From contig NZ_VJZZ01000005.1 in NCBI RefSeq assembly GCF_009659535.1, positions 186,001 through 250,000 of the forward strand: 64,000 nt of DNA, read 5' to 3'. Of this stretch, positions 1-64,000 are shown one piece after another (within the stretch, counting starts at the first letter, position 1; every line of letters starts with the position of its first letter). The DNA comes from Aggregicoccus sp. 17bor-14. Lineage in GTDB: Bacteria > Myxococcota > Myxococcia > Myxococcales > Myxococcaceae. The position numbers and the translations under genes were made by a program. The notes under the pieces are model-generated. The model saw only the letters and a program-made list of their open reading frames with translations. It searched no databases and was not told the DNA's origin.

Positions 1-1543
1 GCGCGGAGGCGCCCCGCTCCAGCAGCGCCTCGATGTCGCGCACGCGGCGCACGAAGCGGCCCTCCTGCTCGGGCGGCACGGCGCTCTTCGCGGGCGGAGG
101 CGGCAATCCCATCCAGTGCCGGGTGCGCGCCGCCCAGGTCGCGACCTCCTCCGCGCCCTGCTGCCCCTTCGCCTGCGCCGCGGCCTCCTCCGCCCAGCTC
201 ACGCAGGAGGCGTTGCGCAGGAGGCCCGCGAGCGCGAGCCACACGCCCGGGTTCTCCTCGGGCGGATGCGCCTGCAGCCGCGCGCGCGCCCGCACCAGGT
301 GGGCCTCGGCCCCCTCCGGGTCCTTCGCCTGCAGCCGCAGGCTCGCGAGGTTCAGCGCGGGCGAGGCCTCCTCGGGGAAGGCCTTGTCGGCCGCCTCGCA
401 GCGATCAGCCGTGCTGGGCTGCGAGGGCGCCACGCGGCTCGAGAGGTAGCAGGCCATCACCTGCACCGCGGCGTTGCGCCGGTAGCGCGGTACCAGCGGC
501 TCGAGCGTCTGGGCGGCCACCTCGAGGCGCCCCGCGTGCTCCAGCGCGACCACCTGCTCGAAGCGCTTGCGGTCCCCGGCGGAGAGCTGCTGCGGCGGCT
601 CGCGCGTGAGCGGCTCCTCGCCCGACTGCACGCGCTCGGCCCACGCGAGCACCTCCTGCTTCGCGGGGCCCTCCCACGCCGGCCACGCCGTGGTGGAGAG
701 CAGCTGGGTGAGCTCGGCGGCCCAGGCCTTCTGCGCCTGCACGTCGCGGCGCGCCTGCGGCACGTGGCGCAAGGAGAGGGCGAGCAGCTGCAGGGTGGGC
801 GGCGAGAAGCCCGCCTGGGTCACGTCGTAGACGGGGGCCATGGTCCAGTGCGAGTCGGACTCGTGGAAGGCGCCCAGCGTGTGCGCCCACTCGTGCAGCA
901 GCACCGAGGTCTCCTTGTGCAGCTTGCGCTCGCGGTAGAGCGCGTCCTGCTCCGCGGAGGGCAGGTGGCTGAGCACGCCGAGGATCTGCTGGTGCTCCTC
1001 CGGGTTCTCCATCCCGCGCAGCACCATGTGCCGGCCGAACATGCGCGCGCGGCCCAGGTCGTTGTGCGAGGCGGTGAAGACGCGCAGCGCGGGCAGCAGC
1101 CCCACCACCAGGTCCACGTCGTCGCCCGGGTCCAGCGCCTCGAGCGCCACGAGCGCGCCCTCCAGGTCGCGCGTGTCGGCGGGCAGCGAGCAGGGGCGCG
1201 CCGAGTCCAGCTCGAACACCACCCCGAGCGTCCCCTCCACGTCCTGGCTCGCGCGCCGCAGCTGCTCGGTGAAGTCGCGCTCCCAGTGCAGCCCCTGCGC
1301 GCGGTAGGCCTCGTCCGCATAGAGGCGCACGCGCACGGTGCGGTGCGGGGGCGCCTCGGGGCGCGCGCCGGCCGGGGCGGGCGCCGCGGGCGGCGCGTAG
1401 GTCTTCGGGGCCAGGCTGCGCGCGTACTCGCGCTCGTAGTCCACCTGCCGCTTCACGCAGGCGAGCGTCCCCGTGAGAAACAGAGACAGCAGCAGGGCGG
1501 GCGCGCGCGAGAGGGCAGCGCGCGGCAGGAGGCGGCGGGGCAC
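1..1543 (-). CDS. Exported zinc metalloprotease-like lipoprotein (partial, C-terminus beyond window)
   Basis: The gene reads leftwards and is open to the window edge, so its C-terminus is missing. I chose the GTG at 1543 because AAGGA lies 7 nt upstream; an in-frame ATG at 1585 lacks a ribosome binding site. Residues 1-29 form a lipoprotein signal with lipobox LTGTLAC. Residues 217-228 read HEWAHTLGAFHE, a full HExxHxxGxxH zinc site as in metzincin or archaemetzincin-like proteases. About 60 residues earlier lies the stretch LVVGLLPALRVFTASHNDLG, where such proteins discuss substrate-side strands. After the zinc site comes an alpha-helical, tetratricopeptide-like part (for example LEPLVPRYRRNAAVQVMACYL). 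The likely place of action is the cell surface or periplasm. Substrate is unknown. Divergent from the methyltransferase at 1633. Confidence 0.75.
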   Translation of the reverse strand, partial: MPRRLLPRAALSRAPALLLSLFLTGTLACVKRQVDYEREYARSLAPKTYAPPAAPAPAGARPEAPPHRTVRVRLYADEAYRAQGLHWERDFTEQLRRASQDVEGTLGVVFELDSARPCSLPADTRDLEGALVALEALDPGDDVDLVVGLLPALRVFTASHNDLGRARMFGRHMVLRGMENPEEHQQILGVLSHLPSAEQDALYRERKLHKETSVLLHEWAHTLGAFHESDSHWTMAPVYDVTQAGFSPPTLQLLALSLRHVPQARRDVQAQKAWAAELTQLLSTTAWPAWEGPAKQEVLAWAERVQSGEEPLTREPPQQLSAGDRKRFEQVVALEHAGRLEVAAQTLEPLVPRYRRNAAVQVMACYLSSRVAPSQPSTADRCEAADKAFPEEASPALNLASLRLQAKDPEGAEAHLVRARARLQAHPPEENPGVWLALAGLLRNASCVSWAEEAAAQAKGQQGAEEVATWAARTRHWMGLPPPPAKSAVPPEQEGRFVRRVRDIEALLERGASA

Positions 1544-1632
1544 GGGGAGATCCTTCGCGGGGGAGGGGGTGCGTGACTCTCGCATGGCCCCACGGTGTAC
1601 GGACAAGGGGGGGTATCCTGGGCCCTCCCGTC

Positions 1633-2451
1633 ATGCCCGACCTGCTCCCCTCCTCCGCGCCGCCCGCGGGCCGCCGCTGGCCTCTGGCCGTCACCACCTC
1701 GGACCGCAGCGCGCCCGAGCTCGCGCGGCGCGCGCAGGAGGCCGCCCGGGAGGTGGGGGCCGCCTACCTGGAGCGCACCCACAAGCGCTCGCTCGCGTCG
1801 ATGCTCGAGCGCGACGCCGACGCGCTGGTGGTGCTCGAGGCCGAAGGGGTCTCGCTCGTGGACGCGCAAGGGGCGCTGCGCTTCTCGCCGGGCCTCGCGC
1901 ACCTGCGGGTGAAGCAGCTGGATGCAGGCGTGCAGGAGGACATGCTCCTGCGCATGGGCGGGCTCGCCGAGGGCGAGCGCGTGCTGGACTGCACCCTGGG
2001 GCTCGCCGCCGATGCGCAGGTGGCGGCGCGGCTCGTGGGGCCCACGGGCGAGGTGACGGGGCTGGAGAAGAGCGCGGCGCTCTACCTGCTCGTGCGCCAC
2101 GGGCTCGCGGGGCTGCCGGCGCATCCGCGCGCGGGAGCCCTGCGGGTGGTGCACGCGGATGCGGCACAGTTCCTGAGGACGCACGCCTCGGGCGCCTTCG
2201 ACGTGGTGCTGCTCGACCCGATGTTCGGCCGCGCGCGCCCCTCCTCCGTCGCCTTCGCCACGCTGCGCAGGCACGCGGACCACGGGGCGCTCACGCGCGA
2301 GCTGCTCGCCGAGGCCCAGCGCGTGGCGCGCCGGCTCGTGCTGCTCAAGGGCGCGCGCTACTCGCAGGACTTCAAGAAGCTCGGGGTGCGGCCCGAGCCC
2401 GCCCGGCCCAACGCCACGGTGCTCTGGGCGCGGCTGCCGGGGAGCGGGTGA
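1633..2451 (+). CDS. Class I SAM-dependent methyltransferase, RsmJ-like
   Basis: A 272-residue protein with a Rossmann methyltransferase core: motif I VLDCTLGLAADAQ around residue 115, and motif IV as VVLLDPMFG around residue 195. The LDPMF form is typical of RsmJ (YhiQ), which makes m2G1516 in 16S rRNA. The N-terminal part (TTSDRSAPELARRAQEAAREVG) looks like the extra domain of myxobacterial RsmJ-like proteins. Whether the substrate is rRNA cannot be told from sequence. I start it at ATG 1633; an in-frame ATG at 1573 would overlap the divergent neighbour's promoter. It ends 55 bp from the convergent tolC-like gene, with a repeat element between. Confidence 0.7.
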   Translation: MPDLLPSSAPPAGRRWPLAVTTSDRSAPELARRAQEAAREVGAAYLERTHKRSLASMLERDADALVVLEAEGVSLVDAQGALRFSPGLAHLRVKQLDAGVQEDMLLRMGGLAEGERVLDCTLGLAADAQVAARLVGPTGEVTGLEKSAALYLLVRHGLAGLPAHPRAGALRVVHADAAQFLRTHASGAFDVVLLDPMFGRARPSSVAFATLRRHADHGALTRELLAEAQRVARRLVLLKGARYSQDFKKLGVRPEPARPNATVLWARLPGSG

Positions 2452-2469
2452 CGCGAGCTTCGCCCGGCA

Positions 2470-2504
2470 CCCTCACCCCGGCCCTCCCCCAGGGGGAGAG
2501 GGAG
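2470..2504. repeat. REP-like palindromic intergenic repeat
   Basis: The block begins CCCTCACCCCGGCCCTCCCC and continues AGGGGGAGAGGGAG; CTCCCCC and GGGGGAG can pair. The CCCTCACCCC...CCCTC...GAGGGAG layout matches a family of short palindromic repeats common between genes in several GC-rich proteobacterial and myxobacterial genomes. It fills the gap between two convergent genes and could end transcription from both sides, though there is no T-run. Confidence 0.6.
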
Positions 2505-2506
2505 CA

Positions 2507-4021
2507 CTACTTCAGGAGCGGCTCCGCGTTGATGTACGCGGCGAGACGCCCCTCGGCGGCGGCGAGCTCGGCGCGGCGGATGTCCACCGCGGCGCGCGCC
2601 TGGGCGGCGTTGCTGGTCGCGAGGAAGCGGCGGGTGTCCGCGTCCGAGAGCTCCAGGCTGGTGGCCACGCCCGCCTGGGCGCTCGCCTCCACCTGCTTCT
2701 GCACGCGCGTGGCGAGCTCCGCCTGGCTCTCGGCCTGGGCGGCCTGGGCCTCGGCGGCGGTGATGTTCGCGCGCGCGGAGATCCACGCGGCCTCGGCGCG
2801 GGCGCGCGAGCCCTCGAAGTTCGCGCGCGCCTGGGCGAGCTTCGCCTCGTTCTCGTGCTTCGCCGCGTAGCGCAGGCCACGGTCGTAGAGCGGGAGGTTC
2901 GCCGCGAGGAGGACGTCGTAGGTGACGTTCTTGCCCGTGAACCCCGAGTTGGAGTTGTAGTTGCCGCGGCCGATGGCCGCGACGGTGGGCAGCCACGCGT
3001 ACTTGTCGAAGCGGGTCACGCCCTCGGCCGCCTGCACCGCCTTCTGCGCGCTGCGCACGCTGAAGGCCTGCAGCCAGGGCTTCTCCTCCTGGCGCCCGCT
3101 CACGCCCAGCTCCGTCTCCGGGGCGCTCTGCGGGTCGGGCTGGATGGCCTCACCGGTGAGCGACTGCAGCACCGCGAGCAGGCCCTCGCGCTGGCCGTAG
3201 AGGTTCGCCAGCTGGGCGCGCGCCTGGGCGGTCTCCGCCTGCGCGCGCAGGAGCGCGACCTCCACCGCCACGCCGGCGCGGATCTGCGCGTTCGCGTCGC
3301 GCTCGCGCCGCAGCGCCACGGCCTCCGCCTCCTGCGCCGCCTGCACCGCCTGGTTGATGCCCTTGAGCCCCAGGTACGTGCGCGCCACGCCGAGCAGCAC
3401 CTGCTCGCGCGCCTCCTGCGCGCCCAGGCTCGCCGCCTCGGCACCGGTCTTCGCCGGGCCCACGAGGAAGGCGCCCTGCGGGCTGAACAGCGGCTGGGAG
3501 ATCTGCACCGTGGCGAGGCGCGACCACTCGGCGTTGATGGTGATGGGGTTGCTCAGCGCGTCGATCGCCGCCTGATTCACCGGCGTGAGGCCGTAGGCCT
3601 TGCCAATCCCGGTGATGAGGTCACCGAAGTTGAAGATGGCCGGCGCGCTGGAGCGGACGAGCTGGCCGCTCGCGCTCACGTCCGGGCGCCACGCGGCCCA
3701 CGCGCGGCTCACCGCCGCGTCCGCCTGCTCGGCCTGGGCGCGCGCCGCCGCCACGTCCGGGCTCTGCTTCGCGGCGAGCGCGAGCGCCTCCTTGAGGGAC
3801 ACCACGCGACGGGTGGTGTCCTGCTTCACCTCGGTGGGCGCCGAGGGGTTCTCACCGGGCCGCAGTGCGGGCGGCTGGGCGGAGGGCGCAGGAGCCTGCT
3901 CGGCCGCGGGGGGCGCGCCGGTGGGGGCGGGGGCGGTGTTGGTGGGCGCGGGGGTCTGCGCCAGGGCGGCGCTCGCGCCCAGGAGCGCGAGCAGGGAGAC
4001 GGAGCTGCGAAGCGTAGTCAT
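2507..4021 (-). CDS. TolC-family outer membrane efflux protein
   Basis: 504 residues with a Sec signal (LLALLGASAALAQ), a Pro/Ala-rich linker (residues 22-65), then two OEP repeats. The first begins VVSLKEALALAAKQSPDVAAARAQ; the second has the long coiled helices KYAWLPTV and LPLYDRGLRYAAKHENEAKLAQ. It should be the trimeric outer-membrane duct for the RND pump encoded immediately upstream (39 bp gap). Last gene of the efflux operon that runs from 9059 leftwards. Confidence 0.92.
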   Translation of the reverse strand: MTTLRSSVSLLALLGASAALAQTPAPTNTAPAPTGAPPAAEQAPAPSAQPPALRPGENPSAPTEVKQDTTRRVVSLKEALALAAKQSPDVAAARAQAEQADAAVSRAWAAWRPDVSASGQLVRSSAPAIFNFGDLITGIGKAYGLTPVNQAAIDALSNPITINAEWSRLATVQISQPLFSPQGAFLVGPAKTGAEAASLGAQEAREQVLLGVARTYLGLKGINQAVQAAQEAEAVALRRERDANAQIRAGVAVEVALLRAQAETAQARAQLANLYGQREGLLAVLQSLTGEAIQPDPQSAPETELGVSGRQEEKPWLQAFSVRSAQKAVQAAEGVTRFDKYAWLPTVAAIGRGNYNSNSGFTGKNVTYDVLLAANLPLYDRGLRYAAKHENEAKLAQARANFEGSRARAEAAWISARANITAAEAQAAQAESQAELATRVQKQVEASAQAGVATSLELSDADTRRFLATSNAAQARAAVDIRRAELAAAEGRLAAYINAEPLLK

Positions 4022-4060
4022 AGAAGGGGGTCCTGATGAGTCCGGGGAGCGCCGGGTTAC

Positions 4061-7000
4061 TTACGCGGCCCGCTCGTTTTGCGCCGCATCCGCGAGCGAA
4101 GGATGTGAAGCAGAGGTGCTCGCACTGTTCAGGCGCTTGCGCCGGGTGGGGCTGAGGCGCTCCATGCCGGCGAACACCACCGGCACCACGAGTAGGGTGA
4201 GGAAGGTGGAGGTGATGACTCCGCCGATGACCACGATGGCCATGGGCGCGCGGAACTCCGCCCCCAGGCCGGTGCCCACGGCGGTGGGCACCATGCCGAT
4301 CGCCATGGCGGCGCTGGTCATGAGGATGGGGCGCAGGCGGCGCGGGCCCGCCTTGAGCAGCGCCTCGTCCACGCTGTCGCCCTCGCGCAGGTGCTGCAGG
4401 GCGCCGTCCACCAGGAGGATGGCGTTCTTGGTGACCAGGCCCATGAGCAGGATGACGCCGATCATCGCGCCGAGGCTCAGGTTGTAGCCGGTGACCACCA
4501 GGCTGAGCAGCGCGCCCACCAGCGCGAGCGGCAGGGACACCATGATGGTGAGCGGGTGCTTGAGGCTCTCGAACTGGCTCGCGAGCACCATGAAGATGAA
4601 GACGAAGGCGAGCCCGAACGCGGCGCCGAAGGCGCTGTTCTGCTCGTCCAGGCTCTTCATCTGGCCGTCGTAGACCACCCCGTAGCCGGGGGGCAGCGGG
4701 TGCGCGGCCACGTCCGCCTTGAGCGCGTTGGCGATGTTGCCGAGCGCCGCGCCCTTGCCCAGCTGGGCGTAGACGGCGATCTGCCGCTCGCGGTTCTCGT
4801 GCTCGATGACGCTGGGCCCGTCCGCGAGGTCGACGTTCGCCACGTCCGTCACCGGGCGCAGCCCCTGCGGCGTGTAGAGCTCGAGCGCGCGCACGCGCTC
4901 GGGCGTGCTGCGGTCGCGCTCGGAGAGGCGCACGCGGATGTCCGTCTCGTCGGTGCCCTCGCGCAGCTTCGCCGCCACCGTGCCGTCGATGGCCAGGCGC
5001 AGCTGGGTGGCGAGCGCCGCGGAGCTGAGTCCCACGTCGGCGGCGCGCGCGCGGTCGATGGCCACCTGCAGCTCGGGCTTGGGCGGGTTGGCCTCCACCT
5101 TCACGTCCGCGGTGCCCTTCATGTCGCGCAGCACCTGCGCGATGCGCTCGGCCTCCTGGTTCACGCGCGAGAGCTCCGGCCCGGTGATGCGCACCATGAT
5201 GGGGAAGTAGTCGCCCAGGCCCTCGATGGTGGGCGGGTCCATCAGGTTCACGCGGGTGGCCGGCAGGTTGGGCACGAGCAGCGCGCGCACCTCCTCCTTG
5301 AGCACCTGCACGCCCTTCTTGCGCGCGTGCTTGTCCACGGTGAGCACGCGCAGGCGCGCCTTGTTCACGTCGCCGTTGGTGCCCACGATGGCGTAGATGT
5401 CCGTCACCTCGGGCACCTTCTTGATCAGCGCCTCGGCCTCGGCGGTGCGCTGGCCGGTCTCCTGGAGGCTCGCGCTGTCGGGCAGCTGCAGGTCCACGAT
5501 GAACTGGCTGCGGTCCTCGGGCGCGATGAACTCCGCGCCCAGGCGGGTGGCGCCGGCGAAGGAGACCACCACCACCAGCGCCGTGATGCCCACGGTCAGC
5601 CACTTGTGCGCGAGCACCCAGTGCAGCACCCGCGTGTAGAAGCGCTCGGTGGCCTCGAAGCCGCGGCGGAAGAAGGCCGCCACCCGGCCCTCCCGGCGCA
5701 CCTCGCCGGGCTTGCGCGCCCTGGCGAGGCGCGCGGAGAGCATGGGGTCCAGGGTGAAGGAGATGAAGAGCGAGATGAGCACCGCCATGCTCATGGTGAT
5801 GCCGAACTGCTTGAAGAACTGGCCCACGATGCCGGGCATGAAGGCCACCGGCACGAACACCGCCACCAGGGCGGCCGTGGTGGCGAGCACCGCGAGGCCC
5901 ACGTCCTTGGTGCCCTCGCGCGCCGCCGTCTCCGGGTCCTCTCCCTGCTCGAGCCGGTGCGTGATGGCCTCTCGCACCACCACCGCGTCGTCGATGAGCA
6001 GGCCGATGGCGAGCGAGAGCGCCAGCAGCGTCATCTGGTTCAGCGTGTAGTCGAAGAGGTACATCACGAAGAAGGTGCCGATGACGGAGGTCGGCAGCGC
6101 GAGGCTGGAGATGAAGGTGCCGCGCGGGTCCAGCAGGAACATCAGGATGATGAGGATGGCCATCGCGCCGCCGAAGATGAGCGCGACGTAGACCTCCTTG
6201 GCGTTCTCCCGGATGTAGAGGCTCTGGTCGATGAGCAGCGAGGTGGAGAAGCCGTTGCCCAGGGAGGGCGAGAGCTCGGCGAGCTTGTGCTTCACGTCGT
6301 CGCTCACCTTCACGGTGTTGCTGCCCGGCTGCTTCACCACCTCCACGATGACCGCGTCCGTGCCGTTGAGGCGCGCCACGGTGCGCCGCTCGGTGACGCC
6401 GTCCGTGACGGTGGCGATCTCGTCCAGGCGCACCTGGGCGCCCGTCTTGCTGCGGGCCACCGGCAGGGCGCGCAGGGCGTCCACGTCCTTGAACTCGCCG
6501 AGGCTGCGCACGGTGAGCTCGCTGGGGCCCAGCGCGAGCCGGCCCGCGGGCAGGTTGAAGTTCTCCGCGCCGATCTTCTGCGCCACGTCCAGGGGGCTGA
6601 TGCCGGCGGCCCGCGCGCGCTCGAGGTCCAGGTCCACCTGGATCTCGCGCACGTCGCCGCCCGTGATGCGCACCTCCGCCACGCCCTCGATCTGCGCGAG
6701 CGCGGGCTTGAGCTTGTCGTCGATGAGCTTGCGCAGCGTCTGGCTGGGCAGCTGCGCGCTCGCCGCGTAGGTGAGGATGGGGGTGGCGCTCACGTCCACG
6801 CGGCCCACCACGGGCGCGTCCGCGTCCTGCGGCAGCTTGCCCACGATGCCCGCCACCTTGTCGCGCACGTCCTGCACGGCGGAGTCCAGGTTGGTGGAGA
6901 GCTTGAACTGCACGACGACGGTGCCCAGGTTCTCGCGGCTGAAGGAGTGGATCTTGTCCACACCGGCGATGCCCGCCACCGCGTCCTCGATGGGCTTGAC

Positions 7001-7189
7001 CACCTGGGTCTCGATCTCACCGGGGCCCGCGCCCTTGTAGACCGTGTTCACCAGCACCACGGGGAAGGACACGTCCGGGTACAGGTCCGTGCCGAGGCGG
7101 TTGAAGCCCATCACGCCGAGCACGATGAGCAGCAGGGAGACCATGGCCGTGAACACCGGCCGCTTGATGGAGACGTTGCTGATCAGCAT
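4061..7189 (-). CDS. RND-type efflux transporter permease (AcrB/HAE1 family)
   Basis: 1,042 residues, the usual length for the family. The N-terminus [24 protein letters not shown] is the first membrane helix. Around residue 400, [24 protein letters not shown] carries the paired Asp of the proton relay in TM4, and [13 protein letters not shown] carries the TM10 Lys. Two large periplasmic loops with porter and docking subdomains lie between TM1/2 and TM7/8. It is a proton-driven inner-membrane pump for drugs, dyes or lipophilic compounds; the substrate cannot be read from sequence. It lies 11 bp after the adaptor gene. Confidence 0.95.
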
Positions 7190-7200
7190 GGTGGCTCCCC

Positions 7201-8286
7201 CTACTTGACCGAGACGCGGGCCCCGTCGGTGACGCCGACGGACGGGTAGTCGATGACCTGCGTGAGCGGCTCCTGCGCCTGCACCACCACCTCGCGCGCG
7301 CGGCGCTCGAGCACCTGCACCGCCACCCGCCGCGCCTTCTCCTGGTCCACCACGAACACGTGGTCGCCGCCCGAGCTGGACAGCGCCGTCGCGGGCACCA
7401 GCAGGGCCTGGCGCGGCTCACCGAGGTTGAGCGAGGCGCGCGCCAGGGTGTTCGCCACGAAGCGGCCGTCCGCGTTGGGCACCACCAGCTCCACCGGCAC
7501 GCGCCGGGTGGCCGCATCCGCGCTGGGCAGCACCGTGCGCACGGTGGCCTCGTCGCTCGAGACCCCGCCGCTCGCCGCCTCGACCCTCACCTTGCTGCCC
7601 ACCTTCAGCTGCCCGCGGACGCCCTCGGCCACCGTGGTCTTGAGCAGGAGCGAGTCCACCTGCTCGAGCGTGAAGAGGCTGGTGCCGGGGGCCACCGTGG
7701 CGCCCACCTGCTCGGGCGCGTCGATGACGGTGCCAGCGAAGGGGGCGCGCAGGTCGTGGCGGCGGCGCGCGGCGCGCGCCTGCGAGAGCTGGGCGCGCGC
7801 GGCGAGCACCTGCGCCTCGGCCTGGGCGGCCTGCGCGGCGCTGGTGCGGCTCTGCAGCTCGCTCACGCTGCCCTGCCCCTTGAGCGTGGCCTGGCGGTCC
7901 GCGAGGTCGCGCGCCATGGTGGCCGCGGCCTCCGCCGCCTGCAGCGCCGCCTCGGCGCCCGACACCTGCGCGTCCGCGATCTCGCTGTTGAGCTGCGCGA
8001 GCACGTCCCCCTCCTTCACCCTCTGCCCCTTCTTCACCTTCACGGTCGCGAGCCGCCCGCCCACCTCGAAGCCCAGCTGCAGCCCCTTGGCCGGGTAGAG
8101 CTGGCCCGTCACCTCCTCGCGCGCGGCGGCCTGCACGCTGCGCGCGGCCACCAGCTTCACCGCCTGCGCGAGGGGCGCGGCGGCCGGCGCGGCGGCTGCA
8201 GGGCCCTTCGCGTCCGCCTCCTGGCAGCCAGAGAGCGAGACGAGCGCGAGCGTGGCGGAGACGGCGACGAGCGGGCGCAGCTTCAT
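7201..8286 (-). CDS. RND efflux periplasmic adaptor (HlyD/MFP family) lipoprotein
   Basis: 361 residues. The signal ends at lipobox SLSGC (Cys21). The lipoyl/barrel-sandwich half GFEVGGRLATVKVKKGQRVKEGDVLAQL is followed by a coiled-coil hairpin rich in Ala and Gln, a second lipoyl half (LRAPFAGTVIDAPEQVGATVAPG) and beta-barrel and membrane-proximal domains. It bridges the pump and TolC. The ATG at 8286 has AGAGG 8 nt upstream. An ATG two codons earlier (8292) overlaps the tetR stop as ATGA. Either start means translational coupling to tetR. Confidence 0.92.
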   Translation of the reverse strand: MKLRPLVAVSATLALVSLSGCQEADAKGPAAAAPAAAPLAQAVKLVAARSVQAAAREEVTGQLYPAKGLQLGFEVGGRLATVKVKKGQRVKEGDVLAQLNSEIADAQVSGAEAALQAAEAAATMARDLADRQATLKGQGSVSELQSRTSAAQAAQAEAQVLAARAQLSQARAARRRHDLRAPFAGTVIDAPEQVGATVAPGTSLFTLEQVDSLLLKTTVAEGVRGQLKVGSKVRVEAASGGVSSDEATVRTVLPSADAATRRVPVELVVPNADGRFVANTLARASLNLGEPRQALLVPATALSSSGGDHVFVVDQEKARRVAVQVLERRAREVVVQAQEPLTQVIDYPSVGVTDGARVSVK

Positions 8287-8288
8287 GA

Positions 8289-9059
8289 TCATGACCTCTT
8301 GTGGGAACGGCGGGTCGGCGCGCGGGTGCTGCCTGCGCGCTGAGAAGGGGGATGGGCGGCGGCGGGCGCGCGCGGGGCGCGCGGCGCCGGAGCCTGCGGG
8401 GCCACGGCGGGCCGGGGCGCGCTGCCCTCGTGGATGAGCTGCTGCAGCGAGCGCGCGAGCGCGGCGAGGTCCGGCTTCTCGCGCATCTGCGCCATCTGCT
8501 TGCCCACCAGCAGGTAGGTGCCGATGACGAAGGAGCCGAAGAGCTGCGGGTCGATGTCCCCGCGCCCCTGACAGGCGCCCTGCATGGTGGAGAAGGACTG
8601 GGCCACGCGGGCCACCTCCCGGTCCACCAGCTCCCAGATGAGCGTGGCGAAGGGCGTGCCCTGGCTGCCGCGGATGAGCACGTCCAGCACGTCCCGGTAG
8701 TCCCACATGGACTCGAGCGCGTGCATGTCGTGCCCCGCCTCGAGCGCCACGTAGCGCTCGTAGCGCTCGCTGCGCTCGAGGTAGTCGCGGTCCCCGAGCA
8801 GCCCCTCCTCCTGCAGGAAGGCCTGCATGTCGGCCTCGCGCGCGGCGCTCTCCTGCTCGAGGCGCGCGGTGAGCCCCTGCACCACCTCGCCGAACAGCGC
8901 CTCCTTGGATTCGAAGTGCAGGTAGAAGGCGCCCTTGCTGAGCCCGCAGGCGGCGGTGATGTCCTCGATGCGCGCGCCCCGGATGCCCTGGCGCACGAAC
9001 TCCGCGCGGGCGGCGCGCATCAGGGCTTCACGGGCGTGCGGGTCTGCGGGTCGGGCCAT
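8289..9059 (-). CDS. TetR-family transcriptional regulator of the efflux operon
   Basis: 256 residues. A helix-turn-helix at about residues 12-58 (IRGARIEDITAACGLSKGAFYLHFESKEALF) is a textbook TetR domain. The ligand domain follows. The last 40 residues are a Pro/Ala/Arg-rich tail with no family counterpart, ending on the ribosome binding site of the adaptor gene. It is first in the tetR-adaptor-RND-tolC operon and probably represses it through the repeat at 9073-9118, 14 bp before its own start codon. Confidence 0.92.
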   Translation of the reverse strand: MARPADPHAREALMRAARAEFVRQGIRGARIEDITAACGLSKGAFYLHFESKEALFGEVVQGLTARLEQESAAREADMQAFLQEEGLLGDRDYLERSERYERYVALEAGHDMHALESMWDYRDVLDVLIRGSQGTPFATLIWELVDREVARVAQSFSTMQGACQGRGDIDPQLFGSFVIGTYLLVGKQMAQMREKPDLAALARSLQQLIHEGSAPRPAVAPQAPAPRAPRAPAAAHPPSQRAGSTRAPTRRSHKRS

Positions 9060-9072
9060 GACGCGGCGTTAC

Positions 9073-9118
9073 TAACCCGGCGGTCAGAAATGGGCAAGGG
9101 TTTATGAACGCCGGGTCA
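9073..9118. promoter_or_regulatory. Candidate TetR operator: 18-bp imperfect inverted repeat
   Basis: Left arm TAACCCGGCGGTCAGAAA at 9073-9090 and right arm at 9101-9118, whose complement reads TGACCCGGCGTTCATAAA: 15 of 18 bases agree. The spacer is 10 bp. Each arm holds a weaker palindrome of the form TnACC...GGTnA with centres about 32 bp apart, roughly three helical turns, so two dimers could bind on the same face. It lies between tetR and the divergent gene at 9270. Confidence 0.6.
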
Positions 9119-9269
9119 CAAACCCCTGGTGGGCTCGCGGAATCAATGCCGGGAGACCTTCCCCATGTCGTCTGGTGGGGGCAGGGAGGCGAAGCGGCGC
9201 TTCAGCGGTGTAGAAGGGAGGGCCACATCCCGAACCCGAGCCGTCCCCGCCCCGAGAGAAGGAACGCCC

Positions 9270-10466
9270 ATGCGCCGTCCCCTGCCCCTCCCCCTGCTGC
9301 TACTCGGCCTGCTCGCGCTCGTCGGCTGCGAGCGCAAGGCGCCGCCCGCCCCCGCCCCTGCGAGCGCGAGTCCGGCGGAGGCAGGCGCCGGAGGCCCGGC
9401 GCCGGCGGCCGGGACGATCCTGCTGGGCGAGGTGGGCAGCCTCACCGGCAGCGAGGCCACCTTCGGCATCAGCGCGCGCAACGGCATCGCGCTGGCCATC
9501 GAGGAGGCGAACGCGGCCGGCGGGGTGAAGGGCCGCAAGGTGGCGGTGCGGGTCTACGACAGCCAGGGGCGCCCCGAGGAGGCGGCGAGCGCGGTGACGC
9601 GGCTCATCAGCCAGGACCACGTGCTGATGATCCTGGGCGAGGCGGCGAGCAGCGTGAGCCTCGCGATGGCGGAGAAGGCGCAGGCGGCGCGCCTGCCCAT
9701 GATCACCCCCACCTCCACCGCGGTCGAGGTGACGGCGAAGGGCGACTACATCTTCCGCGCCTGCTTCATCGACGCCTTCCAGGGCAAGGTGATGGCGAAG
9801 TTCGCGAAGGAGAACCTGAAGCTCTCGAAGGTGGCGGTGCTGCAGGACAACAAGAGCACCTACAGCATCGGGCTCGCGGACGTGTTCGTGCGCGAGTTCA
9901 AGCAGATGGGCGGCAGCATCGTGGGCCACGAGAGCTACAGCAAGGGCGACACGGACTTCCGCGCCCAGCTCACCGCGCTCAAGCGCGGCAAGCCCGAGGC
10001 GCTGTGGGTCCCCGGCTACTACACGGACGTGGGGCTCATCGCGCGCCAGGCGCGCGAGCTGGGGATCAACGTGCCGCTGCTGGGCGGCGACGGCTGGGAC
10101 AGCGACAAGCTCTTCGAGCTGGGCGGCAGCAGCCTGGACGGCAGCTACTTCGCGAACCACTACGCACCGGAGAACCCGGACCCCGCGCTGCAGCGCTTCC
10201 TCGCCGCATACAAGAAGGCCTACGGCAGCGTGCCGGACAGCGTGGGCGCGCTCGCCTACGACACCGGGCGCCTCGCCATCCACGCCCTCACCGAGGCGAA
10301 GAGCCTCACCGGCCCCGCCCTCCGCGACGTGCTCGCCCAGACGAAGGACTTCCCCGGCGTGACCGGGAAGATCACCTTCGACGCCCAGCGCAACCCCCAG
10401 AAGCAGGCGGTGGTGCTCAAGGTGGACGACGGCCAGGCGCGCTTCGTCACGACAGTGAGCCCCTGA
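9270..10466 (+). CDS. Branched-chain amino-acid-type ABC substrate-binding lipoprotein
   Basis: 398 residues. Lipobox ALVGC (Cys20) is followed by a Pro/Ala linker and a periplasmic-binding type I fold (LivJ/Peripla_BP_6): ILLGEVGSLTGSEATFGISA, GIALAIEEANAAGGVKGRKV, and PMITPTSTAVEVT. The start ATG 9270 has GAGAAGGAA just upstream; an in-frame ATG at 9129 would add a stretch without signal features. No permease or ATPase gene lies nearby, so it is an orphan binding protein. The ligand may be an amino acid or amide but cannot be stated from sequence. Confidence 0.88.
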   Translation: MRRPLPLPLLLLGLLALVGCERKAPPAPAPASASPAEAGAGGPAPAAGTILLGEVGSLTGSEATFGISARNGIALAIEEANAAGGVKGRKVAVRVYDSQGRPEEAASAVTRLISQDHVLMILGEAASSVSLAMAEKAQAARLPMITPTSTAVEVTAKGDYIFRACFIDAFQGKVMAKFAKENLKLSKVAVLQDNKSTYSIGLADVFVREFKQMGGSIVGHESYSKGDTDFRAQLTALKRGKPEALWVPGYYTDVGLIARQARELGINVPLLGGDGWDSDKLFELGGSSLDGSYFANHYAPENPDPALQRFLAAYKKAYGSVPDSVGALAYDTGRLAIHALTEAKSLTGPALRDVLAQTKDFPGVTGKITFDAQRNPQKQAVVLKVDDGQARFVTTVSP

Positions 10467-10495
10467 GGCCCTGAGCCCCTGAGGCCCCGCGACCC

Positions 10496-12814
10496 CTAGC
10501 TGTGCCCGCCGCCCGGAGGCGCGGCGGGCTCGGCGCCGCCGGCTACGGGGCTCCCCGCCGAGCCCCCCTCGCGCGCGGCGAGCGCGGGGTCCCTGGGCAG
10601 CTCCACGAGGAAGGTGGCCCCCTCGCCGGGCACGCTCTCCACGCGGATGCGCCCGCCGTGCGCCTCCACCAGCTGGCGCACGATGTAGAGCCCCAGCCCG
10701 AAGCCCGCCTTGCCCTCGCCGCTGGGGGCGCGCTGGAAGCGCCCGAAGATGCGCGCCTGGGCGTCCGCGGGGATGCCGGGGCCGCGGTCGCGCACGCTCA
10801 GGTACACCTGGCCCCCGGCGCCCCAGGCGCGCAGCTGCACGGGGCGGCCGCGGCCGAACTTGAGCGCGTTGGAGAGCAGGTTCGTCACCACCCGGTCCAG
10901 GCGCAGCCGGTCCCAGCGGCCCACCAGCCCCGGCGCGAGCTCCGCCGAGAGCGCGACGCCGGCCTCCGCCGCCTGCTCCGCCGAGCGCTCGACCACCTCG
11001 CGCACCAGCTCCCCGAGCTCCAGCTCGCCCAGCTCCAGCACCAGCGCGCCGGAGGAGGAGCGCGAGAGGTCCAGCAGGTTGTTGAGCATCTGCCCCAGGC
11101 GCTTCGTCTGCTTGTCGGCCGCCATCAGCCCGCCGCGCACCTTCTCGTGGTCCTCCAGGTCCGTGCGCCGCAGCTTGCTGAGCAGCAGCTGCAGCATGTG
11201 CAGGGGGTTTGCGAGGTCGTGGGCCGCGACGCCGATGAGCTCGAGCGCCTCCTGCGCCTCGCGGTAGAGCCGCGCGTTGTCCAGCGCGAGCGCGGCGCGG
11301 CCCGCGAGCTCCTCCACGAAGGCGCGGTCGGTGTTGCTGAAGCGCCGCTCCTCGCGGGTGCTGAACAGCGCGAGCGCGCCGAGCGCACGCTCGCCCACCA
11401 CCAGCGGGACGATGAGGAAGGAGCGGAAGGCGAGCTCCTCGAGCAGCGCGCGCTCGTCCGGGTCCGACGCCACGCGCTCGGCCATCTCGCGCGTCACCTC
11501 GGGCACCAGCGTGCTGCGCCGCGTGTCCAGCGTCTGCCACACGCCGAAGGGGGTGCCGGGGGTGGGCGGGAAGCGGCGCACCAGCTCGCGCAGCCGCAGC
11601 TCCTGCTCGCGCTCCGCGTGCACGATGGCCGCCGCGCTCACGCTCTGGGCGCCGGGCGCCACCAGGTACAGGATGCACGCGTCCGCCACCTCGGGCACGG
11701 TGAGGCGCGCGAGCTCGGTGACGGTGACGTCCGGGTCCAGCGCGCGGTTGAAGAGGCGGCCCGCCTCGGCGAAGAGCCGCTGGGCGCGCTCCACGCGCTT
11801 GCGCTCGGTGATGTCGCGGGTGACGCAGGCGAAGCCCTCCAGCTGCCCCGAGGCGCTCTTCACCGGGGTGAGCAGGAACTCGGCCCAGAAGCGGGTGCCG
11901 TCCTTGCGCAGCCGCCAGCTCTCGCCCTGCAGCCGCCCGTCGCGCAGCGTGCGCTCCAGCTCGCGCGCGGGCAGCCCGCGCGCCTGGGCCTCGGGGGGAT
12001 AGAGCGCGCTCACCGGCTGGCCCAGCACCTCCTCCTCGCGCCAGCCGTGGATGCGCTGCGCGCCCGCGTTCCAGTGTGTCACCCGCCCCTGCGCATCCAG
12101 CAGCATCAGCGCGTAGTCGCGCACCGCGTCCACCACCAGCGCGAAGCGCTGCTCGCTCTGGTGCGCGCTCTGGTTGAGCCGGGTGAGGGGCCGGGTGAGC
12201 ACCCAGCCGAGGCTCGCCGCGAGCGCGAGCCCCAGCGCGGTGGAGACGAACACCAGCACCAGCGCGCGCCGGGTGGCGCGCGCGTCCGCGGCCGCGCCGG
12301 CTGCGAGGTGGCGGTCCACGTGCGCGCTCAGCTGCGAGAGCAGCAGCTCGGTGGCCACGCGCGGGCCCTGCAGCTCGCTGCCCACCAGCTCGCGCAGCCG
12401 CCCCGGCGTGGCGCCGTCCTCGCGCGCGCGGCGCACCTTCTCCACCGCCGCCTCGTGCCCGGCCTCGGCCGTGGCGAGCTGCGCGAGCAGCGTGGGGCCG
12501 GGCGGCTCCACCAGCCGGCGCTGCAGCTCGGCGTGCAGGCGGCGGAAGTCGCCGCGCGCCACGCGCGCGTCCTCCTCGAAGAGCAGGTTGCCGGAGAGCG
12601 CGTAGCCGCGCGAGGCGCCCACCTTCTCGCTGAAGGCGCGCCGCAGCTGCTCCACGAGCAGCCGGTCCTCGGAGGCATCCAGCGTCGCTGCCCTGCCGCT
12701 CAGCGCGAGCGTGCGCAGCGCGAGCACCGAGCTTGCGGCGAGCGCGAGTGCGATGAGCAGGGCGGTGACGAAGCCCACCCCGACCCGCTGCGCGAACGAC
12801 CAGGTGCGCCCCAT
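10496..12814 (-). CDS. Membrane sensor histidine kinase (CHASE3-PAS-GAF-HisKA-HATPase)
   Basis: 772 residues. TM1 is at about 11-34, a CHASE3-like helical sensor follows, and TM2 (VLVFVSTALGLALAASLGWV) lies near 185-208. A PAS domain (SEQRFALVVDAVRDYALMLLDAQG...ITERKR) and a GAF domain (ACILYLV...IVPLVVGERALGALALFS) come next. The HisKA box is GVAAHDLANPLHMLQ, with the phospho-acceptor His. The HATPase has N box NLLSNALKFG, G1 DRGPGIP and G2 GFGLGLYIVRQ. There is no receiver domain and no response regulator gene beside it, so it is an orphan kinase. It converges on the gene at 9270. Confidence 0.93.
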   Translation of the reverse strand: MGRTWSFAQRVGVGFVTALLIALALAASSVLALRTLALSGRAATLDASEDRLLVEQLRRAFSEKVGASRGYALSGNLLFEEDARVARGDFRRLHAELQRRLVEPPGPTLLAQLATAEAGHEAAVEKVRRAREDGATPGRLRELVGSELQGPRVATELLLSQLSAHVDRHLAAGAAADARATRRALVLVFVSTALGLALAASLGWVLTRPLTRLNQSAHQSEQRFALVVDAVRDYALMLLDAQGRVTHWNAGAQRIHGWREEEVLGQPVSALYPPEAQARGLPARELERTLRDGRLQGESWRLRKDGTRFWAEFLLTPVKSASGQLEGFACVTRDITERKRVERAQRLFAEAGRLFNRALDPDVTVTELARLTVPEVADACILYLVAPGAQSVSAAAIVHAEREQELRLRELVRRFPPTPGTPFGVWQTLDTRRSTLVPEVTREMAERVASDPDERALLEELAFRSFLIVPLVVGERALGALALFSTREERRFSNTDRAFVEELAGRAALALDNARLYREAQEALELIGVAAHDLANPLHMLQLLLSKLRRTDLEDHEKVRGGLMAADKQTKRLGQMLNNLLDLSRSSSGALVLELGELELGELVREVVERSAEQAAEAGVALSAELAPGLVGRWDRLRLDRVVTNLLSNALKFGRGRPVQLRAWGAGGQVYLSVRDRGPGIPADAQARIFGRFQRAPSGEGKAGFGLGLYIVRQLVEAHGGRIRVESVPGEGATFLVELPRDPALAAREGGSAGSPVAGGAEPAAPPGGGHS

Positions 12815-13070
12815 CGGCCCATGTCCTCACGCGCACCGCGAAGCTGCGCCCCTCACCTCTCCCCCGCGATGAACCTGCAGCGCATTCGTACCCTGGAGTA
12901 CCCGCCCCCGGGGCCACCGGGCCTGTCCGCTAGGCGGCGTCGCACAGGGAGCGTCCCCCTGGCCGCGGTGTCCTCCGCGCGGAAGGCCGGGCGGCCGCCC
13001 TCCCCTGTCTCGCCTGCCACGCCGCGTACGCGCACCGTGCGGGGAGCACACCCGGACCCGGAGGCTGGCC

Positions 13071-13556
13071 ATGTCCCTGCAGCTGCACTCGGAGGACTTC
13101 GAGGAGGGAGCTCCCCTGCCGCGCCGCCTCACCTGCGAGGGAGAGGACCGCTCGCCTGCGCTCGCCTGGGAGGGCGCCCCACCGGGCACCGGTGCCTACG
13201 CGCTGGTGGTGGACGACCCGGATGCGCCGGACCCCGCCCACCCGCGCACGCGCTGGGTGCACTGGGTGCTCTACAACCTGCCGAAGGAGGCGCGCGGACT
13301 CCCCGCGGGGGCGAGCGGGGCGTCACTCCCGCCCGGCGCGCGCGAGGGGCTCAACGACTGGCAGCGCGCGGGCTACGGCGGCCCCTGCCCGCCCGTGGGC
13401 CGCCACCGCTACGTGCACACGCTCTACGCGCTGGACGGGCCGCTGCCGGACCTGGGCCGGCCGCCCACGCGCGCCGAGCTGGAGGCGGCGATGGGCGGGC
13501 ACGTGCTCGCGCGCACCCAGCTCATCGGCACCTACCAGAAGGGACAGCCGGGCTAG
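13071..13556 (+). CDS. PEBP-family (YbhB/YbcL, Raf-kinase-inhibitor-like) protein
   Basis: 161 residues, full length for the bacterial family. It carries LTCEGEDRSPALAWEGAPPGT, the ligand-pocket motif VVDDPDAPDP, WVHWVLYNLP, and YGGPCPPVGRHRYVHTLYAL. No signal peptide, so it should be cytoplasmic. The biological ligand of bacterial members is not known. Its stop TAG shares the palindrome CTAG (13553-13556) with the stop of the convergent lipoprotein gene. Confidence 0.93.
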   Translation: MSLQLHSEDFEEGAPLPRRLTCEGEDRSPALAWEGAPPGTGAYALVVDDPDAPDPAHPRTRWVHWVLYNLPKEARGLPAGASGASLPPGAREGLNDWQRAGYGGPCPPVGRHRYVHTLYALDGPLPDLGRPPTRAELEAAMGGHVLARTQLIGTYQKGQPG

Positions 13557-14416
13557 TTCGCGGTGGCGACCGCGGGGCCCTGCACCACCACCTCGGCGGC
13601 GGCGCGGCGGCGGCCGGCGGTCGCCGTGACGACGCAGCGGCCCGGGCCCACCGCCGTCACGGTGCCGTCGGCGCCCACCGTGGCCACGGACCAGTCCGAG
13701 GAGAACCAGAGGAAGGGCACCCCGTCGATGACGGCGCCCTTGGCGTTGAAGGCCTGGGCGCGCACCACGTGGGTCTGCCCGCGGCGCAGCAGCGTGACGT
13801 GGGTCTCGGTGAGGCCCATGCGCGCGAAGTCGTTGCGCACCACGCGCACGTTGAGCCGGCGGCTCATCTGCCCCACGGTGGCCGTGAGGGTGGCGGTGCC
13901 GGGGGAGAGCCCGAGGATGCGCCCGTTGTCCACGCGCGCGACCGTCGGGTCGCTCGAGCTGAAGGTGGGCGCCGCGTCCGTGATGGCGCGGCCCTGCTCG
14001 TTCTTCAGCGTCACGCTGAGCGGGAGGCTGCGGCCCTCCTCGAGGAAGTCCACGTCTCCGGTGCGCAGCTCCATGGAGCCGGGGATGGAGACCACCAGCG
14101 GGAAGGCGCCGCGCACGCTGCGGCCCGAGAGCGCGACGATCTCCGTCTTGCCGCTGCGCAGCGCCACCACCTGGCCATCCTCCACCGTGGCCACCTCGGG
14201 CACGGTGCTCACCCACTTGAGCTTCGCCTTCTCCAGCTTCTGGCCGTGCTTGTCCTGCACCAGCGCGCTGAGCGTGAGCTGCTGGCCGCGCGAGCGCAGC
14301 GGCCCCACCTGCTCCGCGGGAGCGCTGAGGGAGATGGTGGCCGGGGACGGCCCGCAGGCCGAGAGGAGGACGGCTGCCAGGAGGGCGGCCGAACGGGCGA
14401 GGGTGATGCGGTTCAT
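13553..14416 (-). CDS. Lipoprotein with bacterial Ig-like (BIg2) repeats
   Basis: 287 residues; lipobox LLSAC puts the lipidated Cys at 21. Three Ig-like repeats follow, each with the BIg2 pattern (WVSTVPEVATVEDGQVVALRSG; FSSSDPTVARVDNGRILGLSPG; WFSSDWSVATVGADGTVTAVGPG). Likely a surface or periplasmic adhesin-like protein; partner unknown. I start at ATG 14416, directly before the signal peptide. The frame stays open upstream to 14644 but that part has no signal features. Confidence 0.82.
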   Translation of the reverse strand: MNRITLARSAALLAAVLLSACGPSPATISLSAPAEQVGPLRSRGQQLTLSALVQDKHGQKLEKAKLKWVSTVPEVATVEDGQVVALRSGKTEIVALSGRSVRGAFPLVVSIPGSMELRTGDVDFLEEGRSLPLSVTLKNEQGRAITDAAPTFSSSDPTVARVDNGRILGLSPGTATLTATVGQMSRRLNVRVVRNDFARMGLTETHVTLLRRGQTHVVRAQAFNAKGAVIDGVPFLWFSSDWSVATVGADGTVTAVGPGRCVVTATAGRRRAAAEVVVQGPAVATAN

Positions 14417-14777
14417 GGTGGGGAGCACGCGGGGCAAGGCGGGGGCGAGCGGGGGCAGTTGTACCGGAGCGCAGGGCAGAGCGCAAAAAGGGCGGGTTCG
14501 GGGGCCGGTTCGGAACGGCGCGTGCCGAACAGGCAGGCCAGGGTCCGCTATTTCCCCCGGCTCCGGATGGGGGCCCGGGTGAATGGGCGGGGCGGCCCTG
14601 ACGTCCAGGCCACACCCGGGAGCGCCCCGGCTCACGCGGAGCATGCGGGTGGCGTGGCGCCCGGACTAGGGTGCCCGCACCCTTGTTCTGGGGCGCACAC
14701 CCGCCCCCCTCGCGCCTGCCTCCTCGCCCAGCGGGGAGGCAGGGCCCCTGACCTGACGCAGTGGAGGACCTCGCACC
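14417..14777. other. Divergent intergenic region, 361 bp
   Basis: It separates two divergently read genes and must hold both promoters. The only structure I see is an inverted repeat GTTCGG (14508-14513) / CCGAAC (14525-14530) with an 11-bp spacer, and an A-run at 14485-14490. No open frame with a ribosome binding site. Confidence 0.5.
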
Positions 14778-17480
14778 ATGTCGTCCGAACCCAAGAAGAA
14801 GCGCTGGCCCATCGTCCTGGGCGCCATCGTGGCCCTGCTGGTGGCCGTGGTGCTCATCGTGCTCTGGCGCCTGGACGCCATCCTGCTCGACCAGGCGCGC
14901 GCCCAGGCCGCCACGCTCTCGCAGCGCCTGGGGCGCCCGGTGCAGGTGGGCGACATCGACACCCAGCTCTTCCCCCACGTGGGCGCCGAGGTGCAGGACG
15001 TGGTGGTGGGCGCGGCGGCCGGCGAGGACGCCCCCCTCCTCGAGCTCAAGAGCGTGGACGTGCGGGTGGCGCTGATGCCCGCGCTGCGCTCGCGCGGCAA
15101 GGACCTGCAGGTGCTCAACGCCGAGGCCACCGGCCTCACGGTGAACGTCATCCGCCTGCCGGACGGCACCACCAACCTGCAGCGGCTGCAGCAGCGGCTC
15201 GCGGAGACCGCGCCGAAGGAGGAGCCGCAGCAGGAGCAGGCTCCCACGGACCTGAGCGGCGTGCGGGTGGACCGTGCGGCCCTCACGGACGGGCGCGTGC
15301 GCTTCATCGACCACGGCGCCGGGGCCAAGGCGCGTGAGCTCGCCATCAACGACGTGGACATGGAGCTCAAGGACCTGCGCGTGGGCCAGCCGCTGGACGT
15401 GGTGCTCAAGGCGGCGGTGCTCGCGGAGAAGCAGAATCTGGAGCTGCGCCTGCACGCGGCCCCCCTGCCCGCGACCCTCACCCCGGTGCCCGAGCGGCTC
15501 GTGCTCAAGGTGGAGCCCATCGACCTCGCGCCGCTCGCGCCCTTCATCTCGCCGGAGGTGGGCTTCCAGGCGGGCCACTTCCAGGCGGACTGGGACGCGC
15601 TGCTGGGCGCCGCGGTGCCCGGCGGCAGCGGGCCCACGCGCCTCAAGGGCGGCTTCAAGGCGACGGGGCTGAAGTTCGCCGGCGCGGAAGGGGGCAAGGC
15701 CCTGGACGTGGTGCTGGACACCGACGTCACCGGCGACGTGGCCAAGGGTGACCTCGCGCTGGACACGCTGCGCTTCGACCTCGGCCCCGCCGGCATCAAC
15801 GGCAAGGGCCGGGTGCGCGGGCTGATGAGCCCCACGCCCTCGGTGGAGGGGCTGGAGATCAAGAGCCACGACCTCGACCCCGCGAAGCTCGCCGAGTACT
15901 ACCCGCCGCTGCGCAAGCAGCTCGCCGGGCAGGTAGCGGGCCCCATCGGGCTGAGCGTGAAGGGCAGCGGCACCCAGGCCGCCCAGGCGCTGGTGGTGGA
16001 CGTGGACCTCACCCCGGTGCGCCTGCGCATCCCGCTGCAGCTCGCGAAGGACGCGGGCGCCCCCATGCGCCTGAGCGCGAACCTCAGTGGCGCCGCGGCC
16101 ACCGGCGGCAGCCTGCGCTTCGATGCCACGGCGGACCTCACCGGCGCGGACCTGCGCCCCGGCCTCACCCTGAACAAGGCCCCGGGCCAGCGCATGGACG
16201 TGGACGCCAAGGGCACCTACGCGCCCGCGCAGGGCAAGACGCCCCTGCGCGTGGACGTGAGCGCGCTCACCGTGCACCTGCTCGAGGACACGATGACGGG
16301 CACCGCGAAGTACGCCCAGGGCGGCACCCCGAAGGCGCCCCGCACCGACTTCGCCGTGGACCTCAAGAGCGCGCACCTGGACGCGGACAAGCTGCTGCTC
16401 AAGGAGGAGGAGGCCATCGCGCTCAACGGGGGCAAGCCCCTGCCCGTGCCGGACGACCCCAACCGCTTCCGCGGCATGCACGGGGACATGAAGGTGCAGA
16501 TCGCCACCCTGCGCATGAGCGGGCTGGACCTCGCGAACGTGCTGGTGCTGGCCAAGATGGACGAGGACCTGTTCAGCGTGCAGAAGCTGAGCGCGGGGCT
16601 CGCGGGCGGCACGGTGAGCGCGGACGGCACCTCCATGCACCTGGGCCCCACGCCCGACAAGCGCCCCTTCGACGCGAAGCTGAGCATGAAGAACATCGAC
16701 CTGGAGAAGGCGCTGCAGATGGTCAGCGACCACAAGGTCATGGGCGGTACCTTCAGCGGCGACGTGAACCTCAAGGGCGTGGGCACCGAGATGAGCGGCC
16801 TCACCCAGACGCTCGCCGGCGTCATCCAGGGCGACGTGCTCAACGGCACCTTCTTCGGCAAGGACCTCTTCGCCAGCGTCTCCGAGCCGCTCGCCAAGGC
16901 GCTGCCCTTCGCGGGCAAGAAGCTCGAGGACACGGGCGTGACGAAGTTCGGCGAGAAGCTGCCCTTCGGGCTCACCATCGAGCACGGCGTCGCGCAGCTG
17001 AGCAAGCCCATCACCTGGACGCGGCCCGAGGGCGGTGTGAACTTCACCGGCGGCATGAAGCTGGACGGCATGCTCAACCTCGCCGGCACGCTGGACTTCG
17101 CTCCGGCCGCCATCAACAAGCTCACCCTGGGCAAGGTCACCCCCACCCAGCCCATCCCGCTCTCCCTGAGCGTCACCGGCCCCGCGTGGAAGCCGGAGAT
17201 CGGCGGGCTGGACGTGAAGCCCGCAGCCAAGGCCATCGCCGTGCAGGCGGCCTCGGGCGTCGCCGGGAAGTTCCTCGGCGAGGAGCGCGCGAAGCAGGTG
17301 CAGGACGTGGTGACGGGCGGCGCGGACGCCGCCAAGGCCCAGGCGCAGGCGGAGGCCGAGAAGCGCGCCGCCGAGGAGCGCGCCAAGGCCGAGCAGCGCG
17401 CGCGCGAGGAGGCCGACGCCGCGAAGCAGAAGGCCGCCGACGAGGCGAAGAAGAAGCTCAAGGGCCTCTTCGGCAAGTAG
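14778..17480 (+). CDS. AsmA-family protein
   Basis: 900 residues. One N-terminal membrane helix (about 9-30) leads into the AsmA start LDQARAQAATLSQRLGRPVQVGDIDTQLFPHVGAEVQDVVV. A long beta-rich body follows with repeated xGxxxxxxL strands, and the AsmA C-terminal part around 590-790 (VSADGTSMHLG, SGDVNLKGVGTEM, INKLTLGK). Residues about 835-900 form an Ala/Lys/Glu coiled coil ending KKKLKGLFGK. AsmA-like proteins act at the envelope, probably in lipid passage to the outer membrane. The coiled-coil tail is not usual for the family. Confidence 0.85.
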   Translation: MSSEPKKKRWPIVLGAIVALLVAVVLIVLWRLDAILLDQARAQAATLSQRLGRPVQVGDIDTQLFPHVGAEVQDVVVGAAAGEDAPLLELKSVDVRVALMPALRSRGKDLQVLNAEATGLTVNVIRLPDGTTNLQRLQQRLAETAPKEEPQQEQAPTDLSGVRVDRAALTDGRVRFIDHGAGAKARELAINDVDMELKDLRVGQPLDVVLKAAVLAEKQNLELRLHAAPLPATLTPVPERLVLKVEPIDLAPLAPFISPEVGFQAGHFQADWDALLGAAVPGGSGPTRLKGGFKATGLKFAGAEGGKALDVVLDTDVTGDVAKGDLALDTLRFDLGPAGINGKGRVRGLMSPTPSVEGLEIKSHDLDPAKLAEYYPPLRKQLAGQVAGPIGLSVKGSGTQAAQALVVDVDLTPVRLRIPLQLAKDAGAPMRLSANLSGAAATGGSLRFDATADLTGADLRPGLTLNKAPGQRMDVDAKGTYAPAQGKTPLRVDVSALTVHLLEDTMTGTAKYAQGGTPKAPRTDFAVDLKSAHLDADKLLLKEEEAIALNGGKPLPVPDDPNRFRGMHGDMKVQIATLRMSGLDLANVLVLAKMDEDLFSVQKLSAGLAGGTVSADGTSMHLGPTPDKRPFDAKLSMKNIDLEKALQMVSDHKVMGGTFSGDVNLKGVGTEMSGLTQTLAGVIQGDVLNGTFFGKDLFASVSEPLAKALPFAGKKLEDTGVTKFGEKLPFGLTIEHGVAQLSKPITWTRPEGGVNFTGGMKLDGMLNLAGTLDFAPAAINKLTLGKVTPTQPIPLSLSVTGPAWKPEIGGLDVKPAAKAIAVQAASGVAGKFLGEERAKQVQDVVTGGADAAKAQAQAEAEKRAAEERAKAEQRAREEADAAKQKAADEAKKKLKGLFGK

Positions 17481-17543
17481 CCCGCAGTGCCCCGCCGCGC
17501 GCCCCCCGAGCGCGCGCGGCGGGAGTTGGGGCAGGATGGCGCC

Positions 17544-18500
17544 ATGCTCAAGCGCCTGCTGCGCCATCCCCTGGTGTGCCTCGTCGTTACGCTCGTGCTG
17601 ACGGGTCTGCTCAGCGCGGCGCTCTCGCCCGTCCTGCGCCCGCTGCTGCTGGGGCTCGCGTCGCCGGAGCTGCGCGAGCTGCACCGGCTCTCCGTGGGCC
17701 CGCTGCTCTCCGCGCTCTACTGCACGGTGGCGGTGCTCGTCGTGGGGCGCTACCTGCAGCGCGAGCCGCCCGCGAAGCTGGGCTTCTCCCTGCGGCGCTT
17801 CTGGCCGCACCTGGGCTGGGGGCTGCTGGTGGGCGCGGGGCTGATGGGCGCCGTGGTGGGGCTCTTCGCGCTGCTCGGCTGGTACCGCGTGGAGGCGACG
17901 GGCGAGACGCTGGGCGAGGAGCTGCGCGAGGCAGGCGTGTACCTCTACGCCTTCGCCGCCGTGGCGTACTCGGAGGAGCTGATGGTGCGCGGCATCATCT
18001 TCCGCCTGCTGGAGCAGTGGCTCGGCTCCACCGTGGCGCTGCTCGTCTCCAGCGCCCTCTTCGGCGCGGGGCACCTGATGAACCCGGACGCCACGGTGTA
18101 CTCCTCCGTCGCCATCGCGGTGGAGGCGGGGCTCCTGCTGGGCGCGGCGTACATGCTCACGCGCTCGCTGTGGTTCGCCGTGGGCATCCACTGGGCGTGG
18201 AACTGGGTGCAGGGGCCGCTGCTGGGCGTGGACGTGTCCGGCATGAAGATGGACGGCCTGGTGGACAGCGCGCTGGTGGGCCCGGTGGCGTGGACGGGCG
18301 GGCCCTTCGGCGCCGAGGGCGGCTACACCGCGGTGCTGCTGTGCACGGCGGCCGGCGTGGCGCTCGCGTGGGCGGCGGCGCGGCGCGGGCAGTGGCTGCC
18401 CTTCCTGCACTGGCGCAAGCTGCGGCGCGAGGAGCGCGCGCGCGAGGCGGCGGCCTCCCCGCCTGCGCCCGCGCCCGTGGATCCCTCTCCCGCGGGCTGA
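17544..18500 (+). CDS. CPBP-family intramembrane metalloprotease (CAAX protease-like)
   Basis: 318 residues with about seven membrane helices. All motifs are present: EE(144-145)LMVR(149), FGAGH with His177, and HWAWN with His216 and Asn220. In the family these bind the zinc or water at the active site. The start ATG 17544 avoids an Arg-rich extension. It follows the asmA-like gene by 63 bp and precedes azlC by 54 bp. The substrate is unknown; some bacterial members give immunity to or process peptides, but nothing here shows that. Confidence 0.87.
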   Translation: MLKRLLRHPLVCLVVTLVLTGLLSAALSPVLRPLLLGLASPELRELHRLSVGPLLSALYCTVAVLVVGRYLQREPPAKLGFSLRRFWPHLGWGLLVGAGLMGAVVGLFALLGWYRVEATGETLGEELREAGVYLYAFAAVAYSEELMVRGIIFRLLEQWLGSTVALLVSSALFGAGHLMNPDATVYSSVAIAVEAGLLLGAAYMLTRSLWFAVGIHWAWNWVQGPLLGVDVSGMKMDGLVDSALVGPVAWTGGPFGAEGGYTAVLLCTAAGVALAWAAARRGQWLPFLHWRKLRREERAREAAASPPAPAPVDPSPAG

Positions 18501-18554
18501 GCCCGCATCGAGCGCACGCGCGCGCAGACGGCGGCGTGTAGTGTGCCGCGCGAG

Positions 18555-19244
18555 ATGACCTCCTCCTTCTGGCGCGGCTACCGCGCCACGCTCCCCCTGT
18601 GGCTGGGCGCGGCCCCCTTCGGGCTCGCGTACGCGGTGACGGCACGCGCCGCGGGGCTGAGCGTGCGCGACACGCAGCTGATGAGCGTGCTGGTCTACGC
18701 GGGCGGCGCGCAGTTCAGCGCGGCGGGGCTCTTCGCCGAGCGCGCCTCGGTGGGGGCGCTGCTCTTCACCACGCTGCTGCTCAACCTGCGCCACGTGCTC
18801 TACGGCCTGTCCCTGGGACGGCTCGTCCCCTTCACCCCGGGCGAGCGCGCGCTCGCGGCGCACTTCCTCACGGACGAGACCTACGGCGTGACGGTGGCCG
18901 AGCCCCGGCGCGACTTCCGCTTCGTGCTGGGCTCGGGCGCGAGCCTCTTCACCGTGTGGAACGTCTTCACCTTCCTGGGCATCCTCGCCGGCGCGGCCGT
19001 GCCCGACCCCGAGCGCCTGGGCGTGGACTTCGTCTTTCCGCTCGCCTTCCTCGCGCTGCTCATCCCCATGCTGCGCGCGCGCACGGAGTGGACCGTCGCG
19101 GCGGCTTCCGGCCTCTTCGCGCTCGCGCTCTCGCGGGTGGCGCCCGGGGGCCTGGTGGTGCTGCTCACGGCGGTGGGCGGCGCGCTGCTGGGGGCGGTGC
19201 TCTCGCAGGCGAAGCGCCGGCGCGAGCGCGAGGCGCGGCCTTGA
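18555..19244 (+). CDS. azlC: AzlC-family branched-chain amino-acid exporter subunit
   Basis: 229 residues, all membrane. LPLWLGAAPFGLAYAV, YAGGAQFSAAGL and LLNLRHVLYGLSL match AzlC/YgaZ, the large subunit that exports valine and related amino acids. The GTG four codons upstream is possible; ATG 18555 starts in the usual place. It overlaps the azlD start by 4 nt, as expected for the two-subunit exporter. Confidence 0.88.
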   Translation: MTSSFWRGYRATLPLWLGAAPFGLAYAVTARAAGLSVRDTQLMSVLVYAGGAQFSAAGLFAERASVGALLFTTLLLNLRHVLYGLSLGRLVPFTPGERALAAHFLTDETYGVTVAEPRRDFRFVLGSGASLFTVWNVFTFLGILAGAAVPDPERLGVDFVFPLAFLALLIPMLRARTEWTVAAASGLFALALSRVAPGGLVVLLTAVGGALLGAVLSQAKRRREREARP

Positions 19245-19543
19245 GCCCGCTCGCCGTCATCTGCGCCATGGCCGCGCTCACCTACGCCACGCGCTGGGTG
19301 GGCCTGCGCTTCAACGACCTGCAGCTGCCGCCCTTCTGGCTCGACTTCCTGCGCTTCGTGCCGGTGTCGGTGTTCACCGCGCTGGTGGTGCCCGCGCTCT
19401 CGGGACCGCGGGGGCAGACGCCCGCGCGCGTGCTCGCGGCGGCCGTGGCCGCACTGGTGCTGTGGCGCTTCGGCCGGATGTGGCTGGGGCTCGCGGTGGG
19501 GCTCGCCGCCTTCGCTGCCCTTCGCGCGCTGCTCGGCGTGTAG
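19241..19543 (+). CDS. azlD: AzlD-family exporter subunit
   Basis: 100 residues starting at TTG 19241, which overlaps the azlC stop as TTGA. A later in-frame ATG (19268) would cut the first helix. Three or four membrane helices; TYATRWVGLRF and FLRFVPVSVFTALVVPAL match AzlD/YgaH. It should form the branched-chain amino-acid exporter with AzlC. Confidence 0.85.
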   Translation: MSPLAVICAMAALTYATRWVGLRFNDLQLPPFWLDFLRFVPVSVFTALVVPALSGPRGQTPARVLAAAVAALVLWRFGRMWLGLAVGLAAFAALRALLGV

Positions 19544-19749
19544 CCCGCGCGGCCCGTCCGGGCAGGGGCGACGCCGCTTATTCCCCTCCGCCGCGTGAAG
19601 CGCGCCGCGCGGTGGACGCGCGGCCGGGCCGACCTGCGGCCCTGCAGGCGTCCGCTGCACGCGGGGGCCCTGTGCACTCCGCACCCCTGCGCGCACCTTG
19701 TGACGCGCTGTCCCCCCGTCCCCCTCTCCCTCCCCTGGAGCCACGCGCC

Positions 19750-20799
19750 ATGGCGAACCCCAAGAACCCTGACCTCCCCCGTGACAACGCCGACACGAAC
19801 CGCGGACTGAATGCCGGCAGCGCGGGCTACGACGACGCCTCCAACGGCCGCAGCACGCGCCCGCAGGACACGGCAGGCCGGCAGTCCTACGGCATGACGG
19901 GCGGCCTGGGCAGCAGCGGCAGCTCGCAGCGCGACTTCTACCGCGAGGCACTCTCGCGCGGCGTGAACCGCCGCATGGGCCGCGACGACCTGCAGCGCGA
20001 CTTCCGCGGCGAGTCGCGCCCCTACGATCGCCCCGAGGACTACCGCAGCGAGGGCGTGCGCGGCGAGAACTACGGCCAGGGCAGCAACTATGGCGTGCGC
20101 CCCGAGCGCTACGCGGAGATGCAGGGACGCAACGAGGGCTTCCGCGGGCAGGAGACCTACCGCACGGAGGAGTTCCAGCGCGGCGACCTGCAGCGCGGCG
20201 ACTTCCAGCGCGGCGACTGGCAGCGCGGCAACGAGCGCAACGAGGGCAGCCACATGCCCACCGGGCGCACGATGGCGCTCGCGGCCGCGGGCCTGGGCGC
20301 GGTGGGCGCGGGCCTCGGGCTGATGCGCCGCGGGCGCTGGGCGAAGGAGCCCCTGTGCGCGAACGACGTGATGAGCCGCGGCGTGAAGACGGTGATGCCC
20401 GAGCACACGCTGCGCGAGGTGGCGCGGCTGATGCGCGAGGAGAACGTGGGCATCGTGCCGGTGACGGACGCGCAGGGAAGGCTGCTCGGCGTGGTGACGG
20501 ACCGCGACCTCGTGGTGCGCGCGATGAGCGAGGACCGGATGCCCTCGCAGGTGCGCGTCTCGGACATCATGTCCTCCGAGGACCTGGAGGTGGCCACGCC
20601 CGAGGACGCGCTCAACGACATCATCGAGCTGATGGGCCGCAAGCAGGTGCGCCGCATCCCGGTGGTGGAGCGCGACAACCGGCTGGTGGGCATCATCGCC
20701 ATGGGGGACATCGCCACGCGCGCCGAGTTCGACGAGGAGCTGCAGGACGCGCTCGAGCGCATCTCCTCGCGCCGCTCCTTCTGGGCGCGTCTAGGCTAG
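19750..20799 (+). CDS. CBS-domain-pair protein with repetitive N-terminus and hydrophobic segment
   Basis: 349 residues. Residues 1-170 are a low-complexity stretch rich in Arg, Gly, Asp, Gln and Tyr; at 141-160 the unit QRGDx is repeated four times. Residues 173-192 (TMALAAAGLGAVGAGLGLM) form a hydrophobic Ala/Gly segment that could enter the membrane or pack as a glycine zipper. Two CBS domains fill 200-340 (ANDVMSRGVKTVMP, VGIVPVTDAQGRLLGVVTDRDL, RRIPVVERDNRLVGIIAMGDI). CBS pairs bind adenosine nucleotides; what this one controls is unknown. Ends 5 bp before the next gene, so the two are probably cotranscribed. Confidence 0.85.
   Translation: MANPKNPDLPRDNADTNRGLNAGSAGYDDASNGRSTRPQDTAGRQSYGMTGGLGSSGSSQRDFYREALSRGVNRRMGRDDLQRDFRGESRPYDRPEDYRSEGVRGENYGQGSNYGVRPERYAEMQGRNEGFRGQETYRTEEFQRGDLQRGDFQRGDWQRGNERNEGSHMPTGRTMALAAAGLGAVGAGLGLMRRGRWAKEPLCANDVMSRGVKTVMPEHTLREVARLMREENVGIVPVTDAQGRLLGVVTDRDLVVRAMSEDRMPSQVRVSDIMSSEDLEVATPEDALNDIIELMGRKQVRRIPVVERDNRLVGIIAMGDIATRAEFDEELQDALERISSRRSFWARLG
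20176..20229 (+). repeat. 15-bp tandem repeat inside the CBS gene
   Basis: CAGCGCGGCGACCTG and two close variants in tandem plus a fourth partial copy, each coding QRGD followed by L, F or W, then QRGN. Only the last codon varies, always to a hydrophobic or aromatic residue. Confidence 0.85.
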
Positions 20800-20804
20800 G
20801 GGGC

Positions 20805-21797
20805 ATGGCCCAGCCCTTCCTGCTGCTGAACGAGGCGGACGTGCGGCGCGTGCTCACCCTGGACGCGCTGCTGCCCGCGCTCGCGGAGACGCTCTCCCGC
20901 TTCTCCGCGGGCGAGCTCGTGCAGCCGCAGCGCAGCGTGCTCGCGGTGGGCCCTGCGGCCTCCTTCTTCGGGGTGATGCCGGCCTACAGCCCGGCCCCGC
21001 CCGCGCTGGGCGCGAAGCTCGTCACCGTGGTGCACGCGAACGCCGCGCGCGGGCTGCCCAGCCACCTCGCCACCGTGCTGCTGCTGGACCCGGACACGGG
21101 CGCCCTGCTCGCGCTGCTGGACGGGCGCTACATCACAGAGCTGCGCACCGCGGCCGTCTCGGCCCTCTCCGTGCGCCACCTCGCGGCCGGGCCCGTGCGC
21201 ACGCTCGCGCTGCTGGGCGCGGGCGTGCAGGCCCAGAGCCACCTGCACGCGCTTTCACACCTCGGCCCGCTCGAGGAGGTGCGGGTGTGGAGCCCGCGCC
21301 AGGAGAGCCGCGAGCGCTTCGCCCGCGCGCACGCCGCGGCAGCCGCACCCGGGCGGATGCGCGCGGTGGACAGCGCCGAGGAGGCGGTGCAGGGCGCGCA
21401 AGCGGTGGTGCTCGCCACCGCGGCCACCGAGCCCGTGCTGCAGGATGCGTGGGTGGCGCCGGGCGCGCACGTGGTCTCCGTGGGCGCGTGCCGGCCGGCG
21501 GAGCGGGAGCTGGATCCCGTGCTCCTCGCGCGCTCGCGCCTCTTCGTGGACTCGCGCACGGCGGCGCTCGCCGAGTCCGGCGACGTGGTGCAGGGCCTGC
21601 GCGAGGGGCGCTTCGGCCCCGCGCACCTGAGGGCGGAGCTGGGCGAGGTCATCGGCGGCCGGGCCCCAGGGCGACAGAGCGCCGAGGAGGTCACCGTCTT
21701 CAAGTCGCTGGGGCTCGCGGTGGAGGACTTGTGCGCCGCGCAGCTCGCGTACCGGCTCGCCCGGGAGCGGGGGCTGGGCCAGGCGCTGGCGCTCTAA
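20805..21797 (+). CDS. Ornithine cyclodeaminase / mu-crystallin family enzyme
   Basis: 330 residues. Lys71 in LGAKLVTV and Arg114 in TELRTAA are at the substrate-carboxylate positions of the family; GAGVQA (138-143) is the nucleotide-binding turn of the NAD(P) fold; GDVVQGL and VFKSLGLAVEDL close the domain. Members include ornithine cyclodeaminase, alanine dehydrogenase and ketimine reductases, and sequence alone does not choose between them. It follows the CBS gene by 5 bp with no obvious metabolic link. Confidence 0.87.
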   Translation: MAQPFLLLNEADVRRVLTLDALLPALAETLSRFSAGELVQPQRSVLAVGPAASFFGVMPAYSPAPPALGAKLVTVVHANAARGLPSHLATVLLLDPDTGALLALLDGRYITELRTAAVSALSVRHLAAGPVRTLALLGAGVQAQSHLHALSHLGPLEEVRVWSPRQESRERFARAHAAAAAPGRMRAVDSAEEAVQGAQAVVLATAATEPVLQDAWVAPGAHVVSVGACRPAERELDPVLLARSRLFVDSRTAALAESGDVVQGLREGRFGPAHLRAELGEVIGGRAPGRQSAEEVTVFKSLGLAVEDLCAAQLAYRLARERGLGQALAL

Positions 21798-21889
21798 CCC
21801 CGCGAAAAGAGAGGCCCGGCAGAAATCTTCCAAGGCGGCGTGCGACATTTTCCGGGGGCTCCTGTCACGGCGGGCAGGAGGGAAAATCC

Positions 21890-23800
21890 ATGCCCCACGA
21901 CGCCTCGCACACCCCCGCCGTCTCCCCCGCTGCCGCCCCGGGCTGGAGGCTCCGCCTGCTCGGCCGCGGTGAGCTGTGGGGCCCCAACGGCCCGGTGCGC
22001 CTGGAGCGCAACCAGCTGGTGATGCTCGCGTACCTGGTGCGGGGCCTGCCCACGACCCGGCCCGAGCTCGCCGCGATGCTCTGGCCCAGCGTGCCGGCGG
22101 CCACTGCGGGGGCGAACCTGCGCCAGATGCTGCGCCGGCTGCGCCTCGCCTGCGGCGGGCACGAGCTGCTGCAGCAGCTGGAGTGGAACGGGCCGGTGTC
22201 GCTCGCGCCCGGGCTGGACGTGGACCTGTGGCACCTGCGCGACGCGGCCCTGGGCCTCAAGCCCGCGGGCGACCTGCTCGCGCACTGCGGGGAGCTGCTC
22301 GCGGGGCGCGTGCTGGACGGGGAGCTGGATGCGACGGGGTGGCTGGACGCGATGCGCGTGGAGGCCGAGGGGCGCGTGCGCCGCCTGTGCGAGCGCGAGC
22401 TGCAGCGGCTGCAGGACGCGGGCGAGCTGGACGCGGCGCTGGGCGTGGCGGAGCGGTGGGTGCGCGCCGAGGCCACCTCGGAGCGCGCGGCGCGCGCGCT
22501 GATGGGGCTGCACGCGGCGCTAGGCAACCGCAGCGCCGCGCTCGCCGTGTACGAGCAGCTCAAGCGCGAGCTCTGCGTGCAGCTGGAGGCCACGCCGGGC
22601 CCCGAGACGGCTGCGCTCGCGCAGCGCATCCGCACCCGCGGCGCCGCGAGCGTGCGCCCCGCCGAGGGCGCGGGGGCCGCGGCGCCCCTGCCCGCGGCGC
22701 TGCTGCGCCCCGAGCGCCTGGTGGGGCGCGGGGGCGAGTGGCGCGCGCTGGAGGAGGCGTGGGCTGCGGGGCAGGCGGCCTTCCTCGCCGGTGCGCCGGG
22801 CGTGGGCAAGAGCCGGCTCGCGGTGGACTTCGCCGCGAGCCGCGGCCCGTGCCTGCGCGTGGGCTGCCAGCCCGGAGAGCGCCCCGTCGCGTTCGCGAGC
22901 GCGCTGCGGCTGCTGCGCCAGCTGCGCGCCGAGCGCCCCGGGACGCGCCTTCCCGGGTGGGCGGGCCGCATTCTCGTGCAGCTCGCGCGCGACGCCGGGG
23001 GCAGTGCCCCCACCGCGCTCGCCACCTACGAGGCGCTCGCCGCGGCCTTCCGCGCCGCCACGCAAGGGCTCCAGGTGCTGGTGGTGGACGGGCTCGAGCA
23101 CTGCGACGACGCGAGCCTCGCCTTCCTCGAGTACCTGCTCGGCGAGCGCCCCCCTCCGGGCGCGGGCGAGCCGGTGCGGCTGCTCGCGTGCTGGACGCCG
23201 GGCGCGGGCGCCGCGCCGGTGCAGGCGCTGGTCGCGCGCCTCGGCGCCCAGGGCCAGGCGCGCGAGGTGCGCGTGGGCGCCCTCTCGCGCGCAGCAACCC
23301 TGGAGCTGCTCGCCTCGCTCGGCCACCCCGGGCTGGGCGCGGCGCAGGCCGAGGCGCTGTGGCGCTACGCGGGTGGAAACCCCTTCCTCCTGCTGCAGGC
23401 CCTGCGCGAGCAGGCGCGCGAGCCCGAGGCGTCGCCCTGCGCCCCCGCGCGGCTGCAGGCCCACCTCCAGCCGCGCCTCGCCGCGCTGGGCGCGGAGCTG
23501 GGCTCCGAAGGCCTGCACCTGCTGCGCGAGCTGCTGGAGTCCGGCGGCCGCTCGGGCGCGGTGGCGGCAGGCCCGGTGCGCGCGCTGCTCGCGGCGCTCG
23601 CCGAGGAGGGGCTGGTGGGGCCGGAGGGCCTCGGGCACGGGGCCCTGTGCCAGGTGGTGGAGGCCGCGTGCGCGGCGCTGCCCCCGCGCCTCCCCCTGCT
23701 GCCGGCCGCGAGCGATGCGCCGCCGCGAGCCGCCGCGCCGCTGCGCCCTGCGCGCCGCGCGGGCAAACTCCAGGGCGCACGCACCCAGCTGGCAGGCTGA
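21890..23800 (+). CDS. BTAD-domain transcriptional regulator with AAA ATPase module
   Basis: 636 residues. Residues 20-110 form a winged-helix domain of the SARP/OmpR type, and 112-250 a BTAD tetratricopeptide-like domain (ELDAALGVAERWVRAEATSERAARALMGLHAALGN, and so on). From 275 an AAA/AfsR-like ATPase has Walker A GAPGVGKSR (301-309) and Walker B LVVDGLEHCDD, then RYAGGNPFLLLQAL. There is no C-terminal helix-turn-helix. Ribosome site CAGGAGG before ATG 21890. It should sense a cell signal through ATP and BTAD and activate transcription. It converges on the sigma factor at 23809. Confidence 0.87.
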   Translation: MPHDASHTPAVSPAAAPGWRLRLLGRGELWGPNGPVRLERNQLVMLAYLVRGLPTTRPELAAMLWPSVPAATAGANLRQMLRRLRLACGGHELLQQLEWNGPVSLAPGLDVDLWHLRDAALGLKPAGDLLAHCGELLAGRVLDGELDATGWLDAMRVEAEGRVRRLCERELQRLQDAGELDAALGVAERWVRAEATSERAARALMGLHAALGNRSAALAVYEQLKRELCVQLEATPGPETAALAQRIRTRGAASVRPAEGAGAAAPLPAALLRPERLVGRGGEWRALEEAWAAGQAAFLAGAPGVGKSRLAVDFAASRGPCLRVGCQPGERPVAFASALRLLRQLRAERPGTRLPGWAGRILVQLARDAGGSAPTALATYEALAAAFRAATQGLQVLVVDGLEHCDDASLAFLEYLLGERPPPGAGEPVRLLACWTPGAGAAPVQALVARLGAQGQAREVRVGALSRAATLELLASLGHPGLGAAQAEALWRYAGGNPFLLLQALREQAREPEASPCAPARLQAHLQPRLAALGAELGSEGLHLLRELLESGGRSGAVAAGPVRALLAALAEEGLVGPEGLGHGALCQVVEAACAALPPRLPLLPAASDAPPRAAAPLRPARRAGKLQGARTQLAG

Positions 23801-23808
23801 GCGGGGCG

Positions 23809-24693
23809 CTAGTCTCCGGAGCCTCCGGGGGCGGGCGTCGAGCGCAGCCAGCGCAGCGTGACGTCCAGCTGGCTGCGCACCTGGCGCAGCACGCTGTCCA
23901 GCTCGGGCTCGGACATGCGCCAGCGCTGCTGAAGGCGCGCGCGCGTCTCGTCCAGCAGCGCCTTGCGGCCGCGCACCACCCAACGCGCGGCGGTGGCGCG
24001 GTGCACGCCGTAGGTGCGCCCCAGCTGGTCGATGGAGAGCCCGTCCAGGAAGTGCAGCCGCAGCACGTTGCGCTCGTCCACGCCGAGCGCCGCGAGCGCC
24101 GCGTCGAAGGCCTCGCGGAACTCGCGCGCGTAGTGCTGCTTGAGGAAACTCAGCTCCGCATCCGGTCCTGCGCGCTGCGCGAGTTCCGCGCTGTCGCTGC
24201 CGGCGTCGCGGGCCACGCTGCCGCGTGCCTCGCGCAGGTTCAGCGCGGTGCGCACGGCGGCCACCCGCAGCCAGCGCTCCAGCGGGGCCTGCCCCGCGTA
24301 GTCGAGGATGCGCGGCGCGGCGCGCTCGGCGCTCCCCATGAGCAGCCGCTCCAGCAGCGCCTGGCGCACCTCGTCCGCCGGCGCGACCCCGCCCTTGACC
24401 GCGTGGCCCACCGCGCGCTGCAGCAGCCGCTCGAGCGCGGCGAGCGCCGCCGGGGCGCCGCGGGCGCAGGCCCACGCGAGGTAGAGGTCTGCGACGTTCA
24501 GCGCCGCGAGCGCCTCGGCGCTGCCCCCGGCCGCGTGCCGCGCGAGGTGTGCGCCGAACTCCGCCTCCGGCTCGGGGAGCCCGGGCCAGGCGGCGCGCGC
24601 CGCGGCGCACGCGCGCGAGAGCGCCTGCGCGAGGCCGGGCGAGCGCTGTCCGCCCGCGCCGACGAAACCCGCCTCCACGCCTGCGTCGCTCAT
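23809..24693 (-). CDS. Sigma-70-like RNA polymerase sigma factor, myxobacterial type
   Basis: 294 residues. A divergent region 2 (around 85-165: LLQRAVGHAVKGGVAPADEVRQALLERLL, then APLERWLRVAAVRTALNLRE) and region 4 at about 195-250 (LGVDERNVLRLHFLDGLSIDQLGRTYGVHRATAARWVVRGRKAL) are seen. It resembles the ECF-like sigma family multiplied in myxobacteria. No anti-sigma gene beside it; 8 bp separate its stop from the convergent BTAD gene. Confidence 0.82.
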   Translation of the reverse strand: MSDAGVEAGFVGAGGQRSPGLAQALSRACAAARAAWPGLPEPEAEFGAHLARHAAGGSAEALAALNVADLYLAWACARGAPAALAALERLLQRAVGHAVKGGVAPADEVRQALLERLLMGSAERAAPRILDYAGQAPLERWLRVAAVRTALNLREARGSVARDAGSDSAELAQRAGPDAELSFLKQHYAREFREAFDAALAALGVDERNVLRLHFLDGLSIDQLGRTYGVHRATAARWVVRGRKALLDETRARLQQRWRMSEPELDSVLRQVRSQLDVTLRWLRSTPAPGGSGD

Positions 24694-24825
24694 CCCACCT
24701 CACCTGCCCGCGCAGCCAGCCCGACGGGCGGGCCAGGGAGGCCCGGGCGGTGGCAGGCGGCGCGGCGCCGAGGAGGAGTATGCACCAGCCGGACACCTGG
24801 CTGCAGGCCTAGCTGGGCGAGCGCC

Positions 24826-25644
24826 CTAGCGCGAGAGCCACAGCGCCGTCTTCACGAAGGTGCCGCTGTGGCCGCACTGCTCGAAGCCGTCGAACAGCAG
24901 CTCGGCGCTCGTGCCGGGCGCCTCGTCCGTGTAGTCCATGCTCACCTTGAGCGGCGTCTTCGAGCCGTCCGTCTCCAGCGCGCTCACCGTCACGGTGTAC
25001 TGGCCCACCGGAAGGTCCCCCAGCCCGTCCTGCACGCGCGTCTGCTTCACCAGCGTCTGGCCGGTGCTCCCGTCGATGAGCGGCCCGGTGGGCACCAGCG
25101 TCACCTCGATGCGCTGCGTGCGCTCCACCCACTCGGGCTCATCCGGGGAGACGTTCACGTGGTTGTCGAACTCGAGCGAGCCGCCCCAGGACTCGCTGCC
25201 AATCCCGTCCGGCGCCTCGCCGGAGTCGCCGGTGAGCCTCCAGCGCCAGTTGCGCACCACGCCCTGCGAGGCGTTGAAGGCGTCCAGGTCGCTGTGCTGC
25301 GCGGGGGCGAGCCGGATGCAGTAGCGCCGGCCATGGTAGGTGACGGCCTTGTAGGCCTGCGCGTAGTAGGGGTTCGTCTTCGCGTTGAGCTCCACCGAGC
25401 GGTACAGCCCCTTCGCGTCGGAGTGGGTCTCCACGTAGCCCTCGAACATCGCGGGCCAGATGGAGACGAGCGCGTCCGCCACCGGCGCGCCCCGCTCGTC
25501 CAGCACCTGCCCGGCCACCGTGTTCGCCTCGGCCTTCACCTGCTGCCCGGGCTCGCCGCCGCCGCCCGACCCGCCCGTGTCGTCCCCGCAGGCCACCAGG
25601 CCCATCGCCGCCACGCACGCCATCGAAACGCTGCGCCACTTCAT
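24826..25644 (-). CDS. Lipoprotein with carboxypeptidase-regulatory-like domain
   Basis: 272 residues. Lipobox LVAC, then a Gly/Ser linker. Residues about 38-110 (VAGQVLDERGAPVADALVSIWPA...GLYRSVELNAK) resemble a CarboxypepD-regulatory or Cna-B-like beta domain. The C-terminal half (VTLVPTGPLIDGSTGQTLVKQ, GQYTVTVSALETDGSKTPL) is beta-rich and unrecognised. Likely surface exposed; function unknown. A hairpin touches the start codon (25645-25680). Confidence 0.7.
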   Translation of the reverse strand: MKWRSVSMACVAAMGLVACGDDTGGSGGGGEPGQQVKAEANTVAGQVLDERGAPVADALVSIWPAMFEGYVETHSDAKGLYRSVELNAKTNPYYAQAYKAVTYHGRRYCIRLAPAQHSDLDAFNASQGVVRNWRWRLTGDSGEAPDGIGSESWGGSLEFDNHVNVSPDEPEWVERTQRIEVTLVPTGPLIDGSTGQTLVKQTRVQDGLGDLPVGQYTVTVSALETDGSKTPLKVSMDYTDEAPGTSAELLFDGFEQCGHSGTFVKTALWLSR

Positions 25645-25680
25645 GTGTCCTCACCTCCGTAATTCGGTGTGTGAGGACAC
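25645..25680 (-). promoter_or_regulatory. Hairpin abutting the start codon of the lipoprotein gene
   Basis: On the gene strand GTGTCCTCAC pairs perfectly with GTGAGGACAC (10 bp), the second arm ending at the base before ATG 25644. The 16-nt loop contains ACGGAG, and the likely ribosome site GGAGGTGA runs from the loop into the stem. The structure could lower or switch translation. Confidence 0.5.
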
Positions 25681-25713
25681 CCTGACGGGCAGTCGTGACG
25701 AGGGCGTTACGGC

Positions 25714-28700
25714 TCAGTCGCGCAGCTTCTGGGCGAAGGCACGCAGCGCCGCGGCTGCGCGCTCGAGCGGGGCGCGCGGGATGGAGAAGACGGCGCGAAC
25801 GCGCTGCGGGTCCGAGCACCAGGCGCCGCCGTTGAGCACCACGTGCGTGTGCGCGTACACCTGCGCGGGCAGGTTCTCGGGCGTGAGCCGCACGCCGTCC
25901 ACCTGCTTTCCCAGCCACGCGTCCATGCGCGGGGCGAGGAAGAGGCCGCCCGCCTCCCGCGCCTCGTCGGGCGCCTGCGCGGGCAGCGCCGCGGCGAGCA
26001 GCGCGCGCTTGTCCGCGAGCTCCGCGCGCATGCGGGTGAGGAACTCGCGCACGGCGCGGTGGCGCTCGGGGTGCAGCAGGCGCCCGTCGCCCCCGCGCGC
26101 CCAGGCGCCGTAGAGGTGCGCCGCGGCGCGCGCGGTGGCCAGGTGCAGCCTGCCGAGCGTGGCCTCCTGCACGCGCGCGAGCAGCCGCGCGTCGCGCGCC
26201 GCGAGCCAGCCCACGCGCAGCCCCCCGGCGGCGAACTCCTTGGAGAGCCCGCCGAGCACCAGGGTGCGCGCTCCGATGCCCGGCACCACCTGCTCCACGG
26301 TGACGGGGCTCATCACCGTGTCGGCCGCGCGGTTGCTCAGGTTCACCAGGCCGAAGATCTCGTCGGACACCAGCCACGCGCCCTGCCCCACCACCCAGGT
26401 GGCCAGCTCCACCAGCTCCTCGTGGGTGAGGTAGGTGCCCGCGGGGTTGGCCGGCTGCGACACCACCACGACATCCGCAGCGCGGGCGCCCGCGCTGCCG
26501 CCGCGCCGCGCGTAGAGCGCCTCGAGCGGCCCCACCTCCACCTCGCAGCCCGCCGCCTCCAGCGTGGGCGGCAGCACGCCGTAGCAGGGGGCGGCGAGGA
26601 ACACGCGGGGGCTGCGCCCCAGCTGCCGCGCGAGCGCCACGCCCAGGTCGTGCACCAGCGGCCACACCCCTTGCGCGAGCACCAGCTCGCGCGGCGCGTA
26701 GCGCAGGCCGCGCGTCTCCAGGAGGAAGGCCGCCACGCCCTCCGCGAGCCCGTGCCCCGCCTCCGGCTCGTGCGGGGCGGCGAGCGCCGCGACGAGGCCC
26801 GAGACCAGCGGCGCGGGCAGCGGGCCCTCGTTCTCGCCGTAGTCCAGGCGCACGCGCTCGGGGTCGTCCTCGCGGAACACCCGGGGCGCGAACGCGGGAG
26901 CGCCCGCGAGCCGCGCGATGCGCTGCGAGCGCGGCAGGGGCACGGCGGGCTCCGCGCGCGGCGGGACCTCGGGGGCAGGGCCGAAGGAGATGCGGAAGGA
27001 GAGCAGGTCCGCGAAGGTGCGCTCGTAGAACCACTGCGCGAGCGTGCTCACGCGGCTGTAGGTGACCTCCGCCACCACCTCCAGGTCCTGGCGCAGCTGC
27101 TCGCCCACGGGCAGCAGCAGCGTGAGCTCCAGGTCCGGGTACACCGCGTTCTTGATGAGGCCGTAGAGCACCACCAGGTTCGCGTGGGGGCTCGGCTCGC
27201 GCGCGAGGAACTCGAAGAGCGTGCGCGGCTCCACGCCGGAGGTGATGTTGAAGAAGGGGCTCTCGTCGAGCACCACCCGGATGCCGCGGCGCGCGGCCTC
27301 GGCGAGGATGTCGCGCAGCGCGGCGAGGTTCGTGCGCTCCGAGGGCTCCACGCTCAGCAGCACCAGCTTCACCGGGAACGCGGTGAGCAGGCGCTTGATC
27401 TCCGAGAGCGTGTTGTGGGTCACGGTGACGTGCACCCCCGCCTTCTCCAGGGCGCGCGCGTACACGCCCTGCACGTTGCGGCTCACCAGCACCTCGTCGC
27501 CCGCGTCGCAGGTGGCGAGCAGCAGCGCGTACACCGCCTGCTCGCGCTCGGGGGCGACGAAGACCTCGTCCTCGCGCAGCCGCAGGTCGAAGAAGCGCTC
27601 GAGGTAGCGCGCGATGAGGCGGCGGAAGGAGGCGTCGCCGGACTCGTGCGCGTACGGCGCCACGGGCGCGTGCGCGAGCCGCTCGGCGAGCGCCGCGACG
27701 AAGGAGAGCTGCTCCTGCCCTGCGTGCGCGAGGTCCAGCTCCGCGAGCAGGCTCTCCAGGCCCAGCGCCCGCAGCGCGCGCCGCAGCGCGAGCGCCTCGC
27801 GTGGCAGGGCGGGCCGCGCCTCCCACACCGCCACCTCGTGCCAGATGGGGTTGCCGGCCGCGAGCCAGCCCAGGGCGGTGGCCGCGCGGATGGGCTCCGC
27901 GCTGTGCGCCTGCATGAAGAACTCGAACTCGCGCCCCGTGCGCTGCTCGAGCGCCACCAGCGGGCGGATGTCCGTGTCCGCCGCCTGCATCACCCGGCGC
28001 GCCACCTGCACGTGGGTGCGAAAGCCCCGGCGGCTGAACATGCGCTCGATGATGCGGTGGCCCGGGCGCCCCGCCAGGTTGAGCAGCAGCCGCCCGCCGG
28101 GCGCGAGGCGCTCGGGCGCCTCGTCCAGCAGCCGCGCGATGAGCCCCAGCCCGAAGTGGTCCTCGTACACGTTCTGCACGGCGCAGTAGTTGGACAGGTC
28201 GTAGAGCGCCTGCGCGTCGTGCGCGTCCGGCGCCAGCGCATCCAGTCCGGGAGCGAGCGCGGGCGGCAGCCCCTCGCTGCGCAGCACCTGCGGGATGCAG
28301 CCCACCACGAAGTCCCAGCCCTCGCTCACGGACACGTCGCGCAACAGGTCGCTCTGCGCGAAGGAGAGGCGCTCCACGAGCGCCGCGTCGCCGTTGAGCC
28401 AGGCGTTGAGCCGCGCCACCACGGGCGCCTGCGGGTTCAGGTCCACGCCGTGCACGCGCGAGAGCGCGGTGAAGCGTGCGAGCGCGATGCAGATCCACCC
28501 CGAGCCCGACCCCACCTCGACGAGCCGCTTGCCCGCGTACTCGTCCAGCGGGACCTTCAGCAGCCCCTCGAGGAAGGTGTAGGCCCAGGCCTCGGGCGCG
28601 AAGATGGAGGGCAGCAGCAGCAGCTCGAGCCGCTCCTGCGAGGCGCCCACCGCGACCACCACCGTGGCGAGCCGCAGGGGCGCGCCCTCGGGCGCCCCGC

Positions 28701-28836
28701 GCGCGGCCTCCGCGAGCGCGCGCAGCGCCTCGAGCGCCGCGTCCCGCTCCTCGCCGGGTGCAGCGCGCTGCAGCCGCTGGTCGAGCTGCTGCAGCAGGAG
28801 GAAGGCATCGCGGGGGCTCTGGGGCAGGCGCGTCAT
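25714..28836 (-). CDS. Methionine S-methyltransferase-like enzyme (MTase fused to two aminotransferase-like domains)
   Basis: 1,040 residues. Residues 75-330 are a SAM methyltransferase with motif I VEVGSGSGWICIAL (106-119), DLNPQAP and VVGCIPQVL. The stretch after it (LSNYCAVQNVYEDHFGLGLIARL, LNLAGRPGHRIIERMF, RRVMQAADTDI, FEFFMQ) recalls plant methionine S-methyltransferase (MMT), which makes S-methylmethionine from methionine and SAM and also has about 1,090 residues. Residues about 400-650 form one aminotransferase-like domain (YGLIKNAVYPDLEL); 690-1040 form a class I/II aminotransferase with PLP Lys866 in SKEFAAGGLRVGW. The second domain looks catalytically complete, unlike a mere scaffold. 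ATG 28836 gives the expected start. No methionine-cycle gene beside it. Function assigned by memory of the plant family, not by a search. Confidence 0.78.
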   Translation of the reverse strand: MTRLPQSPRDAFLLLQQLDQRLQRAAPGEERDAALEALRALAEAARGAPEGAPLRLATVVVAVGASQERLELLLLPSIFAPEAWAYTFLEGLLKVPLDEYAGKRLVEVGSGSGWICIALARFTALSRVHGVDLNPQAPVVARLNAWLNGDAALVERLSFAQSDLLRDVSVSEGWDFVVGCIPQVLRSEGLPPALAPGLDALAPDAHDAQALYDLSNYCAVQNVYEDHFGLGLIARLLDEAPERLAPGGRLLLNLAGRPGHRIIERMFSRRGFRTHVQVARRVMQAADTDIRPLVALEQRTGREFEFFMQAHSAEPIRAATALGWLAAGNPIWHEVAVWEARPALPREALALRRALRALGLESLLAELDLAHAGQEQLSFVAALAERLAHAPVAPYAHESGDASFRRLIARYLERFFDLRLREDEVFVAPEREQAVYALLLATCDAGDEVLVSRNVQGVYARALEKAGVHVTVTHNTLSEIKRLLTAFPVKLVLLSVEPSERTNLAALRDILAEAARRGIRVVLDESPFFNITSGVEPRTLFEFLAREPSPHANLVVLYGLIKNAVYPDLELTLLLPVGEQLRQDLEVVAEVTYSRVSTLAQWFYERTFADLLSFRISFGPAPEVPPRAEPAVPLPRSQRIARLAGAPAFAPRVFREDDPERVRLDYGENEGPLPAPLVSGLVAALAAPHEPEAGHGLAEGVAAFLLETRGLRYAPRELVLAQGVWPLVHDLGVALARQLGRSPRVFLAAPCYGVLPPTLEAAGCEVEVGPLEALYARRGGSAGARAADVVVVSQPANPAGTYLTHEELVELATWVVGQGAWLVSDEIFGLVNLSNRAADTVMSPVTVEQVVPGIGARTLVLGGLSKEFAAGGLRVGWLAARDARLLARVQEATLGRLHLATARAAAHLYGAWARGGDGRLLHPERHRAVREFLTRMRAELADKRALLAAALPAQAPDEAREAGGLFLAPRMDAWLGKQVDGVRLTPENLPAQVYAHTHVVLNGGAWCSDPQRVRAVFSIPRAPLERAAAALRAFAQKLRD

Positions 28837-28867
28837 GGGAGGGGACGCAGCTTGCCACCGGAAAAGG

Positions 28868-28920
28868 GACGCCGGGGCTCCGGCGTGCACGCGAGTGTGC
28901 ACGGCAGAGGCCCCGGCGTC
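28868..28920. terminator. 53-bp nested inverted repeat, possible terminator
   Basis: Outer arms GACGCCGGGGC (28868-28878) and GCCCCGGCGTC (28910-28920) are perfect. Inside, CGTGCAC and GTGCACG form a second stem with a GCGAGT loop. It lies 27 bp after the M43 protease stop and 31 bp before the methyltransferase start (both minus). No T-run follows, so it is not a classical intrinsic terminator. Confidence 0.55.
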
Positions 28921-28947
28921 GGGTGCTGCGGAGCTTCGCGCTACCGG

Positions 28948-29835
28948 CTAGCGGTAGGTCGCGCCCATCGAGTCCGCGCGGGTGATCTGGCCCGCGCTGA
29001 ACGTGTTCATGCAGCTGTCGTAGGTGTAGTCCATGAAGTTGGTGATGGGGTCCAGACCGCCGCCCGCGCAGGTGTCGCGGCCGGAGGGGCAGCCCGAGGC
29101 GGGAGAGGCCTCGGCCGGGGTGTCGCTCACCTCGTCACCGGGCGCCGCGCAGCCGCCCTGGAAGGTGTGCCAGAGGCCGACCCAGTGGCCGACCTCGTGG
29201 GTGGCCGTGTCGCCCTCGTTGTAGTTGGTGGCGGTGCCGCCGGGGACGCTCGAGAAGAGCATCACCACGCCGTCCATGGTGGGGTTGCTCGCGTAGTCCC
29301 AGGGGAAGGTGGACCAGCCCAGCAGGCCGCCGCCGAGGTTCGCGGTGTAGAGGTTCAGCGCGTTGGCGCCGCCCTTGCGCAGCGCCGCCTTCATCTGCTG
29401 CTCGTTGCGGCTGCCCTGGCGCACCGTGTACCACTTGGAGTTCGTGGTGCGGTCGGTGGACACGAGCGAGAACTTGTAGGGCGTGCTCGCGTACGCCGCG
29501 TTGAGCACGTTGATCTGCGCGGTGATCTGCGAGTCCGGGATGTTGCCCGCGGAGATGCTCGTGCCGTTGTTGATGACGTGGAAGTAGACCGGGATGGTCA
29601 CCGAGCCGGCGGTGCGCATCGCGTGCACCTTGTTCGCGGCGTCCAGCTGGAAGCGGCTCTGGATGGCCGCCTGCTCCTCGGCGGTCGGGGTGGGGGTCGC
29701 ACAGCCGCGGTGCAGCTCGGCGGACTGCTCGGCGCTGGTGCCGCTGTCATCGCTGCTCATGTCCGGGGCCTCGCCGCAGCCGGCGAGGAAGGTCAGGCTG
29801 CCCACCACTGCGATCACTGCATTGCGCACGTTCAT
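28948..29835 (-). CDS. Exported M43 (pappalysin-like) zinc metalloprotease, copy 1
   Basis: 295 residues. Lipobox FLAGC (Cys20), a short Ser/Asp-rich linker, then the catalytic domain. His213, Glu214, His217 and His223 form the metzincin zinc site [11 protein letters not shown], and [12 protein letters not shown] is the Met-turn. Cys pairs between ([23 protein letters not shown]) are typical of M43B. Expected to be a lipid-anchored or shed protease that cuts extracellular protein. It is a close paralogue of the gene at 30719, and both share the upstream palindrome. Confidence 0.93.
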   Translation of the reverse strand: MNVRNAVIAVVGSLTFLAGCGEAPDMSSDDSGTSAEQSAELHRGCATPTPTAEEQAAIQSRFQLDAANKVHAMRTAGSVTIPVYFHVINNGTSISAGNIPDSQITAQINVLNAAYASTPYKFSLVSTDRTTNSKWYTVRQGSRNEQQMKAALRKGGANALNLYTANLGGGLLGWSTFPWDYASNPTMDGVVMLFSSVPGGTATNYNEGDTATHEVGHWVGLWHTFQGGCAAPGDEVSDTPAEASPASGCPSGRDTCAGGGLDPITNFMDYTYDSCMNTFSAGQITRADSMGATYR

Positions 29836-29914
29836 TCCCAGTCCTTTGTCCAGGGGGAGGGACGCAGGTTGGGCAGTCATGCGGGCGAGTGCAAGGCCCC
29901 AGAAGCGCCATTTC

Positions 29915-29926
29915 TTGGTGCACCAA
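29915..29926 (-). promoter_or_regulatory. Palindrome TTGGTGCACCAA upstream of M43 protease copy 1
   Basis: A perfect 12-bp palindrome 80 bp before the start codon. Flanking bases (GCAAG... and ATGACGC) are shared with the copy upstream of the second protease at 31688. Confidence 0.55.
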
Positions 29927-30099
29927 TGACGCGCCCGGTCGGGTGGGTGATGAACGGCGCAAGCGTGCGGAATGGCGGCAGGAACACGCACAGCGTGGGC
30001 AGGCAGGCGAGGGGCGCAAGCTGCCGGAATCGCTCAGCGGGCAGGCGCACGGGCGCCCCCGCCAGCGGAACGACTTACAGCCCTGCTGGAAGCAGCACC

Positions 30100-30588
30100 C
30101 TAGTGCGCCGTGTCCACGAGCAGCTGCGGCACGCGGGTGCCGGGCGCCACCGGGGCGAGCGTGAGGCGCAGGTTCTCGCGCACCAGGTGGTCCTCGCCGA
30201 AGTGCAGCGGCGGGCCCTCCGCGCTCGCGAGCCCCACGGCGTCGTTCTTCGCGTCGAAGGCGACGGCGCACACGTAGCCCTGGGTGCCGCGGGCCTGCCA
30301 GAACTTCAGGTAGAAGTCCGCCTGCGGCGGCGCCTCCACCTCCACCTGCGAGATGAGGCTGGGGGCGGTGAGCGCCTCGGCGCAGGGCGTGGCGCTGATG
30401 AAGGCGACGCGGCGCGCGGCGGCCATGGGCTGCTCGAGCTTGCCGCTCACCTCCGCCATCGTGTTCGCGGGGTCCACCCAGCGCAGCTTCTCCGACTTCG
30501 CGCCCGCGTCGGGCGCAGATGCGCCGCGCGAGCAGGCGGTGAGAGCGAGGAGGGAGAGCAGCGGGAGGCCACGGGCGCGCATGTGCAT
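30100..30588 (-). CDS. Small lipoprotein of unknown function
   Basis: 162 residues. Lipobox LLALTAC near residue 18, then a mixed alpha/beta body (LRWVDPANTMAEVSGKLEQP, FYLKFWQARGTQGYVCAVAFDAK). I do not recognise a family. An in-frame start two codons later (30582) is equally possible. It lies between the two M43 protease genes on the same strand. Confidence 0.65.
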   Translation of the reverse strand: MHMRARGLPLLSLLALTACSRGASAPDAGAKSEKLRWVDPANTMAEVSGKLEQPMAAARRVAFISATPCAEALTAPSLISQVEVEAPPQADFYLKFWQARGTQGYVCAVAFDAKNDAVGLASAEGPPLHFGEDHLVRENLRLTLAPVAPGTRVPQLLVDTAH

Positions 30589-30718
30589 GAGGACCACCGA
30601 AGGGAGCACGAAGAGAAGCACGGTGAAACGGACAGCGCCGGAGCCACCCGGGACTTCACGGGGCAGCTCCGGCGCCGAGACTACGACGTCACGACCTCAG
30701 GGAGACGCTGCCGCGAGA

Positions 30719-31609
30719 CTAGCGGTAGGTCAGGCCCTGCGAGTCCATGCGGCTGATCTGACCCGCGCTGAAGCGGTTCATGCAGCTGTCGTAGGTGTAG
30801 TCCATGAAGTTGGTGATGGGGTCCACGCCCGAGGTGGAGCAGGTGTCGCGGCCCGTGGGGCAGCCGGACGCGGGCGAGGCCTCGGCCGGGGTGTCGCTCA
30901 CGCTGTCGCCGGGGCTGGCGCAGCCGCCCTGGAACGTGTGGTACAGGCCGACCCAGTGACCCACCTCGTGGGTGGCCGTGTCGCCGAGGTTGTAGTTGGT
31001 GGCGCTGCCGCCGGGCACGCTCGAGTAGAGGATGACCACGCCGTCCATGGACGGGTCCGAGGTGTAGCTGGAGGGGAAGGTGGCCCAGCCCAGCAGGCCG
31101 CCGCCGAGGTTCCAGCTGTAGAGGTTCAGCGCGTTCTTGCCGCCCTTGCGCAGCGTGGTCTTGATGGTGCGCTCGGTGCTGCTGCCCTGCGCGGCCGAGA
31201 ACCACGTGGAGTTGGTGGTGCGGTCGGTGGAGATGAGCGTGAAGTAGTACGGGGTGTTCGCGTACGCGGCGTTCAGCACGTTCATCTGGTTGCTGATCAT
31301 CGTGGAGGTGATGTCGCCGTTGGACACGCCCGTGCCGCGGTTGATCACGTGGAAGTACACCGGGATCTGGACGGTGCCCGCGGTGCGCATCGCGTGCACC
31401 TTGTTCGCGCTGTCCGCCTGGAAGCGCGCCTCCATCTCCGCCTGCTCCTGCTCGGTCGGGGTCACGCCGCAGCCGCGGTGAAGCTCCGCGCTCTGCTCCG
31501 CAACCTCAGACTCGGCAGGGTCCATCTGCTCGCCGCAACCGGCGAGGAAAACGAGGGAACCGATCACTGCGGCCATACGACGCTTCGTCACAACGCTGCG
31601 AGTGTGCAT
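30719..31609 (-). CDS. Exported M43 (pappalysin-like) zinc metalloprotease, copy 2
   Basis: 296 residues. Lipobox FLAGC (Cys25). Zinc site [11 protein letters not shown] (His214, Glu215, His218, His224) and the same Met-turn [12 protein letters not shown]. It aligns with copy 1 across the whole length, with most differences in the N-terminal linker and around residues 130-150. This is a recent-looking tandem duplication separated by the small lipoprotein gene. Confidence 0.93.
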
Positions 31610-31687
31610 GCCAGCTCCTTGTCCGGGGAGGCGGGCGCACGGTGAAGGGTTATGTGCGGAAGTGCAAGAGGGGATGAGCGGATTTCA

Positions 31688-31699
31688 TTGGAGCACCGA
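31688..31699 (-). promoter_or_regulatory. Diverged copy of the protease upstream palindrome
   Basis: TTGGAGCACCGA at 79 bp before the start codon, against 80 bp for copy 1. The surrounding GTGCAAG, ATTTC and ATGACGC words are also kept at matching spacing, so the whole upstream region was duplicated or is under selection. Confidence 0.5.
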
Positions 31700-31738
31700 T
31701 GACGCAGGCCGCTGGCGCGGAGCGTCGCACCGGGCGCG

Positions 31739-32644
31739 CTAGAGCCCCAGTGCCCCGAGGATGCGCGCGCGCTGGGCGGCGTCCGGCAGGGGCCCGCGGC
31801 CCGCGGCGAGGTTGTCCTCCAGGTGGGCCGGGTTGGAGGTGGCCGGCAGGGGGCAGTTCACCGCGGGGTGGCCGAGGAGGAACTTGAGGAAGAGCTGCGC
31901 CCAGCTCTCGCACTGCAGCTCGGCGCGGGCCCACTCGGGCACGGGCGTGCCGCGCATGCGGCGCAGCAGCTCGCCGCCCTCGAAGGGGCGCATCACCAGC
32001 ACCGCGGTGCCGGTGTCCTGCGCCGCCGGCAGCAGCCGCGCCTCCGCCTCGCGCACGCCGACGCTGTAGGGCAGCTGGATGAAGTCCAAATGCTCGGTGC
32101 GCAGGAGCCGCTCCAGCTGCGCGAAGGCGCTCAGCTGGTAGTGCGTGACGCCCACGTAGCGGATGCGGCCCTGGGCCTTGAGCTCGCGCAGGGTGGCGAG
32201 CTGCACCTCCCAGTCGAGCAGGTTGTGCACCTGCACCAGGTCCAGTGCGCCCATGAGGCGCTCGGAGGTCTCGATCTGCGCGCGCCCCGCCTCCTTCCCG
32301 CTCGTCCACACCTTCGTCGCGAGGAAGGCCTCCTGTGCGCGGCCGAGCTGCCGCAGCTCCTCGCCCACCACCGCTTCGGCGCGCCCGTACATGGGCGAGG
32401 AGTCCACCAGCCGCCCGCCGGCGTCGAGGAAGCGCGTGAGCACCGCGCGCAGCGGCTCGCGCTCGGCGGACGTGGCGCCCACGTCGAAGGTCTGCCAGGT
32501 GCCCAGCCCGAGGACGGGCAGCGGCTCGCGGGTGCGCGGAATGGGGCGGGTGAGCATGGGCCGGGGCCTTCCGAGGCGAACGAGGGGCACGGCGGCCGCG
32601 GCGCCGAGCAGGGCGCGGCGCGAGAGAGGAGGGAGTGGAGCCAT
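31739..32644 (-). CDS. Aldo/keto reductase with Tat signal
   Basis: 301 residues. SRRALLGAAAAV at 8-19 is a twin-arginine signal. The catalytic tetrad reads Asp81, Tyr86, Lys111 and His140 (DSSPMYGRAE, LATKVW, VQVHNL). The fold continues with RYVGVTHYQ and FIQLPYSV. GGAGG stands 10 nt before ATG 32644. An exported, pre-folded NADPH-type reductase is unusual but known for Tat clients. Substrate unknown. Divergent from the DUF1615 gene. Confidence 0.86.
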   Translation of the reverse strand: MAPLPPLSRRALLGAAAAVPLVRLGRPRPMLTRPIPRTREPLPVLGLGTWQTFDVGATSAEREPLRAVLTRFLDAGGRLVDSSPMYGRAEAVVGEELRQLGRAQEAFLATKVWTSGKEAGRAQIETSERLMGALDLVQVHNLLDWEVQLATLRELKAQGRIRYVGVTHYQLSAFAQLERLLRTEHLDFIQLPYSVGVREAEARLLPAAQDTGTAVLVMRPFEGGELLRRMRGTPVPEWARAELQCESWAQLFLKFLLGHPAVNCPLPATSNPAHLEDNLAAGRGPLPDAAQRARILGALGL

Positions 32645-32798
32645 GTGCGCGAGGCCTCCGCAGCCCACAATCTGGCGCATGATGGGGCGCATGGCCCCTC
32701 CCACGACCCGCCGACGCCGGCCCGCCCGCCCTGCGCAGGAGCGAGCAGCGCCCGCACGCGCGGTGCGAGGCGCGGGGCCCGCGCGCGGTTGTGCTCGC

Positions 32799-34004
32799 GT
32801 GACCTCCCGCGTGCGCCCTCCCCTGCTGCTCACCGCCCTGGCGTGCGCGCTGCTCGCCTGCGCGCGCGGCGGCACGCGCGAGCCCCCTCCCCTGCCCCGC
32901 CTCACCGCCGAGCTGGCCGCGCGGCTGCTCCCGCCCCGCGTGCCGGCGGCCGAGCGCGAGGGCTGGTCGCGCGACGTGCTCGCGGCGCTCGATGCGCACG
33001 AGCTGCCGCCGGACGCGCCGCACCTGTGCGGGGTGTTCGCGATCATCGAGCAGGAGAGCGGCTTCCAGGCGAACCCCGTGGTGCCGGAGCTGCCGCGCAT
33101 CGTGCGCGAGGGGCTGGAGGCGAAGGCGAAGAAGCTGGGCCCGCTGGGCCGCCCCGCGCTGGAGCGGATGCTCGCGGGCAAGGCGCCGGGCCAGAGCCTC
33201 ACCTTCGCGCAGCGCCTGGAGCGCGTGCGCACCGAGCGCGACCTGGACCTCGTGTTCCGCGAGCTGCTCGAGTACCACCGCCACGCGCACCCCTTCACCT
33301 TCGGCGCGGCCAACGTCCTCAACGCGCTCTTCGGCTCGCAGTCCTTCGAGGACATGAACCCCATCACCACCGCCGGCTCCATGCAGGTGAGCGTGCGCTG
33401 GGCGCAGGAGCTCGCCGAGCAGCGCCACCAGTCCACCGACACGGTGCGCGACGAGCTCTACACGCGCCACGGCGGCGTCTTCTACGGCACCGCGCGCCTG
33501 TGGGGCTACGAGGCCGCGTACGCCGAGCCCCTCTACCGCTTCGCGGACTACAACGCGGGGCCCTACAGCAGCCGCAACGCCGCGCTGCAGGCGCAGCTCA
33601 ACACCCTGCTCGGGCTGCAGCTGCTGGAGGACGGCGACCTGCTCGCGTACGACGTGGATGGGCGCCCCTCGCGCGAGGACTCGCGCACCCTGCTGGCCTT
33701 CGTCGCCTTCGCGCGCCGCTTCGCCCCCTCCACCCTGAGCGAGGGGCGCGTGCGCCGTGACCTCGAGCGCGAGAAGACGCGCGAGCTGGAGGAGACCGAG
33801 ACCTGGCGCACGCTCAAGGCCGTGTACGCCCGCATCCAGGGCGAGCCCGCGCCGTACGCGCAGCTGCCCGACGTGAGCCTCAAGAGCCCCAAGCTGAAGC
33901 AGGAGCGCAGCACCGCCTGGTTCGCCCGCAGCGTGGACACGCGCTACGCCGCCTGCCAGGAGCGCTACCGCGCGCTGGGCAACGTGCACACCGCATCACG
34001 CTGA
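32799..34004 (+). CDS. DUF1615 lipoprotein with lytic-transglycosylase motifs
   Basis: 401 residues from GTG 32799. Lipobox ALLAC (Cys21). E86-S87 in IIEQESGF, GSMQ at 193-196 (TTAGSMQVSV) and DYNAGP at 250-255 correspond to the ES, GLMQ and AYNAGP motifs of family 1 lytic transglycosylases. This suggests the DUF cleaves peptidoglycan glycan strands with Glu86 as the acid/base. Location: inner face of the outer membrane. The C-terminal third is helical and unrecognised. Confidence 0.8.
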   Translation: MTSRVRPPLLLTALACALLACARGGTREPPPLPRLTAELAARLLPPRVPAAEREGWSRDVLAALDAHELPPDAPHLCGVFAIIEQESGFQANPVVPELPRIVREGLEAKAKKLGPLGRPALERMLAGKAPGQSLTFAQRLERVRTERDLDLVFRELLEYHRHAHPFTFGAANVLNALFGSQSFEDMNPITTAGSMQVSVRWAQELAEQRHQSTDTVRDELYTRHGGVFYGTARLWGYEAAYAEPLYRFADYNAGPYSSRNAALQAQLNTLLGLQLLEDGDLLAYDVDGRPSREDSRTLLAFVAFARRFAPSTLSEGRVRRDLEREKTRELEETETWRTLKAVYARIQGEPAPYAQLPDVSLKSPKLKQERSTAWFARSVDTRYAACQERYRALGNVHTASR

Positions 34005-34165
34005 GAGGGGCCGCGTCCGCTCGTGACGCGCCGCACCGCGCGCACTGCGTCATGTGCAGATATGCGGAACGAGGTGCCGAAGGCCCGCAGGCCCGGCTGC
34101 TTCCGCGAAAAAAATGCGCAGGGCCGTGGCAGAGCCCTGACGTGGCGCGGGTTAGGGGTGGACTC

Positions 34166-35167
34166 ATGTACCTCCACGCACTCGGCCACTTCCACCCGGA
34201 GACGCTGCTCACCAACGACTTCCTCCAGGATCTCGGCCTCGACACGAACGACGCCTGGATCACGGAGCGCGTGGGCATCCGCGCGCGCCACACGGTGCTG
34301 CCGCTGGACTACATCCGCGAGACGCGCAACCGCGACGTGCGCGGCGCGCTCGAGGCGGCGCAGTACACGAACGCCGAGACGGGCGAGCGCGCGGCGCGCA
34401 TGGCGCTCGAGCGCGCGGGGCGCAGCGTGAAGGACGTGGGCATGGTGATCTCCGGCGGCTGCTCCGCGGACGAGTGCATCCCGGCGGAGGCCTGCCGCAT
34501 CGCGGAGCGCCTGGGCATCGAGGCGCCCAGCCTGGACATCAACGCCGCCTGCTCGTCGTTCGGCGCGCAGCTGCACTTCCTCACCGGCATGCGCGAGGAG
34601 CGGCTGCCGGACTTCATCCTCGTGGTGAACCCCGAGAACAGCACCCGCGTGGTGGACTACTCGGACCGCAGCAGCTGCGTGCTGTGGGGCGACGGCACCA
34701 GCGCCGCGCTGCTCAGCCCGCGCATCCCCGGCCCCTGGCGCATCACCCAGACGCTGCTGGGCGGCGACCCCTCCGGCGCGGACAAGGTGAAGGTGCCGCG
34801 CGCGGGGCACTTCACCCAGCAGGGCAGCGCCGTGCAGACCTTCGCCATCAAGCGCGCCACCGAGACCTTCCTCGCGCTGCGCTCGCACTGGCTCTCCGCC
34901 GTCCCGGGCCGCAGCCCCGCGGACCTGAGCCTCATCGGCCACCAGGCGAACCTGCGCATGCTCGAGGCCGTGCAGCGGCGCACCGAGACCCCGGACGCGC
35001 GCCACTTCTTCAACGTGGACCGGCGCGGCAACTGCGGCGCCTCGGGCGCCCCCACCGTGCTCAGCGAGAACTGGGACAACCCCGCCCTGGGCGACTCCGT
35101 GGCGCTCGCCGTGGTGGGCAGCGGCCTCACCTGGGCCGGCGCCCTGCTCGAGCGCTGCCGCAACTAG
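34166..35167 (+). CDS. 3-oxoacyl-ACP synthase III-like enzyme (KAS III / FabH superfamily)
   Basis: 333 residues. The catalytic triad is Cys129 (DINAACSSFG), His259 (IGHQANLRML) and Asn289 (GNCGASGAP). Thiolase-fold signature DGTSAALL present. It should condense an acyl-CoA with malonyl-ACP or carry out a related head-to-tail step in a lipid or secondary metabolite. ATG 34166 matches the family N-terminus. No acyl carrier protein, AMP ligase or cyclase gene beside it. It converges on the beta-barrel gene at 35188. Confidence 0.88.
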   Translation: MYLHALGHFHPETLLTNDFLQDLGLDTNDAWITERVGIRARHTVLPLDYIRETRNRDVRGALEAAQYTNAETGERAARMALERAGRSVKDVGMVISGGCSADECIPAEACRIAERLGIEAPSLDINAACSSFGAQLHFLTGMREERLPDFILVVNPENSTRVVDYSDRSSCVLWGDGTSAALLSPRIPGPWRITQTLLGGDPSGADKVKVPRAGHFTQQGSAVQTFAIKRATETFLALRSHWLSAVPGRSPADLSLIGHQANLRMLEAVQRRTETPDARHFFNVDRRGNCGASGAPTVLSENWDNPALGDSVALAVVGSGLTWAGALLERCRN

Positions 35168-35187
35168 GTTGCAAGAGCGGCCTGGCG

Positions 35188-35904
35188 CTAGGGGAACAGC
35201 ACGATGCGCACGCCGACGTTGAGCCAGCCGTGCACCGCCTTGTCGGCGATGTGGGTCTTGCGACTCACGTCGCCGGGCGAATGCTCCGTCAGCGTGTCGT
35301 AGCGCCCCAGCGCGAGCTCCGCGTACGGCCCCACGCCGAAGCCCGTGGGCAGGCGGAAGTCCACGCCCCCCATCAGCCGCGCGAAGTCCCAGCCCACGGC
35401 GGTCGAGGTGGCGTCACCCCGCGCGGTGCTCACCGCGACCCCGCTGCCCTCCACCCCGGCGCCGTAGCCCAGCCAGGGGTTCACCTTCGCCGCGGGCGCG
35501 AGGTTGTACTGGGCGAGCACGCCGAGCCGGAACGAGTACCCCACGCACTCCACGTCCACCCCGGAGCAGGCGAGGTCGAAGCGGCGCCCTGCGCCCCCGA
35601 GGCCCAGCCCGGCGTAGCCGCCCAGGAAAAAGTGGCCGCCGATCTTCCCGCCCACGTCGAGCGTCAGGGGCACCTGCGCGTCGAAGCTGTCCGAGAGCGA
35701 GTCTCCGCCGGCGGCCGTCGCCTTTCCCAGCGGCGCCGCGATTCCCGTGCGCACCGCCATCTGGAAGCCGGAGTGTGCGGGCGGAGCGCGCCGGGGCGCG
35801 GGCGCGGGCTGCGGGGGCGGGCTGGCCACGGGCTTGGTCTGCGCGGCGGCAGCGGAGGCATGGAGCAGCAGGGCGAGGGTGCCGGCGAGCGCGAGGCGGA
35901 GCAT
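35188..35904 (-). CDS. Exported outer-membrane beta-barrel-like protein
   Basis: 238 residues. Sec signal LALLLHASAAAAQ, Pro/Ala linker to about residue 45, then alternating amphipathic strands (FFLGGYAGLGLGGAG, SFRLGVLAQYNLAP, FGVGPYAELALGRY) ending in VGVRIVLFP with the terminal aromatic pattern of BamA substrates. A cysteine pair (LACSGVDVECVG) lies in one loop. Function unknown. Confidence 0.72.
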   Translation of the reverse strand: MLRLALAGTLALLLHASAAAAQTKPVASPPPQPAPAPRRAPPAHSGFQMAVRTGIAAPLGKATAAGGDSLSDSFDAQVPLTLDVGGKIGGHFFLGGYAGLGLGGAGRRFDLACSGVDVECVGYSFRLGVLAQYNLAPAAKVNPWLGYGAGVEGSGVAVSTARGDATSTAVGWDFARLMGGVDFRLPTGFGVGPYAELALGRYDTLTEHSPGDVSRKTHIADKAVHGWLNVGVRIVLFP

Positions 35905-36529
35905 GGAGTCCCCTGGGCAGTGGATACGGCCTTCGGAGCGCGTGTACCCACTTCCCGCCCCGCTCGCAATCGCCCTGCCCGGCGCAGGAGCACGCGTTCC
36001 AGTGCGTGCCCTCGCTGATGCAGCGGCAGGCAACTTCGCTCGCGAGTGCGCATGCTGCGTCTCCTCGTGCCTCGGTTCCTGCACGAAGCGCTGGCTTGCC
36101 GGTGGGGGCGTCAGGGCTGGAGGGGTGACGAGGCGCTGCGGCCCTTTGCGGTGGGGCGTTGCCGGTCCGCGAGGCTCAGGGGTGACGCGCCGGCGCTCGG
36201 CTCATGGCGCCGCTTCACTCTGTGTGCGTGCCCCCTCTGGAGCGGACGGCTGGCTCGCGCAAAAACGTAAAATAGGATTTTACCTTTTTGCATCACGCGC
36301 CGGTCCGCGCCCGGGAGGGGCGTCTCCTTTCGAGACAGCCGTCCCACGCGCCGTGGACGGCTTCACCCATCTGGAGAAGCCCCGTTCCCTACCCAGCCCC
36401 TCCTTCTCGAGGCCGTGCCCCTCGCGCCACTCTCGCGCGTCCCGCGAGTCCCATCGGCGCCCCAGGCCACGGCGCAGCACCGCCGAGCCATGCCTGAGGT
36501 GGACTGACGCACGCATGCGCGGAGGGGGC
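35905..36529. other. Intergenic region, 625 bp, without a gene
   Basis: No open frame here has both a ribosome site and protein-like composition. It contains the AT-rich palindrome at 36259-36291. On the right it ends at the FMN reductase stop; on the left it should hold the promoter of the beta-barrel gene at 35904. Confidence 0.6.
36259..36291. promoter_or_regulatory. 33-bp AT-rich inverted repeat
   Basis: Arms GCAAAAACGTAAAAT and ATTTTACCTTTTTGC pair at 14 of 15 positions around an AGG centre. In this GC-rich DNA a run of that AT content is very exceptional. It could be a two-way transcription terminator (paired A-run and T-run) or a protein-binding site. Confidence 0.6.
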
Positions 36530-37180
36530 TCAGCCCCGCTTGGGCTGAATCTTCGACTCCTCCTCCAGCGCCTCCTGGATGCGCGCGCGGCGCTCCTGGT
36601 CCTTCGGCGCCGTCGCGCTGCCGGTGATGCAGGCCACCGCCTCCGCGAGGCGCAGGAAGCCGCCGAGCTCCTTGCGCAGGCGCTCGGCGAGCGCCGGCTC
36701 CTTCAGGTCCCCGCCCTCCGTGAAGGCGGCGCTCGCCTCGGCCAGCGCGAACATGTCCGGGAACACCAGCGAGCCGCAGCCCTCGAGCGGAATGCGCGTC
36801 TGCCACAGCCCGCGGATGCCGCCGATGCGGCCCGGAGAGGCGGCCAGCAGGTAGACGCTGCGGCCGCGCCAGGGCATGGGGCGCGCGCGCGACACCCAGT
36901 CGATCGCGTTCTTGAGCAGCCCCGAGATGGAGTAGTTGTACTCGGGGCTCGCGATGAGCAGCGCGTCGGCGGCCTCGATGCGCCGCTTGAGCAGCAGCGC
37001 CCCCGCGGGCAGGCCGTGCGCCTCGTTGAGGTCGCCGTCGTACAGCGGCATGTCGAACTCGCGGAAGCGGGCGAGGTCCACCTCCGCGCCCGCCTCGCGC
37101 GCGATGCGCGCCGCGAGCTCCACGAGCCGGTGGTTGAGCGAGGCCTGCCGCAGCGAGGCGGCGAACGCGAGCACCCTCAT
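36530..37180 (-). CDS. NADPH-dependent FMN reductase (flavodoxin-like)
   Basis: 216 residues. FAASLRQASLNHRLVELAARI binds the FMN phosphate; SPEYNYSISGLLKNAIDWVSR is the PEYN motif of the YieF/ArsH-type reductase family. No signal peptide, cytoplasmic. It reduces FMN or a quinone with NAD(P)H. Last gene of operon A, 18 bp after the porin; its link to the exported enzymes is not obvious. Confidence 0.88.
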   Translation of the reverse strand: MRVLAFAASLRQASLNHRLVELAARIAREAGAEVDLARFREFDMPLYDGDLNEAHGLPAGALLLKRRIEAADALLIASPEYNYSISGLLKNAIDWVSRARPMPWRGRSVYLLAASPGRIGGIRGLWQTRIPLEGCGSLVFPDMFALAEASAAFTEGGDLKEPALAERLRKELGGFLRLAEAVACITGSATAPKDQERRARIQEALEEESKIQPKRG

Positions 37181-37198
37181 GGCGGTGCGCTCCTTTCG

Positions 37199-38539
37199 TC
37201 AGAGCAGGATGTCCACGCCGAGCGACAGCGTCGTGCCGGTCTGCCCGCCGGTGTAGAAGCCGAAGCTCGAGCCGGTGGGGCTCTTCTCCACGTGGATGAC
37301 GTGCAGGTTGAGGCGCACGCTGCGCGCGTCGAAGGGGAAGTAGCTCAGGCCTCCGAGCACCTCCCAGGGGTGGCGCTGGAAGTCGTCGAACACGTACGAG
37401 GCCGAGCCGTAGAGGCCGAGCTTCTTCGGCAGCAGCATGTGCATCGCCTGCACGGTGAAGCCGTGGTCGAAGATCTCGTCGATCGGCAGCGGCCCCGTGG
37501 CGACGAAGTCGTTGAGCCAGCGGAAGAAGTACTCCGCCTGCAGCGTGAAGCCCCGGTACTTCATCGCGGCGTCGATGGCCCAGTCCTGGTACGTCCCCTT
37601 CTGCACCGTGACGCCGTCCGCGAGCGCGCCCTCCTCGAAGAGCAGGAGCCCGTCCGAGATGCGGATCTGGGTCGCGTTGGGGGCGAGCCCCAGCTGGCTC
37701 GCGCGGTCCTCGCGCGCGTGGCCCGCGGACATGCCGAAGCGGGTGGCGAGCCTCGGGTGCTCCTCGAAGTCCGCCATGCCGCCGCGCTGCCCGAACTCCC
37801 CCGTGGTGGGCATCCACCAGAAGGTGCCGCTGAAGGCCAGGTCGCGCGTGTCGTTGCTCGCGGTGATGCCGAGCTGGCTCAGGTTGGTGTTGACGGACAC
37901 CGTGTAAAAGAAGCGCGGCAGGAGCTCGCCCTTGAGCCACGCGCCCGAGGAGAAGCCGCCGCGGAAGAACTCCTCGCCCATCACCCGGTCGCTCGAGAGC
38001 CAGAAGGGGTGCGAGCCGGACATGGAGCGCGCAGTGAGGTTCGGCCCGATGCCCACCCCCAGCGTGAGCGCCCGGTTGAACCTGTACTGCATGTTGCCGA
38101 AGAGCAGCGTCTGCTGCGTGCTGGGCAGGGACCACAGCGTGACCACGTAGATGAAGCGCGGGTTGAGCGCGAAGCCCGAGAACCACACCATGGTGCGGTG
38201 CCAGTTGAGGTCGTTGCGCGTCTTGATGACCCGCTCGCGCCCCAGGTGGTCCGTGAAGGTCTGCTGGGCGGGCAGCTGGTTCACGTAGCGGAACAGCCCG
38301 TACATGCTGATGTTCAGGCTGCCCCAGTCGCTCTTGAGCAGGTCGAAGCCCTTGCTCGGGGTGAACTCGCCGGCAATCGCGTTGCCTGCCGGCGAGAGGT
38401 CCTCCTTGGGCTTCTGCGCCTCCGGCGGGGCCTCCACCTTGCCGGGGTCCACCTCCGCCTGGTCCTGCGCCCACGCGGCCGCCGGGAGCAGGAGCAGGGC
38501 GAGCAGGAGCCCGCGCCGGTGCGTGTGTCGCGTCTGCAT
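37199..38539 (-). CDS. Outer-membrane porin-like protein
   Basis: 446 residues. Sec signal LLLALLLLPAAAWAQ, then an acidic linker and a beta barrel of many amphipathic strands (WGSLNISMYGLFRYVNQLP, FIYVVTLWSL, LTLGVGIGPNL), ending GTTLSLGVDILL. The early part (GFDLLKSDWGSLNISMYGLFRY) is typical of OprP/OprO-like and related porins. ATG 38539 has GAGAGGAGAGGGCG upstream. Fourth gene of operon A, 31 bp after the glutaminase. Confidence 0.78.
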   Translation of the reverse strand: MQTRHTHRRGLLLALLLLPAAAWAQDQAEVDPGKVEAPPEAQKPKEDLSPAGNAIAGEFTPSKGFDLLKSDWGSLNISMYGLFRYVNQLPAQQTFTDHLGRERVIKTRNDLNWHRTMVWFSGFALNPRFIYVVTLWSLPSTQQTLLFGNMQYRFNRALTLGVGIGPNLTARSMSGSHPFWLSSDRVMGEEFFRGGFSSGAWLKGELLPRFFYTVSVNTNLSQLGITASNDTRDLAFSGTFWWMPTTGEFGQRGGMADFEEHPRLATRFGMSAGHAREDRASQLGLAPNATQIRISDGLLLFEEGALADGVTVQKGTYQDWAIDAAMKYRGFTLQAEYFFRWLNDFVATGPLPIDEIFDHGFTVQAMHMLLPKKLGLYGSASYVFDDFQRHPWEVLGGLSYFPFDARSVRLNLHVIHVEKSPTGSSFGFYTGGQTGTTLSLGVDILL

Positions 38540-38570
38540 CGCCCTCTCCTCTCTCTGTGTTGCGGCGGGC

Positions 38571-39659
38571 CTACTGCGCCCCGCGCGTGGCGCTGGCCGA
38601 GGCAGCGCCCGCGGCGTAGGGGTTACCGCCCAGGGCATTCGAGATGTCTGCGATGGCCTTCTGCGCCTTCACCGAGTTGCCCGCCTCGTCCAGCGGCGGC
38701 GAGACCACGGCGATGCCGAACTTGCCGGGCGACACCGCGATGAGGCCGCCGCCCACGCCGCTCTTGCCCGGCAGGCCCGTGCGGTAGAGCCACTTGCCCG
38801 AGTCGTCGTAGAGGCCCGCGGTGGCCATCACCGCGAGCACCTCCGGCACGTTCTCGGCCTTCATCACCTGCTTGCCGGTGATGGGGTTCTTGCCGCCGTT
38901 GGCCAGCGTGGCGGCCATGGTGGCCAGGTCCTTCGCGTTCACGTTCACCGAGCACTGCTCGGTGTAGATGTCCGTCGCCTCGAGCGGGTCGCTCTTGATG
39001 TGCTCGTAGGCGGCCATCAGCATCGCGATGGCGCGGTTGCGCTGGTTCGTGTCCGCCTCGGACTTGAACACCTCCTGGTTCACGGTGAGCGGCCGGGCGG
39101 CGAAGTCCGAGTAGTAGGAGAGCAGCTTGCGCCACTTGTCGTTGCGGCTGCTGCCGCTCACCATGCTCGTGGCGGTGATGGCCCCGGCGTTCACCATGGG
39201 GTTCATCTCCTTGCCCTTGTACTGCTCCACCGCGACGATGGAGTTGAACACCTGCCCCGTCGCGTCCACGCCCATGTTGTTGGCGATGGCGTCCGGCCCC
39301 TGCTCCTCCATCACCAGCGCCATGGTGAAGACCTTGGAGATGGACTGGATGGAGACCTCGGATTTCACGTCACCGGCCGTGTAGACCTTGCCGTCCGGCG
39401 TGACGAGCGCGATGCCGAAGATGTTGGGGTCCACCTTGGCGAGCGCGGGGATGTAGTCCGCGTTCTTGCCCTCCTTGAGGTTGCGGTACTTCGCGTACGC
39501 CGCGTCCAGCGCCGAGCGGATCTGCGCCTCGGTGGGCCTCGCGCTGGTGGCGGTACCCGAGGGCGCGGGGGTGGCCGGCTGTGCGAAGGCGCCGAGGCCG
39601 GCGGTGAGCGCGAGGCCGACCAGCCCTGCGCGAAGCGTGTTCATGCCCATGCGGTCCAT
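38571..39659 (-). CDS. glsA: Glutaminase with signal peptide
   Basis: 362 residues. Unlike usual cytoplasmic GlsA it begins with a signal (AGLVGLALTAGLGAFAQ). The serine-beta-lactamase-like active site is complete: SISK (Ser106, Lys109), MNPMVNAGAI, YYSDF and GKSGVGGG. It should turn glutamine into glutamate and ammonia in the periplasm. The ATG at 39659 overlaps the porin stop by one base (TGATG) and has GGAGG 6 nt upstream. Third gene of operon A. Confidence 0.9.
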   Translation of the reverse strand: MDRMGMNTLRAGLVGLALTAGLGAFAQPATPAPSGTATSARPTEAQIRSALDAAYAKYRNLKEGKNADYIPALAKVDPNIFGIALVTPDGKVYTAGDVKSEVSIQSISKVFTMALVMEEQGPDAIANNMGVDATGQVFNSIVAVEQYKGKEMNPMVNAGAITATSMVSGSSRNDKWRKLLSYYSDFAARPLTVNQEVFKSEADTNQRNRAIAMLMAAYEHIKSDPLEATDIYTEQCSVNVNAKDLATMAATLANGGKNPITGKQVMKAENVPEVLAVMATAGLYDDSGKWLYRTGLPGKSGVGGGLIAVSPGKFGIAVVSPPLDEAGNSVKAQKAIADISNALGGNPYAAGAASASATRGAQ

Positions 39660-40966
39660 CACTTGCCTCCAATGGTGGTCTTGAAGCTGTACTTGGCGGA
39701 GAACTGGATGCGCCAGTCGTCGACCGAGAAGCCGTCGCGGAAGTTCTGGCGCCGCCCCCACTGCAGCTCGGGCCCCAGCATCACGCTGGGCACGGGCGAG
39801 AAGAGGATGTTGGCGAGCGCGTAGTGCCCGCGGTGGAAGGAGTCCGGCGCCTGCGAGTCCGTGTTCTCCATGTTGATGTACGAGTAGCCGATGCTGCTGC
39901 TGACCTGCTTCGTCCACGCGAGGTCGAGGAAGGCCACCAGGCCGAGCACCGGGATGGGCTCGCCGGTGAGCGGCTTGAGCGGGTCCGCCTGGGGCTCCAC
40001 CGCCACGTCCACCGGCGCGTCGTTCATGTAGTTCTCGATGGCCTTGCCGTAGACGCCCTGCAGGCGCAGCACGTGCTGGGCGACCTTGAGGTTGCCGCTG
40101 AGGTTCACGCCCCAGCCCCACGTCCCGCCGGTGAGGTCGACAGGATCCGTGCCGCGGTCATCCCAGTTGATGCGCCGCAGGATGCCGGCCAGCTGCACGT
40201 GCCCCATCCCGGAGGCGAGCCGCAGCTGGCCGGAGATGTCCGGCGCGGGGAAGCGCGCGCTCACGTCCGAGAGCTCGAGGCGGTCCGCGTAGTTGGTCAG
40301 GTCCTGGCTCGAGCCCGGCTTCTCGAAGGCGATGGCGAAGCGCGATCCGCTCTCCGTCTGCCAGGGCGTGATGCGCAGCTGCACATTGCGGAAGAAGACC
40401 ATGCCGGTGGGGCCCCAGTACTCGATGGAGTTGGGGAACACGTCCGGGTCCATGAAGGGGCTCCACGTCTGGCCTGCGCCGATGGGGCCCAGCTCTCCCC
40501 AGGCGTGTCTGAGCCGGAAGGTGGTCTGGCCCGCGTCCACGCCCACGCCGAAGAGCTCGAACTCGAAGATGGTCTTCAGCTCGCCCAGCCCCGTGGGCAG
40601 GTAGGTCTTCACGCCGAAGCGGCTCTGGCGCACGCCGGCGTAGTAGCGGCCGTCCGTGCCGAACTCGTTCTCGAAGGAGGGCAGCTTCGTGGGCCGCACC
40701 ACGTCGTACCAGGCGGGGTCGTTCTGGCCGAAGTCGTAGCCGAGGTCGAGCATGGCGAAGCCGTAGACCTCCACCTTGGGCCCCTCGGGCTCTTCCTTGG
40801 AGGTCTCGGCGGGCTCGGGCGCGCTCGTCTCGGAGGGCGGAGGCGGCTGCTGGGTCGGCGCGGGGCTCTGCGCGCGCGCGAGCGGGGCGAGCAGGAGCGC
40901 TGCGGCGAGCAGCCAGGGGCTCGCGCGCGGACGGCCCCTCTCCTCGTGGTGCATGGCGTATCTCAT
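39659..40966 (-). CDS. DcaP-like trimeric porin
   Basis: 435 residues. Signal LLAAALLLAPLARAQ, linker with Pro/Glu, then KVEVYGFAMLDLGYDFGQNDPAWYDVVRPTKLP, VRQSRFGVKTYLP, FRLRHAWGELG and GQTWSPFMDPDVFPNSIEYWGP: the DcaP family pattern. Barrel ends FSAKYSFKTTIG. Such porins pass dicarboxylates or other small anions. ATG 40966 has AGGAG upstream. It overlaps the glutaminase start. Confidence 0.86.
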   Translation of the reverse strand: MRYAMHHEERGRPRASPWLLAAALLLAPLARAQSPAPTQQPPPPSETSAPEPAETSKEEPEGPKVEVYGFAMLDLGYDFGQNDPAWYDVVRPTKLPSFENEFGTDGRYYAGVRQSRFGVKTYLPTGLGELKTIFEFELFGVGVDAGQTTFRLRHAWGELGPIGAGQTWSPFMDPDVFPNSIEYWGPTGMVFFRNVQLRITPWQTESGSRFAIAFEKPGSSQDLTNYADRLELSDVSARFPAPDISGQLRLASGMGHVQLAGILRRINWDDRGTDPVDLTGGTWGWGVNLSGNLKVAQHVLRLQGVYGKAIENYMNDAPVDVAVEPQADPLKPLTGEPIPVLGLVAFLDLAWTKQVSSSIGYSYINMENTDSQAPDSFHRGHYALANILFSPVPSVMLGPELQWGRRQNFRDGFSVDDWRIQFSAKYSFKTTIGGK

Positions 40967-40986
40967 GGCGTCCGACTCCTCTCTGC

Positions 40987-42183
40987 TCAGGGGGTTCTGT
41001 GGGCTCCAAGGGGGTGGGCCTGCTCCCAGGCGCGCACGCGGCGGCGGGCCTCGTCGAAGAGGCGCTCGTAGTTGCCCTTGCGCACCTTCTCGCTCGCCTC
41101 GGGCGTGAGCTTCGCGAAGAGGGGCGCGTACAGGTCGTAGACCTTCAGGTACTTCGCCTGCTCGGTCGGAGCGACCTCGTCCGTGCCGAAGATGAAGCGG
41201 CCCGGGTAGCGGTTGATGAGCGCCGCCACGGCCTGCGTCGTCTCGGGGGTGGCGACGAGGTACTTGGCCGTCTCTTCCCACGAGAGGTCGATGAAGACGT
41301 GGTGCAGCCCGGGCTCGGCGAGCGCGCGCTCGAGCAGCGCGAGCTGGTCCTTCACCGGGCGCACCACGCGGCCCAGGCCGCAGTGGGCCCAGATGATGGT
41401 GGTGCGCGGGTGGCGCTGGAACAGCGCGCGCAACTGCGCGAGCTGGTAGGGCTCCTGGTTCGGCTTGGGGAAGGGCATGTCCGCGTCGTTGTGCAGGAGC
41501 ACGACGAGCCCGACCTCGCCCGCGAAGTCGAAGAGCCGGTCCAGGGCGGGGTTCGTGAGGCTCGCCGTCTCGCCCGCCACCTTCGCGGAGACGAACTCCT
41601 TGTGGATGGTGAACTCGCCGATGCCGCTGAAGACGCCGGGGAAGGTCTGCAGCACGCGCTTCACGTGGTCCGCGGCGTACATGTCCGCGGGGTTGAAGCC
41701 GGTGATCATCGGGTCGAAGCGCGCCTGCTCCGCCTTGGGGAGCGAGCGGTACTGCATGGCGATGAAGGCGTCCGTGAACGAGTAGTAGTAGAGCGGCGCG
41801 TCCGTCTGCAGGTAGTAGGTGGGCGCGAACTCGCCCGTGTTGCCGTAGTCCCAGGTCTGCTGCAGCGGGATGCCGAAGAGGGCCGCGCGGCCCACCTTCG
41901 TGCCCATGACCTGGAGCAGGCCGCGCACGTCGATGCCCTCCTGCACGTAGTTCGTCAGGTGCACGTGCACGTCGTTGACGACCGCACCGGCGGGAACAGC
42001 ACCTGTCGGAACGGCGCTCGCGCGAGGGGCGCTGGCTGGAGCGGCGCTGGCCTGCGCGGCGGAGGTGACCGGCGCGCCCGCCGCGGGCGCGAGCTCCCCG
42101 GCGGGCCGTGCCCCTGCACCGAGGAGGAGCACGAGCCCGGCGAGGAGCGGGAGGGCGGGCGGGCGGTGGGGACGGCTCGTCAT
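40987..42183 (-). CDS. Exported amidohydrolase-family (TIM-barrel) protein
   Basis: 398 residues. Sec or lipid-free signal up to about 35, then an Ala/Ser/Pro linker. The barrel begins VNDVHVHLTNYVQEGIDVRGL with the metal-binding HxH pair; further ligands are in HNDADMPF, IIWAHCGLGR and FGTDEVAP. It belongs to the amidohydrolase_2 group (decarboxylases and hydrolases such as ACMSD and PDC hydrolase). Substrate unknown. First gene of operon A; GAGGG lies before ATG 42183, and a palindrome is at 42261. Confidence 0.84.
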   Translation of the reverse strand: MTSRPHRPPALPLLAGLVLLLGAGARPAGELAPAAGAPVTSAAQASAAPASAPRASAVPTGAVPAGAVVNDVHVHLTNYVQEGIDVRGLLQVMGTKVGRAALFGIPLQQTWDYGNTGEFAPTYYLQTDAPLYYYSFTDAFIAMQYRSLPKAEQARFDPMITGFNPADMYAADHVKRVLQTFPGVFSGIGEFTIHKEFVSAKVAGETASLTNPALDRLFDFAGEVGLVVLLHNDADMPFPKPNQEPYQLAQLRALFQRHPRTTIIWAHCGLGRVVRPVKDQLALLERALAEPGLHHVFIDLSWEETAKYLVATPETTQAVAALINRYPGRFIFGTDEVAPTEQAKYLKVYDLYAPLFAKLTPEASEKVRKGNYERLFDEARRRVRAWEQAHPLGAHRTP

Positions 42184-42260
42184 GGTTTTCCCTCGGGGCC
42201 GGCACGGCGCGCGCGGGCTCCTCCAGGAAGCAAGACTGGGCCGCTCTTCCGGGCGCCACA

Positions 42261-42276
42261 TCGGGACAAGCCCCGA
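42261..42276. promoter_or_regulatory. Shared palindrome upstream of operon A (TCGGGACAAGCCCCGA)
   Basis: One arm change from the perfect palindrome at 48485. It starts 77 bp before the amidohydrolase ATG. A half-site CCGGGACAA lies about 25 bp further up (42286-42294). The divergent GH15 gene at 42463 could also be controlled. Confidence 0.6.
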
Positions 42277-42462
42277 GCACGGACCCCGGGACAATGCGGC
42301 GGCCTGCTGCCGCGCCAGCCGGAGAGGCCCTGCGCAGGGCGGGCGCCCAGGGGTTTCTCCGAGGCGGCCAGGCAGCGCGCTCGGCGCCGGTCGCGACCCC
42401 GGCCTCATTGCGAGCGGGCGGCAGCGCGCCGCACCTTGAGCGGTCGAGCCAGGGAGGAAGCC

Positions 42463-44328
42463 ATGGAGCCCACCGCGCAGCCGCAGCAGCAGAGGGCCAC
42501 CCGCAGGGCCCCCCGCGTCCCGCACGCGGTGCAGCCGCGCGTGCTGATCGAGGACCACGCCCTCATCGGCGACCTGCACACCGCCGCGCTGGTGGGCAAG
42601 GACGGCGCCATCGACTTCCTGTGCCTCCCGGACTTCGACTCGGATGCCTGCTTTGCCTCGCTCCTGGGCGGCGAGGACAACGGCTTCTGGCGCATCTCCC
42701 CCACCCAGCCCGTGCAGGGGGTGCGCCGCCGCTACCGCGGCGACACGCTCATCCTGGAGACCGAGCTCAGCTGCGCGAGCGGCGCGGTGCGGCTCGTGGA
42801 CTTCATGCCCATCCGCGACGGCGCCCCGCAGCTGGTGCGCTTCGTGGAGGGGGTGCGGGGCGAGGTGAAGGTGCGCTCGCAGCTGCAGCCGCGCTTCGCC
42901 AACGGCCTCACCACGCCCTCGGTGCGCCGGCGCGACGGCACCTTCGGCGCGGTGGCGGGCCCGGACGCGCTCTACCTGCGCGGCCGCCCCGGCGCGGAGC
43001 CGCCGGGCTTCGACACCGAGCTCACGGTGCGCGCGGGCGACCGCGTGCCCTTCGTGCTCTCGTGGGCGCCGCCCTACGAGGACATCCCCCGGGCCCTCGA
43101 GCCGGACACCGCGCTCGAGGCCACCGAGGCCTTCTGGCTCGAGTGGATCGACCGGGCGCGGCTGCCCGCGGGCTTCGAGGAGGTGGTGAAGCGCTCGCTG
43201 CTCACGCTCAAGGCCTGCTGCTTCGAGCCCACCGGGGCCATCGTCGCGGCGCCCACCTTCGGGCTCCCCGAGACGCCCGGAGGCGAGCGCAACTGGGACT
43301 ACCGCTTCTGCTGGGTGCGCGATGCGTCCCTCAGGCTCCATGCGCTGATGCGCGCGGGGATGTTCGAGGAGGGCAAGGCCTTCGGCCGCTGGCTCATCGA
43401 CGCGGTGGGCGGCGCGCCCGGGCAGCTACAGATCATGTACGGCCTGCGCGGCGAGCGGCGCCTCACCGAGGTCACCCTCCCCTGGCTGCAGGGCTACGGC
43501 GGCGCCGTGCCGGTGCGCATCGGCAACGGCGCCTACGACCAGTTCCAGCTGGACGTGCTCGGCGAGTTCGCCGCGGTGCTGCACACCGCGGTGGAGCTGC
43601 AGGGCACGCTGACCCAGGCCGCGGAGGGGGCGTTCCGCCAGCTTGCCCAGCACGTGGAGCGCGTGTGGCGAAACCCCGACCACGGCATCTGGGAGATGCG
43701 CGGCCCCAAGCGCCCCTTCACCGCCTCCAAGGTCGCGGCGTGGGCCGCGGTGGACCGCTGGCTGAGGGTGATCGACCAGTTCGGCCTGCAGGAGGACCGC
43801 GCGCGCTGGGAGCGGCTGCGCCAGCACATCTTCGACGAGGTGCTGAGCCAGGGCTACGACGCCGGGCGCAACACCTTCACGCAGTTCTACGGGTCGAAGC
43901 AGGTGGACGCGAGCCTGCTCTTCGTCCCCGCCACCGGGATGCTGCCGGCCACCGACCCGCGCGTGGTGGGCACCGTGAAGGCGATCGAGGAGGAGCTGCT
44001 CGTGGACGGGCTGGTGCTGCGCTACCGCACCGACCTGAGCGACGACGGGCTCGAGGGCGAGGAGGGCACGTTCCTGGCCTGCTCCTTCTGGCTCGCCCTC
44101 ACCTACCAGCTGCAGGGTCGCACGAAGGACGCGCGAGCGCTCTTCGACCGGGTGGTGGGCTTCCAGAACGACGTGGGACTTCTCGCCGAGGAGTACCTCC
44201 CCCGCGAGCGCCAGCAGCTCGGCAACTTCCCGCAGGCCTTCAGCCACCTCGCGCTGGTGAACTGCGCCTACACCCTGGCGGAGGGCACCCCGCCGGCCGA
44301 GAGCACGCGCGCGCCCCAGCTGCACTGA
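42463..44328 (+). CDS. GH15-family glycoside hydrolase (glucoamylase/trehalase-like)
   Basis: 621 residues. N-terminal beta domain 25-230 (IEDHALIGDLHTAALVGKDGAIDFLCLPDFDS), then the (alpha/alpha)6 barrel. RNWDYRFCWVRDA, AEEYLPRERQQLGNFPQAFSHLALV and GLRGERRLTEVTLP are the signatures of the GH15 group that splits trehalose or alpha-glucans. It lacks a signal, so it acts in the cytoplasm. AGGGAGGAAGCC precedes ATG 42463. Ten bp from the convergent MscS gene. Confidence 0.9.
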   Translation: MEPTAQPQQQRATRRAPRVPHAVQPRVLIEDHALIGDLHTAALVGKDGAIDFLCLPDFDSDACFASLLGGEDNGFWRISPTQPVQGVRRRYRGDTLILETELSCASGAVRLVDFMPIRDGAPQLVRFVEGVRGEVKVRSQLQPRFANGLTTPSVRRRDGTFGAVAGPDALYLRGRPGAEPPGFDTELTVRAGDRVPFVLSWAPPYEDIPRALEPDTALEATEAFWLEWIDRARLPAGFEEVVKRSLLTLKACCFEPTGAIVAAPTFGLPETPGGERNWDYRFCWVRDASLRLHALMRAGMFEEGKAFGRWLIDAVGGAPGQLQIMYGLRGERRLTEVTLPWLQGYGGAVPVRIGNGAYDQFQLDVLGEFAAVLHTAVELQGTLTQAAEGAFRQLAQHVERVWRNPDHGIWEMRGPKRPFTASKVAAWAAVDRWLRVIDQFGLQEDRARWERLRQHIFDEVLSQGYDAGRNTFTQFYGSKQVDASLLFVPATGMLPATDPRVVGTVKAIEEELLVDGLVLRYRTDLSDDGLEGEEGTFLACSFWLALTYQLQGRTKDARALFDRVVGFQNDVGLLAEEYLPRERQQLGNFPQAFSHLALVNCAYTLAEGTPPAESTRAPQLH

Positions 44329-44338
44329 GCGCGCGAGC

Positions 44339-46036
44339 TCAGTGCGGCTCGCTCGCGGCGGCGGGCTCCAGCCGACGCGGCTCGCTGGTCTCGGCGCGCG
44401 CGGCGTCCCGCGCCGGCTCGGCCTCCACCTGCTGCAGGCGGAAGGCGCGCACGGGGCCCGCGGGGCGCTGCTCGGGCGGGATGGCGGCGAGGTTGCCGTC
44501 GCGCGCGGACACGTAGTGCGGGCTCATGATCTCCACCCCCGCCTCGAAGAAGGCGTCCAGCACCGAGCGGTTGAGCGCCGCGAGGATCTCCTTGCGCCGC
44601 TGCGCCGCCTTCACCGCCACGCGCAGGGTGTGCCGCACGTAGAAGTCCTCCAGCCCCACCTGCCACACCACCGGCTCGGGGCTCTCCAGCAGGTCCGGGG
44701 TGCGGCGCGCCGCCGTGAGCAGCAGCCGCTCCACCGTGCGCCACGGCACGTCGTAGCCGATGGTCACCGAGGTCTCGATGACCAGCCCGCCCGTGCCCCG
44801 CGTGGCCGCGGTGAAGTTCTCCAGCTGCCCCTGCAGGATGGCGGAGTTGGGGACGGTGATCTCCATCCCCTCCAGCGTGCGCAGCCGCACCACGAGCAGC
44901 GTCTTCTCCACCACCACGCCCATGCTGTCCCCCACCTTGATGCTGTCGCTCACCCGGAAGGGGCGCATGTACGTGATGACCACGCCGGCCACCACGTTGG
45001 CGATGGCCGCGGTGGAGCCCAGCGAGAGCACCAGGCCCAGGAACACCGAGACGCCCTGGAACGCGGGCGAGCCCGAGCCCGGCAGGAAGGGGTAGATGAC
45101 CACCGCGAAGAGCGCGAGCGCGAAGAAGCGGGCGATGTTGTACGTGGGCTCGGCCCACTCCGGGTAGAAGCGCGGCAAGGTGAGCCGCCCCGCCTGCACC
45201 TCGTTGCTCGCGAGCCGCACCATGCGCAGGAGCCCCCACGTCACCAGCGCCGCGACCGCGATGTAGAAGAGGTTGGGCAGGTAGCTCGCGATCCCCGCCA
45301 CCACCCAGGCCGCCGCAGCGCTCAGCCGCGCGGCGCTCGCGCGCGCGAAGCCGCGCGTCCACGGGAAGAGCCCCAGCACCAGCACGACCCAGGTCACGAG
45401 CAGCCCCAGCGTGAGCAGGCGGCGCGCGAGCGTGAGGCCGCCCAGCAGGATGCGGTCCGCGCGCATCAGCGAGAGCAGGTGGCCCTTGCCCCGGGCGCGG
45501 GCGAGGCGCGCATCCAGCCGCTCGCGCACGCGCCGCTCGAGCGGGCGCACGCCGCGGCTGAGCACCCGCAGCAGGAGGAGGAGGCCCAGGGTGAGCCCCA
45601 CCGCGATGAGCACCGAGCGCCCCAGCGCCTTGGCCGAGCGCGCGGCGAAGTCGCGCGCGAGCGCCGCGTGCAGGCGCTCCGCCGCCTCCTTCGCGAGCAC
45701 CTGGCGGGGCTTGCCGGCGAGCTGCGCGTCCGCCGCGCCGAAGCCCACCACCACCAGGTCCGCGGCCATCACCCCGCTCAAGCCCCCCACCTCCACGGTG
45801 TGGATCTGCTCGAGCACCTCATCCGAGCCGGCCGCGAGCCGCTCCACGCGCGCCTGCACGTTCACCGCCCGCTTCTCCGGCGGCACGCCCTGCATCGGGG
45901 CCAGGATGCGGAACAGCTCCTCGCCGCGGAAGCGCACCGGCGCGGGCGGGGGCGCGCTCTCGTCCAGCTGCGCGTGTGCGCTTCCCGCGCCCAGCACCAG
46001 GGCGAGCAGCAGCAGGGGGGCGCGGAAGGTGGACAT
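44339..46036 (-). CDS. MscS-family mechanosensitive channel with signal peptide and periplasmic N-domain
   Basis: 565 residues. Signal SAHAQ, a periplasmic domain of about 110 residues, then five or so membrane helices. The pore helix and first beta part read LGSTAAIANVVAGVVITYMRPFRVSDSIKVGD with ITVPNSAI following, the core MscS signature. It should open under membrane tension after osmotic downshift. It is the last gene of operon B, 47 bp after the small exported protein. Confidence 0.9.
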   Translation of the reverse strand: MSTFRAPLLLLALVLGAGSAHAQLDESAPPPAPVRFRGEELFRILAPMQGVPPEKRAVNVQARVERLAAGSDEVLEQIHTVEVGGLSGVMAADLVVVGFGAADAQLAGKPRQVLAKEAAERLHAALARDFAARSAKALGRSVLIAVGLTLGLLLLLRVLSRGVRPLERRVRERLDARLARARGKGHLLSLMRADRILLGGLTLARRLLTLGLLVTWVVLVLGLFPWTRGFARASAARLSAAAAWVVAGIASYLPNLFYIAVAALVTWGLLRMVRLASNEVQAGRLTLPRFYPEWAEPTYNIARFFALALFAVVIYPFLPGSGSPAFQGVSVFLGLVLSLGSTAAIANVVAGVVITYMRPFRVSDSIKVGDSMGVVVEKTLLVVRLRTLEGMEITVPNSAILQGQLENFTAATRGTGGLVIETSVTIGYDVPWRTVERLLLTAARRTPDLLESPEPVVWQVGLEDFYVRHTLRVAVKAAQRRKEILAALNRSVLDAFFEAGVEIMSPHYVSARDGNLAAIPPEQRPAGPVRAFRLQQVEAEPARDAARAETSEPRRLEPAAASEPH

Positions 46037-46083
46037 GGGAGAGGCCGCGTCCAGGGGCGCCTAGGCGCCGGTCCTGGAGAGGT

Positions 46084-46368
46084 TCATTGCACGTTCACGA
46101 CGACGTACTGCGAGCCGGACGGCTGGTAGTAGGTGCCGCCGCACTGCTGCAGCGAGGTGCCGTTGACCACCACGGTGGTGCAGCCCTTGGGCAGCGTGGC
46201 CACGTACATGGACGTGGCGTAGATGGCGCGCCGGGTGGTGCGGCGCGCCACACCCGCCACGCTCACCGGCGTGAGCGGGCGGCCCACCACCGCCTCCGCC
46301 TCGGGGACCAGGGCGGGCAGGGCCAAGAGCGCGAGGGCCCACAACTTCTGCTTGCGAGAGGTGCTCAT
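46084..46368 (-). CDS. Small exported protein (DUF6515-like?)
   Basis: 94 residues. A Sec signal covers residues 1-26. The mature part has 66 residues, with GCTTVVVNGTSLQQCGGTYY and QYVVVNV; it looks like a short beta domain with one Cys pair. Overlaps the DUF2092 stop as ATGA with GGAGCACAGCG upstream. Probably works with the DUF2092 protein. Confidence 0.72.
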   Translation of the reverse strand: MSTSRKQKLWALALLALPALVPEAEAVVGRPLTPVSVAGVARRTTRRAIYATSMYVATLPKGCTTVVVNGTSLQQCGGTYYQPSGSQYVVVNVQ

Positions 46369-47174
46369 CGCTGTGCTCCCTCTGCTCCGGCTGCGAGCTC
46401 ACCCAGCTCGTTGGTGGCGAGCGAGTCCACCTTCTTCGCGCCGGCCGGCGGCGTGAAGGCGAAGCGCTGGGCGTCCAGCTTCGGCTGCAGGTTCCACTTG
46501 TGCAGGCGCACGGCGTACTGGGGCGCGCCCGTGACCCACTTGCTGGTGATGACGTACTTTACCGGCAGGGGCTTGTCGCCGCGCTGCACCCACAGCTGCC
46601 AGTCCACCTGCGCCGCGCGGAAGGCGAGGTGATCGCAGTCCACGCCGTCCACCACCGCGGGGCCCAGGTACATCCCGCTGCTCACGTCCGTGAGCATGCC
46701 CTCGGCGGGCTTCGCGTAGAGGAGGTCCGCTCCGCCGATGTCCAGGTTCGCCTTGGTGCGCAGCGCGTCGATGGCCTCGTCGATGCTCCGGGGCCCGCTC
46801 AGCTGGTAGTACATGTTCGCGTTCTTGCCGAGCAGGGTGACGGTCTGGCCGTCGAAGAAGAGCTCTGCGTCGGCGAAGCCGCCGCGGCGGGTGGCGTACA
46901 GCTTGCCGGGCCGCTGCGCGGCGATGGTGCCCGAGGCGCTGAACTGCAGCTTCTGCCCGTCGGTGTCCATCACCTCGTTGTCCACGTCGTAGTCCACGGT
47001 GAAGGCCTGCTGCGCGGCGAGGAAGCCGGACATCGCCTTGAGGATGCGGTCGGCGTCCGCGTCGATCTTCGCATTCGCCTTGGGTTGCGCCGGCGCGAGC
47101 CCCGCGCCGAGCGCGAGCGCGGCGAGGGCCAGTGCGCGCAGCAGCGCGTGTGCTCTGGAGGCTGGGGGTCTCAT
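46365..47174 (-). CDS. DUF2092-domain exported protein
   Basis: 269 residues. Signal AALALGAGLAPAQ. The body (ADRILKAMSGFLAAQQAFTV, YATRRGGFADAELFFDGQTVTL, DLLYAKPAEGMLTDVSSGMYLG, LPVKYVITSKW) is the DUF2092 fold, which resembles LolA/LppX-like lipid carriers. It may carry a lipid or lipoprotein in the periplasm. Start has GGAGAAGCGC upstream. Confidence 0.82.
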   Translation of the reverse strand: MRPPASRAHALLRALALAALALGAGLAPAQPKANAKIDADADRILKAMSGFLAAQQAFTVDYDVDNEVMDTDGQKLQFSASGTIAAQRPGKLYATRRGGFADAELFFDGQTVTLLGKNANMYYQLSGPRSIDEAIDALRTKANLDIGGADLLYAKPAEGMLTDVSSGMYLGPAVVDGVDCDHLAFRAAQVDWQLWVQRGDKPLPVKYVITSKWVTGAPQYAVRLHKWNLQPKLDAQRFAFTPPAGAKKVDSLATNELGELAAGAEGAQR

Positions 47175-47187
47175 GCGCTTCTCCGTG

Positions 47188-47589
47188 CTAGGGGCGCGCG
47201 GTGCGCCGCCTCGCGGGCAGGTGGTGACAGATGCGGTTGGTGAAGGCGCGCGTGAGCGTGAAGGGCAACCACACCAGGATGGCGCCCACGATCAGCGCGC
47301 CCAGGAGGCGGATGCGCCCCAGGGTGAGGTACTGGAGGACGGAGTCCATGCACACGGCGAGCGTGAGCGGGATGGCCGCATCCGAGAACGACTGCTTGAG
47401 CAGCTGCCAGCGCCGCCGGTGCGCGTGGAAGAGCCGGAGGAAGAAGGGCCGCTGCCCCTCGCGCGCATCCGCCACCCCCAGCCTCAGGCCCAGGAGGAAG
47501 GCCATGAAGGGCTGGAGGAAGAGGCGGAACTGGCCCCGGCCGGAGGTGAGGTTGCGCACCAGGTCGTCCCAGAAGCCGGCGAGCTCCAT
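47188..47589 (-). CDS. Small membrane protein of operon B
   Basis: 133 residues. LQPFMAFLLGLRLGV and LLGALIVGAILVWLPFTLTRAF are likely membrane helices; a third (AAIPLTLAVCMDSVLQYLTLG) lies between. I do not recognise a named family. It begins 6 bp after the beta-barrel gene stop and 13 bp before DUF2092, so it is cotranscribed. Confidence 0.72.
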   Translation of the reverse strand: MELAGFWDDLVRNLTSGRGQFRLFLQPFMAFLLGLRLGVADAREGQRPFFLRLFHAHRRRWQLLKQSFSDAAIPLTLAVCMDSVLQYLTLGRIRLLGALIVGAILVWLPFTLTRAFTNRICHHLPARRRTARP

Positions 47590-47595
47590 CGCTGC

Positions 47596-48360
47596 CTACT
47601 CGAAGCGCAGCCCGAACATGATGGGGATGTAGTCGCCGTTCGCGTGCTCGTTGGAGTTCGCGAGCTCGGGCCCGAAGATGTAGTGGTAACGGCCCTCCGC
47701 GTAGAGCCGCAGGCCGCCAGCCACGCGCACGCTGAAGCCCACGCCGCCGTTGATGCCCCAGTCCGTGGAGCTGCGCGAGCCGAGGATGGTCTCCACCGAG
47801 ACCGCGCTCGGGTAGCAGTAGAAGAGCCACGGGTCGCACACCGGGACCACCGTGGTCCCGGCGAACTGGGTGAGCTCCACGCGCCGGTAGTAGAGGCCGC
47901 CGCCGCCCAGCAGGTACGCGGTGAAGGGCCCGCTTCGCACCACGTTGCCCACGATGTCCACCGTGCCGTACTGCATGCGGTGGTTCGCATCCAGGGCCGT
48001 GCTGTTGAAGATGTTCCCGTTCACGCCGTAGTGGCTCCAGTAGGCCTCCACCTGGGCGCCGAGGTAGCGGTTGAAGTTGAAGCCGACGCCGGCGTTGAAG
48101 CCGTAGCCCACGTTGAAGCGGTCACCCGTCTTGCCCATCGGGATGGAGGGGCCACCTCCGACGAAGCCGAAGACGGGCGCGACGTGCTCGGTGTGGCTGT
48201 ACTCGAGCGGTTCCGTCTCCATCGACGTGTGCGTCGTCGTCGATGTGCTCGTTCCCGGATCCGCAGGTGGGGTCTCCACCGGCGGCTGATCCTGCGCGGC
48301 AACGGGCTGAGCGAGACCGAGCGCGAGCAGGCCCGGCAAGACGTACGAGGCAAGGTGCAT
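47596..48360 (-). CDS. Outer-membrane beta-barrel protein, first gene of operon B
   Basis: 254 residues. Signal LLALGLAQPVAAQ, then an acidic/Thr linker and an eight-strand-like barrel (VFGFVGGGPSIPMG, FNVGYGFNAGVGFNFNRYLGAQVEAYW, TAYLLGGGGLYYRRVE) ending YIPIMFGLRFE. Resembles OmpA/opacity-type porin-like barrels. GGAGGGAGCC precedes ATG 48360, with the perfect palindrome 125 bp further up. Confidence 0.8.
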   Translation of the reverse strand: MHLASYVLPGLLALGLAQPVAAQDQPPVETPPADPGTSTSTTTHTSMETEPLEYSHTEHVAPVFGFVGGGPSIPMGKTGDRFNVGYGFNAGVGFNFNRYLGAQVEAYWSHYGVNGNIFNSTALDANHRMQYGTVDIVGNVVRSGPFTAYLLGGGGLYYRRVELTQFAGTTVVPVCDPWLFYCYPSAVSVETILGSRSSTDWGINGGVGFSVRVAGGLRLYAEGRYHYIFGPELANSNEHANGDYIPIMFGLRFE

Positions 48361-48484
48361 GGCTCCCTCCAGGTGAGGCCGTTTCCACAGATGGGCATGC
48401 GCCGCGCGCCTTCCATCGGTGGAAACCACGACCCCGCACCCGGGTACAACGCACGCACAGGGGGCGAGCCGGCGCGCGGGGGCC

Positions 48485-48500
48485 TCGGGACTTGTCCCGA
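48485..48500. promoter_or_regulatory. Perfect shared palindrome upstream of operon B (TCGGGACTTGTCCCGA)
   Basis: All seven bases of each arm pair around TT. It lies between operon B (start 48360) and the divergent membrane protein (start 48548). It is the best copy of the motif. Confidence 0.68.
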
Positions 48501-48547
48501 TCCGGCACGGCTGCAGAGGGCCTACTCTCCGGGTGGGAGCCCTCCGC

Positions 48548-49717
48548 ATGGACCTGCCGGCCAGCCTGCTCGACTTCTCGCTGGTGCGCGGCGGGCCCTT
48601 CGCCCGCCTGCTGCCGCGCAGTGCGCCGCGCCGCAGCCCCGAGCGCGCCGCGCTGCTCAGCGCGCTGGGGCTGGTGCTGCTCACCTGGGTGCCCCTGCCC
48701 CTCGTCGCACTGGTGGACGGGGGGCCCGCGGCCCTGCGCGCGCTGGCGGGCGACCTGCCCACGCACGCCCAGCTGCTGCTCACCCTGCCGCTGATGGTGC
48801 TGGTGGGGCCCTACATCGACCGGCGGCTCGCCATCGCGCTGCGCCTCTTCTGCTCCTCGGAGCTGGTGCGGGAGAAGGACCTGCCGCGGATGGCGCGCGA
48901 GGTGGAGCAGATCCACCGCCTGCGCGGCCACCCCGTGGCGGACGGCGTGCTGCTGGCGGCCGCGTACGCGCTCTCGCTCTTCCCCACGCTCGCGCTGTGG
49001 AGCAGCTGGGCGGTGCGCGCGGACGCCCACCTCACCGGGGCAGGGCGCTGGTACCACTGGGTGGGCGTTCCGCTGCTGCGCTTCGTGCTGCTGCGCTGGG
49101 TGTGGCGCACGCTGATGTGGGACGTGCTGCTCTTGCGCATCTCGCGGCTGCCGCTGGTGCTGGTGCCCACCCACCCGGACCGCGCCGGGGGCCTGGGCTT
49201 CCTCGCCATCTTCCAGGCGAGCTTCGGGGCGCTCGTGTTCGCCATCGCCTGCACGGTGGCGGCGGCCATGCGCAAGCGCCAGGAGCTCACGGCGCTCGCG
49301 GACCTGCTGCGCTACGCGAGCCCCCTGCTCGTGCTCGCCGCGGTGTCGGTGGTGGTCATCTTCGCGCCGCTCGTCTTCTTCTTCCCCGTGCTGCTGAGGA
49401 CCAAGGTGCGGGGAGACGAGCACTTCTCCATGCTCGCCGCCCTGCACTCCCAGCACTTCGAGGCGCGCTGGTTCGGCCGCGAGGCGTGGGCCCAGCGCCG
49501 CGCCGCGGGCGACGAGGTGCTCGGGGCGCCGGAGATCTCCTCGCTCACGGACCTCGGGACCTCGTTCGAGGTGGAGCGCCAGCTGCGCCTCGTCCCGCTC
49601 GGCCGCCGCCCCGTCCTCACCGTCGTCGCCTGTGCGCTCGCCCCCGTGGTGCCCCTGCTCATGTCCCAGCGCCAGTTCCTCACGGTGGTGCTGCAGATGG
49701 CGAAGCTCTTCTTCTGA
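48548..49717 (+). CDS. Uncharacterised polytopic membrane protein
   Basis: 389 residues with about six membrane helices (LGLVLLTWVPLPLVALV, LLLTLPLMVLVGPYIDRR, GVLLAAAYALSLFPTLALW, PLLVLAAVSVVVIFAPLVFFFPVLL). PTHPDRAGGLGFLA is a conserved-looking loop. I do not recognise the family. ATG 48548 has a weak ribosome site. Divergent from operon B and 47 bp from the palindrome. Confidence 0.7.
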   Translation: MDLPASLLDFSLVRGGPFARLLPRSAPRRSPERAALLSALGLVLLTWVPLPLVALVDGGPAALRALAGDLPTHAQLLLTLPLMVLVGPYIDRRLAIALRLFCSSELVREKDLPRMAREVEQIHRLRGHPVADGVLLAAAYALSLFPTLALWSSWAVRADAHLTGAGRWYHWVGVPLLRFVLLRWVWRTLMWDVLLLRISRLPLVLVPTHPDRAGGLGFLAIFQASFGALVFAIACTVAAAMRKRQELTALADLLRYASPLLVLAAVSVVVIFAPLVFFFPVLLRTKVRGDEHFSMLAALHSQHFEARWFGREAWAQRRAAGDEVLGAPEISSLTDLGTSFEVERQLRLVPLGRRPVLTVVACALAPVVPLLMSQRQFLTVVLQMAKLFF

Positions 49718-49723
49718 TGGCGC

Positions 49724-50407
49724 CTAGCGGGCGAGCACCAGGTTGAGCAGCGTCACCTGCTCGGCGGGGCTGAGGCCCGTGAAGCCGGCGGGCAGGCTCA
49801 CGGTGGCGGGCACCTCGCGCGAGCCCGCGCAGTTGCGCTTGCCCTCGTAGCTCAGCTCGCCGCCGGCCCCGCCCGAGCCACCGGTCGCGCTCCCGGCGGC
49901 GGCGCCCGCGCGCTGCAGCACGTAGGTGCACTTGAGGAACTGCCCCTCGAGCTTCTGCGGCGTGAGCAGCAGCTGCGAGCCGGAGCCCGCGAACATCCCC
50001 TTGGCCATCAGCTGCCCGCCCTGCTGCGCGAACTGCAGCCGCGTCGTGTTGCTGCCCACCTGCCCCACCACCTCCGAGTCGCTGAGCGTGAGGTCCACCG
50101 TGGCGCCCGCGATGCGCCCGCGCGCCGCCTTCGGGTCCACCGAGACGCTCACCTGCGGCGCGGTGAGGGTGCCATCCTTCAGCTGCCCACTGGTGGCGCG
50201 GCCCGCGGCGTTGACCACGATGTTGCCCTCGACCTTTGCGCCGCTTCCGCTCGCGGAGGACGCCGCACTGCCGGAGCCGCCGGTGCCGCTGCTCGGGGCC
50301 GCGCTGCCGCCGGAGGAGGCGCCGGGGGAAGCCCCCTGCGACGAGGGGGTGGCACAGCCGCAGAGCGTGGCGAGAGAGACGAGCAGCAGGAGGCGACGAG
50401 TGGACAT
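49724..50407 (-). CDS. Ser/Gly-rich lipoprotein of unknown function
   Basis: 227 residues. Lipobox LCGC (Cys18). Residues 19-55 are Ser/Gly/Ala. The body (VEGNIVVNAAGRATSGQLKDG, VDLTLSDSEVVGQVGSNTTRLQF) is beta-rich. A Gly/Ser patch and a Cys near the end. No family recognised. A weaker copy of the shared motif is 49 bp upstream. Confidence 0.7.
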   Translation of the reverse strand: MSTRRLLLLVSLATLCGCATPSSQGASPGASSGGSAAPSSGTGGSGSAASSASGSGAKVEGNIVVNAAGRATSGQLKDGTLTAPQVSVSVDPKAARGRIAGATVDLTLSDSEVVGQVGSNTTRLQFAQQGGQLMAKGMFAGSGSQLLLTPQKLEGQFLKCTYVLQRAGAAAGSATGGSGGAGGELSYEGKRNCAGSREVPATVSLPAGFTGLSPAEQVTLLNLVLAR

Positions 50408-50455
50408 GGGAGCTCCCTTTCGCTGCACGGATGCGGCAGGCCGCGGCGCCGCGCC

Positions 50456-50471
50456 TCCGGACAAACCCGGG
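50456..50471. promoter_or_regulatory. Weaker copy of the shared motif (TCCGGACAAACCCGGG)
   Basis: 48 bp before the lipoprotein ATG. Shares GGACAA and CCCG with the perfect site, but the arms pair less well. The copy at 63263 has the same first 14 bases (TCCGGACAAACCCG) and sits 46 bp before its gene. Confidence 0.45.
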
Positions 50472-50644
50472 GGAAGGCGCGGCCGGAGGTGGGCGCGGCC
50501 GCAGGGGGCGGGGCCGAGCGTGCGCCTGCGGCGCGAGAATCGACGCGTCCCCGGGTTTGCACCGATGGTCGGCCCGCATCCGGTGTGCACCGTTCCTCCG
50601 CTGGCACCGCAAAAAAAGCGCACGCACCGGTCACTGGAGGCTGC

Positions 50645-51118
50645 ATGACCGACGACCACTGGCTCGACGAGGCCATCCGACTCGCCTACGAGAACGTGCG
50701 GCACGGAGGGCGCCCCTTCGGCGCACTGCTGCTGCGCGAAGGGCGGATCCTCGCCACCGGGGTGGACCACACGCTGCAGGACTCGGACCCCACCGCGCAC
50801 GCGGAGCTGCTCGCGCTGCGCGCGGCCTGCCGGGAGCTGGGCACGCTCACCCTGCCCGGCACGCTGCTCGCCGCCAGCTGTGAGCCCTGTGCGCTGTGCC
50901 AGGCCGCGGCGCTGCTCGCCGGCGTCCCCCGCTGCATCTACGCCGCCGAGCAGGCCCAGGCGCTCGTCAGCGGCGCGGACCCCGGCACGCTGACGCGCCA
51001 CCTCGCGATGCCCCCGGCGCAGCGCCCCCTCTCGCTCGAGTACCGCCCCCTCGCGCTCGCGCGGGTGCCGCTGGATGCCTGGCACATGCGCCAGCAGAAG
51101 GGGCTCGCGAAGCCGTAG
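50645..51118 (+). CDS. Cytidine/deoxycytidylate deaminase-family (nucleoside or guanine) deaminase
   Basis: 157 residues. Zinc site: His52 and Glu54 in TAHAELLAL, Cys82 and Cys85 in PCALC. GRPFGALLL and TGVDHTLQDSDPTAHAE match the guanine/tRNA-adenosine deaminase group. TGGAGG lies 4 nt before ATG 50645. Likely cytoplasmic purine or nucleoside salvage; the base is not known. Confidence 0.88.
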   Translation: MTDDHWLDEAIRLAYENVRHGGRPFGALLLREGRILATGVDHTLQDSDPTAHAELLALRAACRELGTLTLPGTLLAASCEPCALCQAAALLAGVPRCIYAAEQAQALVSGADPGTLTRHLAMPPAQRPLSLEYRPLALARVPLDAWHMRQQKGLAKP

Positions 51119-51217
51119 CGCCGGCTCCCTGCTCGTGCATCGAGCGGCACGCCGCGCCGGCGCGTCCTCGTCCCCGGGTCCGAGGCGGAGGGGCGGGCGC
51201 AGCCCCATCTGTCCCCC

Positions 51218-51856
51218 ATGCAAGCACGAACGAAGCAGTGTTCCCCCTGGTGTTCCTCCTCAGGCCTCGGGCTGCTGCTGGTGGCCCTGCTGGGCAGCGG
51301 TTGCGCCTCCACGCAGCTCAAGGGGGTGTGGAAGGCGCCCGACCCCGGCCCCAAGGTGAGCCGGGTGCTGGTCATCGCGCTCACGCGCAGCGAGACCGGC
51401 CGCCGCACCGTGGAGCGGCAGTTCGCCTCCCGCCTGCAGGCGGCGAAGGCGCAGCCCTTCGAGAGCAACCGCTTCGAGTCCGGCCAGCCCCTCGACCGCG
51501 CGAAGGTGGAGGAGCTGGTGAAGCGCGAGAACTTCGACTCGGTGCTGCTCGTGCGGCTCGTGGACGTGCACCAGGAGGAGCACTACGTGCCCGGCGGCTA
51601 CGCGGGCTACTACGGCCCCGCGGGCGGCGGCTTCTACGGCTACTACGGCTACGCGTACCCCATGGCCTACAGCCCCGGCTACGTCTCGCAGAGCACCACC
51701 GTGCAGGTGGAGACCCAGCTCTACCGCACCCAGGGCCAGGGCCAGCTGGTGTGGAGCACCGTGTCCGAGACCCTGGACCCCTCCAACGTGGAGAGCGCGG
51801 CCTCGGGCATCGCCAACGCGGTGGTGGAGCGCCTGCACGAGGACAAGCTCCTCTAG
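51218..51856 (+). CDS. DUF4136-like lipoprotein with Tyr/Gly-rich insert
   Basis: 212 residues. Lipobox LGSGC (Cys29), then STQLKGVWKAPDPGPKVSRVLVIAL and ETQLYRTQGQGQLVWSTVSETLDP, similar to DUF4136-type outer-membrane lipoproteins. Residues about 127-160 are a Tyr/Gly-rich loop (GGYAGYYGPAGGGFYG). Ends 17 bp from the convergent asparaginase gene. Function unknown. Confidence 0.75.
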   Translation: MQARTKQCSPWCSSSGLGLLLVALLGSGCASTQLKGVWKAPDPGPKVSRVLVIALTRSETGRRTVERQFASRLQAAKAQPFESNRFESGQPLDRAKVEELVKRENFDSVLLVRLVDVHQEEHYVPGGYAGYYGPAGGGFYGYYGYAYPMAYSPGYVSQSTTVQVETQLYRTQGQGQLVWSTVSETLDPSNVESAASGIANAVVERLHEDKLL

Positions 51857-51872
51857 TGCAGGCGCCCGGGCC

Positions 51873-53036
51873 TCAGTAGGTGTTGAAGATCTGCTGCACG
51901 GCCTTGGGGTCCTTCGTCTTGGTCAGCGCGAGCTGCGCGAGCACGCGGGACTTCGCAGGGTTGAACTCGCCGGAGGCGACGAAGCCCATCTTGTCGTCGT
52001 CCACCTCGTTGTTGCGCAGCACCAGGCCGGTCGCGAGCCGCGTGCTGCGCACCGCGAGCACGCCGTTCTGGGTCACCGCCTTCTCCAGCGCCGCGAGCGC
52101 CTCCTTCGTCATGTTGCCGTCACCCACGCCGGCGATGACCAGGCCCTTGGCGCCGTTCGCCACGGCAGAGGTGATGAGGTCTGGCGACATGTTCGCGTGC
52201 GCGTAGATGATGTCCACGCGCGGCAGCGCCTGGAGCGTGTCCACCGAGAACTCCGAGCGCGTGGTCTGCCGCTTGTCCATGGGCTCGAACCACGCGATCT
52301 TCCCCGTGTTCACGAGCCCCTGGGGACCCCGCTCGGGGCTGGCGAAGGTCTGCACGTTGGTGGTGTTCAGCTTCTCCACGTTGCGCGCCGCGTGGATCTC
52401 GTCGTTGATGACCACCAGCACGCCGCGGCCCTTGGCCTTGGGGTCCGCTGCCACCGCGACCGCGTTGTAGAGGTTCGCGGGGCCGTCCGCGCCCACCGCG
52501 GTGGCGGGCCGCATCGAGCCCACCAGCACCACCGGCTTGTCGCTCTTGGTCACGAGGTTGAGGAAGTAGGCCGTCTCCTCCATCGTGTCCGTGCCGTGGG
52601 TGATGACCACGCCGGCCACGTCCTTCTTGCTCAGCACCTCGTTCACGCGCTTGGCCAGCTTCAGCCAGATGGCGTCGCTCATGTCCTGGCTGCCCACGTT
52701 GGCCACCTGCTCACCGGTGAGGTTCGCCAGCTCCTTCATGGAGGGCACCGCGTCGATGAGCTGCTGGATGTCGAAGGCGCCGGACTTGTAGCCGTACTCC
52801 TTCTGGCTCGCTTGCGCGCCGGCGATGGTGCCGCCGGTGGCGAGCACCACCACGTTCGGCTTCGACGGGTCCGTCTGCGGCTTCGCGGTGGTGGGGGTGG
52901 CGGCGGGAGCCGGCTGCTTCGCCACCGGCGCGCTCGGGGTCTGCTGCGCGGCGACGACCGCCGAGCCCAGGGCAGCGCACAGCGCGAGGCCGCCGAGCGC
53001 CCGTCCCCAGAACTGACTCTTCACTTCGACCTTCAT
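51873..53036 (-). CDS. ansB: Type II (periplasmic) L-asparaginase
   Basis: 387 residues. Signal LALCAALGSAVVAAQQ, Pro/Ala linker to 58, then the type II fold. Thr70 (VLATGGTIAG), Tyr81, THGTDTMEE with Thr149-Asp150, and KPVVLVGSMRP with the catalytic Lys are all present. It hydrolyses asparagine to aspartate and ammonia outside the cytoplasm. GGAGG stands before ATG 53036. Last gene of operon C, 11 bp after aspD: its product aspartate is what AspT takes up. Confidence 0.94.
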   Translation of the reverse strand: MKVEVKSQFWGRALGGLALCAALGSAVVAAQQTPSAPVAKQPAPAATPTTAKPQTDPSKPNVVVLATGGTIAGAQASQKEYGYKSGAFDIQQLIDAVPSMKELANLTGEQVANVGSQDMSDAIWLKLAKRVNEVLSKKDVAGVVITHGTDTMEETAYFLNLVTKSDKPVVLVGSMRPATAVGADGPANLYNAVAVAADPKAKGRGVLVVINDEIHAARNVEKLNTTNVQTFASPERGPQGLVNTGKIAWFEPMDKRQTTRSEFSVDTLQALPRVDIIYAHANMSPDLITSAVANGAKGLVIAGVGDGNMTKEALAALEKAVTQNGVLAVRSTRLATGLVLRNNEVDDDKMGFVASGEFNPAKSRVLAQLALTKTKDPKAVQQIFNTY

Positions 53037-53047
53037 GACGTCCTCCT

Positions 53048-54730
53048 TCAGTGCACCTGCTGGGTTTCCTGCTTCCACTTCTCCACGGCGCTGCCCACCA
53101 GCTCCTGGAGGTGACGGCCGATCTGCGGGTAGGCGGCGTCATCCAGGTTGGCGAGCGAGATGCGTGCGGACCACGGCGGCCCGTGGAAGCCGCCGCCGTT
53201 GAGCAGCACGGTGCCGAAGAGCCGCGCCAGCGCGAACACGATGTCCAGCGGGTCGTGGTTCTCGCGCACGTAGTCCACGAAGTCCTCCCCGATGACCTTG
53301 CGGCAGTAGGCCTCCAGATCCAGGGTCTGGTAGTAGGCCGTGCGCAGCGCATCCGGGGTGAGCTCCACGCCGAGGCCCTCGAAGAGTCCGCGCAGCCGCT
53401 CCTCGCAGATCTGCCGGCAGCGCTTCTGGTACGCGTCCTCCTCGTCCAGCAGCGCGAAGGCGGAGAACAGGGTCATCATCACCTGCTGCGGCAGGGAGAG
53501 GCCGGCGGTGTGGTTGAGGGCGACGAAGCGGCTGTCGGCCACCAGCCGGTCGATGAAGCGCAGCTTCTCGGGCTCGGTGGTGATGGACTGGTAGCGGTGG
53601 TTCACCACCTCGCGTTCGTGGGCCGGCAGCCGCGCGATGAGGGCGTCCGCGAGGTGGTCCTCGTTCATCCCGATGACGCCCAGCCGCCAGCCCGTGCAGC
53701 CGAAGTGCTTGGAGAACGAGTAGACCAGCAGCGTGTTGTGGGGCAGCTCCGCCGCGAGCGAGCGGAAGCCCTCCACGAAGGTGCCGTACACGTCGTCCGT
53801 CACGATGAGCAGGTCCGGCCGGCGCGTGCGCACCAGCTCCACGAGCCGCTGCAGGCCGCTCTGCCGCATCGCCACCGACCCCGGGTTGGAGGGGTTCACG
53901 AGGAAGAAGGCCTTGATGCGCGGGTCCGCGAGCTTGTCGAGCTCCGCGTCCGGGTACTGCCAGGTGTGCCGGCCGCCCGCGTCCAGCTCGCTCGCCTCCA
54001 CGTTCACCACCTGGAAGCGGCACTCGTCCAGGTGCGGGATCTCCAGGTAGGGCGTGAACACGGGCGTGCCCAGCGCGATGGTGTCCCCGGGCTCGAGCAG
54101 CCGGTTGGTGAGGAAGGAGTGGAAGAGGTAGGTCATCGCCGCCGTGCCGCCCTCCACCGCGAAGAGCTGCAGCCGGCCCGGCGGCGGGCGCCCGGCACAC
54201 ATCGTCTTGGCGAGGAAGGCGCGCACCACCTGCTCGGCGTGCACCAGCATCCGGTCCGGCACCGGGTAGTTGTCCCCGATGATCGCGTCCACCAGCTCCC
54301 AGACGAAGCTGTCCGCGTCGAAGCCCAGCTCCTCGACGCCGTAGGTCACCGTGCGGCGCAGCAGCACGCCCCCCGGGTCCGCGGCGTGCGCCTCGAGGTA
54401 GGCGCGCAGCCTCCCGGCGATGCCCGGGGAGCGGGGCATCCCCGCGAGCCCCACCTCGGGCTCGTCCCGCACGCGGCGGGCCTCCTGCAGCGCGAAGGCG
54501 CCGAGCAGGAAGAAGGCCTCGCGCGGCACGGTGGCGATCCAGTTGGGGTTGCCGCGCCCGGCGTTGAGCATCACGGCGGCGCGCGTGCGGGCCGCCTCGT
54601 CCGCGATGTCGATCAGCTCGTCCTTCAGCTCGAAGGGGCTGAGCAGCCCCACCGCCGTCACCGCCTGGGGGAGGCGCTGCTTCAGGCTCTGCGTCGAGGT
54701 CTGGGACGAGGGTGGCAAGGACGTCTGCAT
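53048..54730 (-). CDS. aspD: Aspartate 4-decarboxylase / aspartate aminotransferase
   Basis: 560 residues. A class I/II PLP fold with Lys341 in SFSKHFGCTGWRLG and the long insertions of AspD (GIIDAP-type segment LVDAIIGDNYPVPDRMLVH). It turns aspartate into alanine and CO2, taking up a proton in the cytoplasm. No signal peptide. 20 bp after aspT: this pair is the proton-motive aspartate:alanine cycle known from Tetragenococcus. Confidence 0.9.
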   Translation of the reverse strand: MQTSLPPSSQTSTQSLKQRLPQAVTAVGLLSPFELKDELIDIADEAARTRAAVMLNAGRGNPNWIATVPREAFFLLGAFALQEARRVRDEPEVGLAGMPRSPGIAGRLRAYLEAHAADPGGVLLRRTVTYGVEELGFDADSFVWELVDAIIGDNYPVPDRMLVHAEQVVRAFLAKTMCAGRPPPGRLQLFAVEGGTAAMTYLFHSFLTNRLLEPGDTIALGTPVFTPYLEIPHLDECRFQVVNVEASELDAGGRHTWQYPDAELDKLADPRIKAFFLVNPSNPGSVAMRQSGLQRLVELVRTRRPDLLIVTDDVYGTFVEGFRSLAAELPHNTLLVYSFSKHFGCTGWRLGVIGMNEDHLADALIARLPAHEREVVNHRYQSITTEPEKLRFIDRLVADSRFVALNHTAGLSLPQQVMMTLFSAFALLDEEDAYQKRCRQICEERLRGLFEGLGVELTPDALRTAYYQTLDLEAYCRKVIGEDFVDYVRENHDPLDIVFALARLFGTVLLNGGGFHGPPWSARISLANLDDAAYPQIGRHLQELVGSAVEKWKQETQQVH

Positions 54731-54750
54731 GGCTCGAGGCTCCAGGGGCT

Positions 54751-56592
54751 TCAGTCGAGGCTCGCCATCAGGTAGCAGGCGAGCGTCACCAGCACGTTGC
54801 TGAGCGCGAAGGTGACCGGGTACGAGAGCGCAGGCACGGAGCTCTGCGTGAGCTCCTGGGCGGTGCTCAGGCTCGCGCTGCTGCAGCGCGCGCCGGCGAT
54901 GGCGCCGGTGAGCAGCCCCGCGTTCAGCCTGAAGAGGGACTGGCCCAGCACCCACCCGAGCACCGGTGGCACGAGGCCTACCACCACCGTCCCCACCAGG
55001 ATGGGGGTGAGCGCGCCCGCCCCCACCGCCGAGACCACGCCTGCGCCCACGTTGAGCGCGGTGACGGCGACGAACACGTTGAGCCCCAGGTCCTCGAGCA
55101 GCTGGCGCGCGGGCTCGGGGAAGGGTCCGCCCAGCGTGGGGTTGCGCGTGCGCAGCAGCGAGATGGCGATGCCCGTCATCAGCAGCCCCACCGCCGCGCC
55201 GAGCTTCAGGCTCAGCCCGAAGAGGGGAATGGGCAGGCTGCCCAGCAGCGCGCCCACTGCGAGCCCCACCGCGAGCGTGACGATGTCCGTGGAGACGCTG
55301 GGGCGCACCACGCGGCCGTCCACCAGGCGCTGCAGCTCGCGCACGCGCAGCGCGCTGCCGGTGAGGCGGAACACGTCCCCGCGCTGCACCACGGTGTCCG
55401 GGCCGAAGGGGATCTCCGCGCCCGCCCGGAACACGGCGTTGACGGTGAAGCCGTGCCCGCCCGCGCGCAGCAGCTCTCCCACCGTCCTGCCGATGGCCCG
55501 CGCCCCCGAGGCCACTACCTCCACCGTCTGCACGCCCACCGCGCTGAGCGCGGCGTCCACCACCTCGGGGCCCACCCGCTGCCCCGCGCGCAGCATCGCC
55601 GCGGGAGGGCCGCTCAGCACCACCGTGTCGCCCCGCTCGAGCCACAGCGAGTCGGAGGGCTCGAGCACCCGGCCCCCGCGTCGCACGCGCTCCACCGCCA
55701 CGTGCGGGAAGTGCTCGCGCAGCTCGCCGAGCGCGCGCCCCGCGAGCCCCTCCTCCTGCAGCTGGTAGACGCGCACCTCCACCCCGGGGTCGCTGGGCGT
55801 GAGCGCCTCGGCGGTGCTCGGCAGCGGGCGCGTGCCGGCCTGCTCGAGCTCGCGCTGGTAGGCCGCGGACTCGCTCACCGCGTCCCTGCCGAAGGCGCGC
55901 GGCAGCAGCTTCATCATCACCACGAAGAGCACCAGGCTCACGCAGTACCCGAAGGCGAAGGCGGTGGAGAGGTTGGCGAGCGCGGGCGAGTCCGCGCCGT
56001 AGCGCGCCAGGTACACGTCCTTCGCCGCGCCGATGCCCGGCGTGGCGGTGTTCGCGCCCGCGAAGATGCCGGGCATCAGCCCGGGCGCGAGGTGGAAGAG
56101 CGCCTTCACCGCCAGCATCAGCCCCACCGAGAGCAGCGGCACCGCGAGGCCCAGGGTGATGAAGGCGCGCGCCGCGCGGCGCAGGCCGCTGAGGAACTGC
56201 GGCCCCACCTTCATCCCCACCGAGAACATGAAGAGGTTGAACATCAGCGTGCTGGCGAACTCCGGCACGCGGAAGTCCACGCCGCGCAGGCTCGCCCACA
56301 CGCTCGCGGTCAGCCCCACCACCAGGGTGGCCGCGGTGGCTCCCAGCTTCGAGGCGCCCAGCGGCACCTTGCCCAGCGCGTACCCGGCGGCGACCGTCAG
56401 GAAGAGCAGCACGAAGGGCTGCGAGTTGAGGAAGAGGAACACCGGCCCGAGGAAGCCCCGGGTCTCGGCGATGCCCGGCAGGCCCTGGGCCACCCCGCGC
56501 AGCAGCAGCAGCACGCCCAGCGCGAGCGCCAGGGACGCCGCGGCCCGCAGCGCGCGCTCACTGGGTGGGTGCGGCACGGTCTGCGCGGGCAT
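54751..56592 (-). CDS. aspT: Aspartate:alanine exchanger (AAE family)
   Basis: 613 residues with two membrane halves (FLTVAAGYALGKVPLG ... SVGMKVGPQFLSGLRRAARAF; LAVGLAVGALLGSLPIP ... GAIAGARCSSASLSTAQE) and a central cytoplasmic pair of RCK_C/TrkA-C domains at about 240-400. The repeats GIFAGANTATPG and GAIAGARCSSASL are the exchanger signatures. Swaps external aspartate for internal alanine and so builds a membrane potential. GGAGG stands 6 nt before ATG 56592. Longer than the roughly 540-residue lactic-acid-bacteria protein, partly at the N-terminus. Confidence 0.9.
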   Translation of the reverse strand: MPAQTVPHPPSERALRAAASLALALGVLLLLRGVAQGLPGIAETRGFLGPVFLFLNSQPFVLLFLTVAAGYALGKVPLGASKLGATAATLVVGLTASVWASLRGVDFRVPEFASTLMFNLFMFSVGMKVGPQFLSGLRRAARAFITLGLAVPLLSVGLMLAVKALFHLAPGLMPGIFAGANTATPGIGAAKDVYLARYGADSPALANLSTAFAFGYCVSLVLFVVMMKLLPRAFGRDAVSESAAYQRELEQAGTRPLPSTAEALTPSDPGVEVRVYQLQEEGLAGRALGELREHFPHVAVERVRRGGRVLEPSDSLWLERGDTVVLSGPPAAMLRAGQRVGPEVVDAALSAVGVQTVEVVASGARAIGRTVGELLRAGGHGFTVNAVFRAGAEIPFGPDTVVQRGDVFRLTGSALRVRELQRLVDGRVVRPSVSTDIVTLAVGLAVGALLGSLPIPLFGLSLKLGAAVGLLMTGIAISLLRTRNPTLGGPFPEPARQLLEDLGLNVFVAVTALNVGAGVVSAVGAGALTPILVGTVVVGLVPPVLGWVLGQSLFRLNAGLLTGAIAGARCSSASLSTAQELTQSSVPALSYPVTFALSNVLVTLACYLMASLD

Positions 56593-56715
56593 CGACAACC
56601 TCCAGGGCACTCGTCGAAACCACAACGTGCGCATGCGCTGCGCGCGCCACATCGCACTTTCAGTCGGCGCGCCGGAGCACGAGGGGCTTCGAGGAGGCCT
56701 CCCCTTCCCGTCCGT

Positions 56716-56731
56716 CCCGGACAAACCCCGG
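56716..56731. promoter_or_regulatory. Weak copy of the shared motif before aspT (CCCGGACAAACCCCGG)
   Basis: Agrees with the perfect site at 11 of 16 positions. Lies 46 bp from the better site at 56762, in the gap between the porin and aspT genes. Confidence 0.4.
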
Positions 56732-56761
56732 AGGCCCGCCCGGGCGCGCGCGCGGGCCTCC

Positions 56762-56777
56762 TCGGGGGAAGTCCCGA
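56762..56777. promoter_or_regulatory. Shared palindrome before aspT (TCGGGGGAAGTCCCGA)
   Basis: Six of seven arm positions pair around AA. It starts directly after the porin stop codon, 170 bp before aspT, and suggests a separate promoter for aspT-aspD-ansB inside operon C. Confidence 0.6.
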
Positions 56778-56778
56778 G

Positions 56779-58098
56779 CTACAGGCTCAGCTGGAGGCGG
56801 CTCTGGAAGAACAGCGTCTCGCCCTTCGCGCTGAAGCGGTCCAGGATGCCGTAGCCGTACGCGAACTCGAGCCGGACGTTGTCGGACATGTGCCAGTTCA
56901 GCATCGGCGTCACGCGCCAGAACTTCCCGCCGTGGATGCCCTGGTCGTCCAGGTCGATGTACGAGAAGCGCGCCACCGCCTCCCACGCTCCGGGGCCTCC
57001 CTCGAACACCGTCTTGTTCGGGGACACCGCGTTGAAGAAGCCGCCGCGCGTGTTGTACGAGCGCGTCTCGCCCGTGACGAGCCAGCTCACCACCACGTCC
57101 CCTCCGTGGAAGAGCGGATTGCCGTTCGGATGGGAGCTCGCCTTCTGCACGAAGTACTCCGTCCCGAAGAGCCAGCGCCCGGGCCGGTAGTACGCCTCCA
57201 CGCCCACCATGCGGGTGTTGGGGCTGGTGAAGTTCTCGGTGTCGACGAAGTAGGGGGCGGGGTTCGCCTCGGGGCGCGAGCGCAGCCGCAGCGTGTTGTC
57301 CAGCGGCTTGCCGTAGCGCAGGCTCACCCCCAGGTGCAGCAGCGTGCCCTTCTTCTCCGAGGCGATGGGCAGCCACATCAGGCGGGCCACGGCCTGGTTC
57401 TGGTAGGTGGAGAAGCTCTGCCCCTTGGACACCAGGTCCGTGTACACGCCGAGGTTCCAGAGGAAGCCGCGCTTGGGCAGGTAGCCCAGCCACTTGATGC
57501 CGTCCGCGAGGATGGGGATGGTCGCGTCGCTGATGGTGGCGCGCTCCATCGTCCAGCCCGCGTAGCCCACCATCACCTTGTTGAGCGAGAAGCCCTCCTT
57601 CGTGCGCCCGATGAAGAGGTGCCCCCACAGCTCCGGGACGGCGATCATGAAGCCCGTCTCGCGGAACAGCCACTCGTCGGTGACGCCGTCGTACATGATG
57701 CCGGTGCTGAAGGTGAGCCGCTTGAGCTTGGGGAAGCGCACCTTCAGCATCACGCGCGCGTCGCGCACCTTGGTGTCCGCCGCGAGCGGGAACTGGCCGC
57801 GGCTCGCCGCGTCCTGCGAGTAGGCCGCGCCCTCGAAGAGGAAGCCGCCGCCCACGCGGATCCCGATGTAGGGCCCCTCGTACTCGTTGAACTTCACCAG
57901 GCGGCGCTTGGGCTCCTGGAACTCGGACTCGCCCGCCTCGAGGGTGCTGTCGAGCGACGTGCCCTCTGCCGGGGCGGGCTCCGTCGCGGGCTCGGCCGCG
58001 GGAGCGGGCGGGGCCGCCTGCTCCTGGCCGCGCGCCGCGCCCGGCGCGAGCCACAGCGCAGCCGCGAGCAGCAACCCCGGGTGGAAGTGCGTGTCCAT
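56779..58098 (-). CDS. Phosphate-selective porin (OprO/OprP)-like outer membrane protein
   Basis: 439 residues. Signal LAAALWLAPGAARGQ, Glu/Pro linker, then VKFNEYEGPYIGIRVGGGFLFEGAAYSQDA and MLKVRFPKLKRLTFSTGIMYD, YYRPGRWLFGTEYFVQKASSHP, LEFAYGYGILDRF: the Porin_O_P pattern. Barrel ends FFQSRLQLSL. Probably lets amino acids or anions through the outer membrane for the exported enzymes. 13 bp after aspA. Confidence 0.85.
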   Translation of the reverse strand: MDTHFHPGLLLAAALWLAPGAARGQEQAAPPAPAAEPATEPAPAEGTSLDSTLEAGESEFQEPKRRLVKFNEYEGPYIGIRVGGGFLFEGAAYSQDAASRGQFPLAADTKVRDARVMLKVRFPKLKRLTFSTGIMYDGVTDEWLFRETGFMIAVPELWGHLFIGRTKEGFSLNKVMVGYAGWTMERATISDATIPILADGIKWLGYLPKRGFLWNLGVYTDLVSKGQSFSTYQNQAVARLMWLPIASEKKGTLLHLGVSLRYGKPLDNTLRLRSRPEANPAPYFVDTENFTSPNTRMVGVEAYYRPGRWLFGTEYFVQKASSHPNGNPLFHGGDVVVSWLVTGETRSYNTRGGFFNAVSPNKTVFEGGPGAWEAVARFSYIDLDDQGIHGGKFWRVTPMLNWHMSDNVRLEFAYGYGILDRFSAKGETLFFQSRLQLSL

Positions 58099-58111
58099 GG
58101 TCGTGCGCGGG

Positions 58112-59722
58112 CTAAGGGGTACCGCTGCCGCCCGTGCCCCGGTACTTGCTGCGATCCAGGCCGGTCAGCTTCACCGGATCCAGGAGCTCGGAGATCTGCT
58201 TCTCGGTGAGCAGCTTCTTCTCGCGCACGAGCTGCAGGATGCCCTTGTTCGTCTTGTAGGCCTCCGCAGCGAGCTCGGTGGCCTTCTCGTAGCCGAGCAC
58301 CGGGTTGAGCGCCGTCACGATGCCCACGGTGGTCTCCATGTAGTGCTCGAGCACCTTCTCGTTCACCGTGATGCCGTCCACGCACTTGGTGCGGAACACC
58401 TTCGAGGTGTTGAAGAGCAGGTCCTGCGACTCCATCGAGACCAGGCCCTCCACCGGCTCGTAGGCGTTGAGCTGCAGCTGCCCGGTGTGCGCCGCGTAGC
58501 CCACCGCGGCGTCGTTGCCCATCACCCGGAAGGCCACCAGGTTCACCAGCTCGGGGATCACCGGGTTCACCTTGCCCGGCATGATGGAGGAGCCGGGCTG
58601 CAGCGCCGGCAGGTTGATCTCCGCGAGCCCCGCGCGCGGGCCGGAGGCGAGCAGGATGAGGTCACCCGAGATCTTCGAGAGCTTGATCGCCGTGCTCTTG
58701 AGCGCGCTCGAGTAGGTGACGAAGCCCTGCTGGTCCCACGTCGCCGCGAGCATGTCCGTGGCCGGCACGATGGGCTTCTTCGTGAGCTTGGCGAGCTCGC
58801 GCGCGCACGCCTCGGCGTAGCCCTTGGGCGCGTTGAGCCCGGTGCCGATGGCGGTGGCGCCCATGTTCACCGTGTAGAGGGCCTTCTCCGCCTCCTGCAG
58901 CTGCTTGATCTCCCCGTCCAGCGAGGAGGCGAAGGCGTGGAACTCCTGCCCCACCGTCATGGGCACCGCGTCCTGCAGCTCGGTGCGGCCCATCTTCACG
59001 ATCTCCAGGTACGCGTCCCCCTTCTTGCGGAAGGACTGCGAGAGCTGCTGCAGCTCGGCGACGAGCTTGGCGTTGCGCAGGATGAGCGCGACCTTGATCG
59101 CCGTGGGGTAGGAGTCGTTGGTGGACTGCGACTGGTTCAGGTCGTCGTGCGAGTCGAGGAACTGGTACTCGCCCTTCTTGTGGCCGCCCAGCTCGAGCCC
59201 CACGTTGGCGAGCACCTCGTTCGCGTTCATGTTCGTGGAGGTGCCGGCGCCGCCCTGGTACCAGTCCACGAGGAACTGGTCGTGGTACTTGCCCTGCAGC
59301 ACCGCGTTGCAGGCCTTCTCGATCATCGCGAGCTTGGGCTGCTTCATCGCGCCCACCTCGGTGTTCGCGCGCGCTGCGGCCAGCTTCACGATGGCCCAGG
59401 CGTTCACGAACTCCGGGTAGTGGTTGATGAGCACGCCGGAGATGGGGAAGTTGTCGAGCGCGCGCGCCGTCTGCACGCCGTAGTACGCGTCCCCGGGGAT
59501 GCTCATCTCACCGAGCAGGTCGTGCTCCGTGCGCGCAGGTCCCGTGGTGTTGCCGGGGCGCACAGGCGACACGCGCGAGGGCTGGGGCGGCGCGGCGGGC
59601 CGGGCCGCGGGCTGCGCGGCCGCGGGAAGCGCGAGCAGCAGCGCCAGCGCGCCCGCTCCCACGAGGCGGGACAGCCGCCGGCGGGCCGGCGGCCCGACGG
59701 ATGACACGTGTTCGAGGCTCAT
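58112..59722 (-). CDS. aspA: Aspartate ammonia-lyase with N-terminal signal peptide
   Basis: 536 residues. The aspartase core begins near residue 65 (TEHDLLGEMSIPGDAYYGVQT) and has DSHDDLNQSQSTNDSYP and GSSIMPGKVNP (377-387), the signature of the fumarase/aspartase family. The first 63 residues are extra; ARRRLSRLVGAGALALLLALPAAAQ is a clear export signal. So the enzyme should act in the periplasm: aspartate to fumarate and ammonia (reversible). AAGGAG stands before ATG 59722. Aspartases are normally cytoplasmic. Confidence 0.9.
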   Translation of the reverse strand: MSLEHVSSVGPPARRRLSRLVGAGALALLLALPAAAQPAARPAAPPQPSRVSPVRPGNTTGPARTEHDLLGEMSIPGDAYYGVQTARALDNFPISGVLINHYPEFVNAWAIVKLAAARANTEVGAMKQPKLAMIEKACNAVLQGKYHDQFLVDWYQGGAGTSTNMNANEVLANVGLELGGHKKGEYQFLDSHDDLNQSQSTNDSYPTAIKVALILRNAKLVAELQQLSQSFRKKGDAYLEIVKMGRTELQDAVPMTVGQEFHAFASSLDGEIKQLQEAEKALYTVNMGATAIGTGLNAPKGYAEACARELAKLTKKPIVPATDMLAATWDQQGFVTYSSALKSTAIKLSKISGDLILLASGPRAGLAEINLPALQPGSSIMPGKVNPVIPELVNLVAFRVMGNDAAVGYAAHTGQLQLNAYEPVEGLVSMESQDLLFNTSKVFRTKCVDGITVNEKVLEHYMETTVGIVTALNPVLGYEKATELAAEAYKTNKGILQLVREKKLLTEKQISELLDPVKLTGLDRSKYRGTGGSGTP

Positions 59723-59740
59723 GACGTTCTCCTTGGGGAC

Positions 59741-60697
59741 TCACTGCACCCGCTTCCAGCTCGCATCGGGGTCGAAGGCGCGCATCTGCTCCACGAGCTC
59801 GGCGGTCTTCGGTCCCAGGTCCTTCTGGAAGACCACGCCCTCGTGGTTGACGAGGAAGGTCATCACCCCGGAGACGCCGTAGCGGGCGGGCGCGGCCACC
59901 ACCGCGAAGCCGCCCAGCAGCTTGCCGCGCACCATGTAGTCGTAGGCGCCGCCGTCCGCGTGCTTGCCCTGGGCGGTGAGGATGCGGAAGTCGTAGCCGT
60001 GGTAGGCCTCCTGCTCGGGGCTGCGCAGCTGCTCGCTGTAGCCCTCGAGCGAGGCGCGCGCGGCGAGCACGCCGAGCGGGCTGTCCGGCTCCCCGGGGCT
60101 CGTCTCCCAGTACAGCCCGTCCTTCTTGCCCGGCGTCGAGCGGAAGCGCTGCGCGTAGTCCGCGAAGCCGTCGCGGTCCGCGTCCTGGGCGGCGTACTCG
60201 CGCTGCGCGTCCACGATGGCGAGCAGCGTCTGGATGGTGTCCAGCTCGTTGCCGCCGATGCGGCGGTTGAGCAGCTCCTCGCGCCCCGCCGCCGCGTCGA
60301 AGTGCCAGCCCGCGCTGCCCTTCACGATGGGCGCGGGGAAGGGCCAGTCGTCGTTGCCCACCACCAGCACCGCGCGCTCGCCCTCGCGCCGCTGCAGCGC
60401 GTGCTTCTCGTCGTACGCGGCGAGGAAGCGCTCCCGGTCGCCCGCGTCCGCCACCGGGTCACCGGAGAACAGCCACGTGGCGGCCTCCTGGCCCAGGACG
60501 TCCAGGAAGCCCTCGCGGTCCTTCGCCCGCAGCGCGGTGACGAAGGCGTCCGCGGCCTCGTCGGGCGTCGCGAAGGTGCGCGCGGTCGAGGAGGCCTGCG
60601 TGGCCGCCTTGGGCGCCTGCGCCCGGCCCGCGTGCGGCGCCATGAGCCCGAGGGCGGCGGCGAGCGCGGTGCTGAAGAAGTGAGAAGCGCGCTTCAT
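59741..60697 (-). CDS. DUF2950 exported protein
   Basis: 318 residues. Signal AAALGLMAPHAGRAQ, then TPDEAADAFVTALRAKDREGFLDVLG, WHFDAAAGREELLNRRIGGNELDTI, QREYAAQDADRDGFADYAQRF and YHGYDFRILTAQGKHADGGAYDYMV, all typical of DUF2950. Function unknown; it is regularly found beside DUF3300, as here. ATG 60697 overlaps the DUF3300 stop as ATGA. Confidence 0.9.
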   Translation of the reverse strand: MKRASHFFSTALAAALGLMAPHAGRAQAPKAATQASSTARTFATPDEAADAFVTALRAKDREGFLDVLGQEAATWLFSGDPVADAGDRERFLAAYDEKHALQRREGERAVLVVGNDDWPFPAPIVKGSAGWHFDAAAGREELLNRRIGGNELDTIQTLLAIVDAQREYAAQDADRDGFADYAQRFRSTPGKKDGLYWETSPGEPDSPLGVLAARASLEGYSEQLRSPEQEAYHGYDFRILTAQGKHADGGAYDYMVRGKLLGGFAVVAAPARYGVSGVMTFLVNHEGVVFQKDLGPKTAELVEQMRAFDPDASWKRVQ

Positions 60698-62190
60698 CGC
60701 CGGCCTCCCCCGCGCCCGCCGCCACCACCACGACTGAAGCTGCCGCGCGAGCTCGCGGCGCGTGTCGAGGAGCCTCCGCCTCCGGCGCCGGAGAAGCCGC
60801 CCCCGCTGAAGCTGCCGCTGCGGCTCCCACTGCCGCTGTAGCTCCCGCTGCTGCGGCTTCCCCCGGAGCCGCTGCCGCCGTAGCTCCCGCTGCGGCTGCC
60901 GGCCGAGCCGCTGCCGCTGCGGCTACCGCTGCCCACCGAGCCGCTGCCGCCGTAGCTACCCGAGCGCGAGCCTGCGCCGCCGTAGTTGCCCGAGCGCGAG
61001 CCCGCCCCCGAGAAGTCCCCGGACTGCGCCCGCCCGCGGAACTGCTCTCTCGACCGGCTGGCCTGCGTGTTGCTGCCGCGGTTGTAGCGCTGCGCCGTGC
61101 CCTGGTCGCGGTAGGCCACGCCACCGCGGTGGTTCACGTTGTGGTTCCAGTTGCTGTTGTTGATGCTGGTGCGGTTGAAGCTGTTGTAGCGGTTCACGTT
61201 CACGTTGACGCTGCCGCGGCCCCACGCCACGCCGCCCCACATCGCGGCGCCCACGAAGGCGGCGGTGGTGAACGCGAGCCCCACGCCCACCGCGTAGCCC
61301 ACCGGGTAGTAGTAGTAGGGCGGCGGGGCGGGGTACCACCAGGTGCCGTAGACGACGGCCGGGTTGTAGGTCGGCACGTAGACCACCTGCGGGTCCGACT
61401 GCTCGATCACGATGACGGTCTTGTCCTCCTGGGTCTCCGTCTTCACCTTCTGCTGCTCGGTCGTCTTGAGCGTCCCGGCCTCCTCCGCCTTCGCGCGCAG
61501 CTTCTGCACCGTGGCCATCACCTCGGCCTGCTGCGCGAGGAAGGCGTCGCCGAGCTTCTGCGTCCAGTCGAGCTTCTGGTCCATCATCTCGAGGGCCTGC
61601 GGCACCGCGACGATCGACTTCACGCTCGGGTCCCAGGGCTGCTTCTGCAGCGCGTCTTCCAAAGCCTTGTCCTTGAGCTTCGGGTTCGCCTTGCGCCAGC
61701 GCGCCGCCTCCACCACCTCCAGCGGGTAGGTGGAGGCCATCAGCACCTGCGCGAGCAGCGTGTCCGGGTAGAGCGCGATGGGCGCGAGCAGCTCGTCGAG
61801 GTCCTTCTGGCTGAAGGTCTTCTGGCCCTGCGCGGGCTGCTGCCCCTGCGCGCCCTGGGGCGGCACGTTCTGCACGGTCTGCGTCTGTGCGGGCTGGCCG
61901 GGCTGGTTCGTCACCGGCTGCGCCGGCGAGGTGCCATTGGTCGCCGCGGGCGTGGGCTGCTGCTGCGGCGGCGGCGCAGCCTGCGCGGTCGTCGGTTGTT
62001 GCTGCGCCGGCTGCTGCTGCGCCGGCTGCTGCTGGGCCGCGGGCTGCTGGCCCGAGGGCTTCTGAGCCGCTGGCTGCTGGGTCTTGGGCGGCGGAGGCTT
62101 CTGCTGGTCGGCGCAGCCGCCGGGTGCGGCCAGCGCGACGGTGAGCGCGTAGACGCCCAGGCGTTGGTACGGCGATCGATCGCGGCTCAT
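60694..62190 (-). CDS. DUF3300 exported protein with Gln/Pro linker and Gly/Ser/Arg tail
   Basis: 498 residues. Signal or lipobox around APGGC, a Gln/Pro/Ala-rich linker (25-130), then the DUF3300 domain (ELLAPIALYPDTLLAQVLMASTYPLEVVEAARW; QKQPWDPSVKSIVAVPQALEMM; PQVVYVPTYNPAVVYGTWW). Residues about 385-498 are made of GSRSGSYGGSGS-type repeats. It could be an envelope or surface-linked protein. First gene of operon C. Confidence 0.88.
   Translation of the reverse strand: MSRDRSPYQRLGVYALTVALAAPGGCADQQKPPPPKTQQPAAQKPSGQQPAAQQQPAQQQPAQQQPTTAQAAPPPQQQPTPAATNGTSPAQPVTNQPGQPAQTQTVQNVPPQGAQGQQPAQGQKTFSQKDLDELLAPIALYPDTLLAQVLMASTYPLEVVEAARWRKANPKLKDKALEDALQKQPWDPSVKSIVAVPQALEMMDQKLDWTQKLGDAFLAQQAEVMATVQKLRAKAEEAGTLKTTEQQKVKTETQEDKTVIVIEQSDPQVVYVPTYNPAVVYGTWWYPAPPPYYYYPVGYAVGVGLAFTTAAFVGAAMWGGVAWGRGSVNVNVNRYNSFNRTSINNSNWNHNVNHRGGVAYRDQGTAQRYNRGSNTQASRSREQFRGRAQSGDFSGAGSRSGNYGGAGSRSGSYGGSGSVGSGSRSGSGSAGSRSGSYGGSGSGGSRSSGSYSGSGSRSGSFSGGGFSGAGGGGSSTRAASSRGSFSRGGGGGRGGGRR
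60700..61020 (-). repeat. Degenerate Gly/Ser/Arg codon repeats of the DUF3300 tail
   Basis: Many short copies of GGxAGCCGCAGCGGCAGCTAC-like units (protein GSRSGSYGG). The copies vary at the third codon position, so it is a protein-level repeat rather than a recent tandem array. Confidence 0.6.
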
Positions 62191-62313
62191 GGCGTCCACC
62201 TCGAGGTGCGAGGCCACCGGCCTGTCTCGCCCCTTCGTTGGGTACTGGCGGCGCGGCCTCCGGAATTCCGCTCCTGTCCGCGGGGGCAACTCCGCGCCGT
62301 GCGCTGCAGGTCC

Positions 62314-63216
62314 TCACGCATGGGCCCTCCGCGCTCCACCCAGGGGACGGGGCGGGGGCAGCCTCTGCTCCACGTCGCTGCGCGCGCCGGCCCTCGCCCA
62401 GCGCTTGTAGGGCCTCACTGCGAGCAGGCGGAGCAGGACGTAGAGATCGACGACGGAGCGGGCGCGCGAGTCCGGGAAGTGGGCCTGGGCGATGGCGAGC
62501 GCGAGCGCCGGGTTGCCGTACACCGCGGCGATGGCCACCGCGATGCGGTCCTCGCGCCGCGGGCCACCCGCCGCGTGGCCGAGCAGCGCCGCGCCCGAGA
62601 CGAATGCGAGGAAGGCGAGCAGCGTGCGGGGTGAGACGTGCAGCAGGAAGGCGCCGGACCTCGCGAGCGCGAGCAGGATGACGAGCCACAGCGCCACCGA
62701 GACGATGCGCTGGGCGAAGCGGGTGAGCACCGGCACCGCGCCGGGCAGCGCCGCATGCAGGAGCATCCCGAGGGCGAGCGGCCCGAGCACGGCGGGCACC
62801 GTCGTCGCGAACACCTCGCGGGCGGGCAGCGCGAGCGCGAGGCCATAGGCAGGGCCGATGGACGCGAGCCACAGGCCCAGCGTGAGGGGCGTGAGCAGGG
62901 ATGAGAGCAGCAGCACGTTGAGCGCCGTGACCAGGCTGCCCCCCTCCTTCTGCGCGGTGGTGGTGAGGTGGGCCACGCCCGGGCATACCGCGAGCAGCAG
63001 CAGGGCGAGCGAGGTCTCGGCCGGGAGGCGAGCGAGGCTCACCAGCGCCAGCGCGAGCAGCGGCACGGCCAGCAAGAGCACGCCCAGTGCGCGCAGGTAG
63101 AGCGCGGGGCGCCGCCCCACGTCCCGCAGGTCCTCGGGCCGGCTCTGCAGCCCCACGAAGAACATCACCGCGAAGACGAGATTTTCCGAAGCGAAGGCGA
63201 TGAGACTCCGCAGCAT
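62314..63216 (-). CDS. Bile acid:sodium symporter (SBF)-family transporter
   Basis: 300 residues, about nine or ten membrane helices. NLVFAVMFFVGLQSRPEDLRDVGRRP, LLLAVCPGVAHLTTTAQKEGGS and VAIAAVYGNPALALAIAQAHFP fit the SBF/BASS fold. AGGAG lies 5 nt before ATG 63216. Substrate unknown. A weak copy of the shared motif is 46 bp upstream. Confidence 0.75.
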   Translation of the reverse strand: MLRSLIAFASENLVFAVMFFVGLQSRPEDLRDVGRRPALYLRALGVLLLAVPLLALALVSLARLPAETSLALLLLAVCPGVAHLTTTAQKEGGSLVTALNVLLLSSLLTPLTLGLWLASIGPAYGLALALPAREVFATTVPAVLGPLALGMLLHAALPGAVPVLTRFAQRIVSVALWLVILLALARSGAFLLHVSPRTLLAFLAFVSGAALLGHAAGGPRREDRIAVAIAAVYGNPALALAIAQAHFPDSRARSVVDLYVLLRLLAVRPYKRWARAGARSDVEQRLPPPRPLGGARRAHA

Positions 63217-63262
63217 GAGCACTCCTGGGCTTCAGGAGTGCGCACGCCTGCGGCCCGAGCCA

Positions 63263-63278
63263 TCCGGACAAACCCGCA
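63263..63278. promoter_or_regulatory. Weaker copy of the shared motif (TCCGGACAAACCCGCA)
   Basis: 46 bp before the SBF transporter ATG. The first 14 bases equal those of the copy at 50456, at nearly the same distance from the start codon (48 bp there). Confidence 0.45.
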
Positions 63279-63367
63279 GTGGCGCGCCTCCGCAGAAACC
63301 CCGAGGCAGGGCAGCGGGCGACCGCGAGCCGCTTGCACGTGCGCGCCACCGTGGAGACAACGCGTGC

Positions 63368-63883
63368 ATGCTCCGCTCGCTCAACCTCGTCGCGCTCCAG
63401 CTCTCGGTGCGCGCGTCGAGCGCGGCGGCGCTGGGCATCGCGGTCTCCCACCTGCTGCGGCTGGAGATCCCGATGCATGCGGTGCTCACCGCGGTGCTGG
63501 TGACGGATCTCGACCCGCGCAGGACGCAGGCGGTGGGGCTGCCGCGCCTGGTGGGGACGGTCATCGGAGCGGGGCTGGGGGCCTTGCTCTGCGCCCTGCT
63601 GCCGCCCGGCACGCTCCGCGTGGGCCTCGGCATCCTGCTCGCCATGCTCCTCACCTTCGCGCTGCACCTGAAGGGCTCGGCGAAGGTGGCCGGCTACGTC
63701 TGCGGCATCGTGCTGCTCAACTTCGGCCACAACCCGTGGTGGTACGCGACTCACCGGCTCGCCGAGACGATGGTGGGCGTGGTGATGGCCGTCCTGGTGA
63801 GCTTCGTGCCCAAGCTGCTCAGGGCGCGGCGGGAGCGGCGGCCGTTCACCGGTGAGAAGGCTCCGTCGGGAAGAGGAGCGTGA
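63368..63883 (+). CDS. FUSC/aromatic-acid-exporter-like small membrane protein
   Basis: 171 residues with about five helices. AAALGIAVSHLLRLEIPMHAVLTAVLVTDLDPRRTQAVGLPRLVGTVIGAGLGALL matches the N-terminal membrane unit of FUSC/ArAE exporters; the cytoplasmic half is absent, and the protein ends in a basic tail (RARRERRP). Ends 13 bp from the convergent partial gene. Confidence 0.7.
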   Translation: MLRSLNLVALQLSVRASSAAALGIAVSHLLRLEIPMHAVLTAVLVTDLDPRRTQAVGLPRLVGTVIGAGLGALLCALLPPGTLRVGLGILLAMLLTFALHLKGSAKVAGYVCGIVLLNFGHNPWWYATHRLAETMVGVVMAVLVSFVPKLLRARRERRPFTGEKAPSGRGA

Positions 63884-63896
63884 GCACGAGGCGCCC

Positions 63897-64000
63897 TCAG
63901 GGCTGCGGCTGGGGCGGCAGCGGCGGGATGAGCTCGTCGTCCGCCTCGCTCTCCGGCAGCGCGCTGAGGCCCACGTCCACGCGGCCGCGGGCGCCGAAGA
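63897..64000 (-). CDS. C-terminal end of an unidentified protein (partial)
   Basis: The last 34 residues only: FGARGRVDVGLSALPESEADDELIPPLPPQPQP and stop. An acidic patch followed by a Pro/Gln tail is common at the end of exported or membrane-bound myxobacterial proteins. Too short to name. Confidence 0.5.
   Translation of the reverse strand, partial: FGARGRVDVGLSALPESEADDELIPPLPPQPQP

Follow-up and report, generated by a model that had tools for sequence, protein, structure and literature searches.

A degenerate 16-bp inverted repeat as the putative operator of a regulon of exported and envelope proteins in the myxobacterium Aggregicoccus sp. 17bor-14

Class II activators bind sites centred near -41.5, with the -10 element at a fixed distance, and the half-sites of the CRP/FNR family are arranged as TGTGA-N6-TCACA. 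Among two-component systems, the kinases DosS and DosT combine two GAF domains with HisKA_3. The DosR box has the consensus GGGACTWWAGTCCC, with four bases between its GGGAC arms (PMC2275270), and NarL uses 7-2-7 inverted repeats, located for instance at -44.5 (PMC7419079).

The window analysed here, a stretch of 64,000 nucleotides, comes from a soil myxobacterium of the Myxococcaceae whose genome (6.9 Mb, about 73% G+C) was searched. It carries 16-mers belonging to the degenerate motif TCSGGRYTTGTCCSGA, a putative docking site, very probably, of one regulatory protein. They resemble the operators of NarL/NarP (E. coli NarX-NarL) as 16-bp inverted repeats of 7-bp elements with 2 bp between them, perfect at 48485, located near the -35 region and associated with a candidate NarL-type regulator encoded beside a HisKA_3 kinase. 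However, the half-site is TCSGGRY and not the NarL consensus, the central AA/TT is fixed and one half is much better conserved; a plain 7-2-7 site would not normally have such a centre, nor the weak symmetry seen in most copies. GGGAC arms and an inverted repeat are also shared with the DosR/DevR box of Mycobacterium tuberculosis (TTSGGGACTWWAGTCCCSAA), recognised there by a LuxR-type response regulator, and the candidate kinase described below resembles DosS/DosT in layout. The identification of the operator as a DosR box was nevertheless rejected on spacing, since two and not four bases separate the arms; the outer bases differ as well, the targets are here exported and envelope proteins, and the candidate regulator is nearer to VraR and NarL than to DevR. 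A literature search did not find GGGACTTGTCCC described as an operator. The kind of gene switch is ordinary, the example itself is new. The sites and -10-like hexamers of the window, followed by the genes around them, are the following.

42261..42276, minus strand: operator copy TCGGGGCTTGTCCCGA, toward amidohydrolase operon A (ATG 42183); 0 mismatches to TCSGGRYTTGTCCSGA, composite 0
42233..42238, minus strand: -10-like CAGTCT, 22 bp behind the 42261 16-mer
48485..48500, plus strand: perfect copy TCGGGACTTGTCCCGA (7-2-7), toward the membrane protein gene at 48548
48523..48528, plus strand: -10-like TACTCT, 22 bp behind the 48485 16-mer
50456..50471, minus strand: operator copy CCCGGGTTTGTCCGGA, before the lipoprotein gene (ATG 50407)
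50428..50433, minus strand: -10-like CATCCG, for the 50456 site
50550..50565, plus strand: weak copy CCCGGGTTTGCACCGA, toward the deaminase gene (ATG 50645); 13.2 bits with the 16-mer matrix
56716..56731, minus strand: operator copy CCGGGGTTTGTCCGGG, before aspT; 20.4 bits, no -10-like hexamer at the fixed offset
56762..56777, minus strand: weak copy TCGGGACTTCCCCCGA, between the porin stop codon and aspT; 13.2 bits, doubtful member
63263..63278, minus strand: operator copy TGCGGGTTTGTCCGGA, before the SBF-family transporter gene
63235..63240, minus strand: -10-like CACTCC, for the 63263 site
63289..63304, minus strand: second, weaker copy TCGGGGTTTCTGCGGA; 17.3 bits

36530..42183, minus strand: operon A, with exported amidohydrolase, DcaP-like porin, exported glutaminase A, outer-membrane protein and FMN-reductase-like protein
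44339..48360, minus strand: operon B, with beta-barrel protein, small membrane protein, DUF2092, DUF6515 and MscS channel
48548..49717, plus strand: membrane protein of 389 aa without Pfam match, probable target of the 48485 site
49724..50407, minus strand: lipoprotein of 227 aa, resembling the lipoprotein behind the C5:258538 site
50645..51118, plus strand: deaminase, weakly TadA-like (below cut-off)
51873..56592, minus strand: AspT-family antiporter, aspartate 4-decarboxylase, exported type II asparaginase
56779..63216, minus strand: SBF-family transporter, DUF3300, DUF2950, exported aspartate ammonia-lyase, porin

A sequence-only reading had described these sites as one palindrome marking operon A, operon B and aspT. 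Sequence and position of the perfect copy at 48485 were verified. The weaker copies (50456, 63263, 56716) were also confirmed, and 50456 and 63263 do lie 48 and 46 bp from the start codons. The copies at 42261 and 56762, said to be one arm base off, are present as TCGGGACAAGCCCCGA and TCGGGGGAAGTCCCGA, but 56762 has two mismatches between its arms (TCGGGGG / GTCCCGA). The term palindrome is exact for 48485 and loose for most other copies, in which 3 to 7 of the 8 dyad pairs match, while the central AA/TT is invariant. As for the targets, 42261 precedes operon A as proposed, whereas the region of 48485 is divergent, and the orientation of the site and its -10-like hexamer face the plus-strand membrane protein (ATG 48548) and not operon B. 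The 56762 site does lie upstream of aspT, but directly 3' of the porin stop codon (56779) and beside an inverted repeat rich in G+C (56730-56761), and no member of the set is weaker.

The pattern search of the whole genome for TCSGGRYTTGTCCSGA with at most 1 mismatch retrieved 9 copies, against 0 for the reversed control, and in the intergenic versus coding count proposed by the earlier reading 9/9 are intergenic, 7 in divergent, 2 in tandem and 0 in convergent regions. Five of the nine fall inside 30 kb (chance bound about 2e-7), one of them just beyond the window; the next site past the window is C5:258538, i.e. window coordinate 72538. Within the window, 5 matches with at most 3 mismatches were found where 0.57 were expected, a number reached by 0/100 shuffles, and GGACAARYCC has 5 matches for 0.33 expected, in agreement with the earlier view that chance is a poor explanation.

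Matrices trained on 5 window sites were applied to about 23% of the genome (contigs C5, C7, C8 and C13, and C6 in part), the test region being the 1.54 Mb outside the window. At a threshold of at least 16 bits, the 16-mer matrix gave 7 matches of which 6 are intergenic, and all 7 matches of the composite matrix are intergenic, while column-shuffled matrices gave intergenic means of 0.57 (16-mer) and 0.40 (composite), with maxima of 2 and 3 of 40. Outside the window the motif is thus nearly always intergenic, and the matches precede genes for exported, outer-membrane or lipoproteins, one of the targets being a lipoprotein related in sequence to that of the window (50407).

Many sites are followed exactly 22 bp downstream by a -10-like YANYCT hexamer. 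Its YA occurs at offset 38 in 4/5 training sites and in 4 of the nine other sites, for a background of 0.065 (P = 0.0017 for these nine; next best offset 2/9), which supports a fixed -10 spacing; several sites of C8 and C7 lack the hexamer at this offset, like the aspT site 56716. At the spacing expected from the -10-like elements there is no conserved -35-like hexamer. Since the hexamer starts 22 bp downstream, the dyad would be centred near -42.5, the position of a class II activator. A typical target would thus present TCSGGRYTTGTCCSGA read toward the gene, a weak YANYCT starting 22 bp further on, no good -35 and a predicted transcription start about 7 bp behind the hexamer. The weak -10 and the want of a good -35 suggest that the promoter would be switched on through contact between RNA polymerase and a factor sitting around -42.5, hence activation rather than repression.

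The intergenic copies, the matrix excess and the fixed -10 spacing together support the proposal of one regulon under one dimeric regulator. We consider it probable that the 16-mers are operator sites of a single dimeric transcription factor acting by class II activation on a regulon centred on 228-259 kb of contig C5, which would have outliers on C8, C13, C7 and C6. In agreement with the earlier claim that the window does not encode the regulator, the examined part of the window showed none, and the best candidate is on C8. It is a NarL/FixJ-type response regulator (C8:337201-337842; REC PF00072, 1e-23; GerE PF00196, 5e-21), whose closest solved relatives are VraR and NarL, ahead of DevR, and its divergent neighbour is a kinase with the domains GAF, GAF, HisKA_3 and HATPase_c (C8:338081-340228). 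Further sites lie in the same island, at 332110, 332124 and 332149 before a lipoprotein and an outer-membrane protein, at 335338 between a hybrid kinase and an exported HAD-family protein, and at 337883, 49 bp before the response regulator gene itself. The last one is weak (10.5 bits for the 16-mer, 13.9 for the composite), but the other GerE-domain proteins of the genome, which has 13, reach at most 9.2 upstream with the composite, and among the GerE genes seen in context the C8 regulator alone lies amid other sites. We tentatively propose this response regulator, with its adjacent GAF-GAF-HisKA_3 kinase, as the regulator, at slightly less than an even chance. The GerE protein at C15:27704, whose recognition helix looks more DosR-like, was discarded, having no site upstream.

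Another activator, either a CRP/FNR-type protein or another of the 13 GerE-domain proteins, is a less likely alternative. The spacing TCSGG-N6-CCSGA is that of a CRP site with its 5-N6-5 arms, and the -42 position fits, but spacing alone agrees, the arms TCSGG/CCSGA being unlike TGTGA; as for the 12 further GerE proteins, the matrix scan reached about a quarter of the genome, and against them stand the upstream score and the surroundings of the C8 regulator. The same operators could also serve a dimeric repressor (TetR, GntR or similar) blocking RNA polymerase at the -35 region, which a site around -42.5 overlaps. Palindromic operators are common for repressors, and binding of the regulator is here predicted; against this reading, which we regard as improbable, the promoters lack a conserved -35-like hexamer, as activator-dependent promoters would, and neither the C5 nor the C8 island showed a gene of repressor type.

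Two readings do without a regulatory protein and are both very improbable. The position of 56762, just after a stop codon and beside a strong inverted repeat, recalls a terminator or RNA hairpin, but this interpretation was rejected, as none of the 9 best sites lies in a convergent region and covariation between the arms does not exceed that of shuffles, pair 3-14 being broken in 5/10 sites. A chance similarity of G+C-rich intergenic DNA could be favoured by the base composition of the genome, which differs between intergenic regions and genes, yet column-shuffled matrices of equal composition show no intergenic excess, the reversed control has none of the nine copies and the sites are clustered.

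Under the preferred reading, a dimeric activator, the targets suggest exported amino-acid deamidation, aspartate decarboxylation and a change of the envelope, perhaps against acid. Exported glutaminase, asparaginase and aspartase, together with AspT and aspartate decarboxylase, would set ammonia free outside the inner membrane and use up protons on its inner side, alongside changes in porins, lipoproteins and MscS; this gene content points to an envelope programme for acid or amino-acid stress. The enzyme pair of the AspT / aspartate 4-decarboxylase proton-motive cycle is found side by side here, the decarboxylase scoring far above its cut-off; unlike in that cycle, the pair stands behind a common putative operator together with exported deamidases, an exported aspartase, porins and DUF3300/DUF2950 proteins, and the antiporter, at 335 bits, falls short of the AspT equivalog cut-off of 547. 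For a group of exported proteins that has received little study (DUF3300, DUF2950, DUF2092, periplasmic aspartase, AspT module), and some of whose members occur together repeatedly in Myxococcaceae, a concrete putative operator, a target list and a candidate regulator are available; acid, amino acids, oxygen or redox become testable conditions for genes of unassigned function.

The conservation of sites upstream of orthologues, a check proposed by the sequence-only reading, was not observed in other genera, including near aspT orthologues, the relatives searched containing no congener. In 39 relatives the motif is no commoner than the reversed control and matches are often inside genes; the composite element with at most 1 mismatch occurs 6 times in 6.9 Mb here vs 2 times in about 90 Mb of 13 relatives. 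Six intergenic stretches of a Myxococcus cluster (G114) revealed neither the motif nor a convincing common palindrome, and a literature search for the module in Myxococcus found nothing relevant. None of the other Myxococcaceae searched yielded the C8 regulator. Three Anaeromyxobacter-like genomes (G052, G053, G056) have orthologues of the regulator (48-51%) and of the kinase (44-45%), and despite these no comparable site set.

The genes bearing sites on C5 and C8 are found together in Myxococcus and Corallococcus. A rather unlikely scenario is that a GAF-HisKA_3/NarL system, shared with Anaeromyxobacter-like genomes but unseen in the other Myxococcaceae searched, took over a conserved myxobacterial exported amino-acid/envelope cluster in one lineage through new operators at most promoters, a rewiring of a whole neighbourhood and not of a single gene. 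If the two-component link is true, a cluster conserved between genera would have gained a new switch at many promoters in one lineage. A scan of annotated genomes with AspT returned five loci, and in Myxococcus, Corallococcus and a MAG the aspT and SBF transporter homologues have homologues of the C8 outer-membrane and HAD proteins beside them or close by.

A 16-bp palindrome had been proposed, in the sequence-only reading, to mark a regulon of one dimeric regulator encoded elsewhere, and the present results support both real sites and a real local regulon. The three 16-mers and their weaker copies were all recovered at the positions claimed, but the copy at 56762 (window coordinates) carries two arm mismatches instead of one; lying immediately 3' of a porin stop codon, beside a strong G+C-rich inverted repeat, it is the weakest member of the series. 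With up to three mismatches, TCGGGACTTGTCCCGA is found five times in the window against 0.57 expected, a count reached by none of 100 shuffles, and the common core GGACAARYCC five times against 0.33 expected.

A matrix trained on five window sites (42261, 48485, 50456, 56716 and 63263) was scanned at a threshold of at least 16 bits over 1.54 Mb outside the window (contigs C5, C7, C8, C13 and part of C6). Six of its seven matches were intergenic in DNA that is about 90% coding, according to genes called with a simple codon-statistics caller that may misplace single start codons, whereas 40 column-shuffled matrices averaged 3.6 matches, 0.57 of them intergenic (maximum 2), in the same DNA; the motif thus shows the intergenic preference that the sequence-only reading had set as its check. 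The window corresponds to C5:186001-250000 of a 6.92-Mb genome, placed in the Myxococcaceae by its named relatives Pyxidicoccus caerfyrddinensis, Corallococcus terminator and Citreicoccus inhibens. Across this whole genome, the degenerate 16-mer TCSGGACAARYCCSGA (reverse complement TCSGGRYTTGTCCSGA), with at most one mismatch, gave nine sites, and the reversed pattern gave no site. Every one of the nine lies between genes, seven in divergent and two in tandem spaces; convergent spaces, which form about 10% of intergenic DNA, hold no site. Five cluster inside 30 kb (C5:228261-258553; chance bound about 2e-7), one of them past the window end, preceding a gene for a lipoprotein similar to the window's own. 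A dispersed, operator-like intergenic element around (T/A)CCGGAAAACCCCCGA (C5:352412, C5:389599 and C13:73620, with matches at C2:160614, C14:124326 and C3:230204) looks, where inspected, like a separate repeat family. The predicted targets are the following.

Window: exported amidohydrolase, porin and glutaminase A
Window: membrane protein
Window: lipoprotein
Window: deaminase (weak)
Window: AspT-family antiporter, aspartate 4-decarboxylase and exported asparaginase
Window: SBF transporter, DUF3300, DUF2950, exported aspartase and porin
C13: sulfatase, with a presumably DUF1254-like reading frame opposite
C8, 332 kb: outer-membrane protein and lipoprotein
C8, 335 kb: exported HAD-family protein
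C7: Phenol_MetA_deg protein
C6: exported protein with no assigned function

Aspartase is normally cytoplasmic; the aspartate ammonia-lyase at 58112-59722 is probably exported, since it bears an N-terminal signal-like extension. The gene content suggests that the target enzymes would release ammonia outside the inner membrane while aspartate decarboxylation would consume protons, which suggests a role in acid or amino-acid stress. Similar exported proteins adjoin sites on both contigs (window 51281-51856, GCASTQLKGVWKAPDPGPKVSRVLV; C8:336498-337184, GCASTKLADVWKAPDPGTPPRKVLV).

Exactly 22 bp past many sites, in the TTGTCC direction, lies a YANYCT-like hexamer resembling a -10 element.

42261: CAGTCT
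48485: TACTCT
63263: CACTCC
C5:258538: CAGCCT
C13:133038: TACCTT

The aspT site, 56716, has no such hexamer at this offset. YA occupies it in 4/5 training sites and 4/9 others (background 0.065; runner-up offset 2/9), with P = 0.0017 for the latter in a test not fully blind, the offset having been first spotted across all sites. Allowing no more than one mismatch, the composite of 16-mer and hexamer has six copies in this genome and two in the roughly 90 Mb searched from 13 relatives. Taking the hexamer as a -10 element places the dyad near -42.5, where an activator dimer would most likely switch on weak promoters without a -35 element. Site orientation also reassigns 48485, previously attributed to the beta-barrel/MscS operon on its left, to the membrane protein gene at 48548.

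Conservation of the sites upstream of orthologues, the second check named in the sequence-only reading, fails outside the genus, which leaves either a lineage-specific regulon or divergence of the motif; the 40-genome search returned no other member of the genus. Gene order provides independent support for one functional set, as site-bearing genes of two contigs are neighbours in relatives. The HAD homologue adjoins aspT, with the outer-membrane homologue close by, in G114 (which we take to be Myxococcus); Corallococcus terminator and a MAG of the Myxococcaceae both carry the outer-membrane homologue directly after aspT; and the SBF transporter adjoins the HAD homologue in G094 (presumably Corallococcus).

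The kind of mechanism is ordinary, and the regulator is a proposal. The genes between 215 and 275 kb on C5 include no evident regulator, in agreement with its predicted location outside the window. The C8 island with several sites also encodes a NarL-type response regulator (C8:337201-337842), divergent from a GAF-GAF-HisKA_3 kinase gene and preceded, 49 bp upstream of its start, by a site whose composite score (13.9 bits) is the best among the 13 GerE-domain proteins of the genome (next 9.2). The pair was not found in the other Myxococcaceae searched, which fits with their lack of sites; its orthologues do occur in genomes we take to be Anaeromyxobacter-like, whose lack of sites is unhelpful to the link. 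This regulator is a tentative candidate for acting on the sites, a little short of probable. The perfect operator copy is a 7-2-7 inverted repeat, a layout that NarL uses (PMC7419079), and its GGGAC arms also recall the DosR box (PMC2275270), with shorter spacing here.

Elsewhere on C8, an operator-like copy lies 113 bp upstream of the gene for a lipoprotein of 1233 aa (C8:318045-321746) that contains some 20 tandem repeats of type DDGNACTADSCDPATGVKH. In the window, two adjacent, closely similar lipoprotein metalloproteases (28948-29835 and 30719-31576) apparently represent a recent duplication.
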